Of a stretch of DNA of 64,000 nt, positions 1 to 64,000 are shown piece by piece. The notes beneath the pieces were generated by a model. That model did not search any database. It was not told the origin of the DNA and was given only the letters and a program-made list of their open reading frames with translations. Location: NCBI RefSeq assembly GCF_001280505.1, contig NZ_LBIO01000042.1, positions 1 to 64,000 on the forward strand. Reading direction: 5' to 3'. The stretch is from Mangrovimonas sp. TPBH4 (GTDB taxonomy: Bacteria; Bacteroidota; Bacteroidia; Flavobacteriales; Flavobacteriaceae). The stretch's first letter is position 1; each line of letters begins with the position of its first letter. The position numbers and the translations under genes were made by a program.

Positions 1-1703
1 TCTACAACACGGAGGCGGCCGAGGGCTGGTACGCGAAGGCCATCGAGGCCGGCAACCAGGACCCTGAGATGGTCTATAGATATGCCCAGATGCTGAAGGC
101 CAACGGTAAGTACAGCGAGTCGAACGCACAGATGGCGAAGTTTGCCTCCCTGGCGCCGGGCGACGAGCGCGCCAAGGCCTACCGCTCTGCACCGGACTAT
201 ATCGAGGCGATCAAGTCTACTCGCAAGCGCTTCGAGGTGGAGGACATGGCACTGAACACGCAGTACTCTGAGTTCGGGGCCGTGGAGAAGGACGGGGAGC
301 TTTACGTGGTCTCCGCCCGCAACACGAGCCGCAAGACCTATGGCTGGAACGGGGAGCCGTTCCTTGACATCTACAGGTTTGCCAAGGGCGAGGACGGCAG
401 CTTCACTGAAGGGGAGCTGTTGGGCAAGGAGATCAACACAAAGTACCACGAGGGTACGCTGTCCTTTACACCGGACGGCAATACGATGTACTTTTCACGT
501 GAGAGCTTCTTCGAGAAGGTATACGAGAAGGAGGACCGCACGAAGATCAGTGTGATCCACCTGTTCCGCTCCAATAAGAACGACAACAAATGGGGACCTG
601 CAGAGGGCTTTGCGATGAACAGCGACAGCTACTCGGTAAAGGACCCAGCGGTGAGCGCAGACGGGAAGACCCTGTACTTTGCCTCGAACATGCCGGGGGG
701 TATGGGCGGTTTTGACCTTTACAAGGCAAGCATCAATGCCGATGGCAGTCTTGGAGAACCGGAGAACCTTGGGTCGAAGATCAACACGGAGGGGCACGAG
801 GTGTTCCCTTTTGCAGGGAGCAACGGTGAGCTATATTTTGCCTCGAACGGCCACTTGGGCCTAGGTGGGCTTGATATGTTCCAGGTGAAGGCCGATATGT
901 CCGGTGTTGACAACATGGGGGTACCTGTGAACAGCAGCGGTGACGACTTTGCCCTTAGCTATGACGATGCCACCGGTATGGGTTATGTGTCCTCTAACCG
1001 CGCAGGCGGGAAGGGCAACGACGATATCTACCGCGTAAGAAAGGTAGAGGAACCATGCGATACCCAATTGTTGGTTAAGATCACAGATGAGAAGAGCAAA
1101 GAGGCGATTGTGGGAGCTATGGCCACATTATACGGAGCCAACGGAGAGGAACTTGGCAGTGCTGTTTCCGATGCGCAGGGTATGGTAAGCTTCAGCGTAT
1201 TGTGCGAGACGGATACGGAACTTGGAGTGACCTCTGCGGACCACATCGGCAAGCGCGTGTCAATCGAGGGAAGCCTTGAGAAGGAAGTAAAAGAGTCTGT
1301 AGAATTGGCACCTATCGAGGAGCTTATCGTAGCGGACCAGGTGGTACTCAACCCAATCTACTTCGACTTTGATAAATCGAACATCACGGCACAGGCAGCC
1401 TTTGAGCTTGACAAACTGGTACAGGTGATGACCAAGTACCCGGAGATGGTGATCTTGGCAACTTCGCATACGGACAGCCGAGGATCTGACGCCTACAACA
1501 TGTCATTATCGGACAGCCGTGCGAAGTCAACGGCACAGTACGTGATCTCCAAGGGTATCGACAAGAGCCGCATCACCGGAGAGGGCAAAGGAGAGACCGA
1601 GCCTAAGGTGGACTGTGGAGGCAACTGCAGCGAGGAGCAGCACCAGTTGAACCGTAGATCGGAGTTCATCATCGTGAGCGGTGGACCTAAAACAGCAAAC
1701 TAA
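1..1703 (+). CDS. PorE-like TPR / PD40 / OmpA-family protein, 5' end missing
   Basis: The reading frame is open from base 3, before the first visible ATG at 69, so the gene begins upstream of the window. Visible domains counted from that ATG: the end of a TPR repeat (to about residue 35), about five PD40/WD40-like beta-propeller blades (about 60-330; motifs such as DGKTLYFASN and SSNRAGGKGNDDIY), a carboxypeptidase-regulatory-like beta domain (about 335-425) and a C-terminal OmpA domain (about 430-540) with the peptidoglycan-binding signatures HTDSRG and LSDSRA. This order matches PorE of the type IX secretion system, which anchors the machinery to peptidoglycan, but flavobacteria carry several paralogues, so the exact role is inferred. 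Base composition is odd: sample lines count 47-68% GC, against about 38% in the next gene, with mostly C/G-ending codons. A strong terminator follows. Confidence 0.85.
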   Translation, partial: YNTEAAEGWYAKAIEAGNQDPEMVYRYAQMLKANGKYSESNAQMAKFASLAPGDERAKAYRSAPDYIEAIKSTRKRFEVEDMALNTQYSEFGAVEKDGELYVVSARNTSRKTYGWNGEPFLDIYRFAKGEDGSFTEGELLGKEINTKYHEGTLSFTPDGNTMYFSRESFFEKVYEKEDRTKISVIHLFRSNKNDNKWGPAEGFAMNSDSYSVKDPAVSADGKTLYFASNMPGGMGGFDLYKASINADGSLGEPENLGSKINTEGHEVFPFAGSNGELYFASNGHLGLGGLDMFQVKADMSGVDNMGVPVNSSGDDFALSYDDATGMGYVSSNRAGGKGNDDIYRVRKVEEPCDTQLLVKITDEKSKEAIVGAMATLYGANGEELGSAVSDAQGMVSFSVLCETDTELGVTSADHIGKRVSIEGSLEKEVKESVELAPIEELIVADQVVLNPIYFDFDKSNITAQAAFELDKLVQVMTKYPEMVILATSHTDSRGSDAYNMSLSDSRAKSTAQYVISKGIDKSRITGEGKGETEPKVDCGGNCSEEQHQLNRRSEFIIVSGGPKTAN

Positions 1704-1725
1704 CCTATAATAACCAATCAAAAAT

Positions 1726-1759
1726 AAAAAAGCTCCATCGGTAATGATGGGGCTTTTTT
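1726..1759 (+). terminator. Rho-independent terminator of the PorE-like gene
   Basis: Arms AAAAAAGCTCCATC and GATGGGGCTTTTTT enclose a 6-base loop and are followed by a T run. It lies 22 bases after the stop codon. Confidence 0.85.
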
Positions 1760-1867
1760 ATTGGTTAAAATTAACTGAATGTTATTTGAAAGTTAAAAAG
1801 CATGATAAATTTTAGAGTAAATACAAATTCTCTTAGATTTCTTGGTTAAATCATGTTAATTTTTTAA

Positions 1868-4234
1868 ATGAAATTAATTAAACTAATAGTATTGATTTTT
1901 TTATTGGGAACTTTTCCAGGCTATGCACAATTGGGATTTTGTTCAGGAACTTCTGGAGAGCCTATTTTTGTAGAGGATTTTGGAACGGGTACAAGTAATG
2001 GGCCACCATTGCCAAGTACTGTTACAACATATAATTATGTTACTGGTTATGGTAGTTTTGCAGCAGGAGAGTATACCATTTCCAATACTACCGATTATCA
2101 CGCTTGGTATGAAACCGGTGACCATACACCTGGCGATGTTAATGGGAAATGTATGGTGGTAAATGGTAGTTTTTCAACAGGAGTATTTTATCAAATACAA
2201 GTTGAAGAATTGTGTGAATTCACAACTTATGAATTTTCTGCTTTTGTTTTAAATTTAATTAACCCTGCGACTACCTCTTGCAATCCTGCAATTCCTATCA
2301 ATGTGACCTTTGAAATTTGGGATGAGACTAATAGTGTACTTATTGCATCTGGAGATACTGGCAATGTTTATGAGTCTTCTGAGATTACTTGGAACCAATA
2401 TGGTTTGGTATTTCAAACGGAAGCAGGGCAAACCTCTGTGATTTTGAAAATGATCAACAATGCACCGGGTGGTTGTGGAAATGATTTAGCAATTGATGAT
2501 ATTGTCTTTAAAGCTTGTGGTGATACTACAGTGGTGACCGATGAATTAGGTAATACCGAAACAAGCATTTGTAATAGTGCCATTCCGTATGACTTGGATC
2601 TGATTGCTACACCTGATTATGCTGTGTATACTACCCATGCTTTTCAATGGCAAGAGAGTGTTGATGGCGTAAATTGGACGGATATACCTGGAGTTACGAC
2701 TCAAAATGTTACTGTAACTGTTAATGGTCCAACATATTTCAGGACCAAAGTGGCGGAAGCAGCTATTAATCTAAGCAACGATCAATGTATTACTTATTCC
2801 GAAGTATTTTTCATTGATATCAATCCAGATCCAGCATTGGCAATAAGTGCAGGAGATGTGGATTTTAATTGCGATACAGGTCAGGCTGTGTTGTCCGTTA
2901 CAGCTGAAAATGGTCTTCTTGTGAATTGGTATGATGAGCCTGCAGATGGGAATTTGTTGGCAGAAAATGGCCTTAGTTATGAAGCGACAATGGTAGGCAG
3001 TTTTTATGTGGAGACGGTAGATCCTGTAACGGGTTGTGTGTCGGTTTCTCGAACGGAAGTATCGGCGATTGGTGTTATTCCCGAGGCGCCTTTGAGCAAT
3101 GGGGATGTAGATTTTAATTGTTATGATGGGTCGGCTTTGCTTTCTGTTTCGGTGCCAGACGGAGTGCAAGTGAATTGGTATGATGCCGAAACAGACGGCA
3201 CTTTGTTGCTAGCCAATAGTCCTACCTATGAAGTCCTTCAAGAAGGGACGTATTATGTCGAAGCTGTAATTCTTGGAACGGGTTGTACTTCGGAAACACG
3301 TACCCCAGTTTCAACCACTATTACCTATCCAGAATTGCCTTTAAGCGCTGGTGATGTATTTGTGTGTGAAGAAGGAACGGCTGAATTGAGTGTTACTGTA
3401 CCCGATGGAGTGACCGTGAATTGGTATGATGCCGAGACAGGAGGGAATTTGTTGGTGGAAGATAGTACTTCTATAGAGGTTTCTGAATTGGGAACTTATT
3501 ATGCTGTGGCTGTTTTTGAAGATACCGGCTGTGCTTCACAAGGAAGTACTCCTGTAAGCCTAAACCTATTTGAAACTCCCGAAGTTTGGGACGAAACCTT
3601 ATATTTTTGTGAAGGAGAATACATAATGCTTCACGCGGATATCATGGATGTGAGTTATCTATGGAATACCGGACAAACAACAGAAGGTATCAATGTAAAC
3701 GAACCGGGAGTTTACACGGTGGAAGTCACCAGTCCCGAAGGTTGCAAGGCTACCAAAAGCATAACCTTGATCGAAATTGGGCCACCGGTGATTCAAAGTG
3801 TGGTTTCAGATGGCGCTACGATTATCATTACCATGCAAAATGAAGGAGATTATATGTATTCTTTGGATGGCATAGATTATCAATCCAGTAATGCGTTCAA
3901 TAATGTGCCCGGTGGGTATTATACCATCCATGTACAAGAAATTAATGGTTGTGAAGAAGCAGTGATGGAATATCTACATTTTATGATTCCAAAATTGATG
4001 ACGCCTAATTTCGATGGACATAATGACCGTTTTGATTTAGTAGGAATTGAGTCCTTTTCATCTTCCGAAGTTTATGTGTTTGATCGTTTCGGGAAATTGT
4101 TGGTGAGTTCAAGGAATACCTCTTTTGCTTGGGATGGTACCTATAACGATGCCCTTATGCCTACAAGTGATTATTGGTATTTGATCAAGATTGAAGGGCA
4201 GGTTTTTCAAGGACATTTTACCTTGAAACGTTAA
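1868..4234 (+). CDS. T9SS type B sorted surface protein with Ig-like repeats
   Basis: A 788-residue secreted protein. The N-terminus is a Sec signal peptide (MKLIKLIVLIFLLGTFPGYAQ). An N-terminal beta-rich region with paired cysteines (about 25-220) is followed by an Ig-like segment (about 230-320) and three near-identical Ig-like repeats of about 82 residues (about 326-570), each containing the motif VNWYDxxxxGxLL. A fourth, divergent module (about 580-655) precedes the end. The C-terminal 80 residues (LMTPNFDGHNDRF ... YWYLIKIEG ... GHFTLKR) are the gliding-motility-associated, type B T9SS sorting domain, so the protein should cross the outer membrane by T9SS. This places a secretion substrate beside a T9SS-type component. 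The function of the repeats is unknown; adhesion is a reasonable guess. It converges on the next gene with a 10-base gap and no visible terminator. Confidence 0.85.
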   Translation: MKLIKLIVLIFLLGTFPGYAQLGFCSGTSGEPIFVEDFGTGTSNGPPLPSTVTTYNYVTGYGSFAAGEYTISNTTDYHAWYETGDHTPGDVNGKCMVVNGSFSTGVFYQIQVEELCEFTTYEFSAFVLNLINPATTSCNPAIPINVTFEIWDETNSVLIASGDTGNVYESSEITWNQYGLVFQTEAGQTSVILKMINNAPGGCGNDLAIDDIVFKACGDTTVVTDELGNTETSICNSAIPYDLDLIATPDYAVYTTHAFQWQESVDGVNWTDIPGVTTQNVTVTVNGPTYFRTKVAEAAINLSNDQCITYSEVFFIDINPDPALAISAGDVDFNCDTGQAVLSVTAENGLLVNWYDEPADGNLLAENGLSYEATMVGSFYVETVDPVTGCVSVSRTEVSAIGVIPEAPLSNGDVDFNCYDGSALLSVSVPDGVQVNWYDAETDGTLLLANSPTYEVLQEGTYYVEAVILGTGCTSETRTPVSTTITYPELPLSAGDVFVCEEGTAELSVTVPDGVTVNWYDAETGGNLLVEDSTSIEVSELGTYYAVAVFEDTGCASQGSTPVSLNLFETPEVWDETLYFCEGEYIMLHADIMDVSYLWNTGQTTEGINVNEPGVYTVEVTSPEGCKATKSITLIEIGPPVIQSVVSDGATIIITMQNEGDYMYSLDGIDYQSSNAFNNVPGGYYTIHVQEINGCEEAVMEYLHFMIPKLMTPNFDGHNDRFDLVGIESFSSSEVYVFDRFGKLLVSSRNTSFAWDGTYNDALMPTSDYWYLIKIEGQVFQGHFTLKR

Positions 4235-4244
4235 CCGGAATGCT

Positions 4245-4550
4245 TTAGAACTCGTATTCGCGCTCTACCTTGCAGATTTTTACATTGTACCAGCTGTACC
4301 AATGGGTTTTTCCTTTACGTTGAGCGACTAAATGTTCACTGTGTTGTTTCCATTTTTGGATGCTGTCTAGGCTATCCCAATAGCTAACCGTAATGCCTAT
4401 GTCATTTCTGGCGCTGTCCATTCCCAAAAAGCCTGGTTGCTCTTTGGCCAGTTGTTCCATTTGTTGAGCCATTTCGGCATAACCTTCAAGTGTGTTGCTT
4501 TGTTTTGAGGTGAAAATAACCGCGTAATAGGGCTGAAACTCTGTGTTCAT
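4245..4550 (-). CDS. antibiotic biosynthesis monooxygenase (ABM) family protein
   Basis: A small cytoplasmic protein of 101 residues with the ferredoxin-like dimeric alpha/beta-barrel pattern of ABM-domain proteins: an N-terminal strand (YYAVIFTSK), a helix (YAEMAQQMEQLAKEQPGFLG), central strands (ITVSYWDSLDSIQKWKQHSEH) and a final strand (YNVKICKVE). Members are often heme- or quinol-related oxygenases, but the family is too broad to name a substrate. I chose the ATG at 4550 because the upstream in-frame ATG (4574) would overlap the preceding gene by 14 bases and adds residues unlike the family start. It is the second gene of a two-gene leftward unit with the DUF2071 gene, with a 10-base gap. 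Confidence 0.7.
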   Translation of the reverse strand: MNTEFQPYYAVIFTSKQSNTLEGYAEMAQQMEQLAKEQPGFLGMDSARNDIGITVSYWDSLDSIQKWKQHSEHLVAQRKGKTHWYSWYNVKICKVEREYEF

Positions 4551-4560
4551 TGGTTGTGTA

Positions 4561-5292
4561 TTAAGAGTGGGCAATGGGCAATTTGCGTTTTCCCCAAGTC
4601 AATACTTGTACGCCTTTGGAGTAGTGGCTTCGATTTGGAGGAGTATTTAAAAACATTTGGAATTTTGGATAATGGACCTTCAATTTTTTAACATTGAGCG
4701 TTTGAATGGGCCATTCCAAATGATGTACATCATAAGCAATTAGGTTGTCTCGATAATCCTGAAAAACGGCATAACGCTCCGTTAGCCATATATCCGTCTC
4801 GTCCTTATAATTCAAATAGTCGCCAAGCCGATATTCTACCTCAAGGATATTGTTTTGTTTAGTGTTTTGCGAGTGATAGCTAAAATCGTTGCGTTGGATA
4901 TTGGCGTGTTGGTAAGGAAATTTTGAAATCATTTTCAAGATGCTGCAAGAGGATCTTTTGCTGCCTTCCATACTCAGAAAATAAACGCTAGGTTTTCCAT
5001 GTCTCTTGACATAAGTGCGGAGGTTGATTTCATGAAAATCGGAAATATGTGGTAATTTTGGAACACTCCTAACCCCAATATTGTTCATGTCGAACGCTAC
5101 CAAGCTAAGCCATGTTTTCCCATTTATGGTATCTAATTCTAATCCTTGAGGGAGTAGTGACTCCAATTCCTTAGGTTCAATTTCCCAATGGAAAAAAAGG
5201 GCCTTGTTCCATTCTTGATAGAATTTCCAAGGCCTTTTTGGTATGTTAAACGAGCGGTGTTTAGTGTGTTGTAATAGCTCTGTAGCTTTCAT
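4561..5292 (-). CDS. DUF2071 (YqjF-like) family protein
   Basis: A protein of 243 residues. The opening FFHWEIEPKELESLLPQGLELD, followed by the TWLSLVAFDM strand and RTYVKRHGKPSVYFLSMEG, is characteristic of DUF2071, a family with an acetoacetate-decarboxylase-like fold and no settled biochemical activity. There is no signal peptide, so it is cytoplasmic. It is the first gene of a leftward pair with the ABM protein. An imperfect inverted repeat in the 5' leader (about 5307-5341; AAGGAGGAC / GTCTTCCTT, one mismatch) may be an RNA hairpin, but this is weak. Family assignment is fairly firm; function is unknown. Confidence 0.75.
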   Translation of the reverse strand: MKATELLQHTKHRSFNIPKRPWKFYQEWNKALFFHWEIEPKELESLLPQGLELDTINGKTWLSLVAFDMNNIGVRSVPKLPHISDFHEINLRTYVKRHGKPSVYFLSMEGSKRSSCSILKMISKFPYQHANIQRNDFSYHSQNTKQNNILEVEYRLGDYLNYKDETDIWLTERYAVFQDYRDNLIAYDVHHLEWPIQTLNVKKLKVHYPKFQMFLNTPPNRSHYSKGVQVLTWGKRKLPIAHS

Positions 5293-5409
5293 TTTAGTGT
5301 ATTTTCAAGGAGGACATTATTTTAACTGCGGTCTTCCTTAAAATTACACATTTATTTTGTTTTCAGCTTTACCTTAGGTACACAATCTCCTGAAAATTAG
5401 AGCTTCGAT

Positions 5410-8400
5410 TTATTTTACAACATCTACCCGTTTTCCTTTGTTTCTCACTAAATAATCATTGTCATACATAGCTTCTACTTGAATTCCTGGAAGGTAATAG
5501 GTTCCCAAATACGATGCATTCAACATGATATTGAAGGTTTTGGTGTCCTGTGGTCCTTTCTTGCTTAAATCGAAGTAGAAATTCACGCGGTCATCCCTAA
5601 TATCTGTATAGCGTGCTTGACTAACTGTAGTATCTCCAAAATCGGTAAAGCGTGTGTTGACAATTTCCCAGCCCGAAGGGAATATTTGGGTTAAGGCAAT
5701 ATCGTTGACGTTTTCTTCTTTTAGGTTGCTCACTTTAACTGTGGCCACAAAATCCTGTCCTTGCTGAAGCTTGGTTATATCCACAGGATTACCGCCTAGG
5801 TCTTTGTAAACTACCGAAACGCTTAATCCGCGCTGTTCAGTCAATTCTTCTCCTAAGGGTAATTTTCCAGAATTCAAGATTCGTACATAAACAGTGTTGT
5901 TTATGTTGTTGGAGAAGGTTATGGTATTAGTACCTTCGGAAACCTTCAATTGACGTTGTGCAATGGCATTTTTCGTGTTTATGGTTTCTGTTTTTCCATT
6001 GAAGGTGTAAGCCAGATTTAAGGCTTTGCCGCCATTGGCATTTACCATTTTTGCCATGGACATCAAGCAATATGCCGTAGTTTGGGTACTCATCCATTTG
6101 TTGCTAGAGAGGCTGTTGGCAATATATTCGGCAGTTTCCCTCATCTTCGGATTTTTGGTCAAGACCATCGTCTCAAGAGCCATGGCACGATTTCTTTCTA
6201 CTGAGCCATAGGTGTAATAATTGTATTGGGAAGACTTGAAATGAATATTCGCCGAATTGGAAATTTGCCCACTCGCTTCCTTTTGACCGGCCAACGCATA
6301 AGCAGCAGCTAAACGCCATTTGGCTTCATTGGACAATTCAGTAAATTCACGCAAGCGGTTCATGGCTGCCAAATCTGGTGCTCCGGCCAAAGCCAATGTG
6401 TATAAACGATAGGCTTGTGCTAAATCGGAATTATGGGAGCGGTAACTTGGTCTCCAATCCCTAGCTGCCTGTCTTTGATATTGTAGCCAATTGCTTTTAA
6501 AGGTCAAAGGCAGTACAAATCCTTTTTTCTCGGCTTCCAACATGAAGTGGCCCGCATAGGAGGTTCCCCAATCATTGGCTGATGCTTCACCCATCCAATA
6601 GCTCATTCCTCCATTTGCAGTTTGGAAATGCGATAAACGTTTGATGCCGTTTTCAATATTGCTCTGGATGGCTTTCTTTTTGTCGCCAGTCAAATCGAAT
6701 ATATCTCCCAAATACAATTGCGGAAATACGCTAGAAGTAGTTTGCTCTACACAGCCGTGAGGATATTGGATCAAGTATTGTAATCTACGTGTAAAATCCA
6801 TTGGAGGGAGGGTTGAAAACTCTACGGTAGCACTGTTGCTACCAGGCACTCCAAATGTTGCAAAGTCAATTGTTTTATTGGTATTGCCTTCCAAAATAGA
6901 ATCTATAGCCTTTGAGCTGATTGGGTTGGGATTGATAACGTCCATTTCAACTTTATAGGAAGACTGTTCGCCGCTTCCTTTGGCGATGACTTCTACCGTG
7001 CTAATCCCTTTGGCTTTACTCACATCCAATGAAAAGTAAGCCATTTGTTCTCCTGGTTTGCTAAACGAAAGCGTTTGGGAAGGGTCTCCTTCTATGGTAA
7101 TGCCATTGCTTAATTTTAAGCTCAAGTTGACGGTTTTTACCTTGTCCTCCATAGCAAAAACGGTAACTGGAAGTGTTACTTTTTCGCCAGGACTTAATTT
7201 CCGCGGAAGCGATGCCAAAACCATCAAAGGTTTTTTAACCTGTACAGATTTGTCTGTGCTTCCATAGGCTTCGGTTTGGTTGTTTCCTGCAACCACCATG
7301 GTTCTCACGGCTCCTATGTAGTTTGGGAGTTTTAAGTTATGAGTGCGTGTTTCGCCAGCTTTTAGGGTAAATGGGCCTATATAACTTACGACAGGTTTAA
7401 AACGGTTTGCTTTTTTGTTTTTACCAGCAGTAGCATAGCCATCGCCACCTACGGCAAACACTTGGTCAATACTTCCTGAATACGCACCAATTACATCATC
7501 ATAGATATCCCAGGTTTTTACTCCTAAGGCTTCACGGGCATAGAAGGTATCCCAAGCATTTGGGGTTTTGAAACGAGTTAAATCCAATAAGCCTTCTTCT
7601 ACCATCGCAATGGTATAGGTCATTGGCTTGTCCTGTTTTTCGGAAACACTGATTTCGAAGGTCTGTTCCGGACGCAACACATCGGGCATTTTTAGTTCCG
7701 GTTCCAAACGAGTGTCTGGATCTTCCACCATAATTGGAATGACCCCGTAAAGTCTTATGGGAAGATCGTTGGCCGAAATTGCATGGGGTTGCAACAGCGA
7801 AATATTGATGAATACGTTTGGTGCCATTAATGACGTAATTGGCAATTCCACAGTGGTTTCTCCGGGTTGTGTTTTTACCCAGTTGAAGTCGATAACCTCG
7901 GTGCCATTTTCAACACTTACCAAAGCTCTTCCCTCAGATCCAGATTGGAAGGTGATTTTGGCTGTTTCGCCTACATTGTATTTCTCTTTATCGGCCGCAA
8001 ACACCAACATTTTGGCGGCTTCTTTATCGGCTGATGGGGCTTTTTGCCACCAGTTTTTGTAGAAATAAACGGTGCGCCCGGTAGCGTGCCCGCTTGCTGG
8101 ATCGATAACTCTAATGAGGTAACGGCCGCGTCTATAATCAGGGACATTTACTTTAAAAGTTCCTTTTCCTTTAGAATCTGTGTCTATCGTTGTATTAAAA
8201 AACGGTGTATGGTATGAGCTGGAAGCATAGCTGGATAGGTTGTCGTAAGAGGAGTTCCACCACCAGCGCCATTCAATTTTATATACTTTCACTTCCAAAC
8301 CATCACGCTGTACAGGTTTTCCATCTTTATCCACAACAACAATGTCAAAGGTTTGGTCTTCTTCCGTAGGTAAAGACCCGTAGGCATTGCCTTTTGGGGA

Positions 8401-10989
8401 TTTTAAACCAACGAAAGTTTTGTATGGGGCATAAGATTTTGTGAAAGCGTTTAATGAGAAATCTCCTCCGTTTTCAAAGGCACGTACCAAAAATTGGGCA
8501 TTTAGCATTCCTGGAGCGTTTTTGCCAATCTCCAGTTTTGAATTGATTTGAGCTAGACCCTCGTCATCTACATTGCCTTCAAAAATGTTGAGTTCTTCGG
8601 TGTTGAATTCTCTGGAAGGATCTACAAAGGTATAGTCCTTATAGTTTTCAAAACCGCTATAGGAAGTGCTGAATTTAGCTTTCACTTCAGCTTTTAGATT
8701 TTTTCCTGGGGCTCCATGCAACCATTTTACATCCAAAAGTCCTTTAAGAGGTGCGTTGTAACCCAAGACCTCATTATCAAAATCCAAATTTAGCTTTAGT
8801 CTGTTGGGTTTTACCGTTTCTATTTTAAGGGATTTATGGAATACTGCGCCACCAACAGAAACTTTGGCGCCATAGTTCCCTGTCTTCCCTTCGGATGATG
8901 TTGGTACGGTAAATTTGTAAAACTGATTAACATTTTGGGTAGTGACATTTTTGTAAATGAGTTTGCCGCTAGGATCCATGACTTCCATTTTTACAGGATG
9001 CCCTTTTGGAAGTTTGTTTTGGGCATCATTTAAAATAAAGGTTAGGTGCAGCGAATCGCCTGGACGCCATACGCCGCGTTCGCCATAAATATAACCTTTT
9101 AGGCCGTGTTGCAATTTGTTTCCGGAGATGTCAAATTTGCTAAGAGATAATGAATTTCCATCGTGCAGTTTGACATAAGTGGTACTTTGTCCTTTGGTAA
9201 CGATGGCAAACGCCGCATGTTTATCGGAGTCAATCAAAGTAAGACCTTCTTCGTCTGTGGAGGCTCTTGCGATTTCCTGTTGTTGGTAGTTGTAAATGGC
9301 CACCGTGGCATTAGACTCTGGATTGGTAGTTAAAATATCGGTTACCGCAAAATAATAGGAGTTGTTGGCTCCTTGTTTTACAATGGCTCCTAAGTTGGAT
9401 GCGATCAAGTTTTGCGTGATGATGCGGTCTTCGTTGTAATAGGCATCATGGCAAGGATTATTTTTCTCGTTCCAATTATAGCTGTAGTGGCGGTAGCGAT
9501 AGGTGAGATTGTCCCAATATTCTTCTTCCTTTAAATCCTCGTCTTCGGTGTCGGTTTCGGTATAATCTTCGTCATAATAATACTCTTCATCATAATAGTA
9601 TTCATCGTATTCCTCATCATCATTGGAAGTGGAGGTCGCCGAATGTGCATCGCAATGGTACAGAGAATAACTTTTGTCGAAACTTAATTCTACACGGTAG
9701 ATAGCGCCTGGTTCAGCTTGAAAACATTTGGAAAGGTCGATACTATAGGACTTCCATTTTCCTGTGTTTTCAGTTTCGTTTTGAATAAGTGGAATGGTAT
9801 GTTTGGCAATTCTTCTCCCCACTTTTCTAATGTCTCGGGAACTGTTACTGTTTAGGTTATTGTCCTGTAAAAACTGAAGCACATTGTCTTCGAAAATCTT
9901 GATAATGCGTACATCAACCGCTTTTAAGTTGACAGCTTCAAAATTGAATTTCAGTTCTTTTGAATTGGGTAGGATAGAACCGCTTCCAATCAATTTTACA
10001 TTGGGTTTAAGCTCTTCAAAGGACAGGATTTCAGAATAAGGCGTTTTTAGTTTGAAACCATCCTGGTTGGTGATGCCTTGAAAAACATCAATTTGGATAT
10101 TACCCACCAATTTAGCATCTGGATAGACTTTTAACACGTTGCCATCCACAACAAATTTTGGGGATTTTACATTTTGAATGCTTACCAAACCATCAAAATT
10201 TTGCTGTTGCTTTAACGGATCGGAGAAGTTTAGGGATAAGCACTGCTCTGGCGACTGGATTACGGACACATCTACAATAGTAAAGTTATTGGTGCCGGGA
10301 ATGGTGATTTCGCGTTCTCCTTCATTGGTGGCTTTTATGGTTTTTCCGTTCCAAGTCACCACAATTTTGGAGTCTTCCACCTTACGGTTGATACTGTCGA
10401 TTTTGAATTCGAAAACCTTGGCACTTGCACTACTTTCATTGAAAACAATACTTAGAGGCTTATTGTTTTGGGAGGCTGTAAGCAGTTCTTTGGCATTGTC
10501 AAGAGAGATTACATCTGCCGACTTGATCATACCTTCCAAATATTGCCAGTTCTTGCTGTATGATTGCAGGTTGTTGGTGGTAATGTTGAAATTTGGAGTG
10601 ATGGTTTTAAATTGAAACGTGTAATCCTTAAACTCATCAGGAATGTTTTGGTAGATGTCTTTCAATTTAACGGTTACAGTATACTCTGTTGAAGAATCCA
10701 ATGGTTCGTCAGGAGTAAATAACAAGGAATGGTCGTTAGCAACGGTCAAAGTTCCTTGAACATACGGTGATATACTAACTAATTTATCATTGATTTCCTG
10801 GCCCATTTCCCAGCCTTCCACATTTTTGGCCAAATTAATTTGAATGGGTTCGGCTACAGAGACCATTCCAGAGGTGGTGTAGCTAATGTATTCCCTGAAC
10901 TTAAAAATATTGTCAGGTTCTTCGTTCTTTTTACAGGATACGGCAAGCGCCATCACAAGTGCGATAGCAAATAATTTTCTTAGAAGCAT
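5410..10989 (-). CDS. alpha-2-macroglobulin family lipoprotein
   Basis: An 1859-residue lipoprotein. MLLRKLFAIALVMALAVSC gives a lipobox with Cys19, so it should be membrane-anchored in the periplasm. An N-terminal Ig-like region and several macroglobulin beta-domains (about 30-1050) precede the A2M core (GPFTLKAGETRTHNLKLP, about 1210). The thioester motif GCVEQ is intact (Cys1413), inside the alpha/alpha-toroid domain (YPHGCVEQ ... GGMSYWMGEASANDWGT). Bacterial A2Ms trap attacking proteases by covalent thioester capture and are thought to protect the periplasm after envelope damage. Unusual here is an acidic, tyrosine-rich stretch at about 453-491 within a macroglobulin domain. There is no penicillin-binding protein 1C gene next to it, unlike the enterobacterial arrangement. 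It appears to be transcribed alone. Confidence 0.9.
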   Translation of the reverse strand: MLLRKLFAIALVMALAVSCKKNEEPDNIFKFREYISYTTSGMVSVAEPIQINLAKNVEGWEMGQEINDKLVSISPYVQGTLTVANDHSLLFTPDEPLDSSTEYTVTVKLKDIYQNIPDEFKDYTFQFKTITPNFNITTNNLQSYSKNWQYLEGMIKSADVISLDNAKELLTASQNNKPLSIVFNESSASAKVFEFKIDSINRKVEDSKIVVTWNGKTIKATNEGEREITIPGTNNFTIVDVSVIQSPEQCLSLNFSDPLKQQQNFDGLVSIQNVKSPKFVVDGNVLKVYPDAKLVGNIQIDVFQGITNQDGFKLKTPYSEILSFEELKPNVKLIGSGSILPNSKELKFNFEAVNLKAVDVRIIKIFEDNVLQFLQDNNLNSNSSRDIRKVGRRIAKHTIPLIQNETENTGKWKSYSIDLSKCFQAEPGAIYRVELSFDKSYSLYHCDAHSATSTSNDDEEYDEYYYDEEYYYDEDYTETDTEDEDLKEEEYWDNLTYRYRHYSYNWNEKNNPCHDAYYNEDRIITQNLIASNLGAIVKQGANNSYYFAVTDILTTNPESNATVAIYNYQQQEIARASTDEEGLTLIDSDKHAAFAIVTKGQSTTYVKLHDGNSLSLSKFDISGNKLQHGLKGYIYGERGVWRPGDSLHLTFILNDAQNKLPKGHPVKMEVMDPSGKLIYKNVTTQNVNQFYKFTVPTSSEGKTGNYGAKVSVGGAVFHKSLKIETVKPNRLKLNLDFDNEVLGYNAPLKGLLDVKWLHGAPGKNLKAEVKAKFSTSYSGFENYKDYTFVDPSREFNTEELNIFEGNVDDEGLAQINSKLEIGKNAPGMLNAQFLVRAFENGGDFSLNAFTKSYAPYKTFVGLKSPKGNAYGSLPTEEDQTFDIVVVDKDGKPVQRDGLEVKVYKIEWRWWWNSSYDNLSSYASSSYHTPFFNTTIDTDSKGKGTFKVNVPDYRRGRYLIRVIDPASGHATGRTVYFYKNWWQKAPSADKEAAKMLVFAADKEKYNVGETAKITFQSGSEGRALVSVENGTEVIDFNWVKTQPGETTVELPITSLMAPNVFINISLLQPHAISANDLPIRLYGVIPIMVEDPDTRLEPELKMPDVLRPEQTFEISVSEKQDKPMTYTIAMVEEGLLDLTRFKTPNAWDTFYAREALGVKTWDIYDDVIGAYSGSIDQVFAVGGDGYATAGKNKKANRFKPVVSYIGPFTLKAGETRTHNLKLPNYIGAVRTMVVAGNNQTEAYGSTDKSVQVKKPLMVLASLPRKLSPGEKVTLPVTVFAMEDKVKTVNLSLKLSNGITIEGDPSQTLSFSKPGEQMAYFSLDVSKAKGISTVEVIAKGSGEQSSYKVEMDVINPNPISSKAIDSILEGNTNKTIDFATFGVPGSNSATVEFSTLPPMDFTRRLQYLIQYPHGCVEQTTSSVFPQLYLGDIFDLTGDKKKAIQSNIENGIKRLSHFQTANGGMSYWMGEASANDWGTSYAGHFMLEAEKKGFVLPLTFKSNWLQYQRQAARDWRPSYRSHNSDLAQAYRLYTLALAGAPDLAAMNRLREFTELSNEAKWRLAAAYALAGQKEASGQISNSANIHFKSSQYNYYTYGSVERNRAMALETMVLTKNPKMRETAEYIANSLSSNKWMSTQTTAYCLMSMAKMVNANGGKALNLAYTFNGKTETINTKNAIAQRQLKVSEGTNTITFSNNINNTVYVRILNSGKLPLGEELTEQRGLSVSVVYKDLGGNPVDITKLQQGQDFVATVKVSNLKEENVNDIALTQIFPSGWEIVNTRFTDFGDTTVSQARYTDIRDDRVNFYFDLSKKGPQDTKTFNIMLNASYLGTYYLPGIQVEAMYDNDYLVRNKGKRVDVVK

Positions 10990-11157
10990 AGGTTGGTGGT
11001 GATAAAATGAATGAACTTAATTGTAAGAAATCGTGCGTGGTTTCTTGTTAAAATAATTACGTTCAATGGGTTAGGTTTAGATTCGGTTTGGTTGTTAAAT
11101 TTGTCTTAAAATGATGGTGTAAAGGGCTAAAGTTAACACTTATAAAGCAATGTGGAC

Positions 11158-11189
11158 TTTATAAAAGCGACTTATTATTAGTATATTCG
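11158..11189 (+). promoter_or_regulatory. candidate promoter of the aldehyde dehydrogenase gene
   Basis: A TTTA (-33-like) at 11158-11161 is spaced 20 bases from TATATTCG (-7-like) at 11182-11189. This fits the Bacteroidota TTTG / TAnnTTTG pattern with one deviation in each box. The start codon is 36 bases downstream. Confidence 0.5.
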
Positions 11190-11225
11190 CAAAAAAGCAA
11201 ACAAATAATTCAAAAATTTTAAATT

Positions 11226-12779
11226 ATGCAGGCAGTTGCAATAGATTTCGGGATAGAAAAAGCCCTAGAGGAATTAGGGGTAAAAGATATAAATGAAGGG
11301 ACTTCTACAGGATCTCAAAGTTTTTCAAATGGTGATATTATTGAAAGTTTTTCTCCAGTAGATGGACAACTTATTGCCAAGGTAAAATCTACCACAAAGG
11401 AAGATTATGAAAGGGTTATGGAGTCGGCAACTTCTGCCTTCAAAATTTGGCGTAGTACTCCTGCTCCTCAAAGAGGGGAGATTGTAAGGCAGTTTGGAGA
11501 TAAATTGAGAGAGAAAAAGGAAGCGCTAGGAAAATTGGTATCCTATGAAATGGGGAAATCGTACCAAGAAGGCTTGGGTGAAGTTCAGGAAATGATAGAC
11601 ATCTGCGATTTTGCTGTTGGTTTGTCGCGTCAATTGCATGGTTTGACTATGCATTCAGAACGTCCAGGGCATAGAATGTATGAGCAGTATCATCCTTTGG
11701 GTGTGGTTGGCATTATTTCGGCCTTTAATTTTCCGGTAGCAGTTTGGTCCTGGAATACGGCATTGGCTTGGGTATGTGGTGATGTGTGTGTGTGGAAACC
11801 AAGTGAAAAGGCATCGCTTTGTGGGGTGGCTTGCCAAAATTTGGCCGCTGAAGTTTTTGCTGCCAATAATTTGCCTGAAGGAATTTCCTGTTTGATTAAT
11901 GGAGATTATCGCGTAGGGGAGTTTATGACTAAGGATACTCGAGTACCTTTAATATCTGCAACAGGTTCTACCCGAATGGGAAAAATTGTAGCACAGGAAG
12001 TGGCCGCTCGTTTAGGAAAATCTTTATTGGAACTGGGAGGAAACAATGCCATTATTGTAACGCCAGATGCCGATATCAAGATGACAGTTATTGGAGCTGT
12101 GTTTGGAGCTGTGGGAACCTGTGGACAACGTTGCACCTCTACTCGTCGATTGATTATTCACGATAGTATTTATGATAAAGTGAAGCAGGCCATAGTGGAT
12201 GCTTACAAGCAATTGCGGATAGGAAACCCACTAGATCAACACAATCATGTTGGGCCGTTAATTGATAAGGATGCTGTTGCTAATTATGAAGCAGCTTTGG
12301 CTAAAGTGGTTGCTGAAGGTGGTGAAATTTTGGTTGAAGGCGGAGTGCTTAGCGGAGAAGGATATGAAAGTGGTTGTTATGTAAAACCCGCTATTGCTGA
12401 AGCACAACCTGAATTTGAAATCGTGCAGCACGAGACTTTTGCGCCAGTATTGTACTTATTGAAATATTCTGGAGATGTGGAAAATGCCATTGAGATTCAG
12501 AATGGTGTTGCTCAAGGTTTGAGCTCTGCAATTATGACCAATAATTTACGTGAAGCAGAACGCTTTTTGTCGGTTGCAGGGTCTGATTGTGGAATTGCCA
12601 ATGTAAATATTGGAACTTCAGGCGCCGAAATTGGAGGTGCTTTTGGAGGTGAAAAGGAAACCGGTGGCGGACGAGAGTCTGGAAGTGATGCTTGGAAAGT
12701 GTATATGCGTCGTCAAACCAATACGATTAACTATACTACTGAGCTGCCATTGGCACAAGGAATTAAATTCGACTTGTAG
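11226..12779 (+). CDS. ALDH7-family aldehyde dehydrogenase (aminoadipate-semialdehyde type)
   Basis: A protein of 517 residues, normal for an NAD(P)-dependent aldehyde dehydrogenase. The catalytic pair is present: Glu about 269 in LLELGGNNA and nucleophile Cys303 in GTCGQRCTSTRR. The substrate-facing signatures HGLTMHSERPGHRMYEQYHPLG, GISCLINGD and the Cys-loop GTCGQRCTSTRR resemble antiquitin (ALDH7A1) and bacterial AmaB/Pcd, which oxidise L-2-aminoadipate 6-semialdehyde in lysine catabolism. The lysine-degradation role is inferred from family resemblance; no other lysine-catabolic gene is adjacent. It is cytoplasmic and monocistronic, with its own promoter-like boxes and terminator. Confidence 0.88.
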   Translation: MQAVAIDFGIEKALEELGVKDINEGTSTGSQSFSNGDIIESFSPVDGQLIAKVKSTTKEDYERVMESATSAFKIWRSTPAPQRGEIVRQFGDKLREKKEALGKLVSYEMGKSYQEGLGEVQEMIDICDFAVGLSRQLHGLTMHSERPGHRMYEQYHPLGVVGIISAFNFPVAVWSWNTALAWVCGDVCVWKPSEKASLCGVACQNLAAEVFAANNLPEGISCLINGDYRVGEFMTKDTRVPLISATGSTRMGKIVAQEVAARLGKSLLELGGNNAIIVTPDADIKMTVIGAVFGAVGTCGQRCTSTRRLIIHDSIYDKVKQAIVDAYKQLRIGNPLDQHNHVGPLIDKDAVANYEAALAKVVAEGGEILVEGGVLSGEGYESGCYVKPAIAEAQPEFEIVQHETFAPVLYLLKYSGDVENAIEIQNGVAQGLSSAIMTNNLREAERFLSVAGSDCGIANVNIGTSGAEIGGAFGGEKETGGGRESGSDAWKVYMRRQTNTINYTTELPLAQGIKFDL

Positions 12780-12796
12780 AAGACGATCTATAGTTA

Positions 12797-12828
12797 GAAA
12801 AGCTCCATTGAAAAATGGGGCTTTTTTT
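12797..12828 (+). terminator. Rho-independent terminator of the aldehyde dehydrogenase gene
   Basis: AAAAGCTCCATT and AATGGGGCTTTT flank a short A-rich loop and are followed by seven Ts. The stem closely resembles the one at 1726-1759. Confidence 0.85.
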
Positions 12829-12968
12829 GTTTAAAGCAGATTGGGTGTACTTGTAAATAATTTCATCTGTTACCTTATTTTAAGTCAGAAAAATTTTCCT
12901 TATTCATTTATGTTAAAATTTGCTCAAAATTTAGTAATTTCAAGGTTAATTAATTAATCCTTAGCTAG

Positions 12969-13868
12969 ATGAGTAAATTAACGTACCAACTCGGTATTTT
13001 GATTACAATCCTTCTTGGCGCAATTTTAAACTATTATTACTGTTGTGATGTAGAGGAAATTGTCGTTGAAGAGATTGTTTCAGAACCAATGATTGAACCA
13101 ACCAAAAATCCATTTTTGGTTCAAGATGCAAATGGCAATTTGGATGTGAATGTTAATGACAACTTTAACTTCAAAGCATCAGAAATGGCCATTTTAGAAC
13201 CGCTTTCCGAAAGGGTTGTAGGCGGTGTGACCCAATTGTCGGCCTATTTGGCTGAACATCCAGACAAATCTGTAAGTATAACCGGATATTATAAAAGCGA
13301 TGAGCCTAACCATACAGCTTACCCCAATTTAGGCTTGGCAAGGGCGGGAGCCGTCAAAAACTATTTTGTATCCAAGGGGATTTCTTCCCGAGTCATCGAC
13401 ACACATGGCAAGCTTTATGATGCTATGGTTCCCGATGCGGACAATATTTATTACGGTCCGGTAGAGTTTGCTGTGGCAACTACTGGAGATCATGGTGACT
13501 TGGATGCTTTGGCAGACGAAATCAATAAGGATCCTCTGGTGTTAAATTTTGGTATTGACAAGTTTGTCATAAACCTTACTGAAGAACAACGGCATAAATT
13601 CGCTAAAATATCTCGCTACTTGGATAAGGTGGATGGAGCCACTTGTACAATTGTAGGGCATACCGATACCACGGGGCCAGAAGACCACAATATGGTCTTA
13701 GCTCAGGAGCGTGCCGATTTTGCCAAAGCCTATTTGGTGGCACATCACATTCCCGAGGCTAAAGTCATGACCGAATCCAAGGGGTCTTCAGAACCTATTG
13801 CCGACAATAGTACTACCGAAGGGCGTGCTGCTAACCGAAGAACCATTGTAACCGTTAACAAACCATAA
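12969..13868 (+). CDS. OmpA-family protein with two tandem OmpA-like domains
   Basis: A protein of 299 residues. An N-terminal hydrophobic segment (about 8-22) is followed by a cysteine pair and an acidic linker. It acts either as a membrane anchor or as an uncleaved signal. Two OmpA-like modules follow: a degenerate one (about 60-165; GYYKSDEPNHTAYPNLGLARAGAVKNYF) and a canonical one (about 180-296) with the peptidoglycan-contact motifs GHTDTTG and LAQERA and the closing NRRTIV. It probably tethers the envelope to peptidoglycan. The next gene begins 16 bases later, so the two are likely co-transcribed and work together. The paired OmpA and HHH genes are discussed as a finding. Confidence 0.8.
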   Translation: MSKLTYQLGILITILLGAILNYYYCCDVEEIVVEEIVSEPMIEPTKNPFLVQDANGNLDVNVNDNFNFKASEMAILEPLSERVVGGVTQLSAYLAEHPDKSVSITGYYKSDEPNHTAYPNLGLARAGAVKNYFVSKGISSRVIDTHGKLYDAMVPDADNIYYGPVEFAVATTGDHGDLDALADEINKDPLVLNFGIDKFVINLTEEQRHKFAKISRYLDKVDGATCTIVGHTDTTGPEDHNMVLAQERADFAKAYLVAHHIPEAKVMTESKGSSEPIADNSTTEGRAANRRTIVTVNKP

Positions 13869-13884
13869 ACCAAAAAGATAAATT

Positions 13885-14409
13885 ATGAACATGTGTAGTT
13901 TAATTCCAATTATAGTAGGCGCTATTTGTGCGCTCTTAGGGTATCTGTTAGGAAAAATGCTTGGAAAAGGACCTGACAATACCGCAGAAATTCAAGCTTT
14001 GAAAAATAAGATAGCAGAACTAGAGGGTAATTTAAAATCCTGTAAAGATAAATTAGGAGCGCTTCAAATGCAGGATAGCCGTATGGCTGCTGCTATGGCG
14101 CATGCCCCGATTCCTTTTAATGCGGCAGAAGCCAAGGCTATTTTTGGAAAAGCAATTAAGGAAAATGATCTTACAATTGTAGAAGGTATTGGTCCTAAAA
14201 TTCAAGAATTGTTCCATAAACATGGTGTGCATACTTGGAAAGCACTATCTGAATGTAGCGTGGCCAAATGTCAAGAAGTGTTGGATGATGGAGGAGAAGC
14301 CTATAAAATCCACAACCCAAAAACTTGGCCAAAACAGGCTTTGTTGGCCTATGAAGGTAAGTGGAAGGAACTTTTTGATTGGCAACAAGAGCTCGATGGA
14401 GGTCTTTAA
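13885..14409 (+). CDS. membrane-anchored helix-hairpin-helix protein
   Basis: A protein of 174 residues. The N-terminal transmembrane helix (about 5-26, with a GxxxG-like GYLLGKMLGKG) is followed by a short coiled coil (about 33-58) and a soluble C-terminal domain. The C-terminal domain carries a helix-hairpin-helix signature (LTIVEGIGPKIQELFHKHGV, about 90-112, then WKALSECSVAKCQEVLD). Such domains are commonly annotated as predicted 5' DNA nuclease or DUF4332-like; the HHH implies nucleic-acid or protein binding, but no catalytic residues can be named. It sits directly behind an OmpA protein, which suggests an envelope-linked role. A rho-independent terminator closes this two-gene unit. Confidence 0.75.
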   Translation: MNMCSLIPIIVGAICALLGYLLGKMLGKGPDNTAEIQALKNKIAELEGNLKSCKDKLGALQMQDSRMAAAMAHAPIPFNAAEAKAIFGKAIKENDLTIVEGIGPKIQELFHKHGVHTWKALSECSVAKCQEVLDDGGEAYKIHNPKTWPKQALLAYEGKWKELFDWQQELDGGL

Positions 14410-14428
14410 TATCAATCCAAAATTAAAA

Positions 14429-14465
14429 GCAAAGCCGTTTCAAATTTCGAAACGGCTTTTTCTTT
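14429..14465 (+). terminator. Rho-independent terminator of the OmpA-HHH unit
   Basis: AAAGCCGTTTC and GAAACGGCTTT enclose a 7-base loop and are followed by TTTCTTTT. Confidence 0.85.
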
Positions 14466-14489
14466 TGCAGGATTGGATGTAAAAACAAA

Positions 14490-14530
14490 ACCCTATTTCA
14501 ATGCCGAACTTTTATCGGGAGAAATAGGGT
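14490..14530 (-). terminator. nested hairpin terminator of the SDR-AlbA_2 unit
   Basis: An outer stem ACCCTATTTC / GAAATAGGGT (14490-14499 and 14521-14530) encloses a smaller stem CCGA / TCGG. Read on the minus strand it is followed by TTTTGTTTTT, a good terminator tract. It lies about 115 bases past the stop of the leftward gene. Confidence 0.65.
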
Positions 14531-14645
14531 ATGTATTTAATTGATTAATAGCTAGGCTAAATTCGTGAAAAAGAAGTTGATGGATTTACGGAAATCTATA
14601 ACTGGTATCAAAAAATGTATAATCGGTAAAGGTCGAAAAGACCAT

Positions 14646-15779
14646 TTAACTGTATTTCACTTTTCTTAAAATTCGCATGGCATCCTTGTAAGAATCGTAG
14701 ATGCTTTCGCTGTATTGCCTTAAGTATGGTTTGGCTTCGTTCAGCTTGTCAATGGCGTTGTGGAATAGGTTTAGATAGCAGATTAAATAGGTCTCAGGAA
14801 GGTTTCTTAGGTCCGCAAGTTCATTGGGTGTTAGGGTGAGTCCTTTTTTTAGTTTAGCCAATAAAGTGTTGTTGGTGTTGTAAATGTGGTGCAAAACCTT
14901 TTTATCGAATTGAGGGGGCTGAAACAATAATTTGGCGTCTATATTGTAATTGGCGTTGTCCTCAAAACTGATAAGCGTTTCTTCCAAGGGGTAATATCTA
15001 TAGGAATTTTGAAGCCCTAATTTTACATATTCAATAATCTTGAAACTATTGTCGTCGTAACTAATGGAAACCTCGTCTAGATTGGAAAAGAAAATCCGAA
15101 CTTGTTCATTCACCAATTCAATATCTACCCTTGAAAAGAAAATTTCATCCTTAACAGTTTTTTTCTTTCCAGACCAGCACAATACAAAGTATTCCTTGAA
15201 AACCTTGTACTGCGGGTTGTAATCCTTGCGCTTGTTCATGAAATCGAACACGCCATCCAAAGTGTATTCAATATTGTTTTGGGAGTGGTGCTCTATAGCT
15301 GCTACGATTTTGGAATTAACATCCTTAATTTCAACATCGAAAACTTTGGGCATGCTCATGCTGCCTTCCCTGAAAAACACAGAGCCTCCGTAGTATTTCC
15401 AAATGTTTTTCCGAAGGGAGGTAATCTCACCAATGGGCCTAATGGTTACCAAACCCACCACTTTGTTGTCTGGCAAATGAGGAAAGGGAATGTTCTCATA
15501 TTGCACGATGGGTGGGTTGGTTAAATAGGCGTTTATCAGGTTTTGAATCTTACTGTCGTCAAAGAAATCTACACCCCAAATTTTATTGTCTTCATCATCG
15601 ACACCAATGACGATGTAGGAATTGTTTTTGGGGTTGCTGTTGGAAAGCGCGCAGATATGTTTTAAAAATTTGGCCTTTCCTTCCTTCTGGCTAATATCAA
15701 TTTTTCGCTTCTTATCATAAAAACTGTTCTCGTCGTTATGTGCGAGCAAGTTTTTAATAAGTAAGCGTTTATTGATCAT
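14646..15779 (-). CDS. AlbA_2 (Schlafen-like) domain protein
   Basis: A cytoplasmic protein of 377 residues. The N-terminal half (about 20-150) matches the AlbA_2 / AAA_4-associated putative DNA-binding domain: KEGKAKFLKHICALSNS, then YIVIGVDDEDNKIWGVDFFDD, then the closing YYGGSVFFREGSMS. These proteins are often annotated as ATP-binding or as transcriptional regulators; no Walker A motif is visible, so ATP binding is not supported by the sequence. The C-terminal half (about 180-377) is mostly alpha/beta and unrecognised. It follows the SDR gene by 18 bases on the same strand and is probably co-transcribed with it. Regulatory or stress roles are possible but not shown. Confidence 0.75.
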   Translation of the reverse strand: MINKRLLIKNLLAHNDENSFYDKKRKIDISQKEGKAKFLKHICALSNSNPKNNSYIVIGVDDEDNKIWGVDFFDDSKIQNLINAYLTNPPIVQYENIPFPHLPDNKVVGLVTIRPIGEITSLRKNIWKYYGGSVFFREGSMSMPKVFDVEIKDVNSKIVAAIEHHSQNNIEYTLDGVFDFMNKRKDYNPQYKVFKEYFVLCWSGKKKTVKDEIFFSRVDIELVNEQVRIFFSNLDEVSISYDDNSFKIIEYVKLGLQNSYRYYPLEETLISFEDNANYNIDAKLLFQPPQFDKKVLHHIYNTNNTLLAKLKKGLTLTPNELADLRNLPETYLICYLNLFHNAIDKLNEAKPYLRQYSESIYDSYKDAMRILRKVKYS

Positions 15780-15797
15780 TTAGCTGTTTCTTAAAGG

Positions 15798-16550
15798 TTA
15801 GAGTTCTTTTTTAACGATGGTTGAGGAGGCTTGTGCCGTTGGGAAGACCAGTAAGTCCGCCACGTTGACATGAGAAGGACGTGATACCACAAAATAAATG
15901 ATCTCGGCAATGTCTTCGGCCTGAAGCGCTTCAAATCCTTTGTAAACGGTATCCGCTACAGGATCACCTTTAAAACGAACTTGAGAGAATTCAGTTTCTA
16001 CCATCCCGGGATTCACGGCACTTACCTTGATGCCAAATTGGTTAAGGTCAATGCGCATTCCTTCCGTTATTGCCAATACGGCATGTTTGCTTCCGCAGTA
16101 AACATTTCCTTTGGGGTATACTTCTTTTCCTGCCGAAGACCCAATGTTGATAATATGCCCAGAGTGGCGTTTCGTCATTCCTGGAATTACTGCTTTACTC
16201 ACATACAAAAGTCCTTTCACGTTAATGTCCATCATGGCATCCCAATCGTCAAGAGAGCCATTTTGTATAGGATCCAGTCCATGGGCGTTACCCGCATTGT
16301 TGATTAAAATATCGATGTTTTTGAAATCGTCGGGCAAGGAAGCAATGGCATCTAAGGTGGCTTCTTTATCTCTTACGTCGAAGTTTAAAGTAATCACGTT
16401 GGTCTCTTTCTTAAGGGCTTCTTCAATAGTGTCCAAACGTTCTTGTCGTCTGCCGCATAAAACCAATTGAATGCCGTTTTTGGCAAAAATATGGGCTGTG
16501 GCGCGTCCAATTCCGCTGGTTGCTCCGGTGATTAAAGCAGTTTTTTTCAT
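15798..16550 (-). CDS. SDR oxidoreductase, YdfG-like 3-hydroxy acid dehydrogenase
   Basis: A classical short-chain dehydrogenase of 250 residues. It has the cofactor glycine motif TGATSGIG (about 8-15), CGRRQERL at the end of the second strand (favouring NADP), NNAG (about 88), catalytic Ser in INIGSSAG and the YCGSK Tyr-Lys pair (about 150-155). The PGMVETEFSQVRFKGD segment resembles YdfG, which acts on serine, L-allo-threonine and malonic semialdehyde. The substrate here is inferred from resemblance only. It is cytoplasmic and the first gene of a leftward two-gene unit with the AlbA_2 protein. Confidence 0.82.
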   Translation of the reverse strand: MKKTALITGATSGIGRATAHIFAKNGIQLVLCGRRQERLDTIEEALKKETNVITLNFDVRDKEATLDAIASLPDDFKNIDILINNAGNAHGLDPIQNGSLDDWDAMMDINVKGLLYVSKAVIPGMTKRHSGHIINIGSSAGKEVYPKGNVYCGSKHAVLAITEGMRIDLNQFGIKVSAVNPGMVETEFSQVRFKGDPVADTVYKGFEALQAEDIAEIIYFVVSRPSHVNVADLLVFPTAQASSTIVKKEL

Positions 16551-16862
16551 TGATTTTATATTAACTAGGTAATTTTAGCGTTTATGATGTTAGATTATTG
16601 CAAAAATGCCTTTTCTAAATTCAGAAATGACATAAATTTGCAAACTTTTTTGGCGATACAAGCCTCTGAAAACAAAACTAAAGTTACAGAATTGTATAAA
16701 AATACGGGAAGTTGAAGAGAGCTAATTTGTGAAGTTTGAGCTGTTTGTGTTTGAATGTTTTTGTAATTGGTTGTTTTTTAAGTGTGTATGGCTGTTTGAG
16801 TGAGTTGAATAATCTAAAAGTAGAATATGCTGCGTATATATAGACAAAACCCCAAATTAATT

Positions 16863-17924
16863 ATGAAGATTTTAAAAACATGCTTTTTATTATTTAGTCT
16901 TGTCATATTTTTTACCCTTTCAAATTGTAGTAGCGATTCCTCTACTGGAAATGGTGTAGATGGCACCTCTTTTATTTCTGTTAGATTATCCGATGAACCT
17001 GGAGATTTTGATAATGTCTTTATAGATGTTCAAGATGTTATGGTGAAGGTGAACGATAACAGTGAAGGCGAAGGCGGTTGGCAGAGTTTAGGACCTATCA
17101 ATGCTGGTGTTTACGACCTTTTGGAACTTACCGGAGGTATCAGTGTTTTGTTGGTAGACAATTTTGAAGTGCCTTCTGGCATGCTGAACCAAATTAGATT
17201 GGTGTTGGGCGACGATAACACTGTAGTTATTGACGGAGTGACACATGACTTACAAACCCCAAGTGCGCAACAATCTGGTTTGAAGATTAAGGTGAATGAA
17301 ACCTTGGATCCTGGATTTACCTACGAATTCTTATTGGACTTCACCGTTGATGAGTCTATTGTAATTGCTGGCGATTCAGGAAACATCAATTTAAAACCAG
17401 TTATCTATGCCAGTGCAGAATATGCTTCTGGGATTATCGAAGGAATGGTGTCTCCATCCAATATTCAAGTGGTTGCTTCTGTTGAAGTAGATGGTAATAT
17501 TATTTCGGCTTATACAAATGAAGAAGGCGTTTTCAATTTGAATGGCGTGCCTCAAGGAACTTATGATGTTACCATTACGCCTGCTGAAGGTTCTGGATAT
17601 ACGTATACAGTGATTGAAGGCGTTGAAGTTATCAACGGTCAATACACAGATATCGGAGTTATCAATTTGCCATTAATGCCTGGAAGTATCGCGGGAACGG
17701 TTCTTAACGAAGGACTTTCCGCTACTGCCTCAGTAATGGTGGAAGGTGAAATGGTTTCTGCTTCAACCGATGAACTTGGAACCTTTTTGTTGGAAGGGAT
17801 TCCAGCTGGAATATATAATGTTTATGTGGCGCCAGAAGAAGGTTCTGGTTTGGAAACTTCAGAATTTATAGAGATAGAAGTAATTTCAGGTGAAACAACC
17901 AACTTAGGGGACATTATGTTATAA
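16863..17924 (+). CDS. DUF4382 lipoprotein with two carboxypeptidase-regulatory-like repeats
   Basis: A lipoprotein of 353 residues. The start at 16863 (MKILKTCFLLFSLVIFFTLSNC) gives a proper lipoprotein signal with a Cys at about 21; the earlier in-frame ATG at 16827 would add a charged tail before it. DUF4382 occupies about 30-180 (ISVRLSDEPGDFDNVFIDVQDVMV ... GINVNLKP-like ending). Two beta-sandwich repeats follow (about 195-280 and 285-350), each with the pattern GxxxFxLxGVPxGxYxVxxxPxEGSG, as in CarboxypepD_reg or Cna-B modules. It is probably an envelope lipoprotein of structural or ligand-binding type; the role is unknown. A strong terminator separates it from the bat locus. Confidence 0.8.
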   Translation: MKILKTCFLLFSLVIFFTLSNCSSDSSTGNGVDGTSFISVRLSDEPGDFDNVFIDVQDVMVKVNDNSEGEGGWQSLGPINAGVYDLLELTGGISVLLVDNFEVPSGMLNQIRLVLGDDNTVVIDGVTHDLQTPSAQQSGLKIKVNETLDPGFTYEFLLDFTVDESIVIAGDSGNINLKPVIYASAEYASGIIEGMVSPSNIQVVASVEVDGNIISAYTNEEGVFNLNGVPQGTYDVTITPAEGSGYTYTVIEGVEVINGQYTDIGVINLPLMPGSIAGTVLNEGLSATASVMVEGEMVSASTDELGTFLLEGIPAGIYNVYVAPEEGSGLETSEFIEIEVISGETTNLGDIML

Positions 17925-17952
17925 AATGTTAGGAGCCTAATAAAAAATTGTT

Positions 17953-17988
17953 AAAGAGCAGCACAATACGTGCTGCTCTTTGTTTTTT
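17953..17988 (+). terminator. Rho-independent terminator of the DUF4382 gene
   Basis: AAAGAGCAGCAC and GTGCTGCTCTTT, a perfect 12-bp stem with a 5-base loop, followed by GTTTTTT. Confidence 0.9.
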
Positions 17989-18027
17989 AACCTACAATTA
18001 ACAGTTTGGCAGGAAAAATTTCAACAA

Positions 18028-18059
18028 TTTGCAAGCCTCAATTAAGGATACTATATTCG
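18028..18059 (+). promoter_or_regulatory. promoter of the moxR-bat operon
   Basis: TTTG at 18028-18031 and TATATTCG at 18052-18059 are separated by 20 bases, a very good Bacteroidota housekeeping promoter. The predicted transcript starts near 18066, only about 12 bases before the ATG at 18078. This rules out the longer reading frame that starts upstream. Confidence 0.75.
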
Positions 18060-18077
18060 AGTTTAAAAATAAATAGA

Positions 18078-19079
18078 ATGGAACAAACAGGTACAATTGA
18101 TATCAAGACCATCAATGAGAAAATTGAAAAAGAGAGTGCTTTTGTTGATTTGCTTACCCTAGAAATGAATAAAGTAATTGTAGGCCAGAAACATATGGTG
18201 GAGCGATTGCTTATTGGTTTGTTGGGACAGGGACATATTTTATTGGAAGGGGTGCCTGGATTGGCAAAAACTCTTGCCATTAATACGCTGTCCAAAGCTG
18301 TTCACGGGAGCTTTAGCAGAATTCAGTTTACTCCAGACCTGTTGCCTGCCGATGTGGTGGGAACCCTTATTTATAACATCAAGGAGAATGATTTCTCTAT
18401 CAAAAAAGGACCAATTTTTGCCAATTTCGTGTTGGCGGATGAGATCAACAGGGCCCCTGCCAAAGTACAGTCGGCTTTGTTGGAGGCCATGCAGGAAAAG
18501 CAGGTAACTATTGGTGATGAGACCTTTGTGTTGGACAAGCCGTTCTTGGTAATGGCTACTCAAAACCCTGTGGAACAGGAAGGAACCTATCCGTTACCGG
18601 AAGCGCAGGTAGACCGTTTCATGTTGAAAACCGTGATCGATTATCCTAAGTTGGAAGAAGAGCAATTGATTGTTCGTGCCAACCTAAAAGGTGCTTTTGA
18701 AAAAGTAAATCCTGTGGTGTCTATCGATCAGATCTTGAGTGCGCAAAAGGCGGTTCGTGAGGTGTATATGGATGAGAAGATTGAGAAATACATCCTCGAC
18801 ATTATTTTTGCGACCCGATATCCTGAAAAATATAGATTGGCCGATTTGAAACCGTTGATTTCCTTTGGGGCTTCTCCTCGGGGAAGTATCAACCTAGCCA
18901 CTGCCGCCAAATGTTATGCATTTATCAAACGTCGCGGGTATGTGATTCCTGAGGATGTGCGTGCGGTGGTTTATGATGTGTTGCGCCACAGAATTGGAAT
19001 TACTTACGAAGCCGAAGCAGAAAATATTACTTCCGTAGATATCATCAATAAAATTGTAAACGAAATTGAAGTGCCTTAG
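18078..19079 (+). CDS. MoxR-family AAA+ ATPase
   Basis: A protein of 333 residues, normal for MoxR. Walker A GVPGLAKT (about 58-65), Walker B VLADEINRAP (about 118-126), sensor region MATQNPVEQEGTYPLPEAQVDRF and the C-terminal lid (LISFGASPRGSINL) are all present. MoxR ATPases act as chaperones for VWA-domain proteins, and the genes downstream encode a DUF58 protein and two VWA proteins. Start 18078 is set by the promoter at 18028-18059. It is the first gene of the bat operon; a 97-base gap to the DUF58 gene holds no clear terminator. Confidence 0.93.
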   Translation: MEQTGTIDIKTINEKIEKESAFVDLLTLEMNKVIVGQKHMVERLLIGLLGQGHILLEGVPGLAKTLAINTLSKAVHGSFSRIQFTPDLLPADVVGTLIYNIKENDFSIKKGPIFANFVLADEINRAPAKVQSALLEAMQEKQVTIGDETFVLDKPFLVMATQNPVEQEGTYPLPEAQVDRFMLKTVIDYPKLEEEQLIVRANLKGAFEKVNPVVSIDQILSAQKAVREVYMDEKIEKYILDIIFATRYPEKYRLADLKPLISFGASPRGSINLATAAKCYAFIKRRGYVIPEDVRAVVYDVLRHRIGITYEAEAENITSVDIINKIVNEIEVP

Positions 19080-19176
19080 TCGGTGCCTTTACGAGATAGA
19101 TTTTGTTTCGCAGCAAGGCCTTTGCCAAACTGTGACCAACACTTTATTTGCTGATTGCTAAATACTGTAGGCCAAT

Positions 19177-20043
19177 ATGGATACTAAAGAGTTATTAAAG
19201 AAAGTTCGAAAAATAGAGATTAAGACAAGACGTTTGTCCGATCATATTTTTGGGGGAGAATACCATTCTACCTTCAAGGGACGTGGTATGACTTTTAGTG
19301 AAGTACGGCAGTATCAATTTGGGGATGATGTACGGAATATCGACTGGAATGTTACTGCACGTTACAACGAACCCTATGTGAAAGTATTTGAGGAAGAACG
19401 CGAGCTGACCATGATGTTGATGGTAGATGTTTCGGGTTCTGAATTGTTTGGTACGGAACAGCAATTCAAAAATGAAGTGGTTACCGAAATTGCTGCAACC
19501 TTGGCCTTTTCTGCCACACAGAATAATGATAAAATTGGCTTGATTTTGTTCTCGGATGAAATTGAGCTTTTCATTCCGCCTAAAAAAGGTAGATCGCATG
19601 TACTGCGTATTATTCGTGAGCTTATCGAGTTTCAACCTAAAAGCAGACAAACGAATGTTGTGGAAGCCTTAAAGTTCTTGACTAACGTCATGAAGAAAAA
19701 GGCCATTGTATTCATGCTCTCCGATTTTATTGCAGACGATTACAAGCAAACCCTGAAAATTGTATGTGGTAAGCACGATGTTACCGGAATTAGGGTGTAT
19801 GATCAACGCGAAGAGGAAATTCCAAATATTGGGGTGGTGCAAATGCAGGATGAGGAAACGGGTGAACTGATGTTAGTCAACACTCAATCTAAAACGGTAC
19901 GCCGCAACTATTCCAAATTTTACCATGACAAGGTAGATTACTTTAGGGATAGCTTTACAAAATCTGGAGCAGGAACTATTGACTGCCGCGTAGATGAAAG
20001 CTATGTGAAAAAACTGTTGGGATATTTTAAAAGACGCGCTTAA
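19177..20043 (+). CDS. DUF58 domain protein with VWA-like fold
   Basis: A protein of 288 residues. DUF58 signatures are GEYHSTFKGRGMTFSEVRQYQFGDDVRNIDWNVTAR and the downstream MIDAS-like DVSGS (about 84-88), indicating a VWA-type fold with a metal site. There is no signal peptide or transmembrane segment, so it is cytoplasmic. MoxR-DUF58 pairs are widespread and the MoxR ATPase is thought to remodel the partner. It lies in the bat operon between moxR and the DUF4381-like membrane gene (15-base gap). Confidence 0.9.
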   Translation: MDTKELLKKVRKIEIKTRRLSDHIFGGEYHSTFKGRGMTFSEVRQYQFGDDVRNIDWNVTARYNEPYVKVFEEERELTMMLMVDVSGSELFGTEQQFKNEVVTEIAATLAFSATQNNDKIGLILFSDEIELFIPPKKGRSHVLRIIRELIEFQPKSRQTNVVEALKFLTNVMKKKAIVFMLSDFIADDYKQTLKIVCGKHDVTGIRVYDQREEEIPNIGVVQMQDEETGELMLVNTQSKTVRRNYSKFYHDKVDYFRDSFTKSGAGTIDCRVDESYVKKLLGYFKRRA

Positions 20044-20058
20044 AAAAGATAATAACCT

Positions 20059-21762
20059 ATGAAAAACAGCCTCGGAATTATAAAATTGAACCTCAAAAAA
20101 CAACTGCAAGTTTTGGGTGTTTTGTTTTTGCTATTCGGTTTTACAAAGGTTTCATATGGTCAAGTAACTTCAACCGTAGATTCTACCAAAATTAAAATTG
20201 GAGAACAGATTACCTATAAAATTGCCGTAGAGGCCGATTCTACAGATTTGGTCGTGTTTCCAGAAGGGCAAACCTTTTCGCCTTTGGAAGTCATTCAATC
20301 TTATGAAATAGATACGACAAAGCAGGATGCCAAATTCAACTTAATCAAGAAATATGGTTTGACCCAGTTTGATTCTGGGAGTTATATCATTCCAAAACAA
20401 AAAATTCTTATTGGCGACAAAACCTTTTTCACAGACTCTTTAAGAGTTGAGGTGAATACAGTCGTAGTGGATACCACAAAACAAGGTTTGTATGACATCA
20501 AACCCTTTATAGAAGTCAAGGAACCATCTAGCAATTGGTGGAAAATCCTCTTGGCTGTTTTGGGCATATTTGCTTTGGTAGGCGGTTTGCTATATTGGTT
20601 CTTATGGCGAAAGAAACCATTGACCGAAGAAGAAAAAATAGCATTATTGCCGCCCTACGACAGAGCAAAAATGGCATTGAAAAGCTTGGATGAAAGCGAT
20701 TATTTGCAAAAGTCAGAATTGAAAGAGTACTATTCTGAATTGACCTTCATCATTAGAAGGTATCTGGATGAAAAGGTTTATGACCGCGCTTTGGAAAGTA
20801 CTACTGATGAGCTTATCGAACGTTTGTATTTGCTTAGGGAAGGCAACCAAATTTCCATAAGCAAGGAAGACATCCAAAACCTGGAAAGTATTTTGAAGCG
20901 TGCCGATTTGGTGAAATTTGCCAAGTCTGCTCCAGATGTGGCCTTGGCCGAAATGGATAGAAATACGATTGATTTGGAAATTGACCACGTGAAGGAATCC
21001 CTTCCAGAACCTACCGAAGAAGAGAAATTACTGGACCAGCAATACAAAGAAGAGCAGGAACGTAAAAAGAAACGCAAAAAAGTAATCATTACGGTTGTCA
21101 TTGCCTTCTTCTTGATGATGGCTACGGTTGTAGGGCTTGGAATTAAATATGGCTTTGCTTATGTAAAAGATACGGTTATTGGTCATGAAAGTAAGGAACT
21201 TTTAGAGGGCGAATGGGTGAGCAGCGATTATGGCGTGCCGCCAATAAGCATTTCAACTCCTAGGGTATTAAAGCGCGTGGAGCTACCTCTTCCAAAGGAA
21301 GCTCAAGGCTCTGTAAAAGTGACGGCATTTAGTTACGGAACCCTTTTGGATATGTTCAGTGTTATGGTAAGTACTACGGTATTGCAGCAACCGCAGGGAC
21401 AGCAAGCTCAGGGAGCCGATCAAAGTGCTCCAAAGATTGACTTGGCCCAAGCCTCAGAAATGGCCATTGCGGGGATGGAGCAACAAGGTGCTAAGGATAT
21501 TCTGGTAAAAAGAGAACAGTTTATCACGCCCAATGCAGCCGAAGGTTTAAAAACGTACGGAAGTTTGAGTATTCCATTGCTGAATACGGAAACCTTAGTA
21601 CCTGCAAAATATACCATATTGCAATTTACATCGGAAAATGTGTTACAGCAGGTGATGGTTACCTGGCCAGATAATGACGTGTATGCTGATGAAATGATAG
21701 ATCGCATTATCAATTCTGTGGAATTGGTTAAAAAAGAACAAGAAGCTGAACAAGAGAAATAA
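20059..21762 (+). CDS. DUF4381-like membrane protein of the bat operon
   Basis: A protein of 567 residues. The N-terminus has a hydrophobic signal segment (about 14-33), then an extracytoplasmic beta domain (about 35-150). A transmembrane helix (about 160-180, WWKILLAVLGIFALVGGLLYWF) leads to a cytoplasmic helical segment (about 190-320; LPPYDRAKMALKSLDE ... YYSELTFIIRRYLDEKVYDRALESTTDELI) typical of DUF4381. A second membrane helix (about 345-365) is followed by a C-terminal domain (about 385-555) that is less familiar; it contains a Q-rich loop (QQPQGQQAQG) and an ISTPRVLKRVELP strand. Its role in the Bat complex is unknown but its position between the DUF58 gene and batA is conserved in principle. 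Confidence 0.8.
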   Translation: MKNSLGIIKLNLKKQLQVLGVLFLLFGFTKVSYGQVTSTVDSTKIKIGEQITYKIAVEADSTDLVVFPEGQTFSPLEVIQSYEIDTTKQDAKFNLIKKYGLTQFDSGSYIIPKQKILIGDKTFFTDSLRVEVNTVVVDTTKQGLYDIKPFIEVKEPSSNWWKILLAVLGIFALVGGLLYWFLWRKKPLTEEEKIALLPPYDRAKMALKSLDESDYLQKSELKEYYSELTFIIRRYLDEKVYDRALESTTDELIERLYLLREGNQISISKEDIQNLESILKRADLVKFAKSAPDVALAEMDRNTIDLEIDHVKESLPEPTEEEKLLDQQYKEEQERKKKRKKVIITVVIAFFLMMATVVGLGIKYGFAYVKDTVIGHESKELLEGEWVSSDYGVPPISISTPRVLKRVELPLPKEAQGSVKVTAFSYGTLLDMFSVMVSTTVLQQPQGQQAQGADQSAPKIDLAQASEMAIAGMEQQGAKDILVKREQFITPNAAEGLKTYGSLSIPLLNTETLVPAKYTILQFTSENVLQQVMVTWPDNDVYADEMIDRIINSVELVKKEQEAEQEK

Positions 21763-21773
21763 ACAAGAGCTAA

Positions 21774-22778
21774 ATGTTGGAAGGTATAGAGTTTTTAAAT
21801 AAAGAATTTTTTTGGATGCTGTTGGTGTTGCCCTTGGCATTGTTGTGGTATGTGTTGAAGCATAAAAAGCAAACTGCCGAACTAAAGATTTCCAGCTTAA
21901 AAGGCTTCAAGCTTACCAATACTTGGTTGCCAAAATTGAAGCATTTGTTGTTCGTTCTAAGACTTTTGGCTTTGGGATTGCTTATTACTGCCTTGGCGCG
22001 TCCAAGAACGGTGGATGTGTCTACCAAAACCAAAACTACCAGAGGAATTGACATTGTCATGGCTATCGATGTTTCGGCTAGTATGTTGGCAAAGGATTTA
22101 AAACCTAATCGATTGGAGGCCTTAAAGGATGTTGCTGCGGAGTTTATCAAAGGGCGCCCCAACGATAGAATTGGCCTGGTAGAATATGCAGGTGAAAGTT
22201 ATACAAAAACACCAATTACCAGCGATAAGGCCATTGTATTACGTTCTTTGGACGATATTAAGTACAACACTATCATTGAAGGGGGGACTGCTATTGGTAT
22301 GGGATTGGCGACTTCCGTGAACCGGTTAAAGGACAGTAAGGCTAAAAGTAAAATTATCATTTTGTTAACCGATGGGGTTAACAATTCTGGGTTTATAGAT
22401 CCTAAGATTGCAAGTGAATTGGCTGTTGAATACGGTATTAAAGTGTATACCATTGGTTTGGGAACTAATGGAATGGCACTTTCTCCAATTGCCATTATGC
22501 CTAACGGTAAGTTTCAATATGGTCGTGTGCAGGTAGAAATAGACGAAGCACTGCTCAAGGAAATCGCTGATGTTACCGGAGGGAAATACTTTAGGGCAAC
22601 CAACAATAAAAAGTTGGAAGAGATTTATGCTGAAATAAACAAATTGGAGAAAACGGAAATAGAGGAATTCAAATTCTATAATTACGAAGAAAAGTTCCGT
22701 CCATTGGTATTGCTAGCGAGTATATTGTTATTGGTTGAAGTGTTGCTGAGGTCTACCGTTTTTAGAAGTTTTGTGTAA
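21774..22778 (+). CDS. batA: BatA, VWA-domain membrane protein
   Basis: A protein of 334 residues. Two N-terminal transmembrane helices (about 12-25 and 58-76) precede a periplasmic VWA domain (about 88-290) with the complete MIDAS motif DVSAS (about 99-103) and the later T and D positions (TPITSDKA, LLTDGVNNSG). A C-terminal transmembrane helix (about 305-325) closes the protein. In Bacteroides and other Bacteroidota the Bat proteins support aerotolerance and envelope stress survival; the molecular job is unresolved. It starts 11 bases after the preceding stop. Confidence 0.93.
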   Translation: MLEGIEFLNKEFFWMLLVLPLALLWYVLKHKKQTAELKISSLKGFKLTNTWLPKLKHLLFVLRLLALGLLITALARPRTVDVSTKTKTTRGIDIVMAIDVSASMLAKDLKPNRLEALKDVAAEFIKGRPNDRIGLVEYAGESYTKTPITSDKAIVLRSLDDIKYNTIIEGGTAIGMGLATSVNRLKDSKAKSKIIILLTDGVNNSGFIDPKIASELAVEYGIKVYTIGLGTNGMALSPIAIMPNGKFQYGRVQVEIDEALLKEIADVTGGKYFRATNNKKLEEIYAEINKLEKTEIEEFKFYNYEEKFRPLVLLASILLLVEVLLRSTVFRSFV

Positions 22779-22827
22779 TAAAGATTAAAAGGAATAACCT
22801 TATAGAGGTTGTCAACAAGAATAGAAT

Positions 22828-23865
22828 ATGTATCAATTAGATGAAAAAATATGGTTCTGGGGGTTATTGGTCATTCCAATAGTCATCGTACTCTTTTTGA
22901 TGCTCCAGATTTGGAAATACAGAGCCCAAAAGAAATTTGCCAATAAGGAGTTGTTGCAACGGTTAAGCCCCAACCAATCCTTGTTTAAATCCATCTTGAA
23001 GGTCGTGGTAATGTGCCTGGCCTTTGCCTGTTTGGCTTTGGCATTGGTAAACCCAAAGATTGGCACTAAGTTGGAGACGGTAAAGCGCGAAGGTGTGGAT
23101 GTTGTGTTTGCTGTGGACGTGTCCAAAAGTATGTTAGCAGAAGACATTGCGCCTAACCGTTTGGAAAAGGCCAAGCAGTTGGTAACCCAAATCATCAATA
23201 ATCTGGCCAGTGACCGTGTAGGGATCATTGCCTACGCAGGGAAAGCCTTTCCGCAGTTGCCAATTACAACGGATTATGCTTCGGCTAAGATGTTCCTGCA
23301 AAATATGAATACGGACATGTTGTCTTCACAGGGAACGGCTATCGATGAAGCTATCGAGTTGGCCAAAACCTATTTCGACGATGAGCAGCAAACCAATCGG
23401 GTGTTGATCATCATTTCTGATGGGGAAGACCACAGCGAAATGTCATCCAGCGTTGCCGAAGAAGCCAATAAAGAAGGGATTCGCATTTTTACCATAGGGG
23501 TTGGAGATGTTAAGGGAGGTCCTATTCCTATTAAGAAAAATGGGGTGGTGCTCAACTATAAAAAGGATAGTAATGGCGAAACGGTAATTACTAAACTCAA
23601 TGAGGAAACTTTAAAAAGTATTGCAGAGGAAGCTAAAGGAGAATATATAAACGGCCGCAATACCGCTACGGTGGTAGAGGCCATTAGGGAGGTGTTGAAC
23701 AAGATGGATAAAACTGAGTTTGAAGCCAAGGAATATGCCGATTTCAAAGACCAGTTCCAATGGTTTTTAGGTTTCGGGATTTTCTTTTTGTTTATCGATA
23801 TTTTCCTGTTGGAACGCAAAACTGCATGGTTGAAAAAGTTGAATTTATTCAACGAAAACCTGTAG
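22828..23865 (+). CDS. batB: BatB, VWA-domain membrane protein
   Basis: A protein of 345 residues and a paralogue of the preceding batA. It has the same layout: two N-terminal membrane helices (about 8-27 and 53-72), a VWA domain with intact MIDAS (DVSKS, about 97-101) and a C-terminal helix (about 308-325). Shared wording such as SMLAxDxxPNRLE, with DRxGxxxYAG and PITxDxA, shows that it arose by duplication. BatA and BatB probably form a heteromeric VWA complex with BatC, BatD and BatE. A 132-base gap to batC holds a hairpin (23923-23959). Confidence 0.93.
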   Translation: MYQLDEKIWFWGLLVIPIVIVLFLMLQIWKYRAQKKFANKELLQRLSPNQSLFKSILKVVVMCLAFACLALALVNPKIGTKLETVKREGVDVVFAVDVSKSMLAEDIAPNRLEKAKQLVTQIINNLASDRVGIIAYAGKAFPQLPITTDYASAKMFLQNMNTDMLSSQGTAIDEAIELAKTYFDDEQQTNRVLIIISDGEDHSEMSSSVAEEANKEGIRIFTIGVGDVKGGPIPIKKNGVVLNYKKDSNGETVITKLNEETLKSIAEEAKGEYINGRNTATVVEAIREVLNKMDKTEFEAKEYADFKDQFQWFLGFGIFFLFIDIFLLERKTAWLKKLNLFNENL

Positions 23866-23922
23866 TTTCCCTTGTAATTAAGTAGCTTGTCGGCATAACG
23901 GCAATTTTATAAATTTTTTAAC

Positions 23923-23959
23923 GGACATAAAAAACAGGGTTTTTTATCTTGGTATGTCC
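23923..23959 (+). other. bulged hairpin between batB and batC
   Basis: Outer arms GGACAT / ATGTCC (23923-23928, 23954-23959) enclose inner arms AAAAAAC / GTTTTTT (23929-23935, 23939-23945). It could be an attenuator, a processing site or a weak terminator inside the bat operon. Its GC content is low, so full termination is doubtful. Confidence 0.4.
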
Positions 23960-23997
23960 AATCGTTTAAAACAAAGGGTGTCCTTTGAATATTAACA

Positions 23998-24843
23998 ATG
24001 AAGTCACAAATGAAACAATTGGTTTTAGTACTCTTAATGGTTACCACCGGGTTTTCCTTTGCTCAGGAGGATAGCAAGGAAAAAGAGCAATTGAAGGCAA
24101 TGCAAAAGGCCAATTCATATGTGTATGATGCAAATGAACTGGTGGAAAAAGACGATTATGTAGCAGCCGAAATGGAATATCGAAAAGCCATTTCAGAGCA
24201 GCCTACTACCGTTTCGGGAGCTTATAATTTGGGAAATTCCTATTACGAAAAGGGCATTTATGACGAAGCCCTTTATCGTCATCAACAAGCTGCCAAAAAT
24301 GCGACGGACAGAGCGGAAAAGCACAAGGCATTTCATAACATAGGTAACATTTTGATGAAAAATGAAAAGTGCCAGGAAGCTGTGGAAGCGTTTAAGAATG
24401 CCTTGCGAAATGATCCAACAGATGATGAAACCAGATACAATTTAGCCTTGGCAAAAGAGTGTGCAGAGCGTCAGCAGGAAAATAACAAGGACAAGAAGGA
24501 CGAAGACGAGAACAAAGAGGACAATCAGGATCAAGAGAAAGAGGATCAACAAAATCAGGATCAGCAGAACCAAGATCAAAAGGATCAAGGTGATCAGGAC
24601 GAAAAGGATGGTGAGGACAAGGAAGATGAGAAAGGAAAGCCTAAAGACGATAAGAAAGACAACCAAGGAGGTGACGATAAGGACAAGGAACAGCAAAAAC
24701 CACAGCCACAGCCTGGACAATTGTCGCCACAGCAAATAAAGAATTTATTGGAGGCCATGAACAATCAGGAGCAGAAAGTTCAGGAAAAGATGAATGCCGA
24801 AAAACAAAAGGGTACTCCTGTAAAAGCAGAAAAGGACTGGTAG
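23998..24843 (+). CDS. batC: BatC, TPR protein with charged low-complexity tail
   Basis: A protein of 281 residues. A signal peptide (MKSQMKQLVLVLLMVTTGFSFAQ) sends it to the periplasm. TPR repeats occupy about 35-160 (AAEMEYRKAISEQPTTVSGAYNLGNSYYEKGIYDEA). A long D/E/K/Q/N tract follows at about 162-250, made of short irregular DNA repeats such as GATCAA. The last 30 residues (SPQQIKNLLEAMNNQEQKVQEKM) are a helix. TPRs plus the tail suggest a scaffold linking the two VWA proteins. The long charged tail is typical of BatC in other Bacteroidota, though its length varies. Confidence 0.9.
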   Translation: MKSQMKQLVLVLLMVTTGFSFAQEDSKEKEQLKAMQKANSYVYDANELVEKDDYVAAEMEYRKAISEQPTTVSGAYNLGNSYYEKGIYDEALYRHQQAAKNATDRAEKHKAFHNIGNILMKNEKCQEAVEAFKNALRNDPTDDETRYNLALAKECAERQQENNKDKKDEDENKEDNQDQEKEDQQNQDQQNQDQKDQGDQDEKDGEDKEDEKGKPKDDKKDNQGGDDKDKEQQKPQPQPGQLSPQQIKNLLEAMNNQEQKVQEKMNAEKQKGTPVKAEKDW

Positions 24844-24879
24844 AACAAATTTACAAGATTTATAATTGCAGATAGACAC

Positions 24880-26655
24880 ATGAAATTGATCAAACATATC
24901 ACATTATTGTTATTTGTTTTAAGCACCGTCATTGGTGCTGCCCAAGTAAAGTTTGAAGCCAAGGTAAGCAAGACCAAACTTGGGATTAATGAGCGTTTGC
25001 GCATCGATTTTGAAATGAATAAAGATGGGGACAATTTTACCCCTCCAGATTTCAATGGTTTTACCGTGGTGGGAGGTCCCAATACATCTGTGAGCCATTC
25101 TTGGCTTAATGGGAAGCGATCATTTTCTAAAACCTACAGCTATTTTCTGGCGCCTAAAAAAAGAGGGAAAATAACGATCAATCAGGCTACCATAGAAATT
25201 GATGGGGAGATTTATAAAACCCAAACCGTAGCCGTTGAGGTTACCGCTGCAGTAAAACGACCCAACGATCCTTACAATGCCGATAATATAGCGGAAGATA
25301 ACATTCATTTGGTAGCTGAGGTTTCTAAAACCAATCCTTATCTCAACGAAGCCATTTCGGTAGAATATAAACTTTATGTGTCTGCCAATACGGGCGTGAG
25401 TAATTGGAGGGAGATAGACAATCCTAAGTATAGTGATTTTTGGAGTCAGAATATTGATATTAAAGGTTTAAAGGTGCAGAATGGAACCTATAAGGGTGAG
25501 GAATATCGTTATGTGGTGTTACGTAAAACAGTGCTGTATCCTCAGAAGACAGGCAAGTTGGAAATAGAGCCTTTAAGCTTGGATGTAACCGTGGATGTAC
25601 CCACCAACCGACGTGATATTTTTGGAGGCCGTTTAATGACCAAAGTACACCGTACCGTGTCCGCAGGTGCTAGAACCATTAAGGTAAAACCGTTGCCCGA
25701 AGAGAATAAACCTTCGGATTTTACTGGGGCAGTGGGAGACTTTGACTTTAAAGTAGCTACTTCCAAACAATCATTGAATGCTACAGAATCCTTGCAGTTG
25801 AAATTGGAAGTGACTGGAAACGGAAACCTGAAACTGTTCAAGCTTCCTAAGTTAACGGTGCCGAGTTCTCTGGAGATTTATGAACCGGAGTATACCGAAA
25901 ATGTTAGAACAAACCTGTCTGGAATGCAGGGAAGTATTTCAGATAGTTATACCGTAGTGCCTCAGTTTAAAGGGAAATACCCTATTCCAAAGGTGTCCTT
26001 CTCCTATTTCGATTTAAAGACCGAATCCTATAAACGCATCACTTCCGACGAATTAATTATAGATGTGTTGGAAGGGCCTACCAACAAGGCAACTTCAGAT
26101 AACAGCATTACCACGGTGGCGGGGAACAAACAAAAGGTGATTTTGAGCAACGACCAGTTTGCCTTTGTAAAAACCAATGCCAATTTAACCACCGTTAAAC
26201 CTAATTATTTCTTCAAGTCTACTTGGTTTTGGAGCTCTCTATTGTTGCCTTTATTGGCCATTCCTCTGGCAATGGTGTATAGAAAAGAACGTGATAAGCG
26301 AGCGGCAGATGTCTTTGGTAATAAAATCCGTAAAGCAGATAAACTGGCCAAAAAATATCTTAGTGAAGCCAAACGCAATTTGGGACAAAAGGAAGCCTTT
26401 TATGTGGCTCTTGAAAGGGCCCTTCACAATTATCTAAAAGCGACTCTGCATATTGAAACCAGTGAATTCAGCAAGGATAAAATTAGGGAATTGCTCAATT
26501 CGAAAAGTGTTGAAACTACCGTGGTAGAAGAGTTTGTGGGTATATTGAAGAATTGCGAATTGGCGCGTTACACCCCTATTACCAATGTAGAAATGCAGCA
26601 GGATTATGAAAAATCGGCCAAGACAATTTCATTAATTGATAAGCAAATTAGTTAA
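24880..26655 (+). CDS. batD: BatD family protein
   Basis: A protein of 591 residues. The signal peptide (KLIKHITLLLFVLSTVIGAAQ) precedes several beta-sandwich domains (about 22-440) that carry the BatD signatures LGINERLRIDFEMN, YFLAPKKRGKITI and YRYVVLRKTVLYPQKTGKLEI. A transmembrane helix (about 446-466) and a cytoplasmic helical tail (about 480-591; EAFYVALERALHNYLKATL) end the protein. BatD is the large oxygen-tolerance protein of the Bat complex, with most mass in the periplasm. It ends one base before the batE start, so the two are coupled. Confidence 0.92.
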   Translation: MKLIKHITLLLFVLSTVIGAAQVKFEAKVSKTKLGINERLRIDFEMNKDGDNFTPPDFNGFTVVGGPNTSVSHSWLNGKRSFSKTYSYFLAPKKRGKITINQATIEIDGEIYKTQTVAVEVTAAVKRPNDPYNADNIAEDNIHLVAEVSKTNPYLNEAISVEYKLYVSANTGVSNWREIDNPKYSDFWSQNIDIKGLKVQNGTYKGEEYRYVVLRKTVLYPQKTGKLEIEPLSLDVTVDVPTNRRDIFGGRLMTKVHRTVSAGARTIKVKPLPEENKPSDFTGAVGDFDFKVATSKQSLNATESLQLKLEVTGNGNLKLFKLPKLTVPSSLEIYEPEYTENVRTNLSGMQGSISDSYTVVPQFKGKYPIPKVSFSYFDLKTESYKRITSDELIIDVLEGPTNKATSDNSITTVAGNKQKVILSNDQFAFVKTNANLTTVKPNYFFKSTWFWSSLLLPLLAIPLAMVYRKERDKRAADVFGNKIRKADKLAKKYLSEAKRNLGQKEAFYVALERALHNYLKATLHIETSEFSKDKIRELLNSKSVETTVVEEFVGILKNCELARYTPITNVEMQQDYEKSAKTISLIDKQIS

Positions 26656-26656
26656 G

Positions 26657-27415
26657 ATGAAAAAGTTATTCCTTATCATTTCCATACTGACCACTGCATT
26701 GGGCTTTTCCCAAAATGATTCCTTATTCGAACAGGGAAATAAGCTTTACAATGATGGAGATTATGCCGAAGCTATTGAAAAATACGAAACCATTTTGAAC
26801 AATGGTGAGCATTCTGCCGAATTGTATTTTAACTTGGGAAATGCCAACTACAAGCTCAACAATATTGCACCTAGTATTTTCTATTATGAAAAGGCACTCC
26901 AATTGGCTCCCAATGATAAGGAGATCCAAAACAATATTGCCTTTGCCAAAAACATGACCATCGATGCCATTGATGTGATCCCTGAAGTAGGGCTTTCAAA
27001 AATTGTAAACGGAGCTACAAGGTCTTTAGGGTTTGATGGTTGGGCTTATATCGCCGTGGTGGGAATGCTCATTTTTGTGGTGCTATATTTGTATTACTAC
27101 TTTAGCTATTCAACTGTTACCAAGCGTATCACTTTTGTGGCTAGTTTTGCTTTTTTGGGGATTACTTTAATAGCCTTGACATTTGCGTTCCATCGATATG
27201 AATTGCAAAAGAGGGATCAACCGGCTATTGTGTTTGCTGAAGAAAGCCAAGTGAAAAGCGAGCCGAACCTACGGAGTGAAGAAGCCTTTAGGTTGCACGA
27301 GGGTACCAAGGTACAAGTGTTGGACACTCTTAACGATTGGAAAAAAATAAAACTTACTGACGGTAAAACAGGCTGGATTAGTAGTAATGACATACGTCTG
27401 TTGAAGACTTTTTAA
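26657..27415 (+). CDS. batE: BatE, TPR and SH3 domain membrane protein
   Basis: A protein of 252 residues from the ATG at 26657 (MKKLFLIISILTTALGFSQ, a clean signal peptide). An upstream in-frame TTG at 26636 would overlap batD by 20 bases and is less likely. TPR repeats (about 20-95; AELYFNLGNANYKLNN), then two membrane helices (about 128-148 and 157-180), then a C-terminal bacterial SH3 domain (about 190-250; VKSEPNLRSEEAFRLHEGTKVQVLD ... GKTGWISSNDI). It is the last gene of the bat operon. No terminator is visible before the next gene. Confidence 0.9.
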   Translation: MKKLFLIISILTTALGFSQNDSLFEQGNKLYNDGDYAEAIEKYETILNNGEHSAELYFNLGNANYKLNNIAPSIFYYEKALQLAPNDKEIQNNIAFAKNMTIDAIDVIPEVGLSKIVNGATRSLGFDGWAYIAVVGMLIFVVLYLYYYFSYSTVTKRITFVASFAFLGITLIALTFAFHRYELQKRDQPAIVFAEESQVKSEPNLRSEEAFRLHEGTKVQVLDTLNDWKKIKLTDGKTGWISSNDIRLLKTF

Positions 27416-27446
27416 ATTATTTTACAGATTTCTTAGTAACGAGTGT

Positions 27447-27454
27447 TATATTTG
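27447..27454 (+). promoter_or_regulatory. candidate -7 box upstream of the small membrane protein
   Basis: TATATTTG fits the Bacteroidota -7 consensus exactly. A short inverted repeat, AGTAAC (27435-27440) and GTTACT (27454-27459), brackets it. No convincing -33 box is present at the expected distance. Confidence 0.4.
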
Positions 27455-27471
27455 TTACTTTCTCAATTCAA

Positions 27472-27774
27472 ATGATTCAAAAGGCCATAACAATTTTCTT
27501 TTTATCGGTATTTGTTGCTTTTATAGCAGCACCTACGGTTGTGGCAGTCCTTGATAACGATTTTGATACGGCAGCTTTCTTCAGCGTTAATGAAGAAGAG
27601 GAAAAGTCTGTGGAAAAGATTAAGGATACCGAAATAAAGTTTTTTGAGTTTGGAAAAAGTGAATTGGTATTTGATGTTTCCAAGGAAAAAAGAATCACAG
27701 TATTACCTTTGAAACACTATTCCAAGAAGTTTTTTAAAATTATATCTCCTCCCCCTGAACATACGATAGCTTAA
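27472..27774 (+). CDS. small membrane-anchored hypothetical protein
   Basis: A 100-residue protein I do not recognise. An N-terminal hydrophobic helix (about 4-24, ending APTVVAV) is either a signal peptide or a membrane anchor. An acidic segment (EEEEKSVEKIKD) is followed by a beta-like region (IKFFEFGKSELVFDV) and a basic tail. Codon use matches its neighbours, it has its own promoter-like box and it ends before the SulP gene (85 bases), so it is likely real. It might modulate the SulP transporter, but nothing in the sequence shows that. Confidence 0.6.
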   Translation: MIQKAITIFFLSVFVAFIAAPTVVAVLDNDFDTAAFFSVNEEEEKSVEKIKDTEIKFFEFGKSELVFDVSKEKRITVLPLKHYSKKFFKIISPPPEHTIA

Positions 27775-27830
27775 ACACAGTATTTACTCAGAATGTGATA
27801 AATCTGAGTCCATTTTCAAGTTTAACTATA

Positions 27831-27845
27831 GCCTTTTTTTAAGGC
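27831..27845 (+). other. small hairpin in the leader of the first SulP gene
   Basis: GCCTT and AAGGC flank a run of five Ts, 15 bases before the start codon at 27860. It could be a weak terminator of the preceding small gene or affect translation of the SulP gene. Confidence 0.3.
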
Positions 27846-27859
27846 AAAAAAATTAGCGT

Positions 27860-29452
27860 ATGTTTAAATATCTTAAACAAGATTTGCCGGCTAGTATAGT
27901 CGTGTTTTTTGTGGCATTGCCCTTGTGTTTAGGGATTGCCTTGGCAAGTGGCGCCCCATTGTTTTCTGGGGTCATTGCCGGTATTATTGGTGGTGTTATA
28001 GTAGGGTCCTTAAGTGGCTCCAATATTGGAGTGAGTGGACCGGCTGCAGGTTTGGCCGCTATTGTATTAACAGCCATTGGAGCTTTAGGAGGATATGAAA
28101 ATTTCCTTGTAGCCGTAGTGCTTGGTGGAGTTATTCAATTGGTGCTTGGCTTTTTAAGAGCTGGGGTGATTGGTTACTATTTTCCTTCCTCGGTCATTAA
28201 GGGGATGTTGACAGGGATTGGAATCATTATTATTCTAAAACAGATCCCGCACTTTTTTGGTTATGATGCAGAACCTGAAGGGGCCGATAGTTTCCTGGAA
28301 GTGTCTGGGGAAAACAGTTTTTCTTCTATAGCCCATATTTTTGACAACCTCATTATGGGGTCTATGGTCATTGGAATTATTGGTTTGGCCGTAATTCTGA
28401 TTTGGGATAATGTGCTTGCCAAAAAGGCGAAATTTTTCAAAGTGATCCAAGGCCCTCTGGTAGCCGTTGTACTTGGGATAATATTTTTTGCTTTTACAGA
28501 GTCCAACAGTGTCTTGGGGATTTCCAATTCCCATTTGGTGAGTGTACCTATTCCGGATGACTTTAGTTCTTTTCTAGGGCAGTTCACCTTTCCAAATTTT
28601 GCAGCCATTACCAATCATGAAGTTTGGGTAACAGCCTTTACCATTGCTTTGGTAGCAAGTTTGGAAACTTTATTGTGTGTGGAGGCAACGGATAAGTTGG
28701 ATCCCCATAAAAATGTTACCCCAACCAATAGAGAGTTGTTGGCGCAAGGAACCGGAAACATTTTTTCTGGATTAATTGGAGGGCTTCCAATTACCCAGGT
28801 AATTGTTAGAAGTTCTGCCAATATCCAATCTGGAGGACGCACCAAATTGTCTGCCATCATCCATGGTATGTTATTGTTGATTTCCGTAATCTTGATTCCA
28901 AGATTGTTGAACATGATTCCATTATCCGTATTGGCAGCAATATTGTTGGTAGTTGGATACAAGCTTGCAAAGCCAAAATTGTTTATGGAAATGTACAAGT
29001 TGGGTTGGAAGCAATGGTTGCCATTTATCGTAACTGTGGTAGGAATTGTGTTTACAGATTTACTGGTAGGAATCAGTTTGGGATTGTTGGTGGGTATTGT
29101 TGTAATTCTATTGAAGAGCTACCAAAACTCTCACTTTTTGCATATTGAAGACAAAAGCAATGGCAAGCATAAAATAAAAATGACATTAGCAGAAGAGGTG
29201 ACCTTCTTTAACAAAGGAGCGATTCTTAAAGAATTGGACAGTTTGCCTCGCGACACGTATCTGGAGCTCGATTTGATGAAGACCCGCTATTTGGATCATG
29301 ATATTATCGAGATTCTTGAAGATTTCACGCATGTAGCAAAAGAACGCAATATTGATGTGAAACTGGTTTCCAAACGAGGTGTGGTAGAAAACCCTCCAAG
29401 TTTTGTAAAGTTCTTTAAAGAACGTCCAAAATCCAAATTAAGTTTAAGCTAA
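27860..29452 (+). CDS. SulP-family anion transporter, first copy
   Basis: A protein of 530 residues with about 12-14 hydrophobic segments (about 15-415). SulP signatures include FFVALPLCLGIALASGAP near the start, SGPAAGL (about 66-72), ANIQSGGRTKLSAIIHG (about 316-332) and NRELLAQGTGNIFSGLIGGLP. The C-terminus (about 430-525) is a degenerate cytoplasmic STAS domain. SulP proteins move sulfate, bicarbonate, oxalate or other anions. A beta-carbonic anhydrase in the same operon makes bicarbonate (BicA-like) transport the best guess. It is followed after 6 bases by a Usp gene. Substrate is inferred from context only. Confidence 0.88.
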   Translation: MFKYLKQDLPASIVVFFVALPLCLGIALASGAPLFSGVIAGIIGGVIVGSLSGSNIGVSGPAAGLAAIVLTAIGALGGYENFLVAVVLGGVIQLVLGFLRAGVIGYYFPSSVIKGMLTGIGIIIILKQIPHFFGYDAEPEGADSFLEVSGENSFSSIAHIFDNLIMGSMVIGIIGLAVILIWDNVLAKKAKFFKVIQGPLVAVVLGIIFFAFTESNSVLGISNSHLVSVPIPDDFSSFLGQFTFPNFAAITNHEVWVTAFTIALVASLETLLCVEATDKLDPHKNVTPTNRELLAQGTGNIFSGLIGGLPITQVIVRSSANIQSGGRTKLSAIIHGMLLLISVILIPRLLNMIPLSVLAAILLVVGYKLAKPKLFMEMYKLGWKQWLPFIVTVVGIVFTDLLVGISLGLLVGIVVILLKSYQNSHFLHIEDKSNGKHKIKMTLAEEVTFFNKGAILKELDSLPRDTYLELDLMKTRYLDHDIIEILEDFTHVAKERNIDVKLVSKRGVVENPPSFVKFFKERPKSKLSLS

Positions 29453-29458
29453 ACACTT

Positions 29459-30253
29459 ATGGAGTCCAAGGCACAACGCATATTGGTGCTTTCAGATTTG
29501 GGTAGTACCACGGCTACTACCCTTAAGAGTGCTGTGAGTTTGGCTAATATGGTCAATGGCAGTATTGAGCTATTCCATGTAAAAAAGCCGGGAGACATTG
29601 TGCAAAAGGAAAATCAATTGTCTGCCATTCGTAGCATAAACGAAGAAAAGAATAGCACTAAAAAGAGCATTCAAAAAATGATCCAACCCATCGAGGAAGT
29701 TTATGGAATTACTATCCAATACAGCTTTGTTTTTGGGAATGTCAAAAATGAAATTGGGACCTATCTCAAGGAGCGACGTCCAGATATTATTGTCATGGGC
29801 AAAAGGCCGTCCAAACTAATAAGCTTAGGCGGTGATGGTTTAACCCAATTTGTAATGGAAGAGCACGAAGGACCTATCATGATATCCGGCCTAGAGAATG
29901 GTCTAGAGCCTAAACAACCTTTGTCTATGGGTGTTTTTAATGGCTCCTATTCTGCTTTTGCAAAAAGCTTACTGCCTTTTGCAGACCAACCTATAAAGTC
30001 CTTCAAAATTGCAAATGGGGATGATTCTACAAGTGAAACTGAACAGTCTACGGATCATGAAGCTGTGGAATTTGTTTTTGAGGCAGGAGATCAAACCATT
30101 AAAAATATGTCCAATTACCTTTCTAAAAGCAGTGTAAATTTGTTCTGTATAGATAGGGGGCAGTCAAAAACTAAGAAGAATACAAAATCAAAACATACAG
30201 ATATTTATAATATTGTAAATAATCTTAATATCTCCCTTTTATTGTCGATTTAA
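29459..30253 (+). CDS. universal stress protein (UspA)-like protein
   Basis: A protein of 264 residues. The first half (about 8-150) is a Usp domain: RILVLSDLGSTTATTLKSAVSLANM, FGNVKNEIGTYLKERRPDIIVMGKRPSKL, with a degenerate version of the usual ATP-binding Gly motif. The second half is weakly conserved and probably a decayed second Usp fold. It lies between the SulP and carbonic anhydrase genes (6- and 38-base gaps) and could respond to cell energy or CO2 status. Cytoplasmic; function unknown. Confidence 0.75.
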   Translation: MESKAQRILVLSDLGSTTATTLKSAVSLANMVNGSIELFHVKKPGDIVQKENQLSAIRSINEEKNSTKKSIQKMIQPIEEVYGITIQYSFVFGNVKNEIGTYLKERRPDIIVMGKRPSKLISLGGDGLTQFVMEEHEGPIMISGLENGLEPKQPLSMGVFNGSYSAFAKSLLPFADQPIKSFKIANGDDSTSETEQSTDHEAVEFVFEAGDQTIKNMSNYLSKSSVNLFCIDRGQSKTKKNTKSKHTDIYNIVNNLNISLLLSI

Positions 30254-30291
30254 AATTGGCCTTTAAGTGAGTTGTAAAACCAAATAGAATT

Positions 30292-30921
30292 ATGAAAGCA
30301 CATACCAAAGAGACACAAGCAACAATGACCCCAGAAAAGTCGTTGACATTTTTAAAAGAAGGGAATTTAAGATTTCAGAATAACCTAAAGGCCAATAGAA
30401 ATTTATTGGAGCAGGTAAATGACACTAGTGAGGGGCAGTTCCCTTTTGCAACTATATTAAGTTGTATTGACTCTAGGGTGTCTGCAGAACTTGTGTTCGA
30501 TCAGGGATTAGGAGATATTTTTAGTGTGCGAATTGCTGGTAACTTTGTAAACGAAGATATTTTAGGAAGTATGGAATTTGCCTGTAAATTGGCAGGCACC
30601 AAACTTATCGTCGTGCTGGGACATACCAGTTGCGGAGCCGTTAAAGGAGCCTGCGATCATGCCGAAATGGGAAATTTAACCAAGTTGATCGAAAAAATTA
30701 CACCTGCGGTGAATAGCGTTACAGAACCAACCGATGCAAGTTTAAGAACTTCAAAGAATTTGGAATTTGTAGATGCCGTTTCCGAGAAAAACGTTCATTT
30801 AACCATTGATAGAATTCGTAAAGAGAGTTCTATACTTGATGAGATGGAAAAGAATGGAGAAATTAAGATTATTGGTGCCATGTATGATATCAATACAGGA
30901 GCTGTAACCTTTTATGAGTAG
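30292..30921 (+). CDS. beta-carbonic anhydrase, first copy
   Basis: A protein of 209 residues. Zinc ligands and catalytic dyad are intact: Cys58 and Asp60-Arg62 in CIDSR, His111 and Cys114 in HTSCGAVKGA. It interconverts CO2 and bicarbonate. There is no export signal, so it is cytoplasmic, where it could process bicarbonate imported by the adjacent SulP protein. It is the last gene of a SulP-Usp-carbonic anhydrase operon ending in the terminator at 30959-30992. It is similar in kind but clearly divergent from the second copy at 32953. Confidence 0.93.
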   Translation: MKAHTKETQATMTPEKSLTFLKEGNLRFQNNLKANRNLLEQVNDTSEGQFPFATILSCIDSRVSAELVFDQGLGDIFSVRIAGNFVNEDILGSMEFACKLAGTKLIVVLGHTSCGAVKGACDHAEMGNLTKLIEKITPAVNSVTEPTDASLRTSKNLEFVDAVSEKNVHLTIDRIRKESSILDEMEKNGEIKIIGAMYDINTGAVTFYE

Positions 30922-30958
30922 GAATTACATAGCCCATTTCTTTAAATAAAATATGAAC

Positions 30959-30992
30959 AGCGCTGGCATTAATGTCGGCGCGCTTTTTTTTA
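30959..30992 (+). terminator. Rho-independent terminator of the first SulP-carbonic anhydrase operon
   Basis: AGCGC pairs with GCGCT around an inner GGCA / TGTC stem and is followed by a T run. Confidence 0.75.
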
Positions 30993-31086
30993 AAATTTTG
31001 ACTTTTAGAATGAAAGTGTCTTGTAGGTACTTTTTTATTTATATTATAAAGGTTAACTTAGATAAACGATTTTAAAAGCATATAAG

Positions 31087-32946
31087 TTGAACAAAATTTT
31101 CTCCAATTTTAAGGGCGATCTGTTCGGTGGTCTTACGGCAGGGATAGTGGCATTGCCCTTAGCTCTTGCATTTGGAGTGAGTTCGGGACTGGGCCCCAGT
31201 GCGGGGCTTTATGGCGCAATTTTTTTAAGTTTCTTTGCAGCCCTATTGGGAGGTACCAATACGCAAATCTCTGGGCCAACAGCCCCAATGACAGCAGTGA
31301 GCATGGTGATTATTGCTGGGATTATTGCGGCCAATGATGGGGATGTGCAAAAGGCACTACCTACTATTTTAATTGTGTTTTTACTTTCGGGTATTATGCA
31401 AATAGGATTGGGGGTTTTAGGGATTGGAAGATATATTCGCTATATCCCTTACCCTGTGGTTTCTGGGTTTATGTCGGCCATCGGGGTAATCATTATTGTG
31501 ACTCAAATCCTGCCTTCTTTGGGATATTATCCAAAGGAAGATTCGGTTTATGTAGAGCAGTTTAGGGCGAGGTCGGAAGAGGTCATTCTTGAAAATATTT
31601 TGAAAGAAGAAGCAGGGGAAGGTATTTTGGTTTTGGAAGACTTTAGAGAAACCATCAATAGAGCTGAAGGAATTACAGAAGCTGATATCGTTTTGGGGTC
31701 AGAGACCTTGGCGGCTAATGAAGCTTCTGGTGTTGTAGGTGCTATTAAAGTGTTGCCGAGGGCGTTGATGAATATAAATTGGTTGGAACTGGTTTTGGCC
31801 TTGGGGACAATTTTCATTATTTATGGGTTCAAGCGTATTACCAAAGCGGTGCCTAGTACTTTGGTGGCCTTGTTGGTTATGTCGACCATTGCTATTGTTT
31901 TCGGGTTGGATTATAGACCGATACAACAGATTCCAAGTGGATTTCCAATGCCTAACCTGGAAATGTTTACCAATTTCAGCCTAAAGCAATTAACACCTTA
32001 TATTTTTACGGCGCTTACATTAGCCCTCCTTGGAGCTATTGATTCTCTATTAACAAGTGTTGTAGCCGATAATATGACCAAAACCAAACACCGGCCTAAT
32101 AAGGAGTTGGTTGGACAGGGAATTGGGAACAGCATCGGGGCTATTTTTGGGGGAATTCCAGGGGCTGGTGCCACTATTAGGACGGTTGTAAATATCCAAT
32201 CGGGAGGAAAAACTAAACTCTCGGGGATGGTCGCGGGTTTGGTCTTGCTTATTATTTTGTTGTTGTTGGGGCCAATAGCTTCCAAAATCCCGGCAGCAGT
32301 TTTGGCTGGAATTCTGATTACTGTAGGAATCGGGGTAATGGATTATAAAGGGTTGAAAGCCATTCCGAGTTTGCCTAGGGATACACGAATAGGGCCATTA
32401 TGGCTGAGCTCTGAAGTGTTGATCATGATAGTGGTTTTAGTCCTTTCTTCTCTTTGGAATTTGGTGTATGCCGTAGGGATTGGGCTTATCATTGCCTCAC
32501 TTATGTTTATGAAAAAGATTGGTGACCTCACCGCCGAACGGTCCGATGTTAAACCTTTGTCGGAAGAAAAGGGCTGGGCCAATGACTGTGGGTTTACGGA
32601 TGAAATGAAGGCGAAAGTATATGTGAAACATGTTAAGGGGCCATTATTTTTTGGATCTACAAGCGAGTTTCAAAAGTTGGCATCGCAAATCCCAACCTCG
32701 GCCAAAACAGTGGTAATGCGTCTTGGCCGTATGCAGTATGTCGATCAATCGGGCCTTTACGCTTTTGAGGAGGTGGTTCAGGAGTTGAGTAAAAATGGGA
32801 TAACGATTTTGTTGGTGGACCTATTGAAACAACCGCGTTATATGATGGAGCGGATTGGAATTATACCGGAGCTAATCCCAGAGGAGCATATTTTTACAGC
32901 TTTTAAGGACAGTACACAATGGATAAAAAGTAACGTGACAAATTAA
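31087..32946 (+). CDS. SulP-family anion transporter, second copy, with STAS domain
   Basis: A protein of 619 residues, starting with TTG at 31087; this start begins the natural membrane segment (NKIFSNFKGDLFGGLTAGIVALPLALAFG). SulP signatures are SGPTAPMTAV, NKELVGQGIGNSIGAIFGGIPGAGAT and NIQSGGKTKLSGMVAG. A full STAS domain is at about 510-615 (FFGSTSEFQKLASQIPTSAKTVVMRLGRMQYVDQSGLYAFEEVVQEL). An insertion of about 85 mostly polar residues at about 145-230 interrupts the membrane region. It is 89 aa longer than the upstream copy, so they are not a recent tandem duplication. Bicarbonate transport is inferred from the carbonic anhydrase 6 bases downstream. Confidence 0.88.
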   Translation: MNKIFSNFKGDLFGGLTAGIVALPLALAFGVSSGLGPSAGLYGAIFLSFFAALLGGTNTQISGPTAPMTAVSMVIIAGIIAANDGDVQKALPTILIVFLLSGIMQIGLGVLGIGRYIRYIPYPVVSGFMSAIGVIIIVTQILPSLGYYPKEDSVYVEQFRARSEEVILENILKEEAGEGILVLEDFRETINRAEGITEADIVLGSETLAANEASGVVGAIKVLPRALMNINWLELVLALGTIFIIYGFKRITKAVPSTLVALLVMSTIAIVFGLDYRPIQQIPSGFPMPNLEMFTNFSLKQLTPYIFTALTLALLGAIDSLLTSVVADNMTKTKHRPNKELVGQGIGNSIGAIFGGIPGAGATIRTVVNIQSGGKTKLSGMVAGLVLLIILLLLGPIASKIPAAVLAGILITVGIGVMDYKGLKAIPSLPRDTRIGPLWLSSEVLIMIVVLVLSSLWNLVYAVGIGLIIASLMFMKKIGDLTAERSDVKPLSEEKGWANDCGFTDEMKAKVYVKHVKGPLFFGSTSEFQKLASQIPTSAKTVVMRLGRMQYVDQSGLYAFEEVVQELSKNGITILLVDLLKQPRYMMERIGIIPELIPEEHIFTAFKDSTQWIKSNVTN

Positions 32947-32952
32947 ACGAAA

Positions 32953-33579
32953 ATGGATTTAAATAGAGTTTTTGAAAATAATGAAAAGTGGATTCAGGAG
33001 AAATTAGCCAAGGATGAAAACTACTTTAATAAGCTTGGGAAAGGGCAAAGTCCTCAGTTTTTGTATATAGGCTGTTCCGATAGCCGAGTAGATGTGGAAG
33101 GGCTCATGGGATTGGAACCAGGGGAAGTATTTGTGCACCGAAATATTGCAAATATGGTGATTGCTACCGATTTAAATGCCATGTCGGTCATAGAATATGC
33201 CGTGAACCATTTAAAGGTAGCCGATGTGGTTGTTTGTGGGCACTATGCCTGTGGCGGTGTTAAGGCAGCCATGCTGTCGGAGGATTTGGGATTGTTGAAC
33301 CCTTGGTTGCGAAGTATTAGGGACGTGTACCGCTTGCATACTGAAGAGCTCAATGCCATTGACAATGAAGACCAGCGGTATGATCGTTTAATTGAGCTTA
33401 ATGTTCAAGAGCAGTGTGTCAATTTAATTAAAACGGCCGCCATTCAAAAGGCAGTTAGGGAGCGTGGCTTAAAAGTTCATGGCTGGGTGTTTGATGTGCA
33501 TTCAGGGAAACTCATTGACTTGAAAATTGATTTTACAGCTATATTGGAAAACATCCGGAAGATTTATCATTTGGACTAA
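32953..33579 (+). CDS. beta-carbonic anhydrase, second copy
   Basis: A protein of 208 residues with all catalytic residues: Cys41 and Asp43-Arg45 (CSDSR), His97 and Cys100 (HYACGGVKAA). The N-terminus (FENNEKWIQEKLAKDENYF) and C-terminus (VHGWVFDVHSGKLIDL) resemble the Can / CynT-type bacterial carbonic anhydrases, unlike the first copy. It is cytoplasmic and cotranscribed with the second SulP gene (6-base gap). Two SulP-carbonic anhydrase pairs side by side point to active bicarbonate handling. Confidence 0.93.
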   Translation: MDLNRVFENNEKWIQEKLAKDENYFNKLGKGQSPQFLYIGCSDSRVDVEGLMGLEPGEVFVHRNIANMVIATDLNAMSVIEYAVNHLKVADVVVCGHYACGGVKAAMLSEDLGLLNPWLRSIRDVYRLHTEELNAIDNEDQRYDRLIELNVQEQCVNLIKTAAIQKAVRERGLKVHGWVFDVHSGKLIDLKIDFTAILENIRKIYHLD

Positions 33580-33582
33580 AGA

Positions 33583-33613
33583 TAAAAGCCACTCAAGTTG
33601 AGTGGCTTTTTTT
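33583..33613. terminator. bidirectional terminator between carbonic anhydrase and HmuY-like genes
   Basis: The perfect stem AAAGCCACTCAA / TTGAGTGGCTTT is followed by T runs on both strands. It serves the rightward carbonic anhydrase gene and the leftward HmuY-like gene. Confidence 0.88.
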
Positions 33614-33638
33614 GTTGTCAATTTTTCAGATCGAGAGG

Positions 33639-34892
33639 TTATTTCAAAATAACTTTTTTACTTATTGTATAATCTCCAGAGGTGAAATTAAGCATGTATA
33701 CTCCTTTTTGTAGGTGAGATAGATCTAGGGTTTTATTGTAAAACCCTTGTTGGCTAGAAAGTGATGTTTCTAATATTTTGCTTCCTTGCATGGAATAGAT
33801 GGTAAGATGGTTGGTGCCAGATTTAGCGACATCATAAATCAAGTTGATTTTACCATCGGAAGAAGGGTTTGGATAAACACCAAAAGTAACATTGTTGTCT
33901 AGTTCCTCTACTCCCAATGACTGGGTTACATTTTCAAAGGCAAAAGAAAGGTTTCCTGTGGAGCTACCTTCAAAAGCGGTGAAGTAAATCCTGTAAACCG
34001 AGTTGTCAGCATATTTTACATAATAAGCCATATCAGAATTCACATCATATTCTACTGATGAAACATAGGTTTTCCAATCGCTACCAATAGTATTGATCTC
34101 ATCGGAATAGGTTAAGGTTGGATTTTCTGTAGCGCCTTCCATTTCTTCATTTTGAGCTACAGTAACTTGGTCATTGTGTAGTACCCCTGTTACTGGCCAA
34201 AACAAAGAACCATTACCATTGTAATCTGAAATGTATTTTGTAGCAACAAAGTCCCAATCTGTTGTGGCCGGTTGAGCATAAACTTCTTCTCCCGTTTCCA
34301 AGGAATAGAAGTTATAGGTGTTGTTGGGGTTATTTGTATTTTCTAGTGTTACCGTGGTATCTTCTCCCCAAGCATTGGTACTGGTGTTCCAAGTGGCATA
34401 TTTAAATGTGTAACCATTAAAAGCATCCTGGTTTAAAAATTTACGATAGGTGCCATCTGCATATTTTAAAACAAAAATAACTGAGCCTTCAATGTGTTGG
34501 TTATCTGGGTTGTATTCTCCAAAACCATATGTTGCGGAACCATTGTCAAATGCACCTGTCCAAGTGGTTTCGCTATTGTACAATTGCGTCCATTCGGATT
34601 GGGCTTCAGTTGTTACTGGTATGTCATCCCAGGCGTTTGTATTGGTAGTTACCTCATATACTTTAATCCCTGCGTGATCATTTATGCGAATTCCTATATC
34701 GTCTTGTCCAGTTCTAAGGAAAGCTAGGTCCCAAACACTCCCGGGATAGGAGGTAGTGGTTAGGTTACTTAGTTTAAAGTAAACTTGGTTTGCATAGGAA
34801 GCCCCCATACTAAGATCTATATCTTGTTGGGCTTTCATATTAAGGATGCTTAGGAGCATCAAAAAAAGAGTGCAATGTAAAGTTTGTTTCAT
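33639..34892 (-). CDS. HmuY-like protein with T9SS type A sorting domain
   Basis: A secreted protein of 417 residues. The signal peptide (KQTLHCTLFLMLLSILNMKAQ) precedes two HmuY-type beta domains (about 25-190 and 200-330), marked by SVWDLAFLRTG and TTDWDFVATKYISDY. The C-terminal 73 residues (YPNPSSDGKINLIYD ... QGVYMLNFTSGDYTISKKVILK-like end) are a type A T9SS sorting signal. HmuY proteins capture heme at the cell surface and pass it to a TonB receptor; the heme ligands cannot be assigned here. It lies next to an operon encoding a HmuY lipoprotein and the receptor, has its own promoter and is terminated at 33583-33613. Confidence 0.82.
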   Translation of the reverse strand: MKQTLHCTLFLMLLSILNMKAQQDIDLSMGASYANQVYFKLSNLTTTSYPGSVWDLAFLRTGQDDIGIRINDHAGIKVYEVTTNTNAWDDIPVTTEAQSEWTQLYNSETTWTGAFDNGSATYGFGEYNPDNQHIEGSVIFVLKYADGTYRKFLNQDAFNGYTFKYATWNTSTNAWGEDTTVTLENTNNPNNTYNFYSLETGEEVYAQPATTDWDFVATKYISDYNGNGSLFWPVTGVLHNDQVTVAQNEEMEGATENPTLTYSDEINTIGSDWKTYVSSVEYDVNSDMAYYVKYADNSVYRIYFTAFEGSSTGNLSFAFENVTQSLGVEELDNNVTFGVYPNPSSDGKINLIYDVAKSGTNHLTIYSMQGSKILETSLSSQQGFYNKTLDLSHLQKGVYMLNFTSGDYTISKKVILK

Positions 34893-34932
34893 AATGTAAT
34901 AATTAGGGTTGGTTATTGATTTTGTATGTCTT

Positions 34933-34962
34933 GAAAATTAATTTGGGCACTTTAGATCCAAA
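34933..34962 (-). promoter_or_regulatory. promoter of the T9SS-sorted HmuY-like gene
   Basis: On the minus strand, TTTG (34962-34959) is spaced 18 bases from TAATTTTC (34940-34933), one mismatch from the Bacteroidota -7 consensus. A TTTAGAT element at 34951-34957, similar to the heme-locus palindrome at 38420-38435, lies next to the -33 box. Confidence 0.5.
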
Positions 34963-35102
34963 TTTTGACAGTTTTTTCTGCTTAAATTTAGTTTTTTTCT
35001 CTTTGGTACAACGGCTTTTTGAGTTATGATTTGTTGCTTTTAAATAGATTTCCTGTAGGAATTAACTTAATTGCTTGATATGTGCTGTTTTGGGTTCTTG
35101 AG

Positions 35103-35135
35103 AAAAAAAAGCCACTGTATTTCAAGTGGCCTTTG
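35103..35135 (-). terminator. terminator of the TonB receptor-HmuY operon
   Basis: On the minus strand GCCACT and AGTGGC flank a short loop and are followed by TTTTTTTT. It lies 6 bases after the stop codon of the HmuY lipoprotein gene. Confidence 0.8.
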
Positions 35136-35140
35136 TTACA

Positions 35141-36232
35141 TTATTGTAGTAGTGAGTATACAAACTCTGGGTTTCCTCGTTCACCGGATTCGGTGGACAT
35201 TGCCAAGAATTTTAGTTTGTAAAGGTTGCCATCGGTATCGCTGATGATGTAGAATACATTTTCTTTTACAGAAGGGGAAGCGCTAGGACCTCCGCCATTT
35301 CTCCAGCTGCTTCCAATAGTTCTTTGGTCATTGTATACAAAATTGGCGTCAACAACATTAGCTAACGTAAATTCATTATAGGTTAATTCTGTTTCAACTT
35401 CAGAATCGATCATATAAATGCCAACGTTGGCTTTGGTGTTATTCACCACAAAATCGGAATATCCATAAGCACCGTAACCTTCGATGAGGTTCGTGAATAC
35501 TGTGAAGTTTAAATCCCAGTTCGTGGCCGCTGGCTCAACAGCTACTTCATTGTTGGTATTGAAGCTAAAGAAGGTGAAATTATGCTCGTTGTTTTTTGAA
35601 ATAACAACTTCTTCATGGGTGGTATCATCCAAGTTGGCATATTGCAATACATAGTCGTTACCGTCTTTTAAAACGCGAATTTTCATCCATCCTCTTGATT
35701 CACCGGTTACGGCAATGGTACCAGTTTCTGGAGTTTCTGTGCCAACTTCATAGCCTAAGTTTAATAGGTATACTTTGTTGTCGGCATCATTTTCTGAAAT
35801 CGTGGCAATGGCGGTTTCAGAAATATCACCTGATGGAGCGTCTACAAAGGCTGCACTCGCCGCTTGAAAGGTTCCAACCGCAACTTGAGGTTGTAATTGC
35901 TGTACTTCCTGGTCGCTAGAGCTTACCGCATCAATATCGGTTGAGGTTAAAGCCGCAGTAGCCATGTAGATAGATCCGTTGATGGTCACTTTGAATTCAT
36001 CACCAGAATAAAATCCTAGGTCCCAAGAATCGCGTTGTACACTAGTGCTGGTGTTGGTGCTCAAATCTACATACACTTGGTTTTGTTGGTTTGGGCCTCC
36101 TACCTCTGGACTTACACTTGCGCCCTCAATTACAATGGAGATTGGGCCAGAGGGTGAATCATCATCACTACTACAGCTTGTAAAACCCAAGGTAGCAGCT
36201 ACGCATAATACAGTAAAAAGTTTGTTGATCAT
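35141..36232 (-). CDS. HmuY-family heme-binding lipoprotein
   Basis: A protein of 363 residues. The signal INKLFTVLCVAATLGFTSCSSDDD gives a lipobox at Cys20 followed by the acidic +2 region typical of exported surface lipoproteins in Bacteroidota. Two HmuY-like domains carry RDSWDLGFYSGD (about 65-76) and ATNWDLNFTVF. The last part (NGGGPSASPSVKENVFYIISDTDGNLYKLKF) matches the HmuY C-terminal strand. It probably presents heme or an iron complex to the TonB receptor encoded 13 bases upstream. The specific heme-coordinating residues could not be identified. Lipoprotein counterpart of the T9SS-exported form next door. Confidence 0.82.
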   Translation of the reverse strand: MINKLFTVLCVAATLGFTSCSSDDDSPSGPISIVIEGASVSPEVGGPNQQNQVYVDLSTNTSTSVQRDSWDLGFYSGDEFKVTINGSIYMATAALTSTDIDAVSSSDQEVQQLQPQVAVGTFQAASAAFVDAPSGDISETAIATISENDADNKVYLLNLGYEVGTETPETGTIAVTGESRGWMKIRVLKDGNDYVLQYANLDDTTHEEVVISKNNEHNFTFFSFNTNNEVAVEPAATNWDLNFTVFTNLIEGYGAYGYSDFVVNNTKANVGIYMIDSEVETELTYNEFTLANVVDANFVYNDQRTIGSSWRNGGGPSASPSVKENVFYIISDTDGNLYKLKFLAMSTESGERGNPEFVYSLLQ

Positions 36233-36245
36233 AATGGTATTAATT

Positions 36246-38381
36246 TTAAAAATTCAGATTATATAATAGTTTTAAATAAAATGAGCGTCCGTAACCCAAC
36301 AGCAGGGATTGACTACCTGAGGAGTGTGTGCCTCCAGAACTGAAATTGCTAATATTCACACTAGTGATATCCAGAAGGTTTCTGGCTCCTACAGTTGTAG
36401 TTAGTTTATTGTCAAAGAATGATTTTTTAACAGAGGCATCCAACCAACCATACCCATCGGTGGTTTGTTGCTCAAATGTGGCATAACCATTTTCATCTAG
36501 CCCCGATTGTACAAATCTTTGGGTAGGTCCTTGGTATTTAAAAAGCATGGTGATAAAAGTGTCCCATTTCTTTAGTTGATACGTGCTGCTTGTGTTGATT
36601 TGATAGGCATATAGAAAGTCATCATTTGAATTGACCTCTTTTTGGTGAATTTGACTAATTCCTTGCAGGGAAGCCCCTATTTTAAGTGTCCAACGATCTG
36701 CATTTAAGGAGTTGTCGGAGGTGATACCCCAAAGTTTATAACTATCAATATTAATAGCTTGGTCTAGCCGTGGAGAGAAGCTTACTGTAGCCCAAGCAAT
36801 TTTGTCTTGAATGTCTATATAGCTTAACTTTAGAACATTTTGTAATGAAATATTGTTGAAATAGCTGTGTTTTTTAAGGTTGATAAATGCAGTTATTCCG
36901 TTTTCTGGATTTAGGTTTTCATTTCCTCTATAATTATGATTTTCATTAAAAAGGATGTAATAGAGTTCTTCGAAATTTGGCGTTCTATAAGAGGTTCCTA
37001 CGTTAGCCCTAAGCTCAAAGCCATGGGACATTAAATAGCGAGCACTTAAACTACCTGTTACTTTAGAGTGGTACTTTGTATTGTACTCGTAGCGTAAACC
37101 AGGTCTTAAAGAAATGGCTTTGTTAAGTTGGTATTCTGATGAGCCAAATACGGCGTAGTTACTTTGTATTTTGGTTCTGTCTTCTTGAGTGTAACCTCCT
37201 GTGGCTTGAGTGTCGAAACCTTCATTATATTGGGTTTCATAGCCTAATTGAAAATTAAGATTTTTGGTTTTTACTAAGTTGCTTATAGTCCCTTTGGAAA
37301 AGAATACTTTACTGGACTGGTAGGTCTCGTTGGTTTCATTCGTTTTGTCTTCCGTAAGGATGTAATAAGTAAATTCATTCAGATTGCGTTCTTGTTGTTG
37401 ATAGGAAAAAGAGGCCTGATAGTTAGCACTAGAATTTAAACTTCCATTAAGATTTAGGTTGTTGACAAATCGATGGGTGTTAAATATTTTATCCTCTAAA
37501 GCATAGGGATTGCTGGTTTGTGATGCTACATCAATATTTGGATTGACTGTTCGGTTATAATAGTTTAGGGTCTCATTAAAATATTCAAACTTGTAATTAA
37601 GGTTGAAACGATCTGTTTTGTAATTGACCATAGCGCCACTAGTAAGTTGGGTTTTTGGCAACCATTCGTAACCACGTAAGCTATCATTTAAGTAATGATC
37701 TTTTCCTTGTCTATCATTCAAAAAACCTGCAAATTGGTTGCGGTTAAAGCCTATTTTAGCGAACCATTTTTCGGAGAGATTGTGGGCTAGGTTTATGCCT
37801 TGTATATGTCTTCCTTCATCAAACCAAGCATATTCATCGCTTACGGTTTCTTCTTGAACTAAGGCTTCCAGTTTCCAATTGCTATCAATGGATTTTTTGG
37901 TAATGATGTTAATGACACCAGAAACAGCATTGGCACCGTATTCTACACCCATGGCACCTTCCACAATTTCGATACGTTCAATATCGTCCAGGTTGATTTG
38001 CGTTAAATCTATGTTGTTACCAAGTCCGTTATCACTTACCAATGGGATGTTGTCTACGAGAATATTAAAGTATTGGGCATCCAAACCAAAAAAGGATATG
38101 GTTGATTTCCCTGTTTGCGAACTCGGTAGAATGGTAAGGTTCAGGTTGAAATTGAGCAAATCGGCTAAATTATTGGCTGCCTGATTGTCTATTTGTTCCC
38201 TTTTTATAACAATAACATTGTGCACCGATTTTTTGATGGACTGCGGATTGTACTGTCCCGTAACCACTACTTCGGTTAAGGCTTCAATTTGGGTAGAGTC
38301 TTGTTTCACTTCCTGTGAAAAAGCGAAGCAGCTTAAAAAAAGTGAAAAATAAATAACGATTTTATTTTTATTTAGACTCAT
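36246..38381 (-). CDS. TonB-dependent receptor, heme-receptor type
   Basis: A protein of 711 residues. A signal peptide (about 1-22), TonB-box-like EALTEVVVTGQ, plug domain (about 40-155; YGANAVSGVINIITKKS) and a 22-strand barrel. The barrel contains YRTP (about 464-467), His482 and NENLNPE, matching the FRAP / His / NPNL arrangement of heme receptors such as HmuR and HemR. It lacks the N-terminal carboxypeptidase-regulatory domain of SusC-type receptors. The HmuY lipoprotein gene follows by 13 bases in the same operon. It is transcribed divergently from the DUF6607 gene across a 73-base intergenic region with a palindrome. Its substrate is inferred to be heme or a similar iron complex. Confidence 0.88.
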   Translation of the reverse strand: MSLNKNKIVIYFSLFLSCFAFSQEVKQDSTQIEALTEVVVTGQYNPQSIKKSVHNVIVIKREQIDNQAANNLADLLNFNLNLTILPSSQTGKSTISFFGLDAQYFNILVDNIPLVSDNGLGNNIDLTQINLDDIERIEIVEGAMGVEYGANAVSGVINIITKKSIDSNWKLEALVQEETVSDEYAWFDEGRHIQGINLAHNLSEKWFAKIGFNRNQFAGFLNDRQGKDHYLNDSLRGYEWLPKTQLTSGAMVNYKTDRFNLNYKFEYFNETLNYYNRTVNPNIDVASQTSNPYALEDKIFNTHRFVNNLNLNGSLNSSANYQASFSYQQQERNLNEFTYYILTEDKTNETNETYQSSKVFFSKGTISNLVKTKNLNFQLGYETQYNEGFDTQATGGYTQEDRTKIQSNYAVFGSSEYQLNKAISLRPGLRYEYNTKYHSKVTGSLSARYLMSHGFELRANVGTSYRTPNFEELYYILFNENHNYRGNENLNPENGITAFINLKKHSYFNNISLQNVLKLSYIDIQDKIAWATVSFSPRLDQAINIDSYKLWGITSDNSLNADRWTLKIGASLQGISQIHQKEVNSNDDFLYAYQINTSSTYQLKKWDTFITMLFKYQGPTQRFVQSGLDENGYATFEQQTTDGYGWLDASVKKSFFDNKLTTTVGARNLLDITSVNISNFSSGGTHSSGSQSLLLGYGRSFYLKLLYNLNF

Positions 38382-38401
38382 TCTTGATTAGTTTTGCGGT
38401 G

Positions 38402-38409
38402 CAAATATA
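38402..38409 (-). promoter_or_regulatory. -7 box of the TonB receptor promoter
   Basis: TATATTTG on the minus strand is an exact Bacteroidota -7 box. Its -33 region coincides with the palindrome at 38420-38435. The predicted leader is about 14 bases before the ATG at 38381. Confidence 0.6.
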
Positions 38410-38419
38410 TCAATGTTAT

Positions 38420-38435
38420 TTTAAATCAATCTAAA
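38420..38435. promoter_or_regulatory. palindromic operator candidate in the divergent heme-locus promoter
   Basis: TTTAAATCAATCTAAA is an imperfect 16-bp palindrome (12 of 16 positions symmetric). It covers the -33 region of the TonB receptor promoter and lies 20 bases upstream of the DUF6607 start. Position and symmetry suggest an iron-responsive repressor site (Fur- or DtxR-like). Confidence 0.5.
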
Positions 38436-38454
38436 TAAGCATAAAATTTTCTCA

Positions 38455-39360
38455 ATGAAACGTATTTTCCCATTAGTGGCAGTGGCATTATTACTAAGTG
38501 TAAACCTAAATGCCCAAAACAAGAAGAAGCAGGACCAACAGGCCATCAAGGATATGTGTGGCTGTTATAAGGTGAACTTCAATTTCGCCGAAACTTTTGA
38601 GTATTCAGGAGATTCAACTTACGTGCCTTCCAAAACAAAACACGACAGAGGTTTGGAGTGGGTGCAATTGGTAGAGGATAGCAAGGATAAAATTTCCATG
38701 CAGCATTTATTGATCGTAGGACCATCGGATGCCCCTCATATTGTAAAGCACTGGAGACAGGATTGGGAATTCGAAAACACCGATTTGTATGTATACGACC
38801 ATAATAATAAGTGGAGCTACCAAAGTTTGCCGAAAAGTGAAGTAAAAGGACAGTGGACGCAAAAAGTATTTCAAGTGGATGATAGTCCTAGATACGAGGG
38901 AACCGCGACTTGGGTACACGTAGATGGCAAAAGCTATTGGGAAAATACCACTACGGCGCCACTTCCAAGACGTGAGTATACACAACGTAGTGATTATAAT
39001 GTAACTGTAAGAAGAAATCGCCACGAAATCACCGATAACGGTTGGATCCACAACCAGGACAACGACAAGTTAGTGCGTGAGGAAGGAAACGAAGATAAAG
39101 TGTTGGCTCAAGAAAAAGGATACAATACTTATGTAAAAGTAGACGATAGCAAGTGTAAAGCTGCACAGGACTACTGGAATACCAATCAGGCTAAATGGGC
39201 TTTGGTAAGAGCTAAGTGGGATGAAGTGTTTGCAAGACATAAAGACTTATATTTGGAGGAAAAAGTAGATAACAAAGTATTGTTTAAATATTTGTTTGAT
39301 GCTGAAAAATACCAAACAGCGGAGGAGATCAATCCGTTAATTGAATCTTTTGTAAAATAA
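38455..39360 (+). CDS. DUF6607 family exported protein
   Basis: A protein of 301 residues. Signal peptide KRIFPLVAVALLLSVNLNAQ, then a soluble domain with the DUF6607 features DMCGCYKVNFNFAETFEYS, QHLLIVG, HIVKHWRQDWEFEN and PLPRREYTQRSDYN. The domain also has many conserved His, Trp and Cys residues (the DMCGC pair near residue 33-37 could bind a metal or heme, but this is inference). It is periplasmic. First gene of the rightward half of the heme locus, followed after 4 bases by the ankyrin gene. No function has been established to my knowledge. Confidence 0.75.
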   Translation: MKRIFPLVAVALLLSVNLNAQNKKKQDQQAIKDMCGCYKVNFNFAETFEYSGDSTYVPSKTKHDRGLEWVQLVEDSKDKISMQHLLIVGPSDAPHIVKHWRQDWEFENTDLYVYDHNNKWSYQSLPKSEVKGQWTQKVFQVDDSPRYEGTATWVHVDGKSYWENTTTAPLPRREYTQRSDYNVTVRRNRHEITDNGWIHNQDNDKLVREEGNEDKVLAQEKGYNTYVKVDDSKCKAAQDYWNTNQAKWALVRAKWDEVFARHKDLYLEEKVDNKVLFKYLFDAEKYQTAEEINPLIESFVK

Positions 39361-39364
39361 ACTT

Positions 39365-40846
39365 ATGAATAGTTGTTTTAAATCCTGTATCCTCGGTGCT
39401 ATGTTGCTACTGGGGATACAGTCGTTTTCACAGGATAATGCTTTTTTAAGCCGTGACTTTTGGAAATCAAAGCCAGATGTTGCCGTTGTAAAAGCAAAAA
39501 TTGCTGAAGGAAATGACCCTGCCCAGGCCAATGCTAATAATTTTGATGCTGTGGTTTATGCCATTTTGGAAGGCGCACCATTCAATACCATAGTGTACTT
39601 AATGTCGCAGGAGGGTAATGGTGTGAATAAATTGACCCACGATGGGCGTACGTATATTTTCTGGGCGGCCTATAAAGGGAATACCGAAGTCATGGAGTAT
39701 TTGTTGCAACATGGTGCCAAAACCGATATCAAGGATGATAAGGGGAATACAATCTTAAATTTTGCGGCATCTTCAGGTCAAAAGAATACGCAGGTGTATG
39801 ACCTATGTTTGGCCAATGGAGCCAATTTAAAAAAGGACCTTACACCTAATGGAGCCAATGCTTTGCTGTTGGTGGCACCAAATGATTACGATTTTCAATT
39901 GGTTCAATACTTCCAAAAAAAGGGATTGGATATCAATAGCGTGGATGGAGATGGCAATGGGATTTTCAACTATGTTGCTAGAACAGGCAATTTGGAAGCC
40001 TTGAAAGCATTACAGGCTAGAGGGATAACAGGCAACAATCAAGCCTTTATGTTTGCTGCCTACGGAACTAGAGGAAAGACCAACGGTATTGAAGTTTATA
40101 AATTTTTGGAGGAACAAGGCCTTAATCCTAATGTGATTAATAGAGAAGGACAGACACCTTTACATATTTTGGCGTCAAGAAGCAAGGATGAAGAATTGAT
40201 CAACTATCTTTTAGAGAAAGGGTTGGACGTAAATGAAGAAGATCATGATGGGAATACTGCATTTATGAATGCCGCCTACCGTAATAGCTTGGATATGGTG
40301 CAATTGCTTTCTAAAAATCTTAAGGATATTAACCATGCCAACAAAAAAGGACAAACAGCCTTGTTTTACGCGGTGAAAGGAAATACAGTTGAAGTTGTTG
40401 ATTTCTTATTGAAAAGAGGAGCGAAAATTGACATTGTGGATACCGAAGGAAATAGTTTGGTGTATGCGCTGGTAAATTCTTATTCCAAAAGAAATCCTAA
40501 AGGGTTTTCGGAAAAATTAAGTAGCCTTGAAAAACATGGATTACAGTTGGGGCAAACCCAAAAGAATGGCAATACATGGTATCATATGTCTGTTGAAAAG
40601 GGGATTTTGGAGGTGTTGAAAATGGCTGCAGAAATGAAAATCGATGTGAATGCCAAAAATGGAGAAGGCAATACGGCCTTGCATTTGGCAGCCATGAAAG
40701 CTTCGGATGATAGCATCATGAAATTTTTGGTAGCACAAGGAGCCAACAGAACCCTTATGACCGAATTTGAGGAAACGGCCTATGATTTGGCCCAAGAAAA
40801 TGAATTGCTGAAGAGCAACAACATTTCAATAGAATTTTTAAAATAA
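39365..40846 (+). CDS. exported ankyrin-repeat protein
   Basis: A protein of 493 residues. Signal peptide NSCFKSCILGAMLLLGIQSFSQ indicates periplasmic export, unusual for ankyrin proteins. It is built almost entirely of about 12 ankyrin repeats (about 60-485; DGRTYIFWAAYKGNTEVMEYLLQHGAKTDIKDDKGNT, REGQTPLHILASRS, DHDGNTAFMNAAYRN, KKGQTALFYAVKGN, GEGNTALHLAA). Ankyrin solenoids are protein-protein scaffolds. Start chosen at the ATG 4 bases after the DUF6607 stop. It lies within the rightward heme-locus operon, suggesting it organises the DUF6607, DUF2271 and reductase proteins at the membrane. Confidence 0.85.
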   Translation: MNSCFKSCILGAMLLLGIQSFSQDNAFLSRDFWKSKPDVAVVKAKIAEGNDPAQANANNFDAVVYAILEGAPFNTIVYLMSQEGNGVNKLTHDGRTYIFWAAYKGNTEVMEYLLQHGAKTDIKDDKGNTILNFAASSGQKNTQVYDLCLANGANLKKDLTPNGANALLLVAPNDYDFQLVQYFQKKGLDINSVDGDGNGIFNYVARTGNLEALKALQARGITGNNQAFMFAAYGTRGKTNGIEVYKFLEEQGLNPNVINREGQTPLHILASRSKDEELINYLLEKGLDVNEEDHDGNTAFMNAAYRNSLDMVQLLSKNLKDINHANKKGQTALFYAVKGNTVEVVDFLLKRGAKIDIVDTEGNSLVYALVNSYSKRNPKGFSEKLSSLEKHGLQLGQTQKNGNTWYHMSVEKGILEVLKMAAEMKIDVNAKNGEGNTALHLAAMKASDDSIMKFLVAQGANRTLMTEFEETAYDLAQENELLKSNNISIEFLK

Positions 40847-40858
40847 GACATTGACAGA

Positions 40859-41344
40859 ATGAAGAATATACGTTTCATAGCAGTAGCATTGATAATGGTT
40901 TTTGGATTGGTTTCGTTTACCAATCAAGGGCCGTCTACCAAATATAAATGCATGATTCAATTGACCAATTATACCGGGGAAGGTGCGTATGTAGCCATTT
41001 CATTGATCAATCCAGAAGGAGACTATGAGCAAACTTTGTTTGTTCAAGGTGATGATAATGAGTGGTACAATACTTTGGAATCTTGGTGGAAGTTTTACGG
41101 TAAAAAACGAAACAATATCGATGCCATTACAGGGGCTACGATCTCTGGGGGAGAGCGTAGTATTAATGTTATTGAAATCGAAGATTCTAAAATTGATGCC
41201 GGATATAGCATCCGTTTTGAAACTGCAGTAGAAGATCAAGAATATTACACGCAGGACGTAGAGTTTCCGTTGACATCAGAAACTGTAAAAAGCAAAGCAG
41301 AAGGAAGAGGATTTATCCGTTATGTCCGCATGATGCCAAATTAA
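40859..41344 (+). CDS. DUF2271 family exported protein
   Basis: A protein of 161 residues. N-terminal hydrophobic signal (about 4-21, ending SFTNQG). The remainder is a single beta-rich domain with the DUF2271 signatures LTNYTGEGAYVAISLINPEGDYEQTLFVQG and IDAITGATISGGERSINVIEI. The family co-occurs with PepSY transmembrane reductases and iron-uptake genes, as here; its function is not settled. It ends 10 bases before the PepSY reductase gene, so the two are probably co-translated and interact in the periplasm. Confidence 0.82.
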   Translation: MKNIRFIAVALIMVFGLVSFTNQGPSTKYKCMIQLTNYTGEGAYVAISLINPEGDYEQTLFVQGDDNEWYNTLESWWKFYGKKRNNIDAITGATISGGERSINVIEIEDSKIDAGYSIRFETAVEDQEYYTQDVEFPLTSETVKSKAEGRGFIRYVRMMPN

Positions 41345-41354
41345 ACAATTTAAT

Positions 41355-43547
41355 ATGACCATTTCAATTTGGAGATACAGTCACCTTGCATTGGCTGTAT
41401 CTTCTGTTGTTTTTATCCTTTTGGCTTCCATAACCGGGGCTATTTTGGCATTTCAGCCTATTTCTGAACAAATGGCACCTTACAAGGTTGCCGATTTGGA
41501 TGAGGTTTCTTTGGCCCAAACTGTTAGGGTATTTAAGGAAAACTACCCAGAGGTTATCGAAATCAAGGTCGATGCCAATCATTTTGTAATGGCTTCGGTA
41601 TTTACGGAGGAAGGAGACAACTTAGAAGGGTATTTTAACCCAACTACGGCGGAGTTTTTAGGACAGAAACTGGAACCTTCCAAATTCTTTCAATGGGTTA
41701 CTAATTTTCATAGATCATTATTTTTAAAGGGTGTCGGTCGTTTTTTTGTGGGACTGTGTTCTTTTTTGTTGTTTGTAATTGCTATAACGGGGACTATTCT
41801 AATAGTGAAGCGACAAAGAGGCATCCAACAGTTTTTTGCTAAAATTGTCAACGAGAATTTCAGTCAGTATTGGCATGTGGTATTGGGACGTTTGTCTTTA
41901 ATTCCTATCATTATCATTACCCTTACTGGTGTATATCTGTCGCTGGAAAAATTCAATCTGTTGCCAGAAAGCAAGGAAAAGCACAGGATTGACCTTGATA
42001 TGATTTCAGAGCTTCCAAAACTGAATGTTTCGGAATTTGAACTGTTCCAAAACACACCACTTTCTCAGGTTAAAACCTTGGAATTCCCTTTCTCAGAAGA
42101 TGTGGAGGATTACTACACCTTAAAATTAAAACAGGAGGAGTTAGTGGTAAACCAATACACAGGGGAAGTATTAAGTAGCTTGAAAGCTCCCATGGTGGAA
42201 GTGGTTTCCAATCTTAGTATGGTATTGCATACAGGTAAGGGGAATACGGTTTGGTCTATAATTTTGGGCTTGGCAAGCATCAATATTTTGTTTTTTATCT
42301 ACTCAGGATTCGATATGACCCTGAAGCGTCGTGCTTCGGGATTGAAGAATAAATTCCAGAGAGACGAGTGTAAATACATCATTTTGGTAGGTTCGGAAAA
42401 TGGCTCGACGATGCATTATGCTAATGCGTTTTATAAACAATTGTTGGAAGCTGGTGAAAAGGTGTTTATTACTGAGTTGAATGACTACACCGAATTTACC
42501 CAAGCAGAACAATTTATCATTTTCACAGCAACTTACGGACAAGGAGAAGCGCCTACCAATGCCAATAAATTTTTGTATCGTTTGCAAAGTACTAAACAGC
42601 CCAATCCTTGTGGATATGCGGTAGTTGGTTTTGGGTCTTTGGCCTATCCGGATTTTTGTCAATACGCCCTTGATGTGGATAAGGCTATGGAATTTGATTT
42701 CGAGAAAATACTGGAGCCTACTGGCATTCATGATAAATCGATAGAAGCGTTCCATCAGTTTGTGGGTTTATGGAGTTCTAAAATTGGCGTGACTATGGAA
42801 CTTCCGCAGGAAGCCTTAGTTCAAAATAAAAAGCATACCAAAACATTTAAGGTTGTGGGGAAAACGACGGTTGCCGAAAGTCCAGACAATACCTTTCTAC
42901 TCAAATTAAAACCTAAAAAAACACAGAAATTTACCTCTGGTGATTTGTTGGCCATCTACCCAAAGGATGATTATAGGGAGCGTTTGTATTCTATTGGGAA
43001 GGTTGATGGAAACATCCAATTGAGCATTAAATTCTACGAACATGGTTTGGGCTCCAATTACCTAAACGATTTGGGTGCAGGAGATAAATTCAAGGCAAAA
43101 ATCATTAAAAACAGCACTTTCCATTTTCCGGTTAAAGCTCCAAAGGTCATACTTATTGGCAATGGAACGGGAGTGGCGCCTTTTTTGGGGATGCTCAATC
43201 AGAATACAAAACATAACGAAACACATCTCTATCTAGGTTTGCGTACTCAGGCGTCCTTTGAGTTATACGAATCACAAATAAATGAGTTGTTGCTTCAGGA
43301 AAAATTAAGTGATTTTGATTTGGTGCTTTCCCGCGAAGGGGATGCATGTTATGTACAGGATAAACTGCATGAAGATGCTTGGGAAATAGCCCAAGCGCTT
43401 TATAATGGCGGTGTGATTATGCTCTGTGGTTCCTTGGCGATGCAAAAAGGAGTGTTGGGCGTTTTGGAATCTATTTGTGTGGAGAATACCCACAAACCTT
43501 TGAGTTATTATCAAGACCGAGGGCAGCTTAAAATGGATTGCTATTAG
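41355..43547 (+). CDS. PepSY-transmembrane / flavodoxin / FNR fusion reductase
   Basis: A protein of 730 residues. The N-terminal half (about 1-325) is a PepSY-associated membrane unit with four helices (about 12-34, 130-152, 180-205, 300-318) and periplasmic PepSY loops. The C-terminal half is like CysJ / cytochrome P450 reductase: a flavodoxin domain (about 338-480; VGSENGSTMHYA, TYGQGEAPTNA), a FAD-binding domain (RERLYSIGK, about 535-545) and an NAD(P)-binding domain (GNGTGVAPFLGML, then MLCGSLAMQKGVLGVL). Electrons would go from cytoplasmic NAD(P)H through FAD and FMN across the membrane, probably to iron or heme handled by DUF2271 and DUF6607 proteins. Its stop overlaps the convergent cvpA stop by 4 bases. 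Confidence 0.88.
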   Translation: MTISIWRYSHLALAVSSVVFILLASITGAILAFQPISEQMAPYKVADLDEVSLAQTVRVFKENYPEVIEIKVDANHFVMASVFTEEGDNLEGYFNPTTAEFLGQKLEPSKFFQWVTNFHRSLFLKGVGRFFVGLCSFLLFVIAITGTILIVKRQRGIQQFFAKIVNENFSQYWHVVLGRLSLIPIIIITLTGVYLSLEKFNLLPESKEKHRIDLDMISELPKLNVSEFELFQNTPLSQVKTLEFPFSEDVEDYYTLKLKQEELVVNQYTGEVLSSLKAPMVEVVSNLSMVLHTGKGNTVWSIILGLASINILFFIYSGFDMTLKRRASGLKNKFQRDECKYIILVGSENGSTMHYANAFYKQLLEAGEKVFITELNDYTEFTQAEQFIIFTATYGQGEAPTNANKFLYRLQSTKQPNPCGYAVVGFGSLAYPDFCQYALDVDKAMEFDFEKILEPTGIHDKSIEAFHQFVGLWSSKIGVTMELPQEALVQNKKHTKTFKVVGKTTVAESPDNTFLLKLKPKKTQKFTSGDLLAIYPKDDYRERLYSIGKVDGNIQLSIKFYEHGLGSNYLNDLGAGDKFKAKIIKNSTFHFPVKAPKVILIGNGTGVAPFLGMLNQNTKHNETHLYLGLRTQASFELYESQINELLLQEKLSDFDLVLSREGDACYVQDKLHEDAWEIAQALYNGGVIMLCGSLAMQKGVLGVLESICVENTHKPLSYYQDRGQLKMDCY

Positions 43548-44083
43548 TGGCTGCTATCTTCTTCGGTTTTAGAATCCCCTTCAAGTAAGCCTTCCATTTG
43601 TTCTGGATTTAGGATGGCTGGAAATATCATAGGAGCCAAAGATTTTACAGGACTATAAAGAATAGAATTTTCAAATTGATTTTCATTGGAGAAAGGCATG
43701 GAGTTGTTCATGCGATCATAAACAATAAGGATCACACTTAAGATCAAACCAATTTTCAAACCTCCAAAAAGGGCTCCCAAGAGTTTATTGATGATTCCCA
43801 AGGCTGCGAAATCGGCCAATTTGGTAAGGGCCTTGCCTGCTAGGGCAATTAACAATACAATCACCACAAAGGTAATGGCAAAGGCGGTAATGGTTATGGT
43901 ATTTTCATCCCAATCTACTTTACTTTGCAGAAAGTCGGCGGCATAGTTGCTAAAATGCATGGCGCCAAATACACCGGCAATCAGGGCTACTAAAGAGGCG
44001 ACTTCCACAAAAAGACCTTTTAAAAAACCTCTAATAATTCCAAAAAGCAGCAGGGCTCCTAAAACAATGTCAATTACACTCAT
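43544..44083 (-). CDS. CvpA family membrane protein
   Basis: A protein of 179 residues from the ATG at 44083 (MSVIDIVLGALLLFGIIRGFLKGLFVEVASL), which matches the CvpA family start; an upstream in-frame ATG at 44122 adds 13 residues not seen in the family. Four transmembrane helices (about 5-22, 25-42, 63-85, 102-123). CvpA is linked to colicin V production and membrane homeostasis in E. coli, and its exact function is unclear. The stop codon overlaps that of the convergent PepSY reductase gene. It has no visible terminator. Confidence 0.85.
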   Translation of the reverse strand: MSVIDIVLGALLLFGIIRGFLKGLFVEVASLVALIAGVFGAMHFSNYAADFLQSKVDWDENTITITAFAITFVVIVLLIALAGKALTKLADFAALGIINKLLGALFGGLKIGLILSVILIVYDRMNNSMPFSNENQFENSILYSPVKSLAPMIFPAILNPEQMEGLLEGDSKTEEDSSH

Positions 44084-44170
44084 GGGGTCAATAATTTCAA
44101 CAAATATAAACATTACGGGCACTTATTGTCTTTTTTTGGTAGAGATGTACATAGGTACAACGATGTTTAG

Positions 44171-44178
44171 TAACTTTG
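44171..44178 (+). promoter_or_regulatory. candidate -7 box upstream of the small gene before pheS
   Basis: TAACTTTG matches the Bacteroidota -7 consensus. It includes the TTG that would be the longest possible start, so that start cannot be used; the ATG at 44194 is the start. Confidence 0.5.
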
Positions 44179-44193
44179 CCCTTTTTAAAAGCT

Positions 44194-44550
44194 ATGTCAA
44201 GAGACGAACAATTAAAAGAACGGTGGGATTTGGTGGTTGAAAAACTGTCAAAACAATTTGCAGATGGGGATACGTTGGACCTTGACGCTATAATTTACCT
44301 TATTGGAGTGCAGGAATTAGGCCAATTGGGGCGCCGATTTAAAAAGGACCATAAAGTGGATTTGATGCACATTGCCATTTGCCGTTTGTTGGAACCTTAT
44401 GGTTACTACGAATTTGATTATTACGATGAAGATAAATGGCCACATTATAAGGTAAAGGAAGCTTTGCCTTTTTTAAAGGCAGGCGAGCAGTCGGTGTTGA
44501 TGAAGGAAGCCATTGTTAACTATTTTGTGGAAGCAGAATATATAGAATAA
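44194..44550 (+). CDS. conserved hypothetical protein upstream of pheS
   Basis: A cytoplasmic protein of 118 residues (MSRDEQLKERWDLVVEKLS). It is alpha-helical and carries the features ELGQLGRRFKKDHKVDLMHIAICRLLEPYGYYEFDYYDEDKWPHY. I recognise the type as a conserved gene near pheS in Flavobacteriia but no function is known. It ends 35 bases before pheS, which has its own promoter-like box, so it may be transcribed together or separately. Nothing suggests a catalytic activity. Confidence 0.7.
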   Translation: MSRDEQLKERWDLVVEKLSKQFADGDTLDLDAIIYLIGVQELGQLGRRFKKDHKVDLMHIAICRLLEPYGYYEFDYYDEDKWPHYKVKEALPFLKAGEQSVLMKEAIVNYFVEAEYIE

Positions 44551-44557
44551 GATTTAT

Positions 44558-44565
44558 TAAATTTG
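44558..44565 (+). promoter_or_regulatory. candidate -7 box of pheS
   Basis: TAAATTTG at the right distance (21 bases) from the ATG at 44586. No good -33 box is visible. Confidence 0.4.
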
Positions 44566-44585
44566 CAGTCATTTCAAAGGATATC

Positions 44586-45605
44586 ATGATAGAAAAGATT
44601 AAAGAGTTAATTGCTGAAGCGGAAGAATTTAAGGCGCAATCCAAAGAGGAAGTTGAAGCGTTCCGAATTAAATATTTGGGCTCCAAAGGCTTGTTGAAGG
44701 AGTATTTTGCAGAATTTAAAAATGTTGCCAACGACCAAAAGAAAGAATTTGGTCAGGTCATCAATGCTCTTAAAAAAACAGCCGAGGACAAAGTCAATGC
44801 TTTAAAGGAGGAGTTGGAAGCTAAGGAAGAGGTAAAGGGCATTTATGGGGATTTGTCCCGTCCGGGGGAACCTATTGAATTGGGAGCTAGACATCCTGTG
44901 TCGATTGTGAAAAATCAAATTATCGATATTTTTTCTCGTATTGGTTTTAATGTGAGTGAAGGGCCGGAAATTGAAGACGATTGGCATAACTTTACCGCAT
45001 TGAACCTTCCGGAATACCACCCGGCAAGAGACATGCAGGATACCTTCTTTATTCAAACCAATCCTGATATTTTATTGCGTACGCACACCAGTTCGGTTCA
45101 GGTACGTTATATGGAAGAAAACAAGCCGCCTATCAGGACTATTTCTCCAGGAAGGGTGTATAGAAACGAAGCCATTTCGGCTCGTTCCCACTGCTTCTTT
45201 CACCAAGTAGAGGGATTGTATATTGATAAGGACGTAAGTTTTGCAGACTTAAAGCAGACTTTACAATATTTCACTACGGAGATGTTTGGGAAATCTAAAA
45301 TTAGATTAAGGCCATCGTATTTCCCATTTACGGAGCCAAGTGCCGAGATTGATGTGTACTGGGGATTGGAAACAGAATCGGATTACCGTATCACCAAAGG
45401 TACCGGTTGGTTGGAAATTGGAGGCTGTGGGATGGTAGATCCTAATGTTTTAACAAATTGTAACATCGATCCAAAGGTATATTCTGGATTTGCATTTGGA
45501 GTTGGGATCGATCGTATTGCCATGTTGTTGCATCAAATCAATGATATTAGATTGTTGAGTGAAAATGATGTTCGCTTTTTGGAGCAGTTCAAATCAGCAT
45601 TTTAA
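44586..45605 (+). CDS. pheS: phenylalanyl-tRNA synthetase alpha subunit
   Basis: A protein of 339 residues, the normal length for bacterial PheS. The N-terminal coiled coil (about 1-85) binds tRNA. The class II catalytic domain follows, with motif 2 (RNEAISARSHCFFHQVEGLYID, about 198-220) and motif 3 (GFAFGVGIDRIAMLLH, about 300-316), and the phenylalanine-site GCGMVDP. It charges tRNA-Phe together with PheT, whose gene is not in the window. Closed by the terminator at 45625-45651. Confidence 0.97.
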   Translation: MIEKIKELIAEAEEFKAQSKEEVEAFRIKYLGSKGLLKEYFAEFKNVANDQKKEFGQVINALKKTAEDKVNALKEELEAKEEVKGIYGDLSRPGEPIELGARHPVSIVKNQIIDIFSRIGFNVSEGPEIEDDWHNFTALNLPEYHPARDMQDTFFIQTNPDILLRTHTSSVQVRYMEENKPPIRTISPGRVYRNEAISARSHCFFHQVEGLYIDKDVSFADLKQTLQYFTTEMFGKSKIRLRPSYFPFTEPSAEIDVYWGLETESDYRITKGTGWLEIGGCGMVDPNVLTNCNIDPKVYSGFAFGVGIDRIAMLLHQINDIRLLSENDVRFLEQFKSAF

Positions 45606-45624
45606 GAAATCACTTATATATGTA

Positions 45625-45651
45625 AGAAGCCGGTTAGTGCCGGCTTTTTTT
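45625..45651 (+). terminator. Rho-independent terminator of pheS
   Basis: AAGCCGG and CCGGCTT flank a 6-base loop and are followed by a T run. Confidence 0.9.
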
Positions 45652-45673
45652 ATTTAACATTTTTTTAACGACT

Positions 45674-45701
45674 AGTTAGTTCGGTTTTTTCCGAACTAAC
45701 T
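45674..45701. promoter_or_regulatory. perfect inverted repeat, operator of the efflux operon
   Basis: AGTTAGTTCGG and CCGAACTAACT form a perfect 11-bp dyad separated by six Ts. It occupies the space between the -33 and -7 boxes of the regulator gene that heads the RND operon, an ideal location for repression by that regulator. It could also be an RNA hairpin, but it lies upstream of the predicted transcript start. Confidence 0.7.
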
Positions 45702-45710
45702 TTATTTTTG
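45680..45710 (+). promoter_or_regulatory. promoter of the RND efflux operon
   Basis: TTCG at 45680-45683 (-33-like) is spaced 19 bases from TATTTTTG at 45703-45710 (exact -7 consensus). The start codon at 45722 is 12 bases downstream. It overlaps the inverted repeat at 45674-45701. Confidence 0.6.
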
Positions 45711-45721
45711 TGTAAATCTTT

Positions 45722-46228
45722 ATGGTTATGGAGGCAGATTTACTCAAAGAGAAACAAAGACTGGTCGAAAAATTGGGCGTTCTTATTGAGAACAACGATA
45801 AGTTGGCTCCCGTGGCAGCGCGCATTGTTTCCTATGCTATTCTTACAGGAAAGTCAGGTTTGACTTTTGATGACCTTGTAACCGATTTATGTGCCAGTAA
45901 GAGCACCATTTCTACACATTTAAATCATTTATTGGATTTAAAGAAACTTACCTACTTTACAAAAGTTGGAGACCGCAAAAAATACTATATCGTCACTAGT
46001 GACAGTATTTTTCAGCATATCAACGGACTTATAGATATGTGGTCGTCCATCCGTGATTTACACCTTGAAATAAAAACCTATAAAGAAAATGTCAATGCCG
46101 TTTCAGAAGAGGAACAAAAGAAGTTCGATCTGGAATTTCATGATAATTATATCACCTTCCTGGATGAGATCATTGGGGCGGTTACCGATTTAAAACATAA
46201 AATCATAAATAAACAATCAAACGAGTAG
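45722..46228 (+). CDS. GbsR/MarR-family transcriptional regulator
   Basis: A protein of 168 residues. Winged helix-turn-helix region at about 35-95 (GKSGLTFDDLVTDLCASKSTISTHLNHLLDLKKLTYFTKVGDRKKYYIV), with flanking helices for dimerisation. It belongs to the GbsR/MarR type often found heading RND efflux operons in Bacteroidota. Alternative start at 45728 (the third residue). It is the first gene of a five-gene operon (20-base gap to the next) and is expected to repress its own promoter through the inverted repeat at 45674-45701. Confidence 0.85.
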   Translation: MVMEADLLKEKQRLVEKLGVLIENNDKLAPVAARIVSYAILTGKSGLTFDDLVTDLCASKSTISTHLNHLLDLKKLTYFTKVGDRKKYYIVTSDSIFQHINGLIDMWSSIRDLHLEIKTYKENVNAVSEEEQKKFDLEFHDNYITFLDEIIGAVTDLKHKIINKQSNE

Positions 46229-46248
46229 CACTAATAACTAAATACAAG

Positions 46249-47373
46249 ATGAGAAAAGGAAAAATTACCATGCTGTTGCTAACAGTATCGGCAATGTTTT
46301 TAATGGGCTGTGGTGGCGAAAATAAGCAAGTGGGGCAACAACAGCAGCAGCCACTGCCATTTCCTGTGACTACAATCCCTAATAAAACAATGACTGCTTA
46401 TAAAACCTACCCGACCAGTATTCAGGGAATTATATCCAGTGATGTTCACGCCAAGGTGAGTGGTTACATCCAAAAGGTGTTGGTAGATGAAGGACAAAAG
46501 GTGAAAAAGGGGCAGGCGCTATTTAAGCTAGAAACAGAATCATTGAGCCAAGATGCCCAAGCAGCTCAAGCGGCTGTAAATGTTGCTCAGGTAGAAGTTG
46601 ATAAATTGGGGCCATTGGTTCAAAAAGGGATCATAAGTAATGTGCAATTGGAAACTGCCAAGGCGCAATTGGCCCAAGCTAAGAGCAGCTACAACAGCGT
46701 AGTTGCCAATATTGGTTATGCTACCGTTAAGAGTCCTGTAAACGGGTATGTTGGAGCAATTCCTTTTAGGGAGGGCGCCTTGGTGAGTGCATCTAGTGCA
46801 GCGCTGACTACGGTTTCGGATATTGAACAGGTATACGCTTACTTTTCCATGAATGAATCTGAATATCTAGATTTTCTACAGAGCACGGAAGGGAAAACGA
46901 TTCAAGATAAGGTGAAAAACTTTCCGAAGGTAACCTTGGTGCTGGCCAATGGCCAAAATTATGACCAAAAAGGAACCATTGAAACGGTTACTGGACAGAT
47001 TGATGCCAAGACTGGAACGGTAAGTTTTAGGGCTGTGTTTGACAACCCCAATGGATTGGTGACCAATGGTAACAGTGGTACCATTAAAATTCCAACGATA
47101 TATGAAGGGGAGCCGGTAATTCCGCAATCGGCAACTTTTGAGCAACAAGGACAAGTGTTTGTTTACAAGGTAAATGAGCAAAACCAAACGGTTGCCACTC
47201 CAGTGGTAATTAAGGATAAGAATAGCTATTTGTATTTGGTGGGGTCTGGAGTCAGGCCTGGTGATAAAATTGTAGCCAAAGGGATCGGTAAACTTAGAAA
47301 CAAAACGACTATCCTACCTCAAGAGGTTCCTTTTGATAGTATTGCAAAACCCATCACACCTTTATTTCAATAA
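46249..47373 (+). CDS. RND efflux periplasmic adaptor subunit
   Basis: A protein of 374 residues. The lipoprotein signal KGKITMLLLTVSAMFLMGC (Cys21) anchors it in the inner membrane. Barrel-sandwich hybrid and alpha-hairpin regions (about 60-180; VHAKVSGYIQKVLVDEGQKVKKGQALFKLE, then AQAKSSYNSVVANIGYATVKSPVNGYVG) and the beta-barrel domain (about 190-290) are all typical of MexA/AcrA. It connects the RND pump to the outer-membrane channel. Second gene of the efflux operon. Confidence 0.93.
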   Translation: MRKGKITMLLLTVSAMFLMGCGGENKQVGQQQQQPLPFPVTTIPNKTMTAYKTYPTSIQGIISSDVHAKVSGYIQKVLVDEGQKVKKGQALFKLETESLSQDAQAAQAAVNVAQVEVDKLGPLVQKGIISNVQLETAKAQLAQAKSSYNSVVANIGYATVKSPVNGYVGAIPFREGALVSASSAALTTVSDIEQVYAYFSMNESEYLDFLQSTEGKTIQDKVKNFPKVTLVLANGQNYDQKGTIETVTGQIDAKTGTVSFRAVFDNPNGLVTNGNSGTIKIPTIYEGEPVIPQSATFEQQGQVFVYKVNEQNQTVATPVVIKDKNSYLYLVGSGVRPGDKIVAKGIGKLRNKTTILPQEVPFDSIAKPITPLFQ

Positions 47374-47395
47374 TCCGAATAGAAAATAACGACAT

Positions 47396-50300
47396 ATGTT
47401 AAAGACATTTATAGAGAGACCGGTACTGTCTACCGTCATCTCCATTATCATAGTCATCTTGGGGGTGTTGGGCTTTACCACACTTCCCGTAGAACAATAC
47501 CCCGATATTGCTCCGCCAACCATTACGGTAAATGCCACCTACCCGGGTGCCAGTGCAGAGACCATTATGGAAAGTGTAATCATTCCTATTGAAGAACAGA
47601 TTAATGGGGTGGAGGGTATGACTTATATTACCTCTACAGCTTCAAACTCAGGTTCAGCATCCATTACGGTGTATTTCGACCAAGAAACCGATCCGGATAT
47701 TGCGGCCGTGAATGTGCAAAACCGTGTGGCCAGAGCCAATCCCTTATTGCCTCAGGAGGTAATCCAAACAGGGGTGTTGACCCAAAAGCAACAAACCAGT
47801 GCGTTGATGTTCATGTCGGTGTATTCAGAAAATGAAAATTTCAATGCCACCTATCTTCAGAATTATTTAAAAATTAATGTGATTCCTTCCCTGCAACGGG
47901 TTAAAGGTGTTGGGAACGTGAACGTTTTTGGAAGTCAGGATTACGCGATGCGTATTTGGTTGAAACCCGAAAAATTGGCAGCCTTTAATTTGTTGCCTTC
48001 CGATGTAACAGCGGCATTGAAAGAGCAGAGTTTGGAAGCTTCAGCCGGGGCTCTAGGGCAAAACGATGGTCAGGCTTTTACCTATACCATAACGTATAGC
48101 GGACGATTTAAGTCGGAAGACCAATACAGCAACATCATTATTAAAGCCTTGGATAATGGGGAATATTTACATTTGAAGGATGTTGCCGATATTCAATTGG
48201 ATGCCCAATCCTACGACTCCTTTGGATTTACCGATGGGCACCCTAGTATCAACATGGGGATTTACCAAACGGCAGGGTCCAATGCCCAGGAAATCATTCA
48301 ACAAATCCAATCGGAGTTAGAGCGCCTGTCGCAAGATTTTCCGGAAGGTGTTCATTACGTAATCAATTACGATACCAACGAATTCCTTACAGCATCCATG
48401 AATAAGGTAAAACACACCCTTATTGAAGCCTTTATTTTGGTATTTATAGTGGTGTTTATCTTTTTACAGGATTTTCGATCGACCTTAATCCCTGCCATTG
48501 CAGTACCCGTAGCTATTATTGGTACCTTCTTTTTCCTAGGCGTATTTGGATATTCCATCAACCTATTAACCTTATTTGCTTTGGTATTGGCCATTGGTAT
48601 TGTGGTGGATGATGCCATTGTGGTGGTAGAGGCGGTCCACGCCAAATTGGATGAAGGCGAACACAGTGCCAAAAAAGCAACATTGGATGCCATGCATGAA
48701 ATTTCGGGAGCCATTATTTCCATTACCTTGGTTATGGCGGCAGTATTCATTCCGGTAACCTTTATACAGGGGCCGACGGGGGTTTTTTACGAACAATTTG
48801 GGGTCACCTTGATTGTTGCCATTTTAATTTCGGCAGTAAACGCATTGACTTTAAGTCCGGCTTTGTGTGCCTTGTTCCTTAAAGGGCATGATGAAAAGGA
48901 CCATGAAAAGAAAAGCTTCCTGCAAGGCTTTTACGTCCGTTTCAATAAAGGATTCAATGCCTCGACAGCACGTTACGGAAAATCATTAAGATTCCTTTAT
49001 AGAAACAAATGGATATCGGCCCTTATTTTAATTCTAGCTTCCGTAGGTATATGGTGGGCGGCCAATACTACGCCAACGGGATTTGTACCGGATGAAGACC
49101 GCGGGATTATTTTTATGAATGTGGAACTGCCTGCAGGATCTTCTATGGACCGTACCAATGTGGTGATGCAGGACATGTATCATAGAGCGAAAGATTTGCC
49201 GGGTGTTAGAGGTGTAACAGTAATTAACGGAAGAAGTTTAATAAGTGGGACCGGATCTAACTATGGTTTAGGGTTTATAAAACTTAATAAATGGGAAGAA
49301 CGCGAAAACGAGGACGAAACAGCGTCTGCCATTATAGGGAAATTATTTGGCATTGCAGCTACAATCCCTGAAGCGAGAATCATTTTCTTTGCGCCTCCAA
49401 GTATTCCTGGTTTTGGACTGTCTTCAGGTTTTGAAGTAAACCTATTGGACAAATCAGGAGGTAATTTTACCGACCTTGAAGCGGCCACCCAAGACTTTAT
49501 TGGACGTTTAATGCAGCATCCTACCATTCAATATGGACAATCGTCGTTCAATACCAAATATCCACAGTACGAAATGGAGATTAATGTGCCGCTGGCCAAA
49601 AAATATGGCGTGCCTATCAGCTCTATTTTCGGAACCATGCAAGGTTATATTGGTGGGATTTATGCTGCCGATTTCTCTAAATTTGGAAAGCAATACAGGG
49701 TGTATGTTCAGGCCGCGCCAGAAAGCCGTTCGGAAAAAGAATCCCTAAACGAATTGTACATCAAAACCGGTAGTGGTGAGATGACACCAATTACCCAATT
49801 TGTGAAGTTAAAACGTGTATATGGGCCACAGTCGGTAACCCGTTTTAACCTGTATAATTCTACTAAAATTTCGGGAGCTTCCAATCCAGGATTTAGTACT
49901 GGAGACGCTATTGGTATTATTGAAGAAGAACTTAAAAATCTGCCAACCCAGTACGATGTGGCTTATTCAGGCTTAACACGTGAGGAAGTAAATGCAGGAA
50001 ATCAAACTGTGCTTATTTTTATGCTTTGTGTGGTGTTTGTATACTTCCTTTTGGCGGCACAATACGAAAGTTACTTATTGCCCTTGGCGGTAATCCTTTC
50101 GCTTCCTTTAGGCGTGTTTGGTGCTTTTTTCACCACAAAAATGATGGGGCTACAGAATAACATCTACTTCCAGATTGCCTTAATTATGTTGGTTGGTTTA
50201 TTGGCCAAGAACGCTATTTTAATTGTGGAGTTTGCGGTACAACGCCGACGTCAAGGGGAAAGCATCGCAGATGCTGCCATACATGGAGCCCAAGCTCGTT

Positions 50301-50536
50301 TACGCCCTATTTTAATGACCTCCTTCGCTTTCATTCTGGGCTTAATGCCACTGGTGTTGGCCAAAGGTGTAGGTGCAGAAGGGAATAACTCCATTGGTAG
50401 TGGGGCTGCTGGGGGGATGTTGATAGGTACTGTATTGGGGATTTTTGTAATACCAATTCTCTTTATTTTATTCCAATGGTTACAAGAAAAAGTATCCAGT
50501 AAACCGGCAGTAGTAGAACAAACTAATGAAGACTAA
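47396..50536 (+). CDS. RND multidrug efflux permease, HAE1 (AcrB/MexB) family
   Basis: A protein of 1046 residues, the normal HAE1 length. Twelve transmembrane helices with two large periplasmic loops. The N-terminus (MLKTFIERPVLSTVISIIIVILGVLGF) and the proton-relay aspartates in LAIGIVVDDAIVVVEAVHAKL (about 400-420) are present; other HAE1 signatures are TGVFYEQFGVTLIVAILISAVNALTLSPALCA and the C-terminal LAKNAILIVEFA. It exports hydrophobic or amphipathic toxic compounds; substrate range cannot be told from sequence. Third gene of the operon. Confidence 0.95.
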   Translation: MLKTFIERPVLSTVISIIIVILGVLGFTTLPVEQYPDIAPPTITVNATYPGASAETIMESVIIPIEEQINGVEGMTYITSTASNSGSASITVYFDQETDPDIAAVNVQNRVARANPLLPQEVIQTGVLTQKQQTSALMFMSVYSENENFNATYLQNYLKINVIPSLQRVKGVGNVNVFGSQDYAMRIWLKPEKLAAFNLLPSDVTAALKEQSLEASAGALGQNDGQAFTYTITYSGRFKSEDQYSNIIIKALDNGEYLHLKDVADIQLDAQSYDSFGFTDGHPSINMGIYQTAGSNAQEIIQQIQSELERLSQDFPEGVHYVINYDTNEFLTASMNKVKHTLIEAFILVFIVVFIFLQDFRSTLIPAIAVPVAIIGTFFFLGVFGYSINLLTLFALVLAIGIVVDDAIVVVEAVHAKLDEGEHSAKKATLDAMHEISGAIISITLVMAAVFIPVTFIQGPTGVFYEQFGVTLIVAILISAVNALTLSPALCALFLKGHDEKDHEKKSFLQGFYVRFNKGFNASTARYGKSLRFLYRNKWISALILILASVGIWWAANTTPTGFVPDEDRGIIFMNVELPAGSSMDRTNVVMQDMYHRAKDLPGVRGVTVINGRSLISGTGSNYGLGFIKLNKWEERENEDETASAIIGKLFGIAATIPEARIIFFAPPSIPGFGLSSGFEVNLLDKSGGNFTDLEAATQDFIGRLMQHPTIQYGQSSFNTKYPQYEMEINVPLAKKYGVPISSIFGTMQGYIGGIYAADFSKFGKQYRVYVQAAPESRSEKESLNELYIKTGSGEMTPITQFVKLKRVYGPQSVTRFNLYNSTKISGASNPGFSTGDAIGIIEEELKNLPTQYDVAYSGLTREEVNAGNQTVLIFMLCVVFVYFLLAAQYESYLLPLAVILSLPLGVFGAFFTTKMMGLQNNIYFQIALIMLVGLLAKNAILIVEFAVQRRRQGESIADAAIHGAQARLRPILMTSFAFILGLMPLVLAKGVGAEGNNSIGSGAAGGMLIGTVLGIFVIPILFILFQWLQEKVSSKPAVVEQTNED

Positions 50537-50540
50537 TTGT

Positions 50541-51956
50541 ATGAAATCCATTATAAAACATAAATTTCTAAGCAGGGTTGTGGTGCTTGTATTTGCTTCG
50601 GCAACACTTCAAAGTTGTTTTGTTACCAAGAATTATGAACGTCCAGAGTTGGCGGAGACGGAGCACTTGTATAGAACGGATAATTTACCAACAGATAGTT
50701 TGTCTATGGCGGATGTGTCCTGGAAAGAGTTGTTTACAGATACCTATTTGAGTCAGTATATTGAAGAAGGACTGAACAATAATTTGGACATAAGAATTGC
50801 CATTCAGCAAATGGCCGCAGCCGAATCATATGTTAGGCAAGCCAAGGCTAGTTTTTGGCCTAGTGTGGGGGCGGACGCTTCCTTAACACATCAAGAGTTG
50901 GCAAAGAACAGCCAGTTTGGGGCGTTTTTTAATGGTTCGTTGCAACAATATCAATTATCGGCAAACCTTTCTTGGGAAGCTGATATTTGGGGAAAGATTA
51001 GAAGTCAAAAGCGAGCCTCACAGGCCAGTTTCTTGCAAAGTGTTTCTGCACACCAAGCGGTAAAAACAAGATTGGTTTCCAGTATTGCGGGTACCTATTA
51101 TCAACTTCTGGCCTTGGATGCCCAGTTGGAAGTAACGAAGGCTACTATTGAAAATAGAGAGCGTAGTGTAGAAACTATCAAAGCCTTGAAGGATGCAGGT
51201 CAAGTGACGCAGGTGGCAGTAGACCAAAACATTGCCCAGCTGAACAACACGAAAGCGTTACAGGTGGATATTGAAAAAGCTATTTTCACCACAGAAAATA
51301 CCTTGGCACTTTTACTAGGGAAGCAGCCACAGCAATTTGAGAGAAGTCAGTTTGAAAGTCAAAGCATCGATACAGAGATAAAGCTGGGAGTACCAACTGT
51401 ATTGTTGAGAAACAGGCCGGACGTTATGGCGGCAGAGTATAGCTTGGTCCAAGCCTTTGAAATGACCAATGTGGCTAGAACCAATTTTTATCCGTCCTTA
51501 ACTATAACGGCTGCGGGAGGATTTCAAAGTCTTGAGTTCAATAACTGGTTTGATACGGGGTCTCTATTTGCCAATATCGTTGGAGGTTTGACCCAACCTA
51601 TTTTCAACCAACGCAAAATTAAGACACAACACGAAGTGGCTTTGGCACAACAAGAGCAAGCTTTACTTAGTTTTAAGAAAACATTGTTGGTGGCTGGTGG
51701 AGAGGTGTCCAATGCTTTGTATGCCTATGAAGCTGAAACCAAGAAGTATGTATTCAGGCAGAATGAGGTTGAAGCATTGCGACAAGCGGAGAGTAATTCG
51801 GAAGAATTGTTGAACAATGGTTTTGGAACCTATTTGGATTTATTGACAGCAAGAGAAAGTGCCCTTAGTGCAGAATTGAATGTTATAAATAGTAAGTTAC
51901 AGCAGTTGCAAACAGTGGTGACCCTTTATGAAGCTTTAGGTGGAGGATGGAAGTAA
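50541..51956 (+). CDS. TolC-like outer-membrane efflux lipoprotein (NodT family)
   Basis: A protein of 471 residues from the ATG at 50541 (KSIIKHKFLSRVVVLVFASATLQSC, lipoprotein signal with a Cys at about 26). An earlier in-frame ATG at 50526 would overlap the permease gene by 11 bases. Two OEP repeats: NLDIRIAIQQMAAAESYVRQAKASFWPSVGADASL (first) and NRPDVMAAEYSLVQAFEMTNVARTNFYPSLTITAAGG (second). It forms the trimeric exit duct of the pump. Fourth gene of the efflux operon. Confidence 0.92.
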   Translation: MKSIIKHKFLSRVVVLVFASATLQSCFVTKNYERPELAETEHLYRTDNLPTDSLSMADVSWKELFTDTYLSQYIEEGLNNNLDIRIAIQQMAAAESYVRQAKASFWPSVGADASLTHQELAKNSQFGAFFNGSLQQYQLSANLSWEADIWGKIRSQKRASQASFLQSVSAHQAVKTRLVSSIAGTYYQLLALDAQLEVTKATIENRERSVETIKALKDAGQVTQVAVDQNIAQLNNTKALQVDIEKAIFTTENTLALLLGKQPQQFERSQFESQSIDTEIKLGVPTVLLRNRPDVMAAEYSLVQAFEMTNVARTNFYPSLTITAAGGFQSLEFNNWFDTGSLFANIVGGLTQPIFNQRKIKTQHEVALAQQEQALLSFKKTLLVAGGEVSNALYAYEAETKKYVFRQNEVEALRQAESNSEELLNNGFGTYLDLLTARESALSAELNVINSKLQQLQTVVTLYEALGGGWK

Positions 51957-51974
51957 CCCTTAAATAGAAAACGT

Positions 51975-52568
51975 ATGACCTTAAAAAGTGACATCTTGGA
52001 ATGCTCGATTACAAATTTTACCAAATTTGGAAGCAAGCGGTTTACCTTGGATGAGCTGGCTGAGGTAATGGGGATTTCTAAAAAAACTATTTATAAACAC
52101 TTTAAGAATAAAGAGGAACTAGTAGCCGAAAGTCTATCGGTTCTAGTAGAAAAGTATACCACAGAAATCAATGAGGTGATTCAGGACAATATTGATGATC
52201 CTATTCTGTGTATCATATTAATTTACGAAAGAGGGTTTGAGTACTTGAGGTATTTCAAGCCCTCTTTTTTGTTTGGTATCAAAAAGTATTACCCAAAGGC
52301 AGACCAGGTGTTTGCCAATTTTTCGGAAACATTTGTGTTTGAAATCGTCTATAAGCTGCTTCAGTCGGCTCAGGAAAATGGACATGTTAAATCTGGAGTC
52401 AATTTAAAATTGGTCTGCGAATTGTACTTTTTGAGAATTGATGCCATTGCCTTTAGAAATAATAATCTCTTCGACATCTATAACAAAAGAGAAATATTGA
52501 ACCATTTAATTGTTTATAATCTTCGGGGCTTTACAGAGCCAAATTATTCAAATCCTTATTTTGAATAG
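51975..52568 (+). CDS. TetR-family transcriptional regulator
   Basis: A protein of 197 residues. N-terminal TetR DNA-binding domain (about 5-52; ITNFTKFGSKRFTLDELAEVMGISKKTIYKHFKNKEELVAES). The C-terminal ligand-binding region is divergent. It is the last gene of the efflux operon (18-base gap), so the operon carries a regulator of a different family at each end. Its ligand could be an exported compound; this is inference. Confidence 0.88.
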   Translation: MTLKSDILECSITNFTKFGSKRFTLDELAEVMGISKKTIYKHFKNKEELVAESLSVLVEKYTTEINEVIQDNIDDPILCIILIYERGFEYLRYFKPSFLFGIKKYYPKADQVFANFSETFVFEIVYKLLQSAQENGHVKSGVNLKLVCELYFLRIDAIAFRNNNLFDIYNKREILNHLIVYNLRGFTEPNYSNPYFE

Positions 52569-52588
52569 TTTGTTTTTGACTAATTTTG
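52559..52588 (+). promoter_or_regulatory. candidate promoter of the 131-residue conserved gene
   Basis: TTTTG at 52559-52563 and TAATTTTG at 52581-52588 are separated by 17 bases, slightly short for the consensus. The start codon at 52627 is 38 bases downstream. Confidence 0.4.
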
Positions 52589-52626
52589 CAAAAAATATCA
52601 AGCTTTAAAAACGAGACAGAGTTGTT

Positions 52627-53022
52627 ATGAAAAAAGATATCCAGATTCCAAAAGTAGAGGAGGTTTATGTAGCGGTGGTTAATGAATTCAATAAGGTGCA
52701 TAGAACCCAAGATTGGAATGCCTACATCATCAACAACAAGGACGTGGATTTAGATACCGTGTTAATTGTGTCCAAAGGCTATAGCGAAAGTAAGGAAACT
52801 CCAATTATGAGGCATACCCTAAAGATGCTACCTGCTAGGAGCTATGCCAAAATAGAATTTATGCCCGACGAATTGTTAGCCCTCAACAACGAGTTTAAGA
52901 TTAGCTTTTTTGAAGGCAATACCATGTTTGATAAAACTTACGTGTTCAGAAAAAACACCATTAACAAAAAGGCATTGCAAACCATCCCGCTTATGCAGGA
53001 AAAAGGTGTATTGGTAAAATAA
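52627..53022 (+). CDS. conserved hypothetical protein
   Basis: A cytoplasmic protein of 131 residues. It starts MKKDIQIPKVEEVYVAVVNEF and has a mixed alpha/beta pattern with MRHTLKMLPARSYAKIEFM and a closing MQEKGVLVK. I recognise the layout as one conserved in Flavobacteriia (sometimes mislabelled as a synthetase subunit) but no function is known. It converges on gpsA with a 6-base gap and has its own promoter-like boxes. Confidence 0.65.
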   Translation: MKKDIQIPKVEEVYVAVVNEFNKVHRTQDWNAYIINNKDVDLDTVLIVSKGYSESKETPIMRHTLKMLPARSYAKIEFMPDELLALNNEFKISFFEGNTMFDKTYVFRKNTINKKALQTIPLMQEKGVLVK

Positions 53023-53028
53023 GTGGTG

Positions 53029-54030
53029 TTAGTCGAGCTTTTCGGTTAACTTTTTAAAGACTTTTTTAGGCTCTTTCCCTTCGTATAGGATATCGTATAC
53101 GGCATTGATGATGGGTAAATTGGTCTTCTTTTTGTTTTTCTCATTTAGCAAATGGGCGCTTTTGGTAGCGTAATAACCTTCGGCAACCATACTCATTTCC
53201 ATTTGAGCAGATTTCACCGTATACCCTTTACCAATCATATTCCCAAACATGCGGTTCCGTGAAAACACTGAATATCCCGTTACCAATAAATCGCCCAAAT
53301 AGGCCGAATTATTGATGTTGCGTTTCATTTTGTGCATTTTCTTGATAAAGCGTTTCATTTCGCGAATGGCGTTGCTCATCAATACACTTTGGAAATTGTC
53401 TCCATAACCCAATCCGTGGGCAATACCTGCAGCAATGGCATAGATATTTTTCAGCATGACTGCATATTCAACCCCAATAATGTCATCGCTTATTTTAGTG
53501 CGGATATAATCACTGGATAAACTTTTGCCAATGGCTTTTGCCTTACTGGAATCGGCACAGGAGATGGTCAGGTACGACAAGCGCTCCAAGGCAACTTCCT
53601 CAGCGTGGCAAGGCCCTGCAATCACGGCTATATTTTCAAAAGGGATATTATAGATATCGTGGAAATGCTCACCAACCAATAGACCAGATTCTGGAATGAT
53701 ACCCTTTACGGCAGACACCACAATTTTTTCAGAGATATCCGTAGTAAGTTTTTCAAGTTCCGAATGCATAAATGCCGAAGGAATTGCAAATATCATCACA
53801 TCGGCGTATTCCGCTATTTCATTGATGTCATTGCTCAATTTCAATTGTTCCAAATGGAACTCCACAGAGCTGAGGTAGCTTGGGTTATGCTGTTCATTTT
53901 CAAGGTGGCCCTTGATGTAACTGCTGCGCATGTACCAACCAACTTCATTTAGGTTCTCACATAACATTTTTACGATGGCAGTGGCCCAACTTCCGGATCC
54001 AAAAACAGCATATTTTAAGGGTTTGCTCAT
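53029..54030 (-). CDS. gpsA: glycerol-3-phosphate dehydrogenase (NAD(P)+)
   Basis: A protein of 333 residues. It reduces dihydroxyacetone phosphate to glycerol-3-phosphate for phospholipid synthesis. NAD(P) motif FGSGSWATA (about 10-18), VVSAVKGI (about 108-116), catalytic Lys in VMLKNIYAIAAGIAHGLGYGDN (about 190-212) and the C-terminal GYYATKSAHLL are all present. Cytoplasmic. The gene stands alone on the minus strand, facing a 586-base region without other genes. Confidence 0.93.
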   Translation of the reverse strand: MSKPLKYAVFGSGSWATAIVKMLCENLNEVGWYMRSSYIKGHLENEQHNPSYLSSVEFHLEQLKLSNDINEIAEYADVMIFAIPSAFMHSELEKLTTDISEKIVVSAVKGIIPESGLLVGEHFHDIYNIPFENIAVIAGPCHAEEVALERLSYLTISCADSSKAKAIGKSLSSDYIRTKISDDIIGVEYAVMLKNIYAIAAGIAHGLGYGDNFQSVLMSNAIREMKRFIKKMHKMKRNINNSAYLGDLLVTGYSVFSRNRMFGNMIGKGYTVKSAQMEMSMVAEGYYATKSAHLLNEKNKKKTNLPIINAVYDILYEGKEPKKVFKKLTEKLD

Positions 54031-54253
54031 TTGATGTCACAATTTTGTAGGCCAAAAATACGTAAAATATAAGTCTTAAATGTTACGAAAGGTTGAAGTA
54101 GGTTATGGATTAGATGACAAAGGGCTATTCCCGGGATTTAAATTTGAAAAATTTGTATAACTTTTTGTGACTTGAGTATTAGGATATGTTGGACAGAAAA
54201 TTTCACGGGGAATTTTTTTGTTGAAAATAACAGTGTATTGTGGTAATCTTTAC

Positions 54254-54546
54254 TATATTTATCCCGTTATTTAACGGTTAAAGTATTGTAAATGTGAGGG
54301 ATAATTCGTAACTTAAAACTTTAACATTAGATTATGATTTGTTAATTCAAGATTTTGTTTCTTTGGGCGTTCTTAAGAAAGAGGGGCTAGTCAAAAGGAA
54401 ATACTTGAAGAGCACTTTCAGAACAGATTACAACATTGAATTCTACTTTAGTTAGAAACAACATATAACGATAGAAACTAAATTTTGGTTGGTTATTTAG
54501 TTTCCTAAAACGCTCACTTCGATTTCTTCGAGTGAGCGTTTCTTCT
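54254..54546 (+). ncRNA. candidate structured small RNA
   Basis: The 586 bases between gpsA and the LysM gene contain no plausible gene. A weak -7-like TATATTTA lies at 54254-54261. Further on are three hairpins: CCGTT / AACGG (54264-54277), GAAACTAAAT / ATTTAGTTTC (54474-54504, a perfect 10-bp stem with an 11-base loop) and a strong terminator-like stem AAACGCTCACT / AGTGAGCGTTT (54508-54541) followed by a T-rich tract. A strong terminator with no gene before it suggests a non-coding RNA. The boundaries are guesses; a match to 6S-Flavo or another Rfam family is possible but was not checked. Confidence 0.35.
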
Positions 54547-54550
54547 TTTC
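54508..54550 (+). terminator. orphan terminator hairpin
   Basis: AAACGCTCACT and AGTGAGCGTTT form a perfect 11-bp stem followed by CTTCTTTTC. It ends the candidate small RNA. Confidence 0.65.
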
Positions 54551-54643
54551 TTACTTTTTTAGTTAGTAACTTTTATTGGAATTGAACTATTATTTTTTGA
54601 ATTTTACATTATTCATTTGTTGATAATTAAAAATCAAATAGTT

Positions 54644-55129
54644 ATGGGGTTATTTTCGTTCATTAAAGACGCGGGTGCCAGTGTGTTTGGCATTGGAAAA
54701 ACGGAAGCTGAAGAAGCTGCAGAGGCAAGCGCTGCCAAATTGGAAGCCGAAGCAGCAGCGGCTAAAAGTTTAGAGGAAACCATTACCGATTTAGACTTGA
54801 AAGTTAGTGGCTTAAAGGTTGGGATCTCTGGAGATATGGCCACGGTTTCAGGAATGGCTTATGATCAATCTACCAAGGAAAAGGTGGTTTTGGTTATTGG
54901 AAATAGCAATGGTATTGCAACGGTAGACGACCAGATGACAGTGGAACATAAGGAGCCTGAAGCGCAGTTTTACACCGTTAAAAGTGGTGACACCTTAGGG
55001 AAGGTTGCCAAGCAATACTACGGCAATGCCATGAAGTACCCCATTATATTTGATGCCAATAAGCCCATGCTTAAAGATCCTGATAAAATATATCCCGGTC
55101 AGGTGTTGCGCATACCACACCTGAGTTAA
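54644..55129 (+). CDS. lysM: LysM-BON domain protein (YgaU/Kbp-like)
   Basis: A protein of 161 residues. A glycine-rich start, an acidic Ala-rich helix (about 18-45), a BON domain (about 45-100; DLDLKVSGLKVGISGDMATVSGMAYD) and a C-terminal LysM domain (about 108-158; YTVKSGDTLGKVAKQYYGNAMKYPIIFDANK). The ATG at 54644 is preferred to the TTG at 54617, which adds a sequence not seen in this family. E. coli Kbp (YgaU) has the same architecture and binds potassium in the cytoplasm; no signal peptide is visible here either. Confidence 0.85.
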   Translation: MGLFSFIKDAGASVFGIGKTEAEEAAEASAAKLEAEAAAAKSLEETITDLDLKVSGLKVGISGDMATVSGMAYDQSTKEKVVLVIGNSNGIATVDDQMTVEHKEPEAQFYTVKSGDTLGKVAKQYYGNAMKYPIIFDANKPMLKDPDKIYPGQVLRIPHLS

Positions 55130-55147
55130 GAAATTTAAAACATCCGA

Positions 55148-55176
55148 AGACCCAATGTAAATTGGGCTTTTATTTT
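55148..55176 (+). terminator. Rho-independent terminator of the LysM-BON gene
   Basis: CCCAAT and ATTGGG flank a 4-base loop and are followed by CTTTTATTTT. It overlaps the last codons of the leftward gene at 55170. Confidence 0.7.
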
Positions 55177-56474
55177 AGGGCTTCTTTCAGTTCTTCAATA
55201 TCGTATGGTTTTGAAGTGATGATTTTGTTGTTGTCCAAAAGAAAATATGAAGGCGTACCGGTTACATTGTAGTCCTCGGCCAATTTATTATCCCATTTTC
55301 CAAGAGCCAGTACATGGATAAAGTTGGGGTAATTTAAAATTTCTGGTGTCCATGTGTTGGTGTCATTTTCCAGGCCAATGGCAATTACTTGCAGGTCTTT
55401 AGGAATAATTGTTTTCACTTCTGGCAGTTCAGCGAGGCAATGGGAACAGGTGCTACTCCAAAAGATGACCAAATAACGGCTAGCGATATCGAGGTCGTAC
55501 AATGTTGTAGATATTTCATTGCCGTCTTTTTTTAAGGTGATGTCAAAATTTTGAGCTTTGTTGCCCACGGCATTTTTTTTGTAGTTGATGATTTCCCTGC
55601 TAAGTGGGCCATTATTGGTTTCCTTAGCAAGGTCTTCCAAATACGTATCAATAACATAATTGGCAACTTCGGCATTTTCCATCATTACAAAACGTTGCCA
55701 AACTGTATTTAGTAAAGTGGCCTGAACCATGGCGTCAGTGCCTTTCATTTGCTCCATTAAGGAATTGATATTGTCCATATAGATTTTATTGTCGGTGTTT
55801 GGAGCCATTCCAAATACATAGGCAAGCACTCTATCGTTCAGGAAATCGGAGCTTAACAATAAGGGATTCGAGAAATCTACATGTTGAAAATAAGTGCGTT
55901 TTAAATTTAGTGAATAGGTAGAGAGGTCTTCAAAGCTAGATGGAATATAAGGAGCATTGGCACTAATAAATGTATGGGCCATAGTGCCTTTTGAAGCGTC
56001 TTCAAACCCTCTTTGGGTGTCTTCCAAAGTTTTAAAAATGTCCTTATACGCCCCTTGATCAGTGCTTTCTTGCGAATAAAAATTGCTAATGGCCATGTTT
56101 ACCAATTCCATACTTTTGGTATAGGAGGACCATAGTTTGTTTTCGTTGGAAGTTGTGAATTCCAATCCTTTTTCAATACTGAAATTAAGAGACACATCTT
56201 CTTTTCCATTGTAAATTAAATCAAAATTATATTCTTCGGGAGGAAGGGCATACACAATTTTGTAAATACCTGGTTTTGCCGCAGGATCCAATGGAATATG
56301 AAAAGTACCATCCTCTTCAATTTCGCTTTTATCCACAAAATTGGTGCCTGTGGGTGTTGCTTCATAAAGTAGGGCATAGGTGAAGTCTTTTGCAGGTGAA
56401 AATTTTCCTGATACCTTATGCTGGGCTAGTAGCAATGTGGGAAGAAGCAATAGAAATTGTGCGAGTGTTTTCAT
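55170..56474 (-). CDS. TlpA-like thiol-disulfide oxidoreductase with DUF4369-like domain
   Basis: A protein of 434 residues from the ATG at 56474 (KTLAQFLLLLPTLLLAQ, signal peptide). An N-terminal DUF4369-like beta domain (about 20-110; VSGKFSPAKDFTYALLYEA) and a helical middle (about 115-280) precede a thioredoxin-fold AhpC/TSA domain (about 305-430) with the redox motif CSHC in FWSSTCSHCLAELPEV. Such proteins keep periplasmic thiols reduced or handle disulfides. An upstream in-frame start at 56543 would overlap the EamA gene and lacks a signal peptide, so it was rejected. It is last in the leftward mfd unit. Confidence 0.82.
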   Translation of the reverse strand: MKTLAQFLLLLPTLLLAQHKVSGKFSPAKDFTYALLYEATPTGTNFVDKSEIEEDGTFHIPLDPAAKPGIYKIVYALPPEEYNFDLIYNGKEDVSLNFSIEKGLEFTTSNENKLWSSYTKSMELVNMAISNFYSQESTDQGAYKDIFKTLEDTQRGFEDASKGTMAHTFISANAPYIPSSFEDLSTYSLNLKRTYFQHVDFSNPLLLSSDFLNDRVLAYVFGMAPNTDNKIYMDNINSLMEQMKGTDAMVQATLLNTVWQRFVMMENAEVANYVIDTYLEDLAKETNNGPLSREIINYKKNAVGNKAQNFDITLKKDGNEISTTLYDLDIASRYLVIFWSSTCSHCLAELPEVKTIIPKDLQVIAIGLENDTNTWTPEILNYPNFIHVLALGKWDNKLAEDYNVTGTPSYFLLDNNKIITSKPYDIEELKEALK

Positions 56475-56529
56475 ATCGTTTTTAAAAAATCTAGGATTTA
56501 AAGGCATCAGTTCAATAATTACGCCAAAA

Positions 56530-57399
56530 TTAGGCTGAGGCATTTTTTTTATAGGATCGAAAACTCTCGATCATAACGGTAAATATAATTAATGTTCCAC
56601 CAATAAATGTATTCCAGGTTGGTCTTTCATTTAAAAATAAATAAGCAATTAAAATTCCAAAAATGGGCTGTATACTGCTAATAATACTGGCTGTACTAGC
56701 TTCAAAAAAACGTAAACTTTGAATGAATAGCGTGTGGCCAATAGCTGTGGTTAGCAAGGCAAGCATTAGCACATAGGGGAACTGTTCCTTTACGTTACCA
56801 AACCCAAAAAGCCCAATAAATGGTAACAGGGCTATGGATAAAATTGCCACTTGATAAAACATGAGCATGATGCCATTGTAGCGCGCCACATGTTGTTTTA
56901 AAATCAAGATTCGGATGGAATAGCAAATGGCAGATGCAATACCAAAAAGAGCGCCTTTAAATTGGCCGCTTTCCAAACTGAATTCTGGAGCCAACATGTA
57001 AATACCAAAGCCAACCAACCCTCCCAATAAGAGGTGAATGGGATCAAATTTCACTTTGGAAAATAGGGGCTCCAATAAAGCTGTAATGACAGGGAAAGTA
57101 AAAAGAGACAACATGCCAATGGCAACATTGGATAGTTTTAAGGCATAAAAATAGGTAATCCAATGGCCTCCCATTAGCAATCCACTTACCAAAAAAGTAA
57201 ACCGATCCTTGGAATGAATTCCCAAGGGAATTTTTTTGAAATAACAATAGAGAAATAAAAATACAGCAGCCAGAATAGACCGCCACCAAATGATTACCGT
57301 TGTGGGCATTTCGATGTATTTGCCCAAAGTCCCAGAGGTACTAATAAAAATGGTGGCAAGGGTTAGCCAAAAGAGATGGCTTAAATGGCTTCCTTTCAT
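56530..57399 (-). CDS. EamA/DMT-family transporter
   Basis: A protein of 289 residues with ten predicted transmembrane helices in two EamA repeats; the first opens LFWLTLATIFISTSGTLGKYIEMPTTVIIWWRSILAAVFLF, the second IASAICYSIRILILKQH, and the closing IISSIQPIFGILIAYLFLNERPTWNTFIGGTLIIFTV is a typical EamA end. Substrate unknown (metabolite exporter or amino acids). Its ATG overlaps the mfd stop (ATGA at 57396-57399), so the genes are translationally coupled. Confidence 0.85.
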   Translation of the reverse strand: MKGSHLSHLFWLTLATIFISTSGTLGKYIEMPTTVIIWWRSILAAVFLFLYCYFKKIPLGIHSKDRFTFLVSGLLMGGHWITYFYALKLSNVAIGMLSLFTFPVITALLEPLFSKVKFDPIHLLLGGLVGFGIYMLAPEFSLESGQFKGALFGIASAICYSIRILILKQHVARYNGIMLMFYQVAILSIALLPFIGLFGFGNVKEQFPYVLMLALLTTAIGHTLFIQSLRFFEASTASIISSIQPIFGILIAYLFLNERPTWNTFIGGTLIIFTVMIESFRSYKKNASA

Positions 57400-60300
57400 A
57401 TATCTTGTAGTCTGCTAAGAGCCTGTTTTACAGTTTTTATATGGTCAAAGGTTAACAATAGTCTAAGGCCTGTGCGAGTTTCTTTTTCTTTCATCTTGCA
57501 GGCTTGAGGATTAGATTGTACATATTGCAAGACTTTGGTGAAACCAGGGCTCTGGTAAAAGCGACTTTGTTGGTCACTAATAAAATAACCAATGAGTTTG
57601 CCTTTCTTCATCAGTACTTTTTCAAGTCCCATTTTGGCTGCAATCCATTTAATGCGTACACTGTCCAAAAGATCTACAACTTGGAATGGCATTTCACCAA
57701 AACGATCCACCAATTCTGTTTCAAACTTTTGAAGCGCTTCTTCGGTTTTTATCTCGTTAAGTTGAGTGTACAGGTTGAGGCGCTCCGTAATGTTATTGAT
57801 ATAATCATCTGGGAATAACAGCTCAAAATCGGTGTCGATTGTAATGTCTTTTACATACTCTTTTTCCTTGCCGTCGTCTGGATAAAGATCTTTGAATTCA
57901 TTTTCCTTGAGTTCTTCAATGGCTTCATTCAATATTTTTTGGTAAGTGTCAAAACCAATATCATTGATGAACCCACTTTGCTCGCCGCCCAACAAATCTC
58001 CAGCACCACGGATTTCCAAATCTTTCATAGCGATGTTGAAGCCGCTTCCCAATTCAGAAAACTGTTCTAAGGCAGTAATACGTTTTCTGGCATCTGTTGT
58101 CATGGCAGAATATTCGGGGGTGATAAAGTAGCAAAATGCTTTTTTGTTGCTTCGGCCTACACGACCACGCATTTGGTGTAGGTCACTCAACCCAAAATTA
58201 TTGGCATTATTAATAAAAATAGTATTGGCATTAGGTACGTCCAAACCACTTTCAATAATGGTAGTGCTTACCAATACATCAAATTCCCCATTGATGAAGG
58301 ACAGCATGAGTTCTTCCAATTTTTTACCATCCATCTGTCCGTGACCAATAGCCACTTTGGCATCTGGTACCAAACGTTGGATAAGCCCTGCAACTTCCTT
58401 GATATTTTCAATGCGGTTGTGGATGAAGAAAATCTGCCCGCCTCGCTGAATTTCATAAGTGACAGCATCGCGAATGGTTTCTTCACTAAAACGAATAACA
58501 TGACTTTCTATAGGGTATCTATTGGGGGGAGGTGTGGTAATCACCGAAAGGTCCCTAGCCGCCATCAAGCTAAACTGCAAGGTTCTAGGAATAGGGGTTG
58601 CAGTAAGGGTTAATACATCTACATTGTCCTTAAGGGTTTTAAGGCGTTCCTTAACAGCAACTCCAAATTTTTGCTCCTCATCAACAATTAGCAAACCAAG
58701 ATTTTTAAACTTCACCGTTTTGTTGGCCAATTGATGTGTTCCAATAATGATATCAACCCCACCACTTTCTAAGCTTTCTAGGGTAGTTCGTTTTTCTTTG
58801 GCAGTTCTAAAACGGTTGACATAATCTACGGTTACAGGAAAATCCTTTAAGCGTTCCCTAAAGGTACGGAAGTGTTGGTATGCCAAGATGGTAGTTGGTA
58901 CCAAAACGGCCACTTGTTTCCCGTTGTCTACTGCTTTAAAGGCGGCACGAATGGCCACTTCTGTTTTTCCAAACCCAACATCCCCACACACCAAGCGGTC
59001 CATGGGGCGTTCGCTTTCCATGTCCGTTTTGATATCGGCCGTTGCCGTACTTTGATCTGGAGTGTCTTCGTAGAGGAAGGAGGCTTCCAACTCATGCTGG
59101 AGATAACTGTCTGGGTTGTATTGGAACCCTTTTTCCAGTTTTCTTTTGGCGTAAAGCTGAATTAAATTAAAGGCAATTTCCTTAACCCTTGATTTTGTTT
59201 TTTGTTTAAGGGTTTTCCAAGCTTTGCTGCCCAGTTTATAGACTTTTGGAGGTTTCCCGTCCTTGCCGTTGAACTTGGTAATTTTATGTAAGGAATGGAT
59301 GCTGAGATATAATACATCTCGTTCGCCATAAACCAACTTGATGGCTTCTTGTTTTTTGCCTTCGACTTCAATTTTTTGTAGGCCTCCAAATTTTCCAATT
59401 CCGTGGTCTATATGAGTTACATAGTCGCCAATATCCAAATTGGTAAGTTCCTTAAGAGTGATGGCCTGCTTTTTAGCATAACCATTTTTTAGGTGGAACT
59501 TATGATAGCGTTCAAAAATTTGGTGGTCGGTGTAGCAAGTAATTTTATTGTCATGATCCACAAAGCCTTGATATAGTGAAAGCACAATGGTTTCGTAATG
59601 CACATCCTGATCTACATCATCAAAAATATCATGGAAACGTTTGGCCTGTTGCTCACTTACACAGGCAATATAATTGGTGTAACCTTTGTTATGGTTGTTA
59701 TTAAGATTGTCTATTAATAGTTCAAACTGCTTGTTGAACGAAGGCTGTGGCGTGGTATTGTAATCAATTTCTTTGCTGTTGTCAGCTCCCGAACTAAAGA
59801 ACGAAGAGGCTCCAAATTCAACAATTGAGAAATCCAAAAGCTGCTTTTTGAACAGTTCCGAATGACAGAACAATTCTTTAGGTTCAGAATGCTTTATTTC
59901 TGAGCTTAACTTTTCAAAGGCCTCTTCCGCTTTTTTAAAGAATTCATCGATTCGGCCAAAGAGGATGTCGGCATTTTTGATAAATACCACCGATTTTTTC
60001 GAAATATAGTTGAAAAAACTCTGGCGGCTTTCTTCCAAAAGTTTGTTGGCAACGTTTGGAATGATGGTTATTTTTTTAATCTGTTCTGTAGACAATTGCG
60101 TCTCCACATCAAAGGTTCGGATACTGTCAACTTCATCTCCAAAAAACTCGATACGGTAAGGTTCGTCATGCGAAAATGAAAACACGTCAACAATGCCTCC
60201 ACGTACCGAAAATTCTCCGGGTTCGGTCACAAAATCCACACGTTTGAATTTGTACTCAAACAGGATTTCGTTTACAAAATCAATGGAAAGTTTATCGTTT

Positions 60301-60764
60301 ACCGAAATTTTCAAGGTGTTTTTCTCAAGTTCCTTTCTGGTCACTACCTTTTCAAACAGTGCATCTGGATAGGTGACAATTACGGCCGGTTTTTTTCTGG
60401 AATTGATTCGGTTTAAAACTTCCGCTCTCAGCAATACATTGGCATTGTCCGTTTCTTCTATTTGGTAAGGGCGCCTATAACTTCCGGGGTAGAACAGAAC
60501 ATCTTTATCTCCCAACAACAGCTCAAGGTCGTTGAGGTAAAAAGCAGCTTCTTCCTTATCGTTAAAAACCAAAAGGAATGGAAGGTCTGTTTCCCGAAAA
60601 GTTTCAGCAATTACAAATGATAAAGACGATCCTACCAAGCCCTTTAAGTGGGTTTTTGGAGGGGTAATTTGGTCGTCTTTTTGTTGGGTTTTGGCAATGG
60701 CAGTCTGCAGACTTTGCGTTTGCAACATCTGTGCATAGGTTTGCGAGAGAACGGTTTTACTCAA
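57396..60764 (-). CDS. mfd: transcription-repair coupling factor
   Basis: A protein of 1122 residues. It strips stalled RNA polymerase from DNA lesions and recruits UvrA. N-terminal UvrB-homology modules (about 50-330), RNA-polymerase-interacting CarD-like domain (about 445-510; LDIGDYVTHIDHGIGKFGGLQKIEVEGK), the helicase motor with Walker A GDVGFGKTE (about 600-608), DEEQ (about 695) and motif VI HQMRGRVGRSNKKAFCYF, and the C-terminal TRCF domain. The start codon is TTG at 60764, which matches the family N-terminus; a -7 box at 60781-60788 gives a leader of only about 10 bases. Confidence 0.96.
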   Translation of the reverse strand: MSKTVLSQTYAQMLQTQSLQTAIAKTQQKDDQITPPKTHLKGLVGSSLSFVIAETFRETDLPFLLVFNDKEEAAFYLNDLELLLGDKDVLFYPGSYRRPYQIEETDNANVLLRAEVLNRINSRKKPAVIVTYPDALFEKVVTRKELEKNTLKISVNDKLSIDFVNEILFEYKFKRVDFVTEPGEFSVRGGIVDVFSFSHDEPYRIEFFGDEVDSIRTFDVETQLSTEQIKKITIIPNVANKLLEESRQSFFNYISKKSVVFIKNADILFGRIDEFFKKAEEAFEKLSSEIKHSEPKELFCHSELFKKQLLDFSIVEFGASSFFSSGADNSKEIDYNTTPQPSFNKQFELLIDNLNNNHNKGYTNYIACVSEQQAKRFHDIFDDVDQDVHYETIVLSLYQGFVDHDNKITCYTDHQIFERYHKFHLKNGYAKKQAITLKELTNLDIGDYVTHIDHGIGKFGGLQKIEVEGKKQEAIKLVYGERDVLYLSIHSLHKITKFNGKDGKPPKVYKLGSKAWKTLKQKTKSRVKEIAFNLIQLYAKRKLEKGFQYNPDSYLQHELEASFLYEDTPDQSTATADIKTDMESERPMDRLVCGDVGFGKTEVAIRAAFKAVDNGKQVAVLVPTTILAYQHFRTFRERLKDFPVTVDYVNRFRTAKEKRTTLESLESGGVDIIIGTHQLANKTVKFKNLGLLIVDEEQKFGVAVKERLKTLKDNVDVLTLTATPIPRTLQFSLMAARDLSVITTPPPNRYPIESHVIRFSEETIRDAVTYEIQRGGQIFFIHNRIENIKEVAGLIQRLVPDAKVAIGHGQMDGKKLEELMLSFINGEFDVLVSTTIIESGLDVPNANTIFINNANNFGLSDLHQMRGRVGRSNKKAFCYFITPEYSAMTTDARKRITALEQFSELGSGFNIAMKDLEIRGAGDLLGGEQSGFINDIGFDTYQKILNEAIEELKENEFKDLYPDDGKEKEYVKDITIDTDFELLFPDDYINNITERLNLYTQLNEIKTEEALQKFETELVDRFGEMPFQVVDLLDSVRIKWIAAKMGLEKVLMKKGKLIGYFISDQQSRFYQSPGFTKVLQYVQSNPQACKMKEKETRTGLRLLLTFDHIKTVKQALSRLQDI

Positions 60765-60780
60765 GGCAGAATATTTTATG

Positions 60781-60788
60781 CAAATATA
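60781..60788 (-). promoter_or_regulatory. -7 box of the mfd promoter
   Basis: TATATTTG on the minus strand, 16 bases upstream of the TTG start. No convincing -33 box. It supports the TTG start and a very short leader. Confidence 0.45.
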
Positions 60789-61022
60789 AAGTTTAGATTT
60801 GAAATAGGCCTCAGGCTTTAAAGGTCTAAATGGTTTGAAAATATTACTTTTTTAGGCCGTTTTTATGACAAACAAAATGCCAAACCGGACGGTTAAACGT
60901 TCTTTAGAGTCATTGGAGTTCTGTGTCCAATTCCAATTATTTATAAAAACCGGCTATTTTTACTCGGTTGTTTCATAGTGTTTTGGGGTGTTTTTGCAGT
61001 GTGTTTAGAGCCTTTGAATAGG

Positions 61023-61095
61023 GACTTTTAAAAAAGCAAAATTTATGTTTTAAAAGCCTACAAGTTTGACTATATTTGCACGACTTTTAAAAAAG
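61023..61095 (+). repeat. two direct copies of a 14-base element upstream of the TerB gene
   Basis: GACTTTTAAAAAAG occurs at 61023-61036 and 61082-61095, bracketing the TerB promoter (TATATTTG at 61071-61078). The spacing is 59 bases centre to centre. Confidence 0.6.
61048..61078 (+). promoter_or_regulatory. promoter of the TerB-like gene
   Basis: TTTT at 61048-61051 (-33-like, weak) is spaced 19 bases from TATATTTG at 61071-61078, an exact -7 box. The start codon at 61103 is 25 bases downstream. Confidence 0.5.
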
Positions 61096-61102
61096 AGAAT
61101 AT

Positions 61103-61534
61103 ATGTCGATTTCAGATTTATTTGACAGCGGATTTAAAAAACGTAATGAGGATCATTTTGCGGCCATTGTAAGGGTTGCCATGAGTGATGGGATTATTAA
61201 CAATGAAGAACGAGCGTTTTTAGATAGATTGGCAAGAAACCTAGGTATTGATGACCACGATTACTCAGTAATTCTTAAGGACTATAAAACACATCCAATT
61301 AACCCACCTACATCTTACGAACTGCGTTTGGAGCGTTTGTTTGATTTGGCAAGAATGGTATGGGTTGACCATATCCAGTCTGATGACCAAGTGAACATGT
61401 TGGAGAAATTTTGTGTAGGCCTAGGCTTTAGACCAGACAATGCCAAATACATCACCGATAAGGCTTTGCATTTGGTACAGGAAGGTGTCGATATTGAAAT
61501 TTTTAAAGAGGAAATGAAAGCAATGAACAAATAG
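61103..61534 (+). CDS. TerB-like protein
   Basis: A cytoplasmic protein of 143 residues. The core (about 20-135; HFAAIVRVAMSDGIINNEERAFLDRLARNLGIDDHDY ... LFDLARMVWVDHIQSDDQVNMLEKFCVGLGF) matches the TerB / DjlA-N-like family, with the characteristic DG and EE positions of its metal site. TerB proteins are linked to tellurite or stress resistance, but many stand-alone members have unknown roles. No ter operon is nearby, so tellurite resistance is not claimed. Followed by a perfect terminator. Confidence 0.82.
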   Translation: MSISDLFDSGFKKRNEDHFAAIVRVAMSDGIINNEERAFLDRLARNLGIDDHDYSVILKDYKTHPINPPTSYELRLERLFDLARMVWVDHIQSDDQVNMLEKFCVGLGFRPDNAKYITDKALHLVQEGVDIEIFKEEMKAMNK

Positions 61535-61556
61535 TTGCTACAGGATATCAAAAGAA

Positions 61557-61585
61557 AAGCGAACCAAATTGGTTCGCTTTTTTGT
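61557..61585. terminator. bidirectional terminator between the TerB gene and fbp
   Basis: AAAGCGAACCAA and TTGGTTCGCTTT, a perfect 12-bp dyad around a single base, with T runs on both strands. It can stop both the rightward TerB transcript and the leftward fbp transcript. Confidence 0.85.
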
Positions 61586-61698
61586 TTTTAAGAAGTTTAT
61601 AAGCCACAAATTCAGGAATGTATTTGTCTAAAAAGAAATAAATAGTCGTGTATTCGTGGCGAAATTAAATTAAGGAATGAACCAACGTTCAGTCCCAA

Positions 61699-61714
61699 AC
61701 ATACATACATACAT
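61699..61714. repeat. short ACAT tandem repeat
   Basis: Four exact copies of ACAT just past the 3' end of fbp. Too short to be informative. Confidence 0.6.
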
Positions 61715-61719
61715 AGTTG

Positions 61720-62733
61720 TTATTTAGGATCGGCTAGTTGTATGAATTCTTCTGCTTTTTCTACCATATTTCTACTGCCGCATAAAAATGGAACACGTTC
61801 GTGGAGTTCAGTAGGTTGTATGTCCATTATTCTAGTATAGCCATCACTGGCCTTTCCGTTGGCTTGTTCGGCAAGAAAGGCCATGGGATTACATTCGTAC
61901 AACAAACGTAATTTTCCATTGGTTTTTGGCGAACATTTAGGGTACATATAAATCCCGCCTTTTATCATATTCCTATGGAAATCGGATACCAAGGAACCAA
62001 TATATCGAGAGGTATAGGGTCTGTCCCCTTCTTCTTTTTGACAATATTTTATATAATCCTTAATTCCTTGTGGAAAGTGGATGTAATTTCCTTCGTTTAC
62101 CGAATATATGTTCCCATCCAAAGGGAACTCCATATTGGGATGCGATAGGTAAAATGTACCTATGGCAGGGTTTAAAGTGAATCCATTAACCCCGGCGCCA
62201 GTGGTGTAAACAAGCATTGTTGACGTTCCGTAAACCACATAACCAGCGGCAACCTGTTGATTTCCCTTCTGAAGGAAATCCTCGATGGTTACTGGAGTGC
62301 CTACTGGGGTCACGCGCCTGTACACCGAAAAAATGGTTCCTACAGACACATTTACGTCGATATTGGAAGACCCATCCAAAGGGTCTATAAGGACCACATA
62401 TTTGTTTTGGTTGTTCTCGTCCTGAGAATTGATGGAGATGAAATCGTCTTCTTCTTCACTGGCAATACCGCAAACTATATTACGGTTGGTGAGGGTTTGG
62501 ATAAATTTATCGTTGGCCAAAACATCCAATTTTTGTTGGTCTTCTCCTTGAATGTTGGTTTCGCCAGCAGCACCAATAATATCTACCAGTCCTGCTTTGT
62601 TAACTTCGTGGTTAACCACTTTGGCGGCCAGTCTGATGGAATTGATAAGTCTTGATAGCTCTCCCGATGAATATTTAAATGCGGCTTGATTTTCTATGAT
62701 AAACTCTCCTAGAGTTTGATGTTTGTGAGACAT
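61720..62733 (-). CDS. fbp: class I fructose-1,6-bisphosphatase
   Basis: A protein of 337 residues, normal for class I FBPase, the gluconeogenic step from fructose-1,6-bisphosphate to fructose-6-phosphate. The metal-binding signature [19 protein letters not shown] (about 117-135), [10 protein letters not shown], the [40 protein letters not shown] segment (about 262-300) and EEEDDF near residue 92 are all present. Cytoplasmic. The promoter is at 62757-62786. Confidence 0.96.
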
Positions 62734-62756
62734 GAAAGTAGATCCTTTTGTTTGTG

Positions 62757-62786
62757 CAAATATCGGAGAATTTTAACCAACTACAA
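62757..62786 (-). promoter_or_regulatory. promoter of fbp
   Basis: On the minus strand, TTGT (62786-62783) is separated by 18 bases from GATATTTG (62764-62757). Each box has one mismatch. The start codon is 23 bases downstream. Confidence 0.4.
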
Positions 62787-62829
62787 CGTTTTCGTAAACA
62801 ATTATCACGTCAATTTTTTAAGTTTAAAT

Positions 62830-62837
62830 TATATTTG
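62830..62837 (+). promoter_or_regulatory. -7 box of the GNAT-aspartate kinase unit
   Basis: TATATTTG, an exact consensus, 19 bases before the ATG at 62857. No clear -33 box. Confidence 0.45.
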
Positions 62838-62856
62838 AAATTAGATATCTAATATT

Positions 62857-63336
62857 ATGAATTGTACAATTAGGGAGGCACTTAAATCTGATATGCCCAA
62901 AGTGCTGGAGCTCATCCAGGAGCTTGCCGTTTTTGAAAAAGAACCAGATGCAGTGGAAGTCACCATAGGGGAATTGGAGCAAAAGGGATTTGGTGAAAAT
63001 CCCAGTTTTCATTGTTTTGTAGCAGAGGTAGATAGTGTTGTAGAAGGGATTGCTTTGGTATATATGAGATTCTCCACTTGGAAAGGTGTCGTGTTGCATT
63101 TGGAAGATCTTATTGTAAGGCAAAGCATGCGTGGTCATGGTTTGGGTACCAAACTTTTGGATGAGGTTATCAAATACGGAAATCACTTGGGAGTGAAGCG
63201 CATTTGCTGGGAAGTGCTGGATTGGAACACCCCAGCCATCGATTTTTACGAGAGCAAAGGCGCCGATGTTAAGCGCGATTGGGACGTGGTACATTTGGAT
63301 GAACAAGGAATAGCCAACTACATTTCAAAATTATAA
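62857..63336 (+). CDS. GNAT acetyltransferase, diamine/thialysine acetyltransferase type
   Basis: A protein of 159 residues. GNAT fold with acetyl-CoA-binding motif QSMRGHGLGTKLLDEV (about 88-103). The N-terminus (IREALKSDMPKVLELIQELAVFEKEPDAVEVT) and the end (WNTPAIDFYESKGADVKRDWDVVHLDEQGIANY) closely resemble SSAT-like diamine N-acetyltransferases. Substrate is inferred (polyamines, lysine analogues). It precedes the aspartate kinase gene by only one base, so the two are co-transcribed; a link to lysine-family amino-acid metabolism is possible. Confidence 0.85.
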   Translation: MNCTIREALKSDMPKVLELIQELAVFEKEPDAVEVTIGELEQKGFGENPSFHCFVAEVDSVVEGIALVYMRFSTWKGVVLHLEDLIVRQSMRGHGLGTKLLDEVIKYGNHLGVKRICWEVLDWNTPAIDFYESKGADVKRDWDVVHLDEQGIANYISKL

Positions 63337-63337
63337 T

Positions 63338-64000
63338 ATGCAGGTATTTAAATTTGGAGGCGCATCGGTTAAAGATGCTGAAGGTGTTAAAAATCTGGTG
63401 TCGGTTTTGGAACAGGTTGGGGTGAAAAATACCTTGATTGTCGTTTCGGCAATGGGTAAAACTACCAATGCTTTGGAAGGTGTGGTTCACAATTATTTTC
63501 ATAGCCCTGAAGAACTGCAGAGTTCCCTTCAAGAAGTCAAAAAATATCACAACGAAATTTTACTCGAACTGTTTGAACAAGAGGGGCATTCTGTGTTTCA
63601 GAAAGTATCTTTACTTTTTAATGAGCTTGCAGAATTTTTCCAAAGAAATAAATCGCCAGACTATAATTATGTATATGATCAATCTATTGGGTATGGTGAG
63701 TTGGTGTCTACCACTATCGTTAGTGAATATCTCAACCATGTAGGTTTGGTAAATACTTGGTTGGATGTAAGGAACTGTATCAAAACCGATAATTACTATC
63801 GGAAGGCCAATGTAAATTGGGAAGACACACAAACCAATATCACGACTCAGGTAAAACCAGATGTTCTAAATGTCACACAGGGGTTTTTGGGGAGTGATGC
63901 CAATAATTTTACCACCACCTTGGGGCGTGAAGGCAGTGATTATACGGCCGCCATTTTTGCCTATTGTTTGAATGCCGAAAGTGTGACTATTTGGAAGGAT
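63338..64000 (+). CDS. aspartate kinase, 3' end missing
   Basis: The frame stays open from the ATG at 63338 to the end of the window (221 codons). It opens QVFKFGGASVKDAEGV, the KFGGxSV signature of aspartokinases, and carries VVSAMGKTTNALE, YDQSIGYGEL and GREGSDYTAA (about 192-201). It phosphorylates aspartate, the first step to lysine, threonine and methionine. Whether an ACT domain or a fused homoserine dehydrogenase follows cannot be seen. It follows the GNAT gene with a one-base gap. Confidence 0.93.
   Translation, partial: MQVFKFGGASVKDAEGVKNLVSVLEQVGVKNTLIVVSAMGKTTNALEGVVHNYFHSPEELQSSLQEVKKYHNEILLELFEQEGHSVFQKVSLLFNELAEFFQRNKSPDYNYVYDQSIGYGELVSTTIVSEYLNHVGLVNTWLDVRNCIKTDNYYRKANVNWEDTQTNITTQVKPDVLNVTQGFLGSDANNFTTTLGREGSDYTAAIFAYCLNAESVTIWKD

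Follow-up and report, generated by a model that had tools for sequence, protein, structure and literature searches.

A RhuH- and HmuY-type locus joined to an ankyrin-DUF2271-PepSY reductase block in Mangrovimonas sp. TPBH4

The window, i.e. the whole stretch of 64,000 nucleotides of Mangrovimonas sp. TPBH4 DNA that was analysed, contains seven open reading frames at positions 33639-43547, and all seven were confirmed at the coordinates and strands given in Table 1. The leftward genes encode a TonB-dependent receptor, a HmuY lipoprotein and a HmuY relative with a T9SS tail, as the initial annotation had claimed, on the evidence of ORF coordinates and Pfam matches and, for the HmuY relation of the T9SS-tailed protein, of profile comparison. 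The rightward order of DUF6607, ankyrin, DUF2271 and a PepSY-flavodoxin-FNR fusion, with gaps of 4, 12 and 10 bases, was also confirmed. The signal peptides and the lipobox were assigned by visual inspection only. An NCBIfam search of the locus proteins gave no useful name beyond the TonB, T9SS and flavodoxin families.

Table 1. Genes and predicted signals of the locus, in window coordinates.
Feature	Position	Strand	Evidence
T9SS-tailed HmuY-like protein, predicted surface/secreted haem binder	33639..34892	-	Por_Secre_tail E 1.3e-14; profile match to HmuY
Terminator-like hairpin 3′ of hmuY	35107..35134	-	Consensus match only
HmuY-family lipoprotein, RhuA/HfpY-like role	35141..36232	-	PF14064 E 1.8e-28; lipobox by eye
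TonB-dependent receptor (plug and barrel), haem type, RhuR/HmuR-like	36246..38381	-	Pfam, NCBIfam, motif
Fur-box-like site over receptor start	38370..38388		15/19 to Riemerella consensus
Bacteroidetes-type promoter-like site, receptor operon	38402..38429	-	TTG-17 nt-TATATTTG; overlaps Fur-like site
Fur-box-like site in shared promoter	38418..38436		15/19 to Riemerella consensus
RhuH-type haemophore (DUF6607)	38455..39360	+	Pfam DUF6607 E 5e-101; RhuH homology
Exported (by eye) ankyrin-repeat protein	39365..40846	+	Pfam, family alignment
DUF2271 carrier, flavinylation motif DAITGAT	40859..41344	+	Pfam E 4e-42, motif
PepSY_TM fused to flavodoxin and FAD/NAD domains	41355..43547	+	Pfam PepSY_TM, Flavodoxin_1, FAD/NAD domains

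The receptor carries the motif YRTP-His482-NENLNPE that had been noted earlier, with YRTP at 465 and NENLNPE following His482. FRAP/NPNL-type boxes are a mark of haem receptors, and the combination of a HmuY fold with a TonB receptor having boxes of this type and the histidine places the pair among HmuY/HmuR systems. Position 482 is histidine in all 49 sequences of the receptor's own BLAST cluster and tyrosine in 40 of the 41 of its sister cluster. We infer that haem is the ligand of the receptor. The HmuY profile retrieves the HmuY structures 8b6a, 6eu8, 3h8t and 3u22. For the T9SS-tailed protein a Pfam search found the sorting tail, plus DUF3244 below cut-off, with no match to HmuY (PF14064). 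Six of the 12 members of its family alignment do match HmuY, the window copy not being one of them, and comparison of this alignment with that of HmuY gave a probability of 99.7% (E 2.6e-26), so that the name of HmuY paralogue holds. Its gene lies 248 bp past that of HmuY with the terminator-like hairpin in between, and thus may be transcribed separately; the stretch has 12 such hairpins, where shuffles have 8.8.

In the promoter shared by the two arms, TTG-17 nt-TATATTTG, which we take to be the Bacteroidetes promoter pattern, forms the promoter-like site of the receptor operon. The 64 kb window contains only two Fur-like sites scoring at least 15, at 38370 and 38418, using the Riemerella consensus of PMC5609570; the Riemerella Fur box is given as E. 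coli-type in PMC7976709. A site as good as that in the shared promoter arose in 10 of 1000 shuffles, and across loci the equivalent site reached p<0.05 against shuffles in 42 of 67, a count uncorrected for kinship.

DUF6607 had been taken as an unknown periplasmic subunit, and this must be rejected. The protein matches the haemophore RhuH of Riemerella anatipestifer (PDB 8xjc) over its whole length (phmmer E 1.5e-92, residues 7-298). His99 corresponds to the axial haem ligand of RhuH, His96, and Arg146, Tyr147, Arg173, Arg186 and Gln201 correspond to its propionate contacts Arg143, Tyr144, Arg170, Arg183 and Gln198. Each of these six residues is invariant in 189/189 rows, taken from two sets that overlap in part. 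RhuH binds haem, extracts it from haemoglobin and is secreted in outer-membrane vesicles, and extraction was also demonstrated for three homologues (PMC11967795); by analogy the Mangrovimonas protein would be expected to bind and extract haem likewise. DUF2271 is likewise known, as a carrier flavinylated by ApbE (PMC8238504), so that two of the three proteins initially described as exported unknowns are known.

The arrangement resembles that of R. anatipestifer, where a haemophore gene of the same family, with the same haem ligand, is divergent from a TonB receptor-HmuY-like operon (rhuR-rhuA) with an iron-regulated Fur-box promoter in common (PMC11967795); in the window this box is assigned by consensus only. 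The rhuH-rhuR-rhuA half of the locus is therefore already published, while the full combination was not found in literature searches. A difference between the two loci is that the available part of PMC11967795 mentions no genes for electron transfer beside rhuH. In R. anatipestifer B739_0175-0177, which go by the names Ankyrin, 'Predicted periplasmic protein' and 'Nitric oxide synthase', are located away from rhuH and are up under iron limitation (PMC5429918). This species seems to keep the haem arm and the ankyrin-DUF2271-PepSY block apart, from which it follows that haem can be used without the block as a neighbour. The hfpR-DoxX-hfpY locus of Flavobacterium psychrophilum is alike in having a TonB receptor and a HmuY-like haemophore (PMC9331221); DoxX and ankyrin were found together at no locus (0/22 in the main locus set and 0/7 in the set of 80 described below).

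The ankyrin protein is possibly a scaffold or haem relay; a Legionella-type ankyrin effector was considered and rejected, the NCBIfam matches being far below cut-offs. DUF2271 has the ApbE motif [ST]GA[ST] as TGAT at 91-94, making Thr94 the predicted FMN site, and 31 of the 108 DUF2271 copies at these loci have GET or GST rather than GAT. ApbE is encoded in the genome (two PF02424 matches, both on contig C30) with none within the locus, unlike the PepSY-like flavinylation clusters that have DUF2271 and ApbE (PMC8238504). Those clusters are otherwise similar in their PepSY_TM, DUF2271 with ApbE motif, some NAD-binding domain and TonB/iron links, and differ in that the available text of that paper mentions neither HmuY nor ankyrin. 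The PepSY fusion is predicted to be a conduit for electrons from NAD(P)H to the periplasm. Its His10, His119, His174 and His292 are invariant in 22/22 aligned sequences, in agreement with the membrane histidines of FoxB-type reductases, and its C-terminal half has relatives among P450 reductase and sulfite reductase flavoproteins. The PepSY half is a putative haem b protein that would reduce its substrate like FoxB, the structure of which (7abw) was retrieved at E 0.0047 only.

The new observation here is the recurrent association of the ankyrin-DUF2271-PepSY block with this haem locus. A conserved-neighbourhood search bore out the joining of a haem locus to a membrane reductase, which recurs across many genera. 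The 249 genomes of the family contain 72 DUF2271 genes, and 43 of these have DUF6607 within 10 kb. A TonB receptor stands beside 40 of these 43 (the window included) and 18 of the 29 others, or 58 of 72 in all; the initial annotation had named as fatal to its proposal that the rightward genes should for the most part lack a haem or iron receptor nearby, and these counts show the opposite. No receptor was found at 10 of the 29 unlinked loci. Of the 249 genomes, 51 have both DUF2271 and DUF6607 (Fisher p 3e-17, using matches above the family cut-off and dropping six weaker DUF2271 matches). This signal is carried by the linked copies, the enrichment of unlinked DUF2271 in DUF6607 genomes not being significant (p 0.10).

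The DUF6607 loci have a receptor of the window type in 90/108 and HmuY in 88/108. Where the four rightward genes are all present (41 loci) they are always on one strand, with median gaps of 3, 5 and 11 bases, and with DUF2271 directly before the reductase except for one insertion. The ankyrin gene is missing from 66/108, at some of these because of contig ends, and both flavin carriers from 51/108. At 13 loci lacking DUF2271 an FMN_bind protein directly follows DUF6607 on the same strand; its motif is [ST]GA[ST] in 7 of 15 copies and AGAT in the other 8. At two of the six loci of family f41 a PepSY_TM gene precedes DUF6607. In a further set the block is present in 60/80 loci, a biased share since the members of this set were chosen as the 80 most similar to the window's protein; it overlaps the other set, L143 and L097 lying on contigs of equal length (1453382).

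The other main home of the block is a Xus-like receptor operon, i.e. a TonB receptor with a DUF4374-like lipoprotein. Fifteen unlinked loci received this label from the order and size of their genes; in the two that were searched for DUF4374, the match was strong at L249 (E 1e-73) and below cut-off at L236 (E 0.0016). The window locus does not belong here, as DUF4374 (XusB) is absent among its proteins at E 0.01. XusABC of Bacteroides likewise has a TonB receptor, a surface lipoprotein and a PepSY membrane protein in one system, and differs in serving siderophore piracy with DUF4374 (PMC13142918), whereas the window has a haem-type receptor, HmuY, RhuH and a flavodoxin-FNR fusion reductase with ankyrin and DUF2271. 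In a tree of reductases (13 Xus-like, 39 haem and 13 neither, excluding copies of 600 residues or fewer) 11 of the 13 Xus-context rows group without any haem-locus row, L240 and L245 falling outside. Haem-locus and receptor-less rows are intermixed, with 9 changes of the haem label. The tree was made by a quick method and leaves 20 of 62 inner forks open, yet the reductases of the two homes appear to be mostly separate.

We suggest that this is a Fur-type iron-regulated system of haem acquisition with its own transenvelope electron supply acting on the imported haem or its iron, and consider this reading to have about an equal chance of being right or wrong. By what has been shown for relatives, RhuH, the HmuY lipoprotein and its T9SS-tailed relative would strip haem from haemoproteins, and from family knowledge the haem should enter the periplasm through the TonB receptor. 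Domain content suggests that electrons from NAD(P)H would pass to FAD and FMN in the cytosolic flavodoxin-FNR half, then cross the PepSY membrane half by way of two haems and go on to the covalent FMN of periplasmic DUF2271. Haem would be the electron acceptor, its iron going from Fe3+ to Fe2+, which may loosen it from its carrier or help to free the iron for import by FeoB, with the ankyrin protein acting as scaffold or relay. There are strong FeoB_N matches in the genome. The rightward proteins might form a single complex and might strip iron from haem, as originally put forward. It is a tentative and rather doubtful extension that a haem-specific lineage of flavinylated PepSY reductases frees haem iron in the periplasm with the help of neither haem oxygenase nor a CobN chelatase, the exported ankyrin passing haem from receptor to reductase. 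The genome was searched for PF01126, CobN (PF02514) and DyP and none was found, in contrast with Porphyromonas-type HmuY/HmuR, which has a CobN-like partner. In favour of the preferred reading are the RhuH match with its invariant haem contacts, the frequency of the receptor and of HmuY at DUF6607 loci, the common strand and short gaps of the four rightward genes, the co-occurrence of DUF2271 with DUF6607, the FMN_bind and PepSY_TM variants, the separate group of Xus-context reductases, the iron response in Riemerella and the ApbE and FeoB_N matches of the genome with its lack of PF01126, CobN and DyP. Several points count against it: the block also serves Xus-like receptors, no receptor is seen at 10 of the 29 unlinked loci, unlinked DUF2271 lacks significant enrichment, many DUF6607 loci are without the ankyrin gene or both flavin carriers, R. 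anatipestifer seems to hold the two sets apart, haem-locus and receptor-less reductases mix on the tree, 31 of 108 DUF2271 copies depart from GAT, the genome has one FecCD permease and so may take up haem by an ABC importer, and the RhuH that has been studied is secreted rather than periplasmic (PMC11967795).

If the electron supply does act on haem, then some flavinylated PepSY systems would gain a substrate, and there would be an explanation for the iron regulation in Riemerella of genes called 'ankyrin' and 'nitric oxide synthase'. The conserved haemophore-reductase cluster is a concrete candidate route for haem past the outer membrane in Flavobacteriaceae, and points to a possible reduction of haem outside the cytoplasm as a way to reach its iron. 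Standard Gram-negative haem use is ABC import followed by cytosolic haem oxygenase (PMC11967795, introduction).

The block might instead be a general periplasmic ferric reductase for iron from siderophores or other chelates, present at the haem locus only through common iron regulation, with an ABC importer carrying haem itself into the cytoplasm. We regard this as unlikely, if the most serious of the alternatives. The Xus-like home, the modelling of Bacteroides XusC as a ferri-siderophore reductase (PMC13142918), a second TonB receptor inside the rightward operon at L107, L110, L102 and L218 and the FecCD permease all speak for it. Against it, 43 of 72 DUF2271 genes lie close to the haemophore gene, a different flavin protein (FMN_bind) can fill the DUF2271 slot there, and on the tree most Xus-context reductases stand apart from those of haem loci. 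In an improbable alternative, the electrons would adjust the redox state of haem so that one carrier can pass it to the next: HmuY-type proteins would bind or release ferrous haem differently, and the reductase would drive loading or release and not the removal of iron. HmuY homologues with a Met ligand prefer haem under reducing conditions (PMC12106395), and Met90, conjecturally a ligand, is invariant in 20/20 rows of the long-form HmuY alignment; but three short-form copies, inspected by eye, lack such a Met, short forms are found beside the same block, and HmuY is expected at the surface whereas DUF2271 is in the periplasm.

Given its kinship to P450 reductase, the flavodoxin-FNR half could feed a cytosolic haem-degrading enzyme, as cytochrome P450 reductase does haem oxygenase, with PepSY as an anchor. 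This is very improbable, as it conflicts with the invariance of all four membrane histidines, the position of DUF2271 directly before the reductase and the lack of a PF01126 enzyme in the genome. Least credible of all is that two unrelated operons lie divergent by chance. R. anatipestifer seems to hold the arms apart and there are loci with only one of the two arms, but the adjacency is kept in many genera and the Fur-like site recurs in the shared promoter, and we have rejected this explanation.

The seven genes of the locus lie as the initial annotation had placed them, with gaps of 4, 12 and 10 bases between the rightward genes, and their Pfam names are T9SS tail, HmuY, TonB receptor, DUF6607, ankyrin, DUF2271 and a PepSY_TM, flavodoxin and FAD/NAD fusion. 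The DUF6607 protein, regarded there as an unknown, belongs to the family of the haemophore RhuH. Against solved structures the family profile gave one strong match, to the haemophore 8xjc (E 2e-112), and the window protein alone matches this with E 1.5e-92. The structure is that of RhuH of Riemerella anatipestifer, reported to bind haem with a Kd of 3.4e-11 M using His96 as ligand, to strip haem from haemoglobin and to be secreted in vesicles (PMC11967795). His99 of the window protein aligns with His96, and the six haem contacts are invariant in all 189 rows (the window, 108 loci and 80 named loci, the two sets overlapping in part). The gene arrangement is also the same, rhuH being divergent from rhuR-rhuA over a Fur-controlled promoter (PMC11967795). 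In the class sample 30 of 395 genomes carry DUF6607, and in the family sample 81 of 249, always as a single copy; a search of an open-access library found no paper that uses the name DUF6607.

On the leftward side the T9SS-tailed protein is a relative of HmuY, as had been proposed; its alignment matches that of the adjoining HmuY gene with 99.7% probability (E 2.6e-26). Six of its 12 members match the HmuY model directly, the window copy not being among them. His482 of the receptor is conserved in 49/49 members of its cluster, while a sister cluster from the same kind of locus has tyrosine there in 40/41. A function of the locus in haem capture and import is well supported by family.

Only two matches of at least 15/19 to a Riemerella Fur-box consensus (PMC5609570; a different consensus is given in PMC7976709) occur in the 64 kb window, both at the divergent promoter. 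Divergent relatives have a match at p<0.05 against shuffles in 42 of 67 cases. RNA-seq of R. anatipestifer under iron limitation gives values, which we take to be log2 ratios, of 4.71 for rhuH and, in the separate B739_0173-0177, 3.31 for a receptor, 3.64 for a hypothetical protein, 2.41 for 'Ankyrin', 3.06 for 'Predicted periplasmic protein' and 1.05 for 'Nitric oxide synthase' (PMC5429918). From their names and order, the last three would be the ankyrin-DUF2271-PepSY block.

The neighbourhood recurs in many genera. Within about 7 kb of DUF6607 in 108 loci (29 from the class search and 79 from the family search, own genome excluded, some cut by contig ends) a receptor of the window's two clusters is found in 90, HmuY in 88, ankyrin in 42, DUF2271 in 44 and the PepSY fusion in 42. 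All four rightward genes are present in 41 loci, where they are always co-directional and separated by median gaps of 3, 5 and 11 bases. Among the 80 named loci, a sample biased by selection for similarity to the window protein, 60 have the block, for example in Flaviramulus, Winogradskyella, Lacinutrix, Maribacter, Aquimarina and Tenacibaculum, and 56 of these the receptor too. DoxX, at 22/108 loci, never occurs together with ankyrin (Fisher p 4e-6), which counts against coupling.

DUF2271 had also been counted as an unknown, yet it is a known substrate of ApbE (PMC8238504). The window protein has TGAT at residues 91-94; the last threonine of the flavinylation motif is kept in all 108 DUF2271 copies at DUF6607 loci (window included), 31 of which have GET or GST instead of the usual GAT. 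ApbE is encoded away from the locus, with two matches on one contig; these score equally and lie 97 kb apart, in a genome listed at 6% contamination. The PepSY half of the reductase has His10, His119, His174 and His292 invariant in 22/22 and weakly matches the structure of FoxB (E 0.0047), and its C-terminal half is kin to P450 reductase and sulfite reductase flavoproteins. Domains and invariant residues support the predicted electron path through the PepSY reductase and DUF2271.

Neither DUF2271 nor FMN_bind is found in 51/108 DUF6607 loci, which likewise counts against coupling. In 13 loci that lack DUF2271, an FMN_bind protein is encoded immediately after DUF6607. This protein is likely, though not certain, to be flavinylated, since seven of its 15 copies in all fit [ST]GA[ST] and eight read AGAT. 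At six loci a small membrane protein (helices by eye) with a conserved H-x-H, possibly a membrane cytochrome, is encoded next to an FMN_bind gene, which at four of these loci is the copy that follows DUF6607; the two examples tabulated have no Pfam match. Two of six loci with the protein family f41 have a TonB receptor and a PepSY_TM gene before DUF6607, one with DUF4198 too. Three different electron-transfer arrangements therefore occur at the same haemophore gene.

Conversely, 69/249 family genomes have DUF2271 above the family cut-off, in 72 genes, 43 of them within 10 kb of DUF6607. The rightward genes do not occur mostly without a receptor: one of haem type is present at 40/43 linked loci (window counted), and of the 29 unlinked loci, all of which were taken, 18 have an adjoining TonB receptor, 10 have none and one is an ApbE-DUF2271 fusion. 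In 15 of these 18 the receptor is followed by a protein of ~450 residues, ankyrin, DUF2271 and mostly, if the contig reaches that far, PepSY, a make-up close to the Xus siderophore piracy system (PMC13142918). Two of the ~450-residue proteins were tested for DUF4374; one matched and the other stayed below cut-off. At L235, also one of the 18, DUF2271 lies by a haem-cluster receptor and HmuY without DUF6607. Co-occurrence of DUF6607 and DUF2271 in 51/249 genomes is far above chance (p 3e-17); with linked genomes excluded, no significant excess remains (p 0.10). A quick tree was built for 65 reductases. Of the 13 from Xus-like loci (labelled by gene order and size), 11 form a group free of haem-locus rows; the remaining two fall outside that group, likewise without an adjoining haem-locus row. 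The Xus label requires 3 changes against 12 when shuffled, and the haem label 9 against 20.5, the 9 arising because receptor-less rows are mixed among haem-locus rows. At one further locus, L228, the block directly follows a SulP-like transporter (by eye), an arrangement that would result from loss of receptor, HmuY and DUF6607 at the same chromosomal position.

The repeated joining, the occurrence of another flavin protein at the position after DUF6607, and the reductase tree lead us to infer that haem is the electron acceptor. The genome has strong FeoB_N matches and one FecCD permease, and a search of it gave no PF01126, CobN or DyP match, leaving room for iron release from haem in the periplasm as a candidate step. 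A loose parallel for possible haem passing by the ankyrin protein is Cj1386 of Campylobacter, an ankyrin-containing protein that hands haem to catalase, although it is cytoplasmic (PMC11442138). The full combination had been thought undescribed. Each part is already known, and the left half including DUF6607 has been published, but searches of an open-access library gave no report of its coupling to the ankyrin-DUF2271-PepSY path. The nearest published remark concerns a 19 kb iron-responsive region around hfpR of F. psychrophilum that includes 'transmembrane electron transfer' genes (PMC9331221) and may hold this block.

Coordinates of features in the window, in its own genome (G000, contig C30) and in loci of other genomes (L numbers)
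Feature	Source	Position
Fur-box matches	window	38370; 38418
SulP-like transporters (two), UspA-like protein (by eye), carbonic anhydrases (two)	window	27860-33579
ApbE matches	G000:C30	160281; 257779
H-x-H membrane protein	L054	8620-9114
H-x-H membrane protein	L064	15375-15875
ApbE-DUF2271 fusion	L248	8858-10381
Small cysteine family	L102	18697-19053
Small cysteine family	L074	10985-11335
DUF6607, periplasmic binding protein, FecCD permease	L134	5167-7066

Two families of small proteins that have several cysteines but lack a visible signal peptide, DUF6686 and an unnamed one of ~118 residues, occur at 16/108 and 15/108 DUF6607 loci; the ORFs listed around the locus in the window include neither. 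In L107, L110, L102 and L218 an extra TonB receptor is inserted in the rightward operon, at the DUF6607/ankyrin or DUF2271/PepSY junction. The SulP cluster is near the haem locus in 15/108 loci and the carbonic anhydrase cluster in 18/108. In L134 a classical ABC route lies beside the haemophore.
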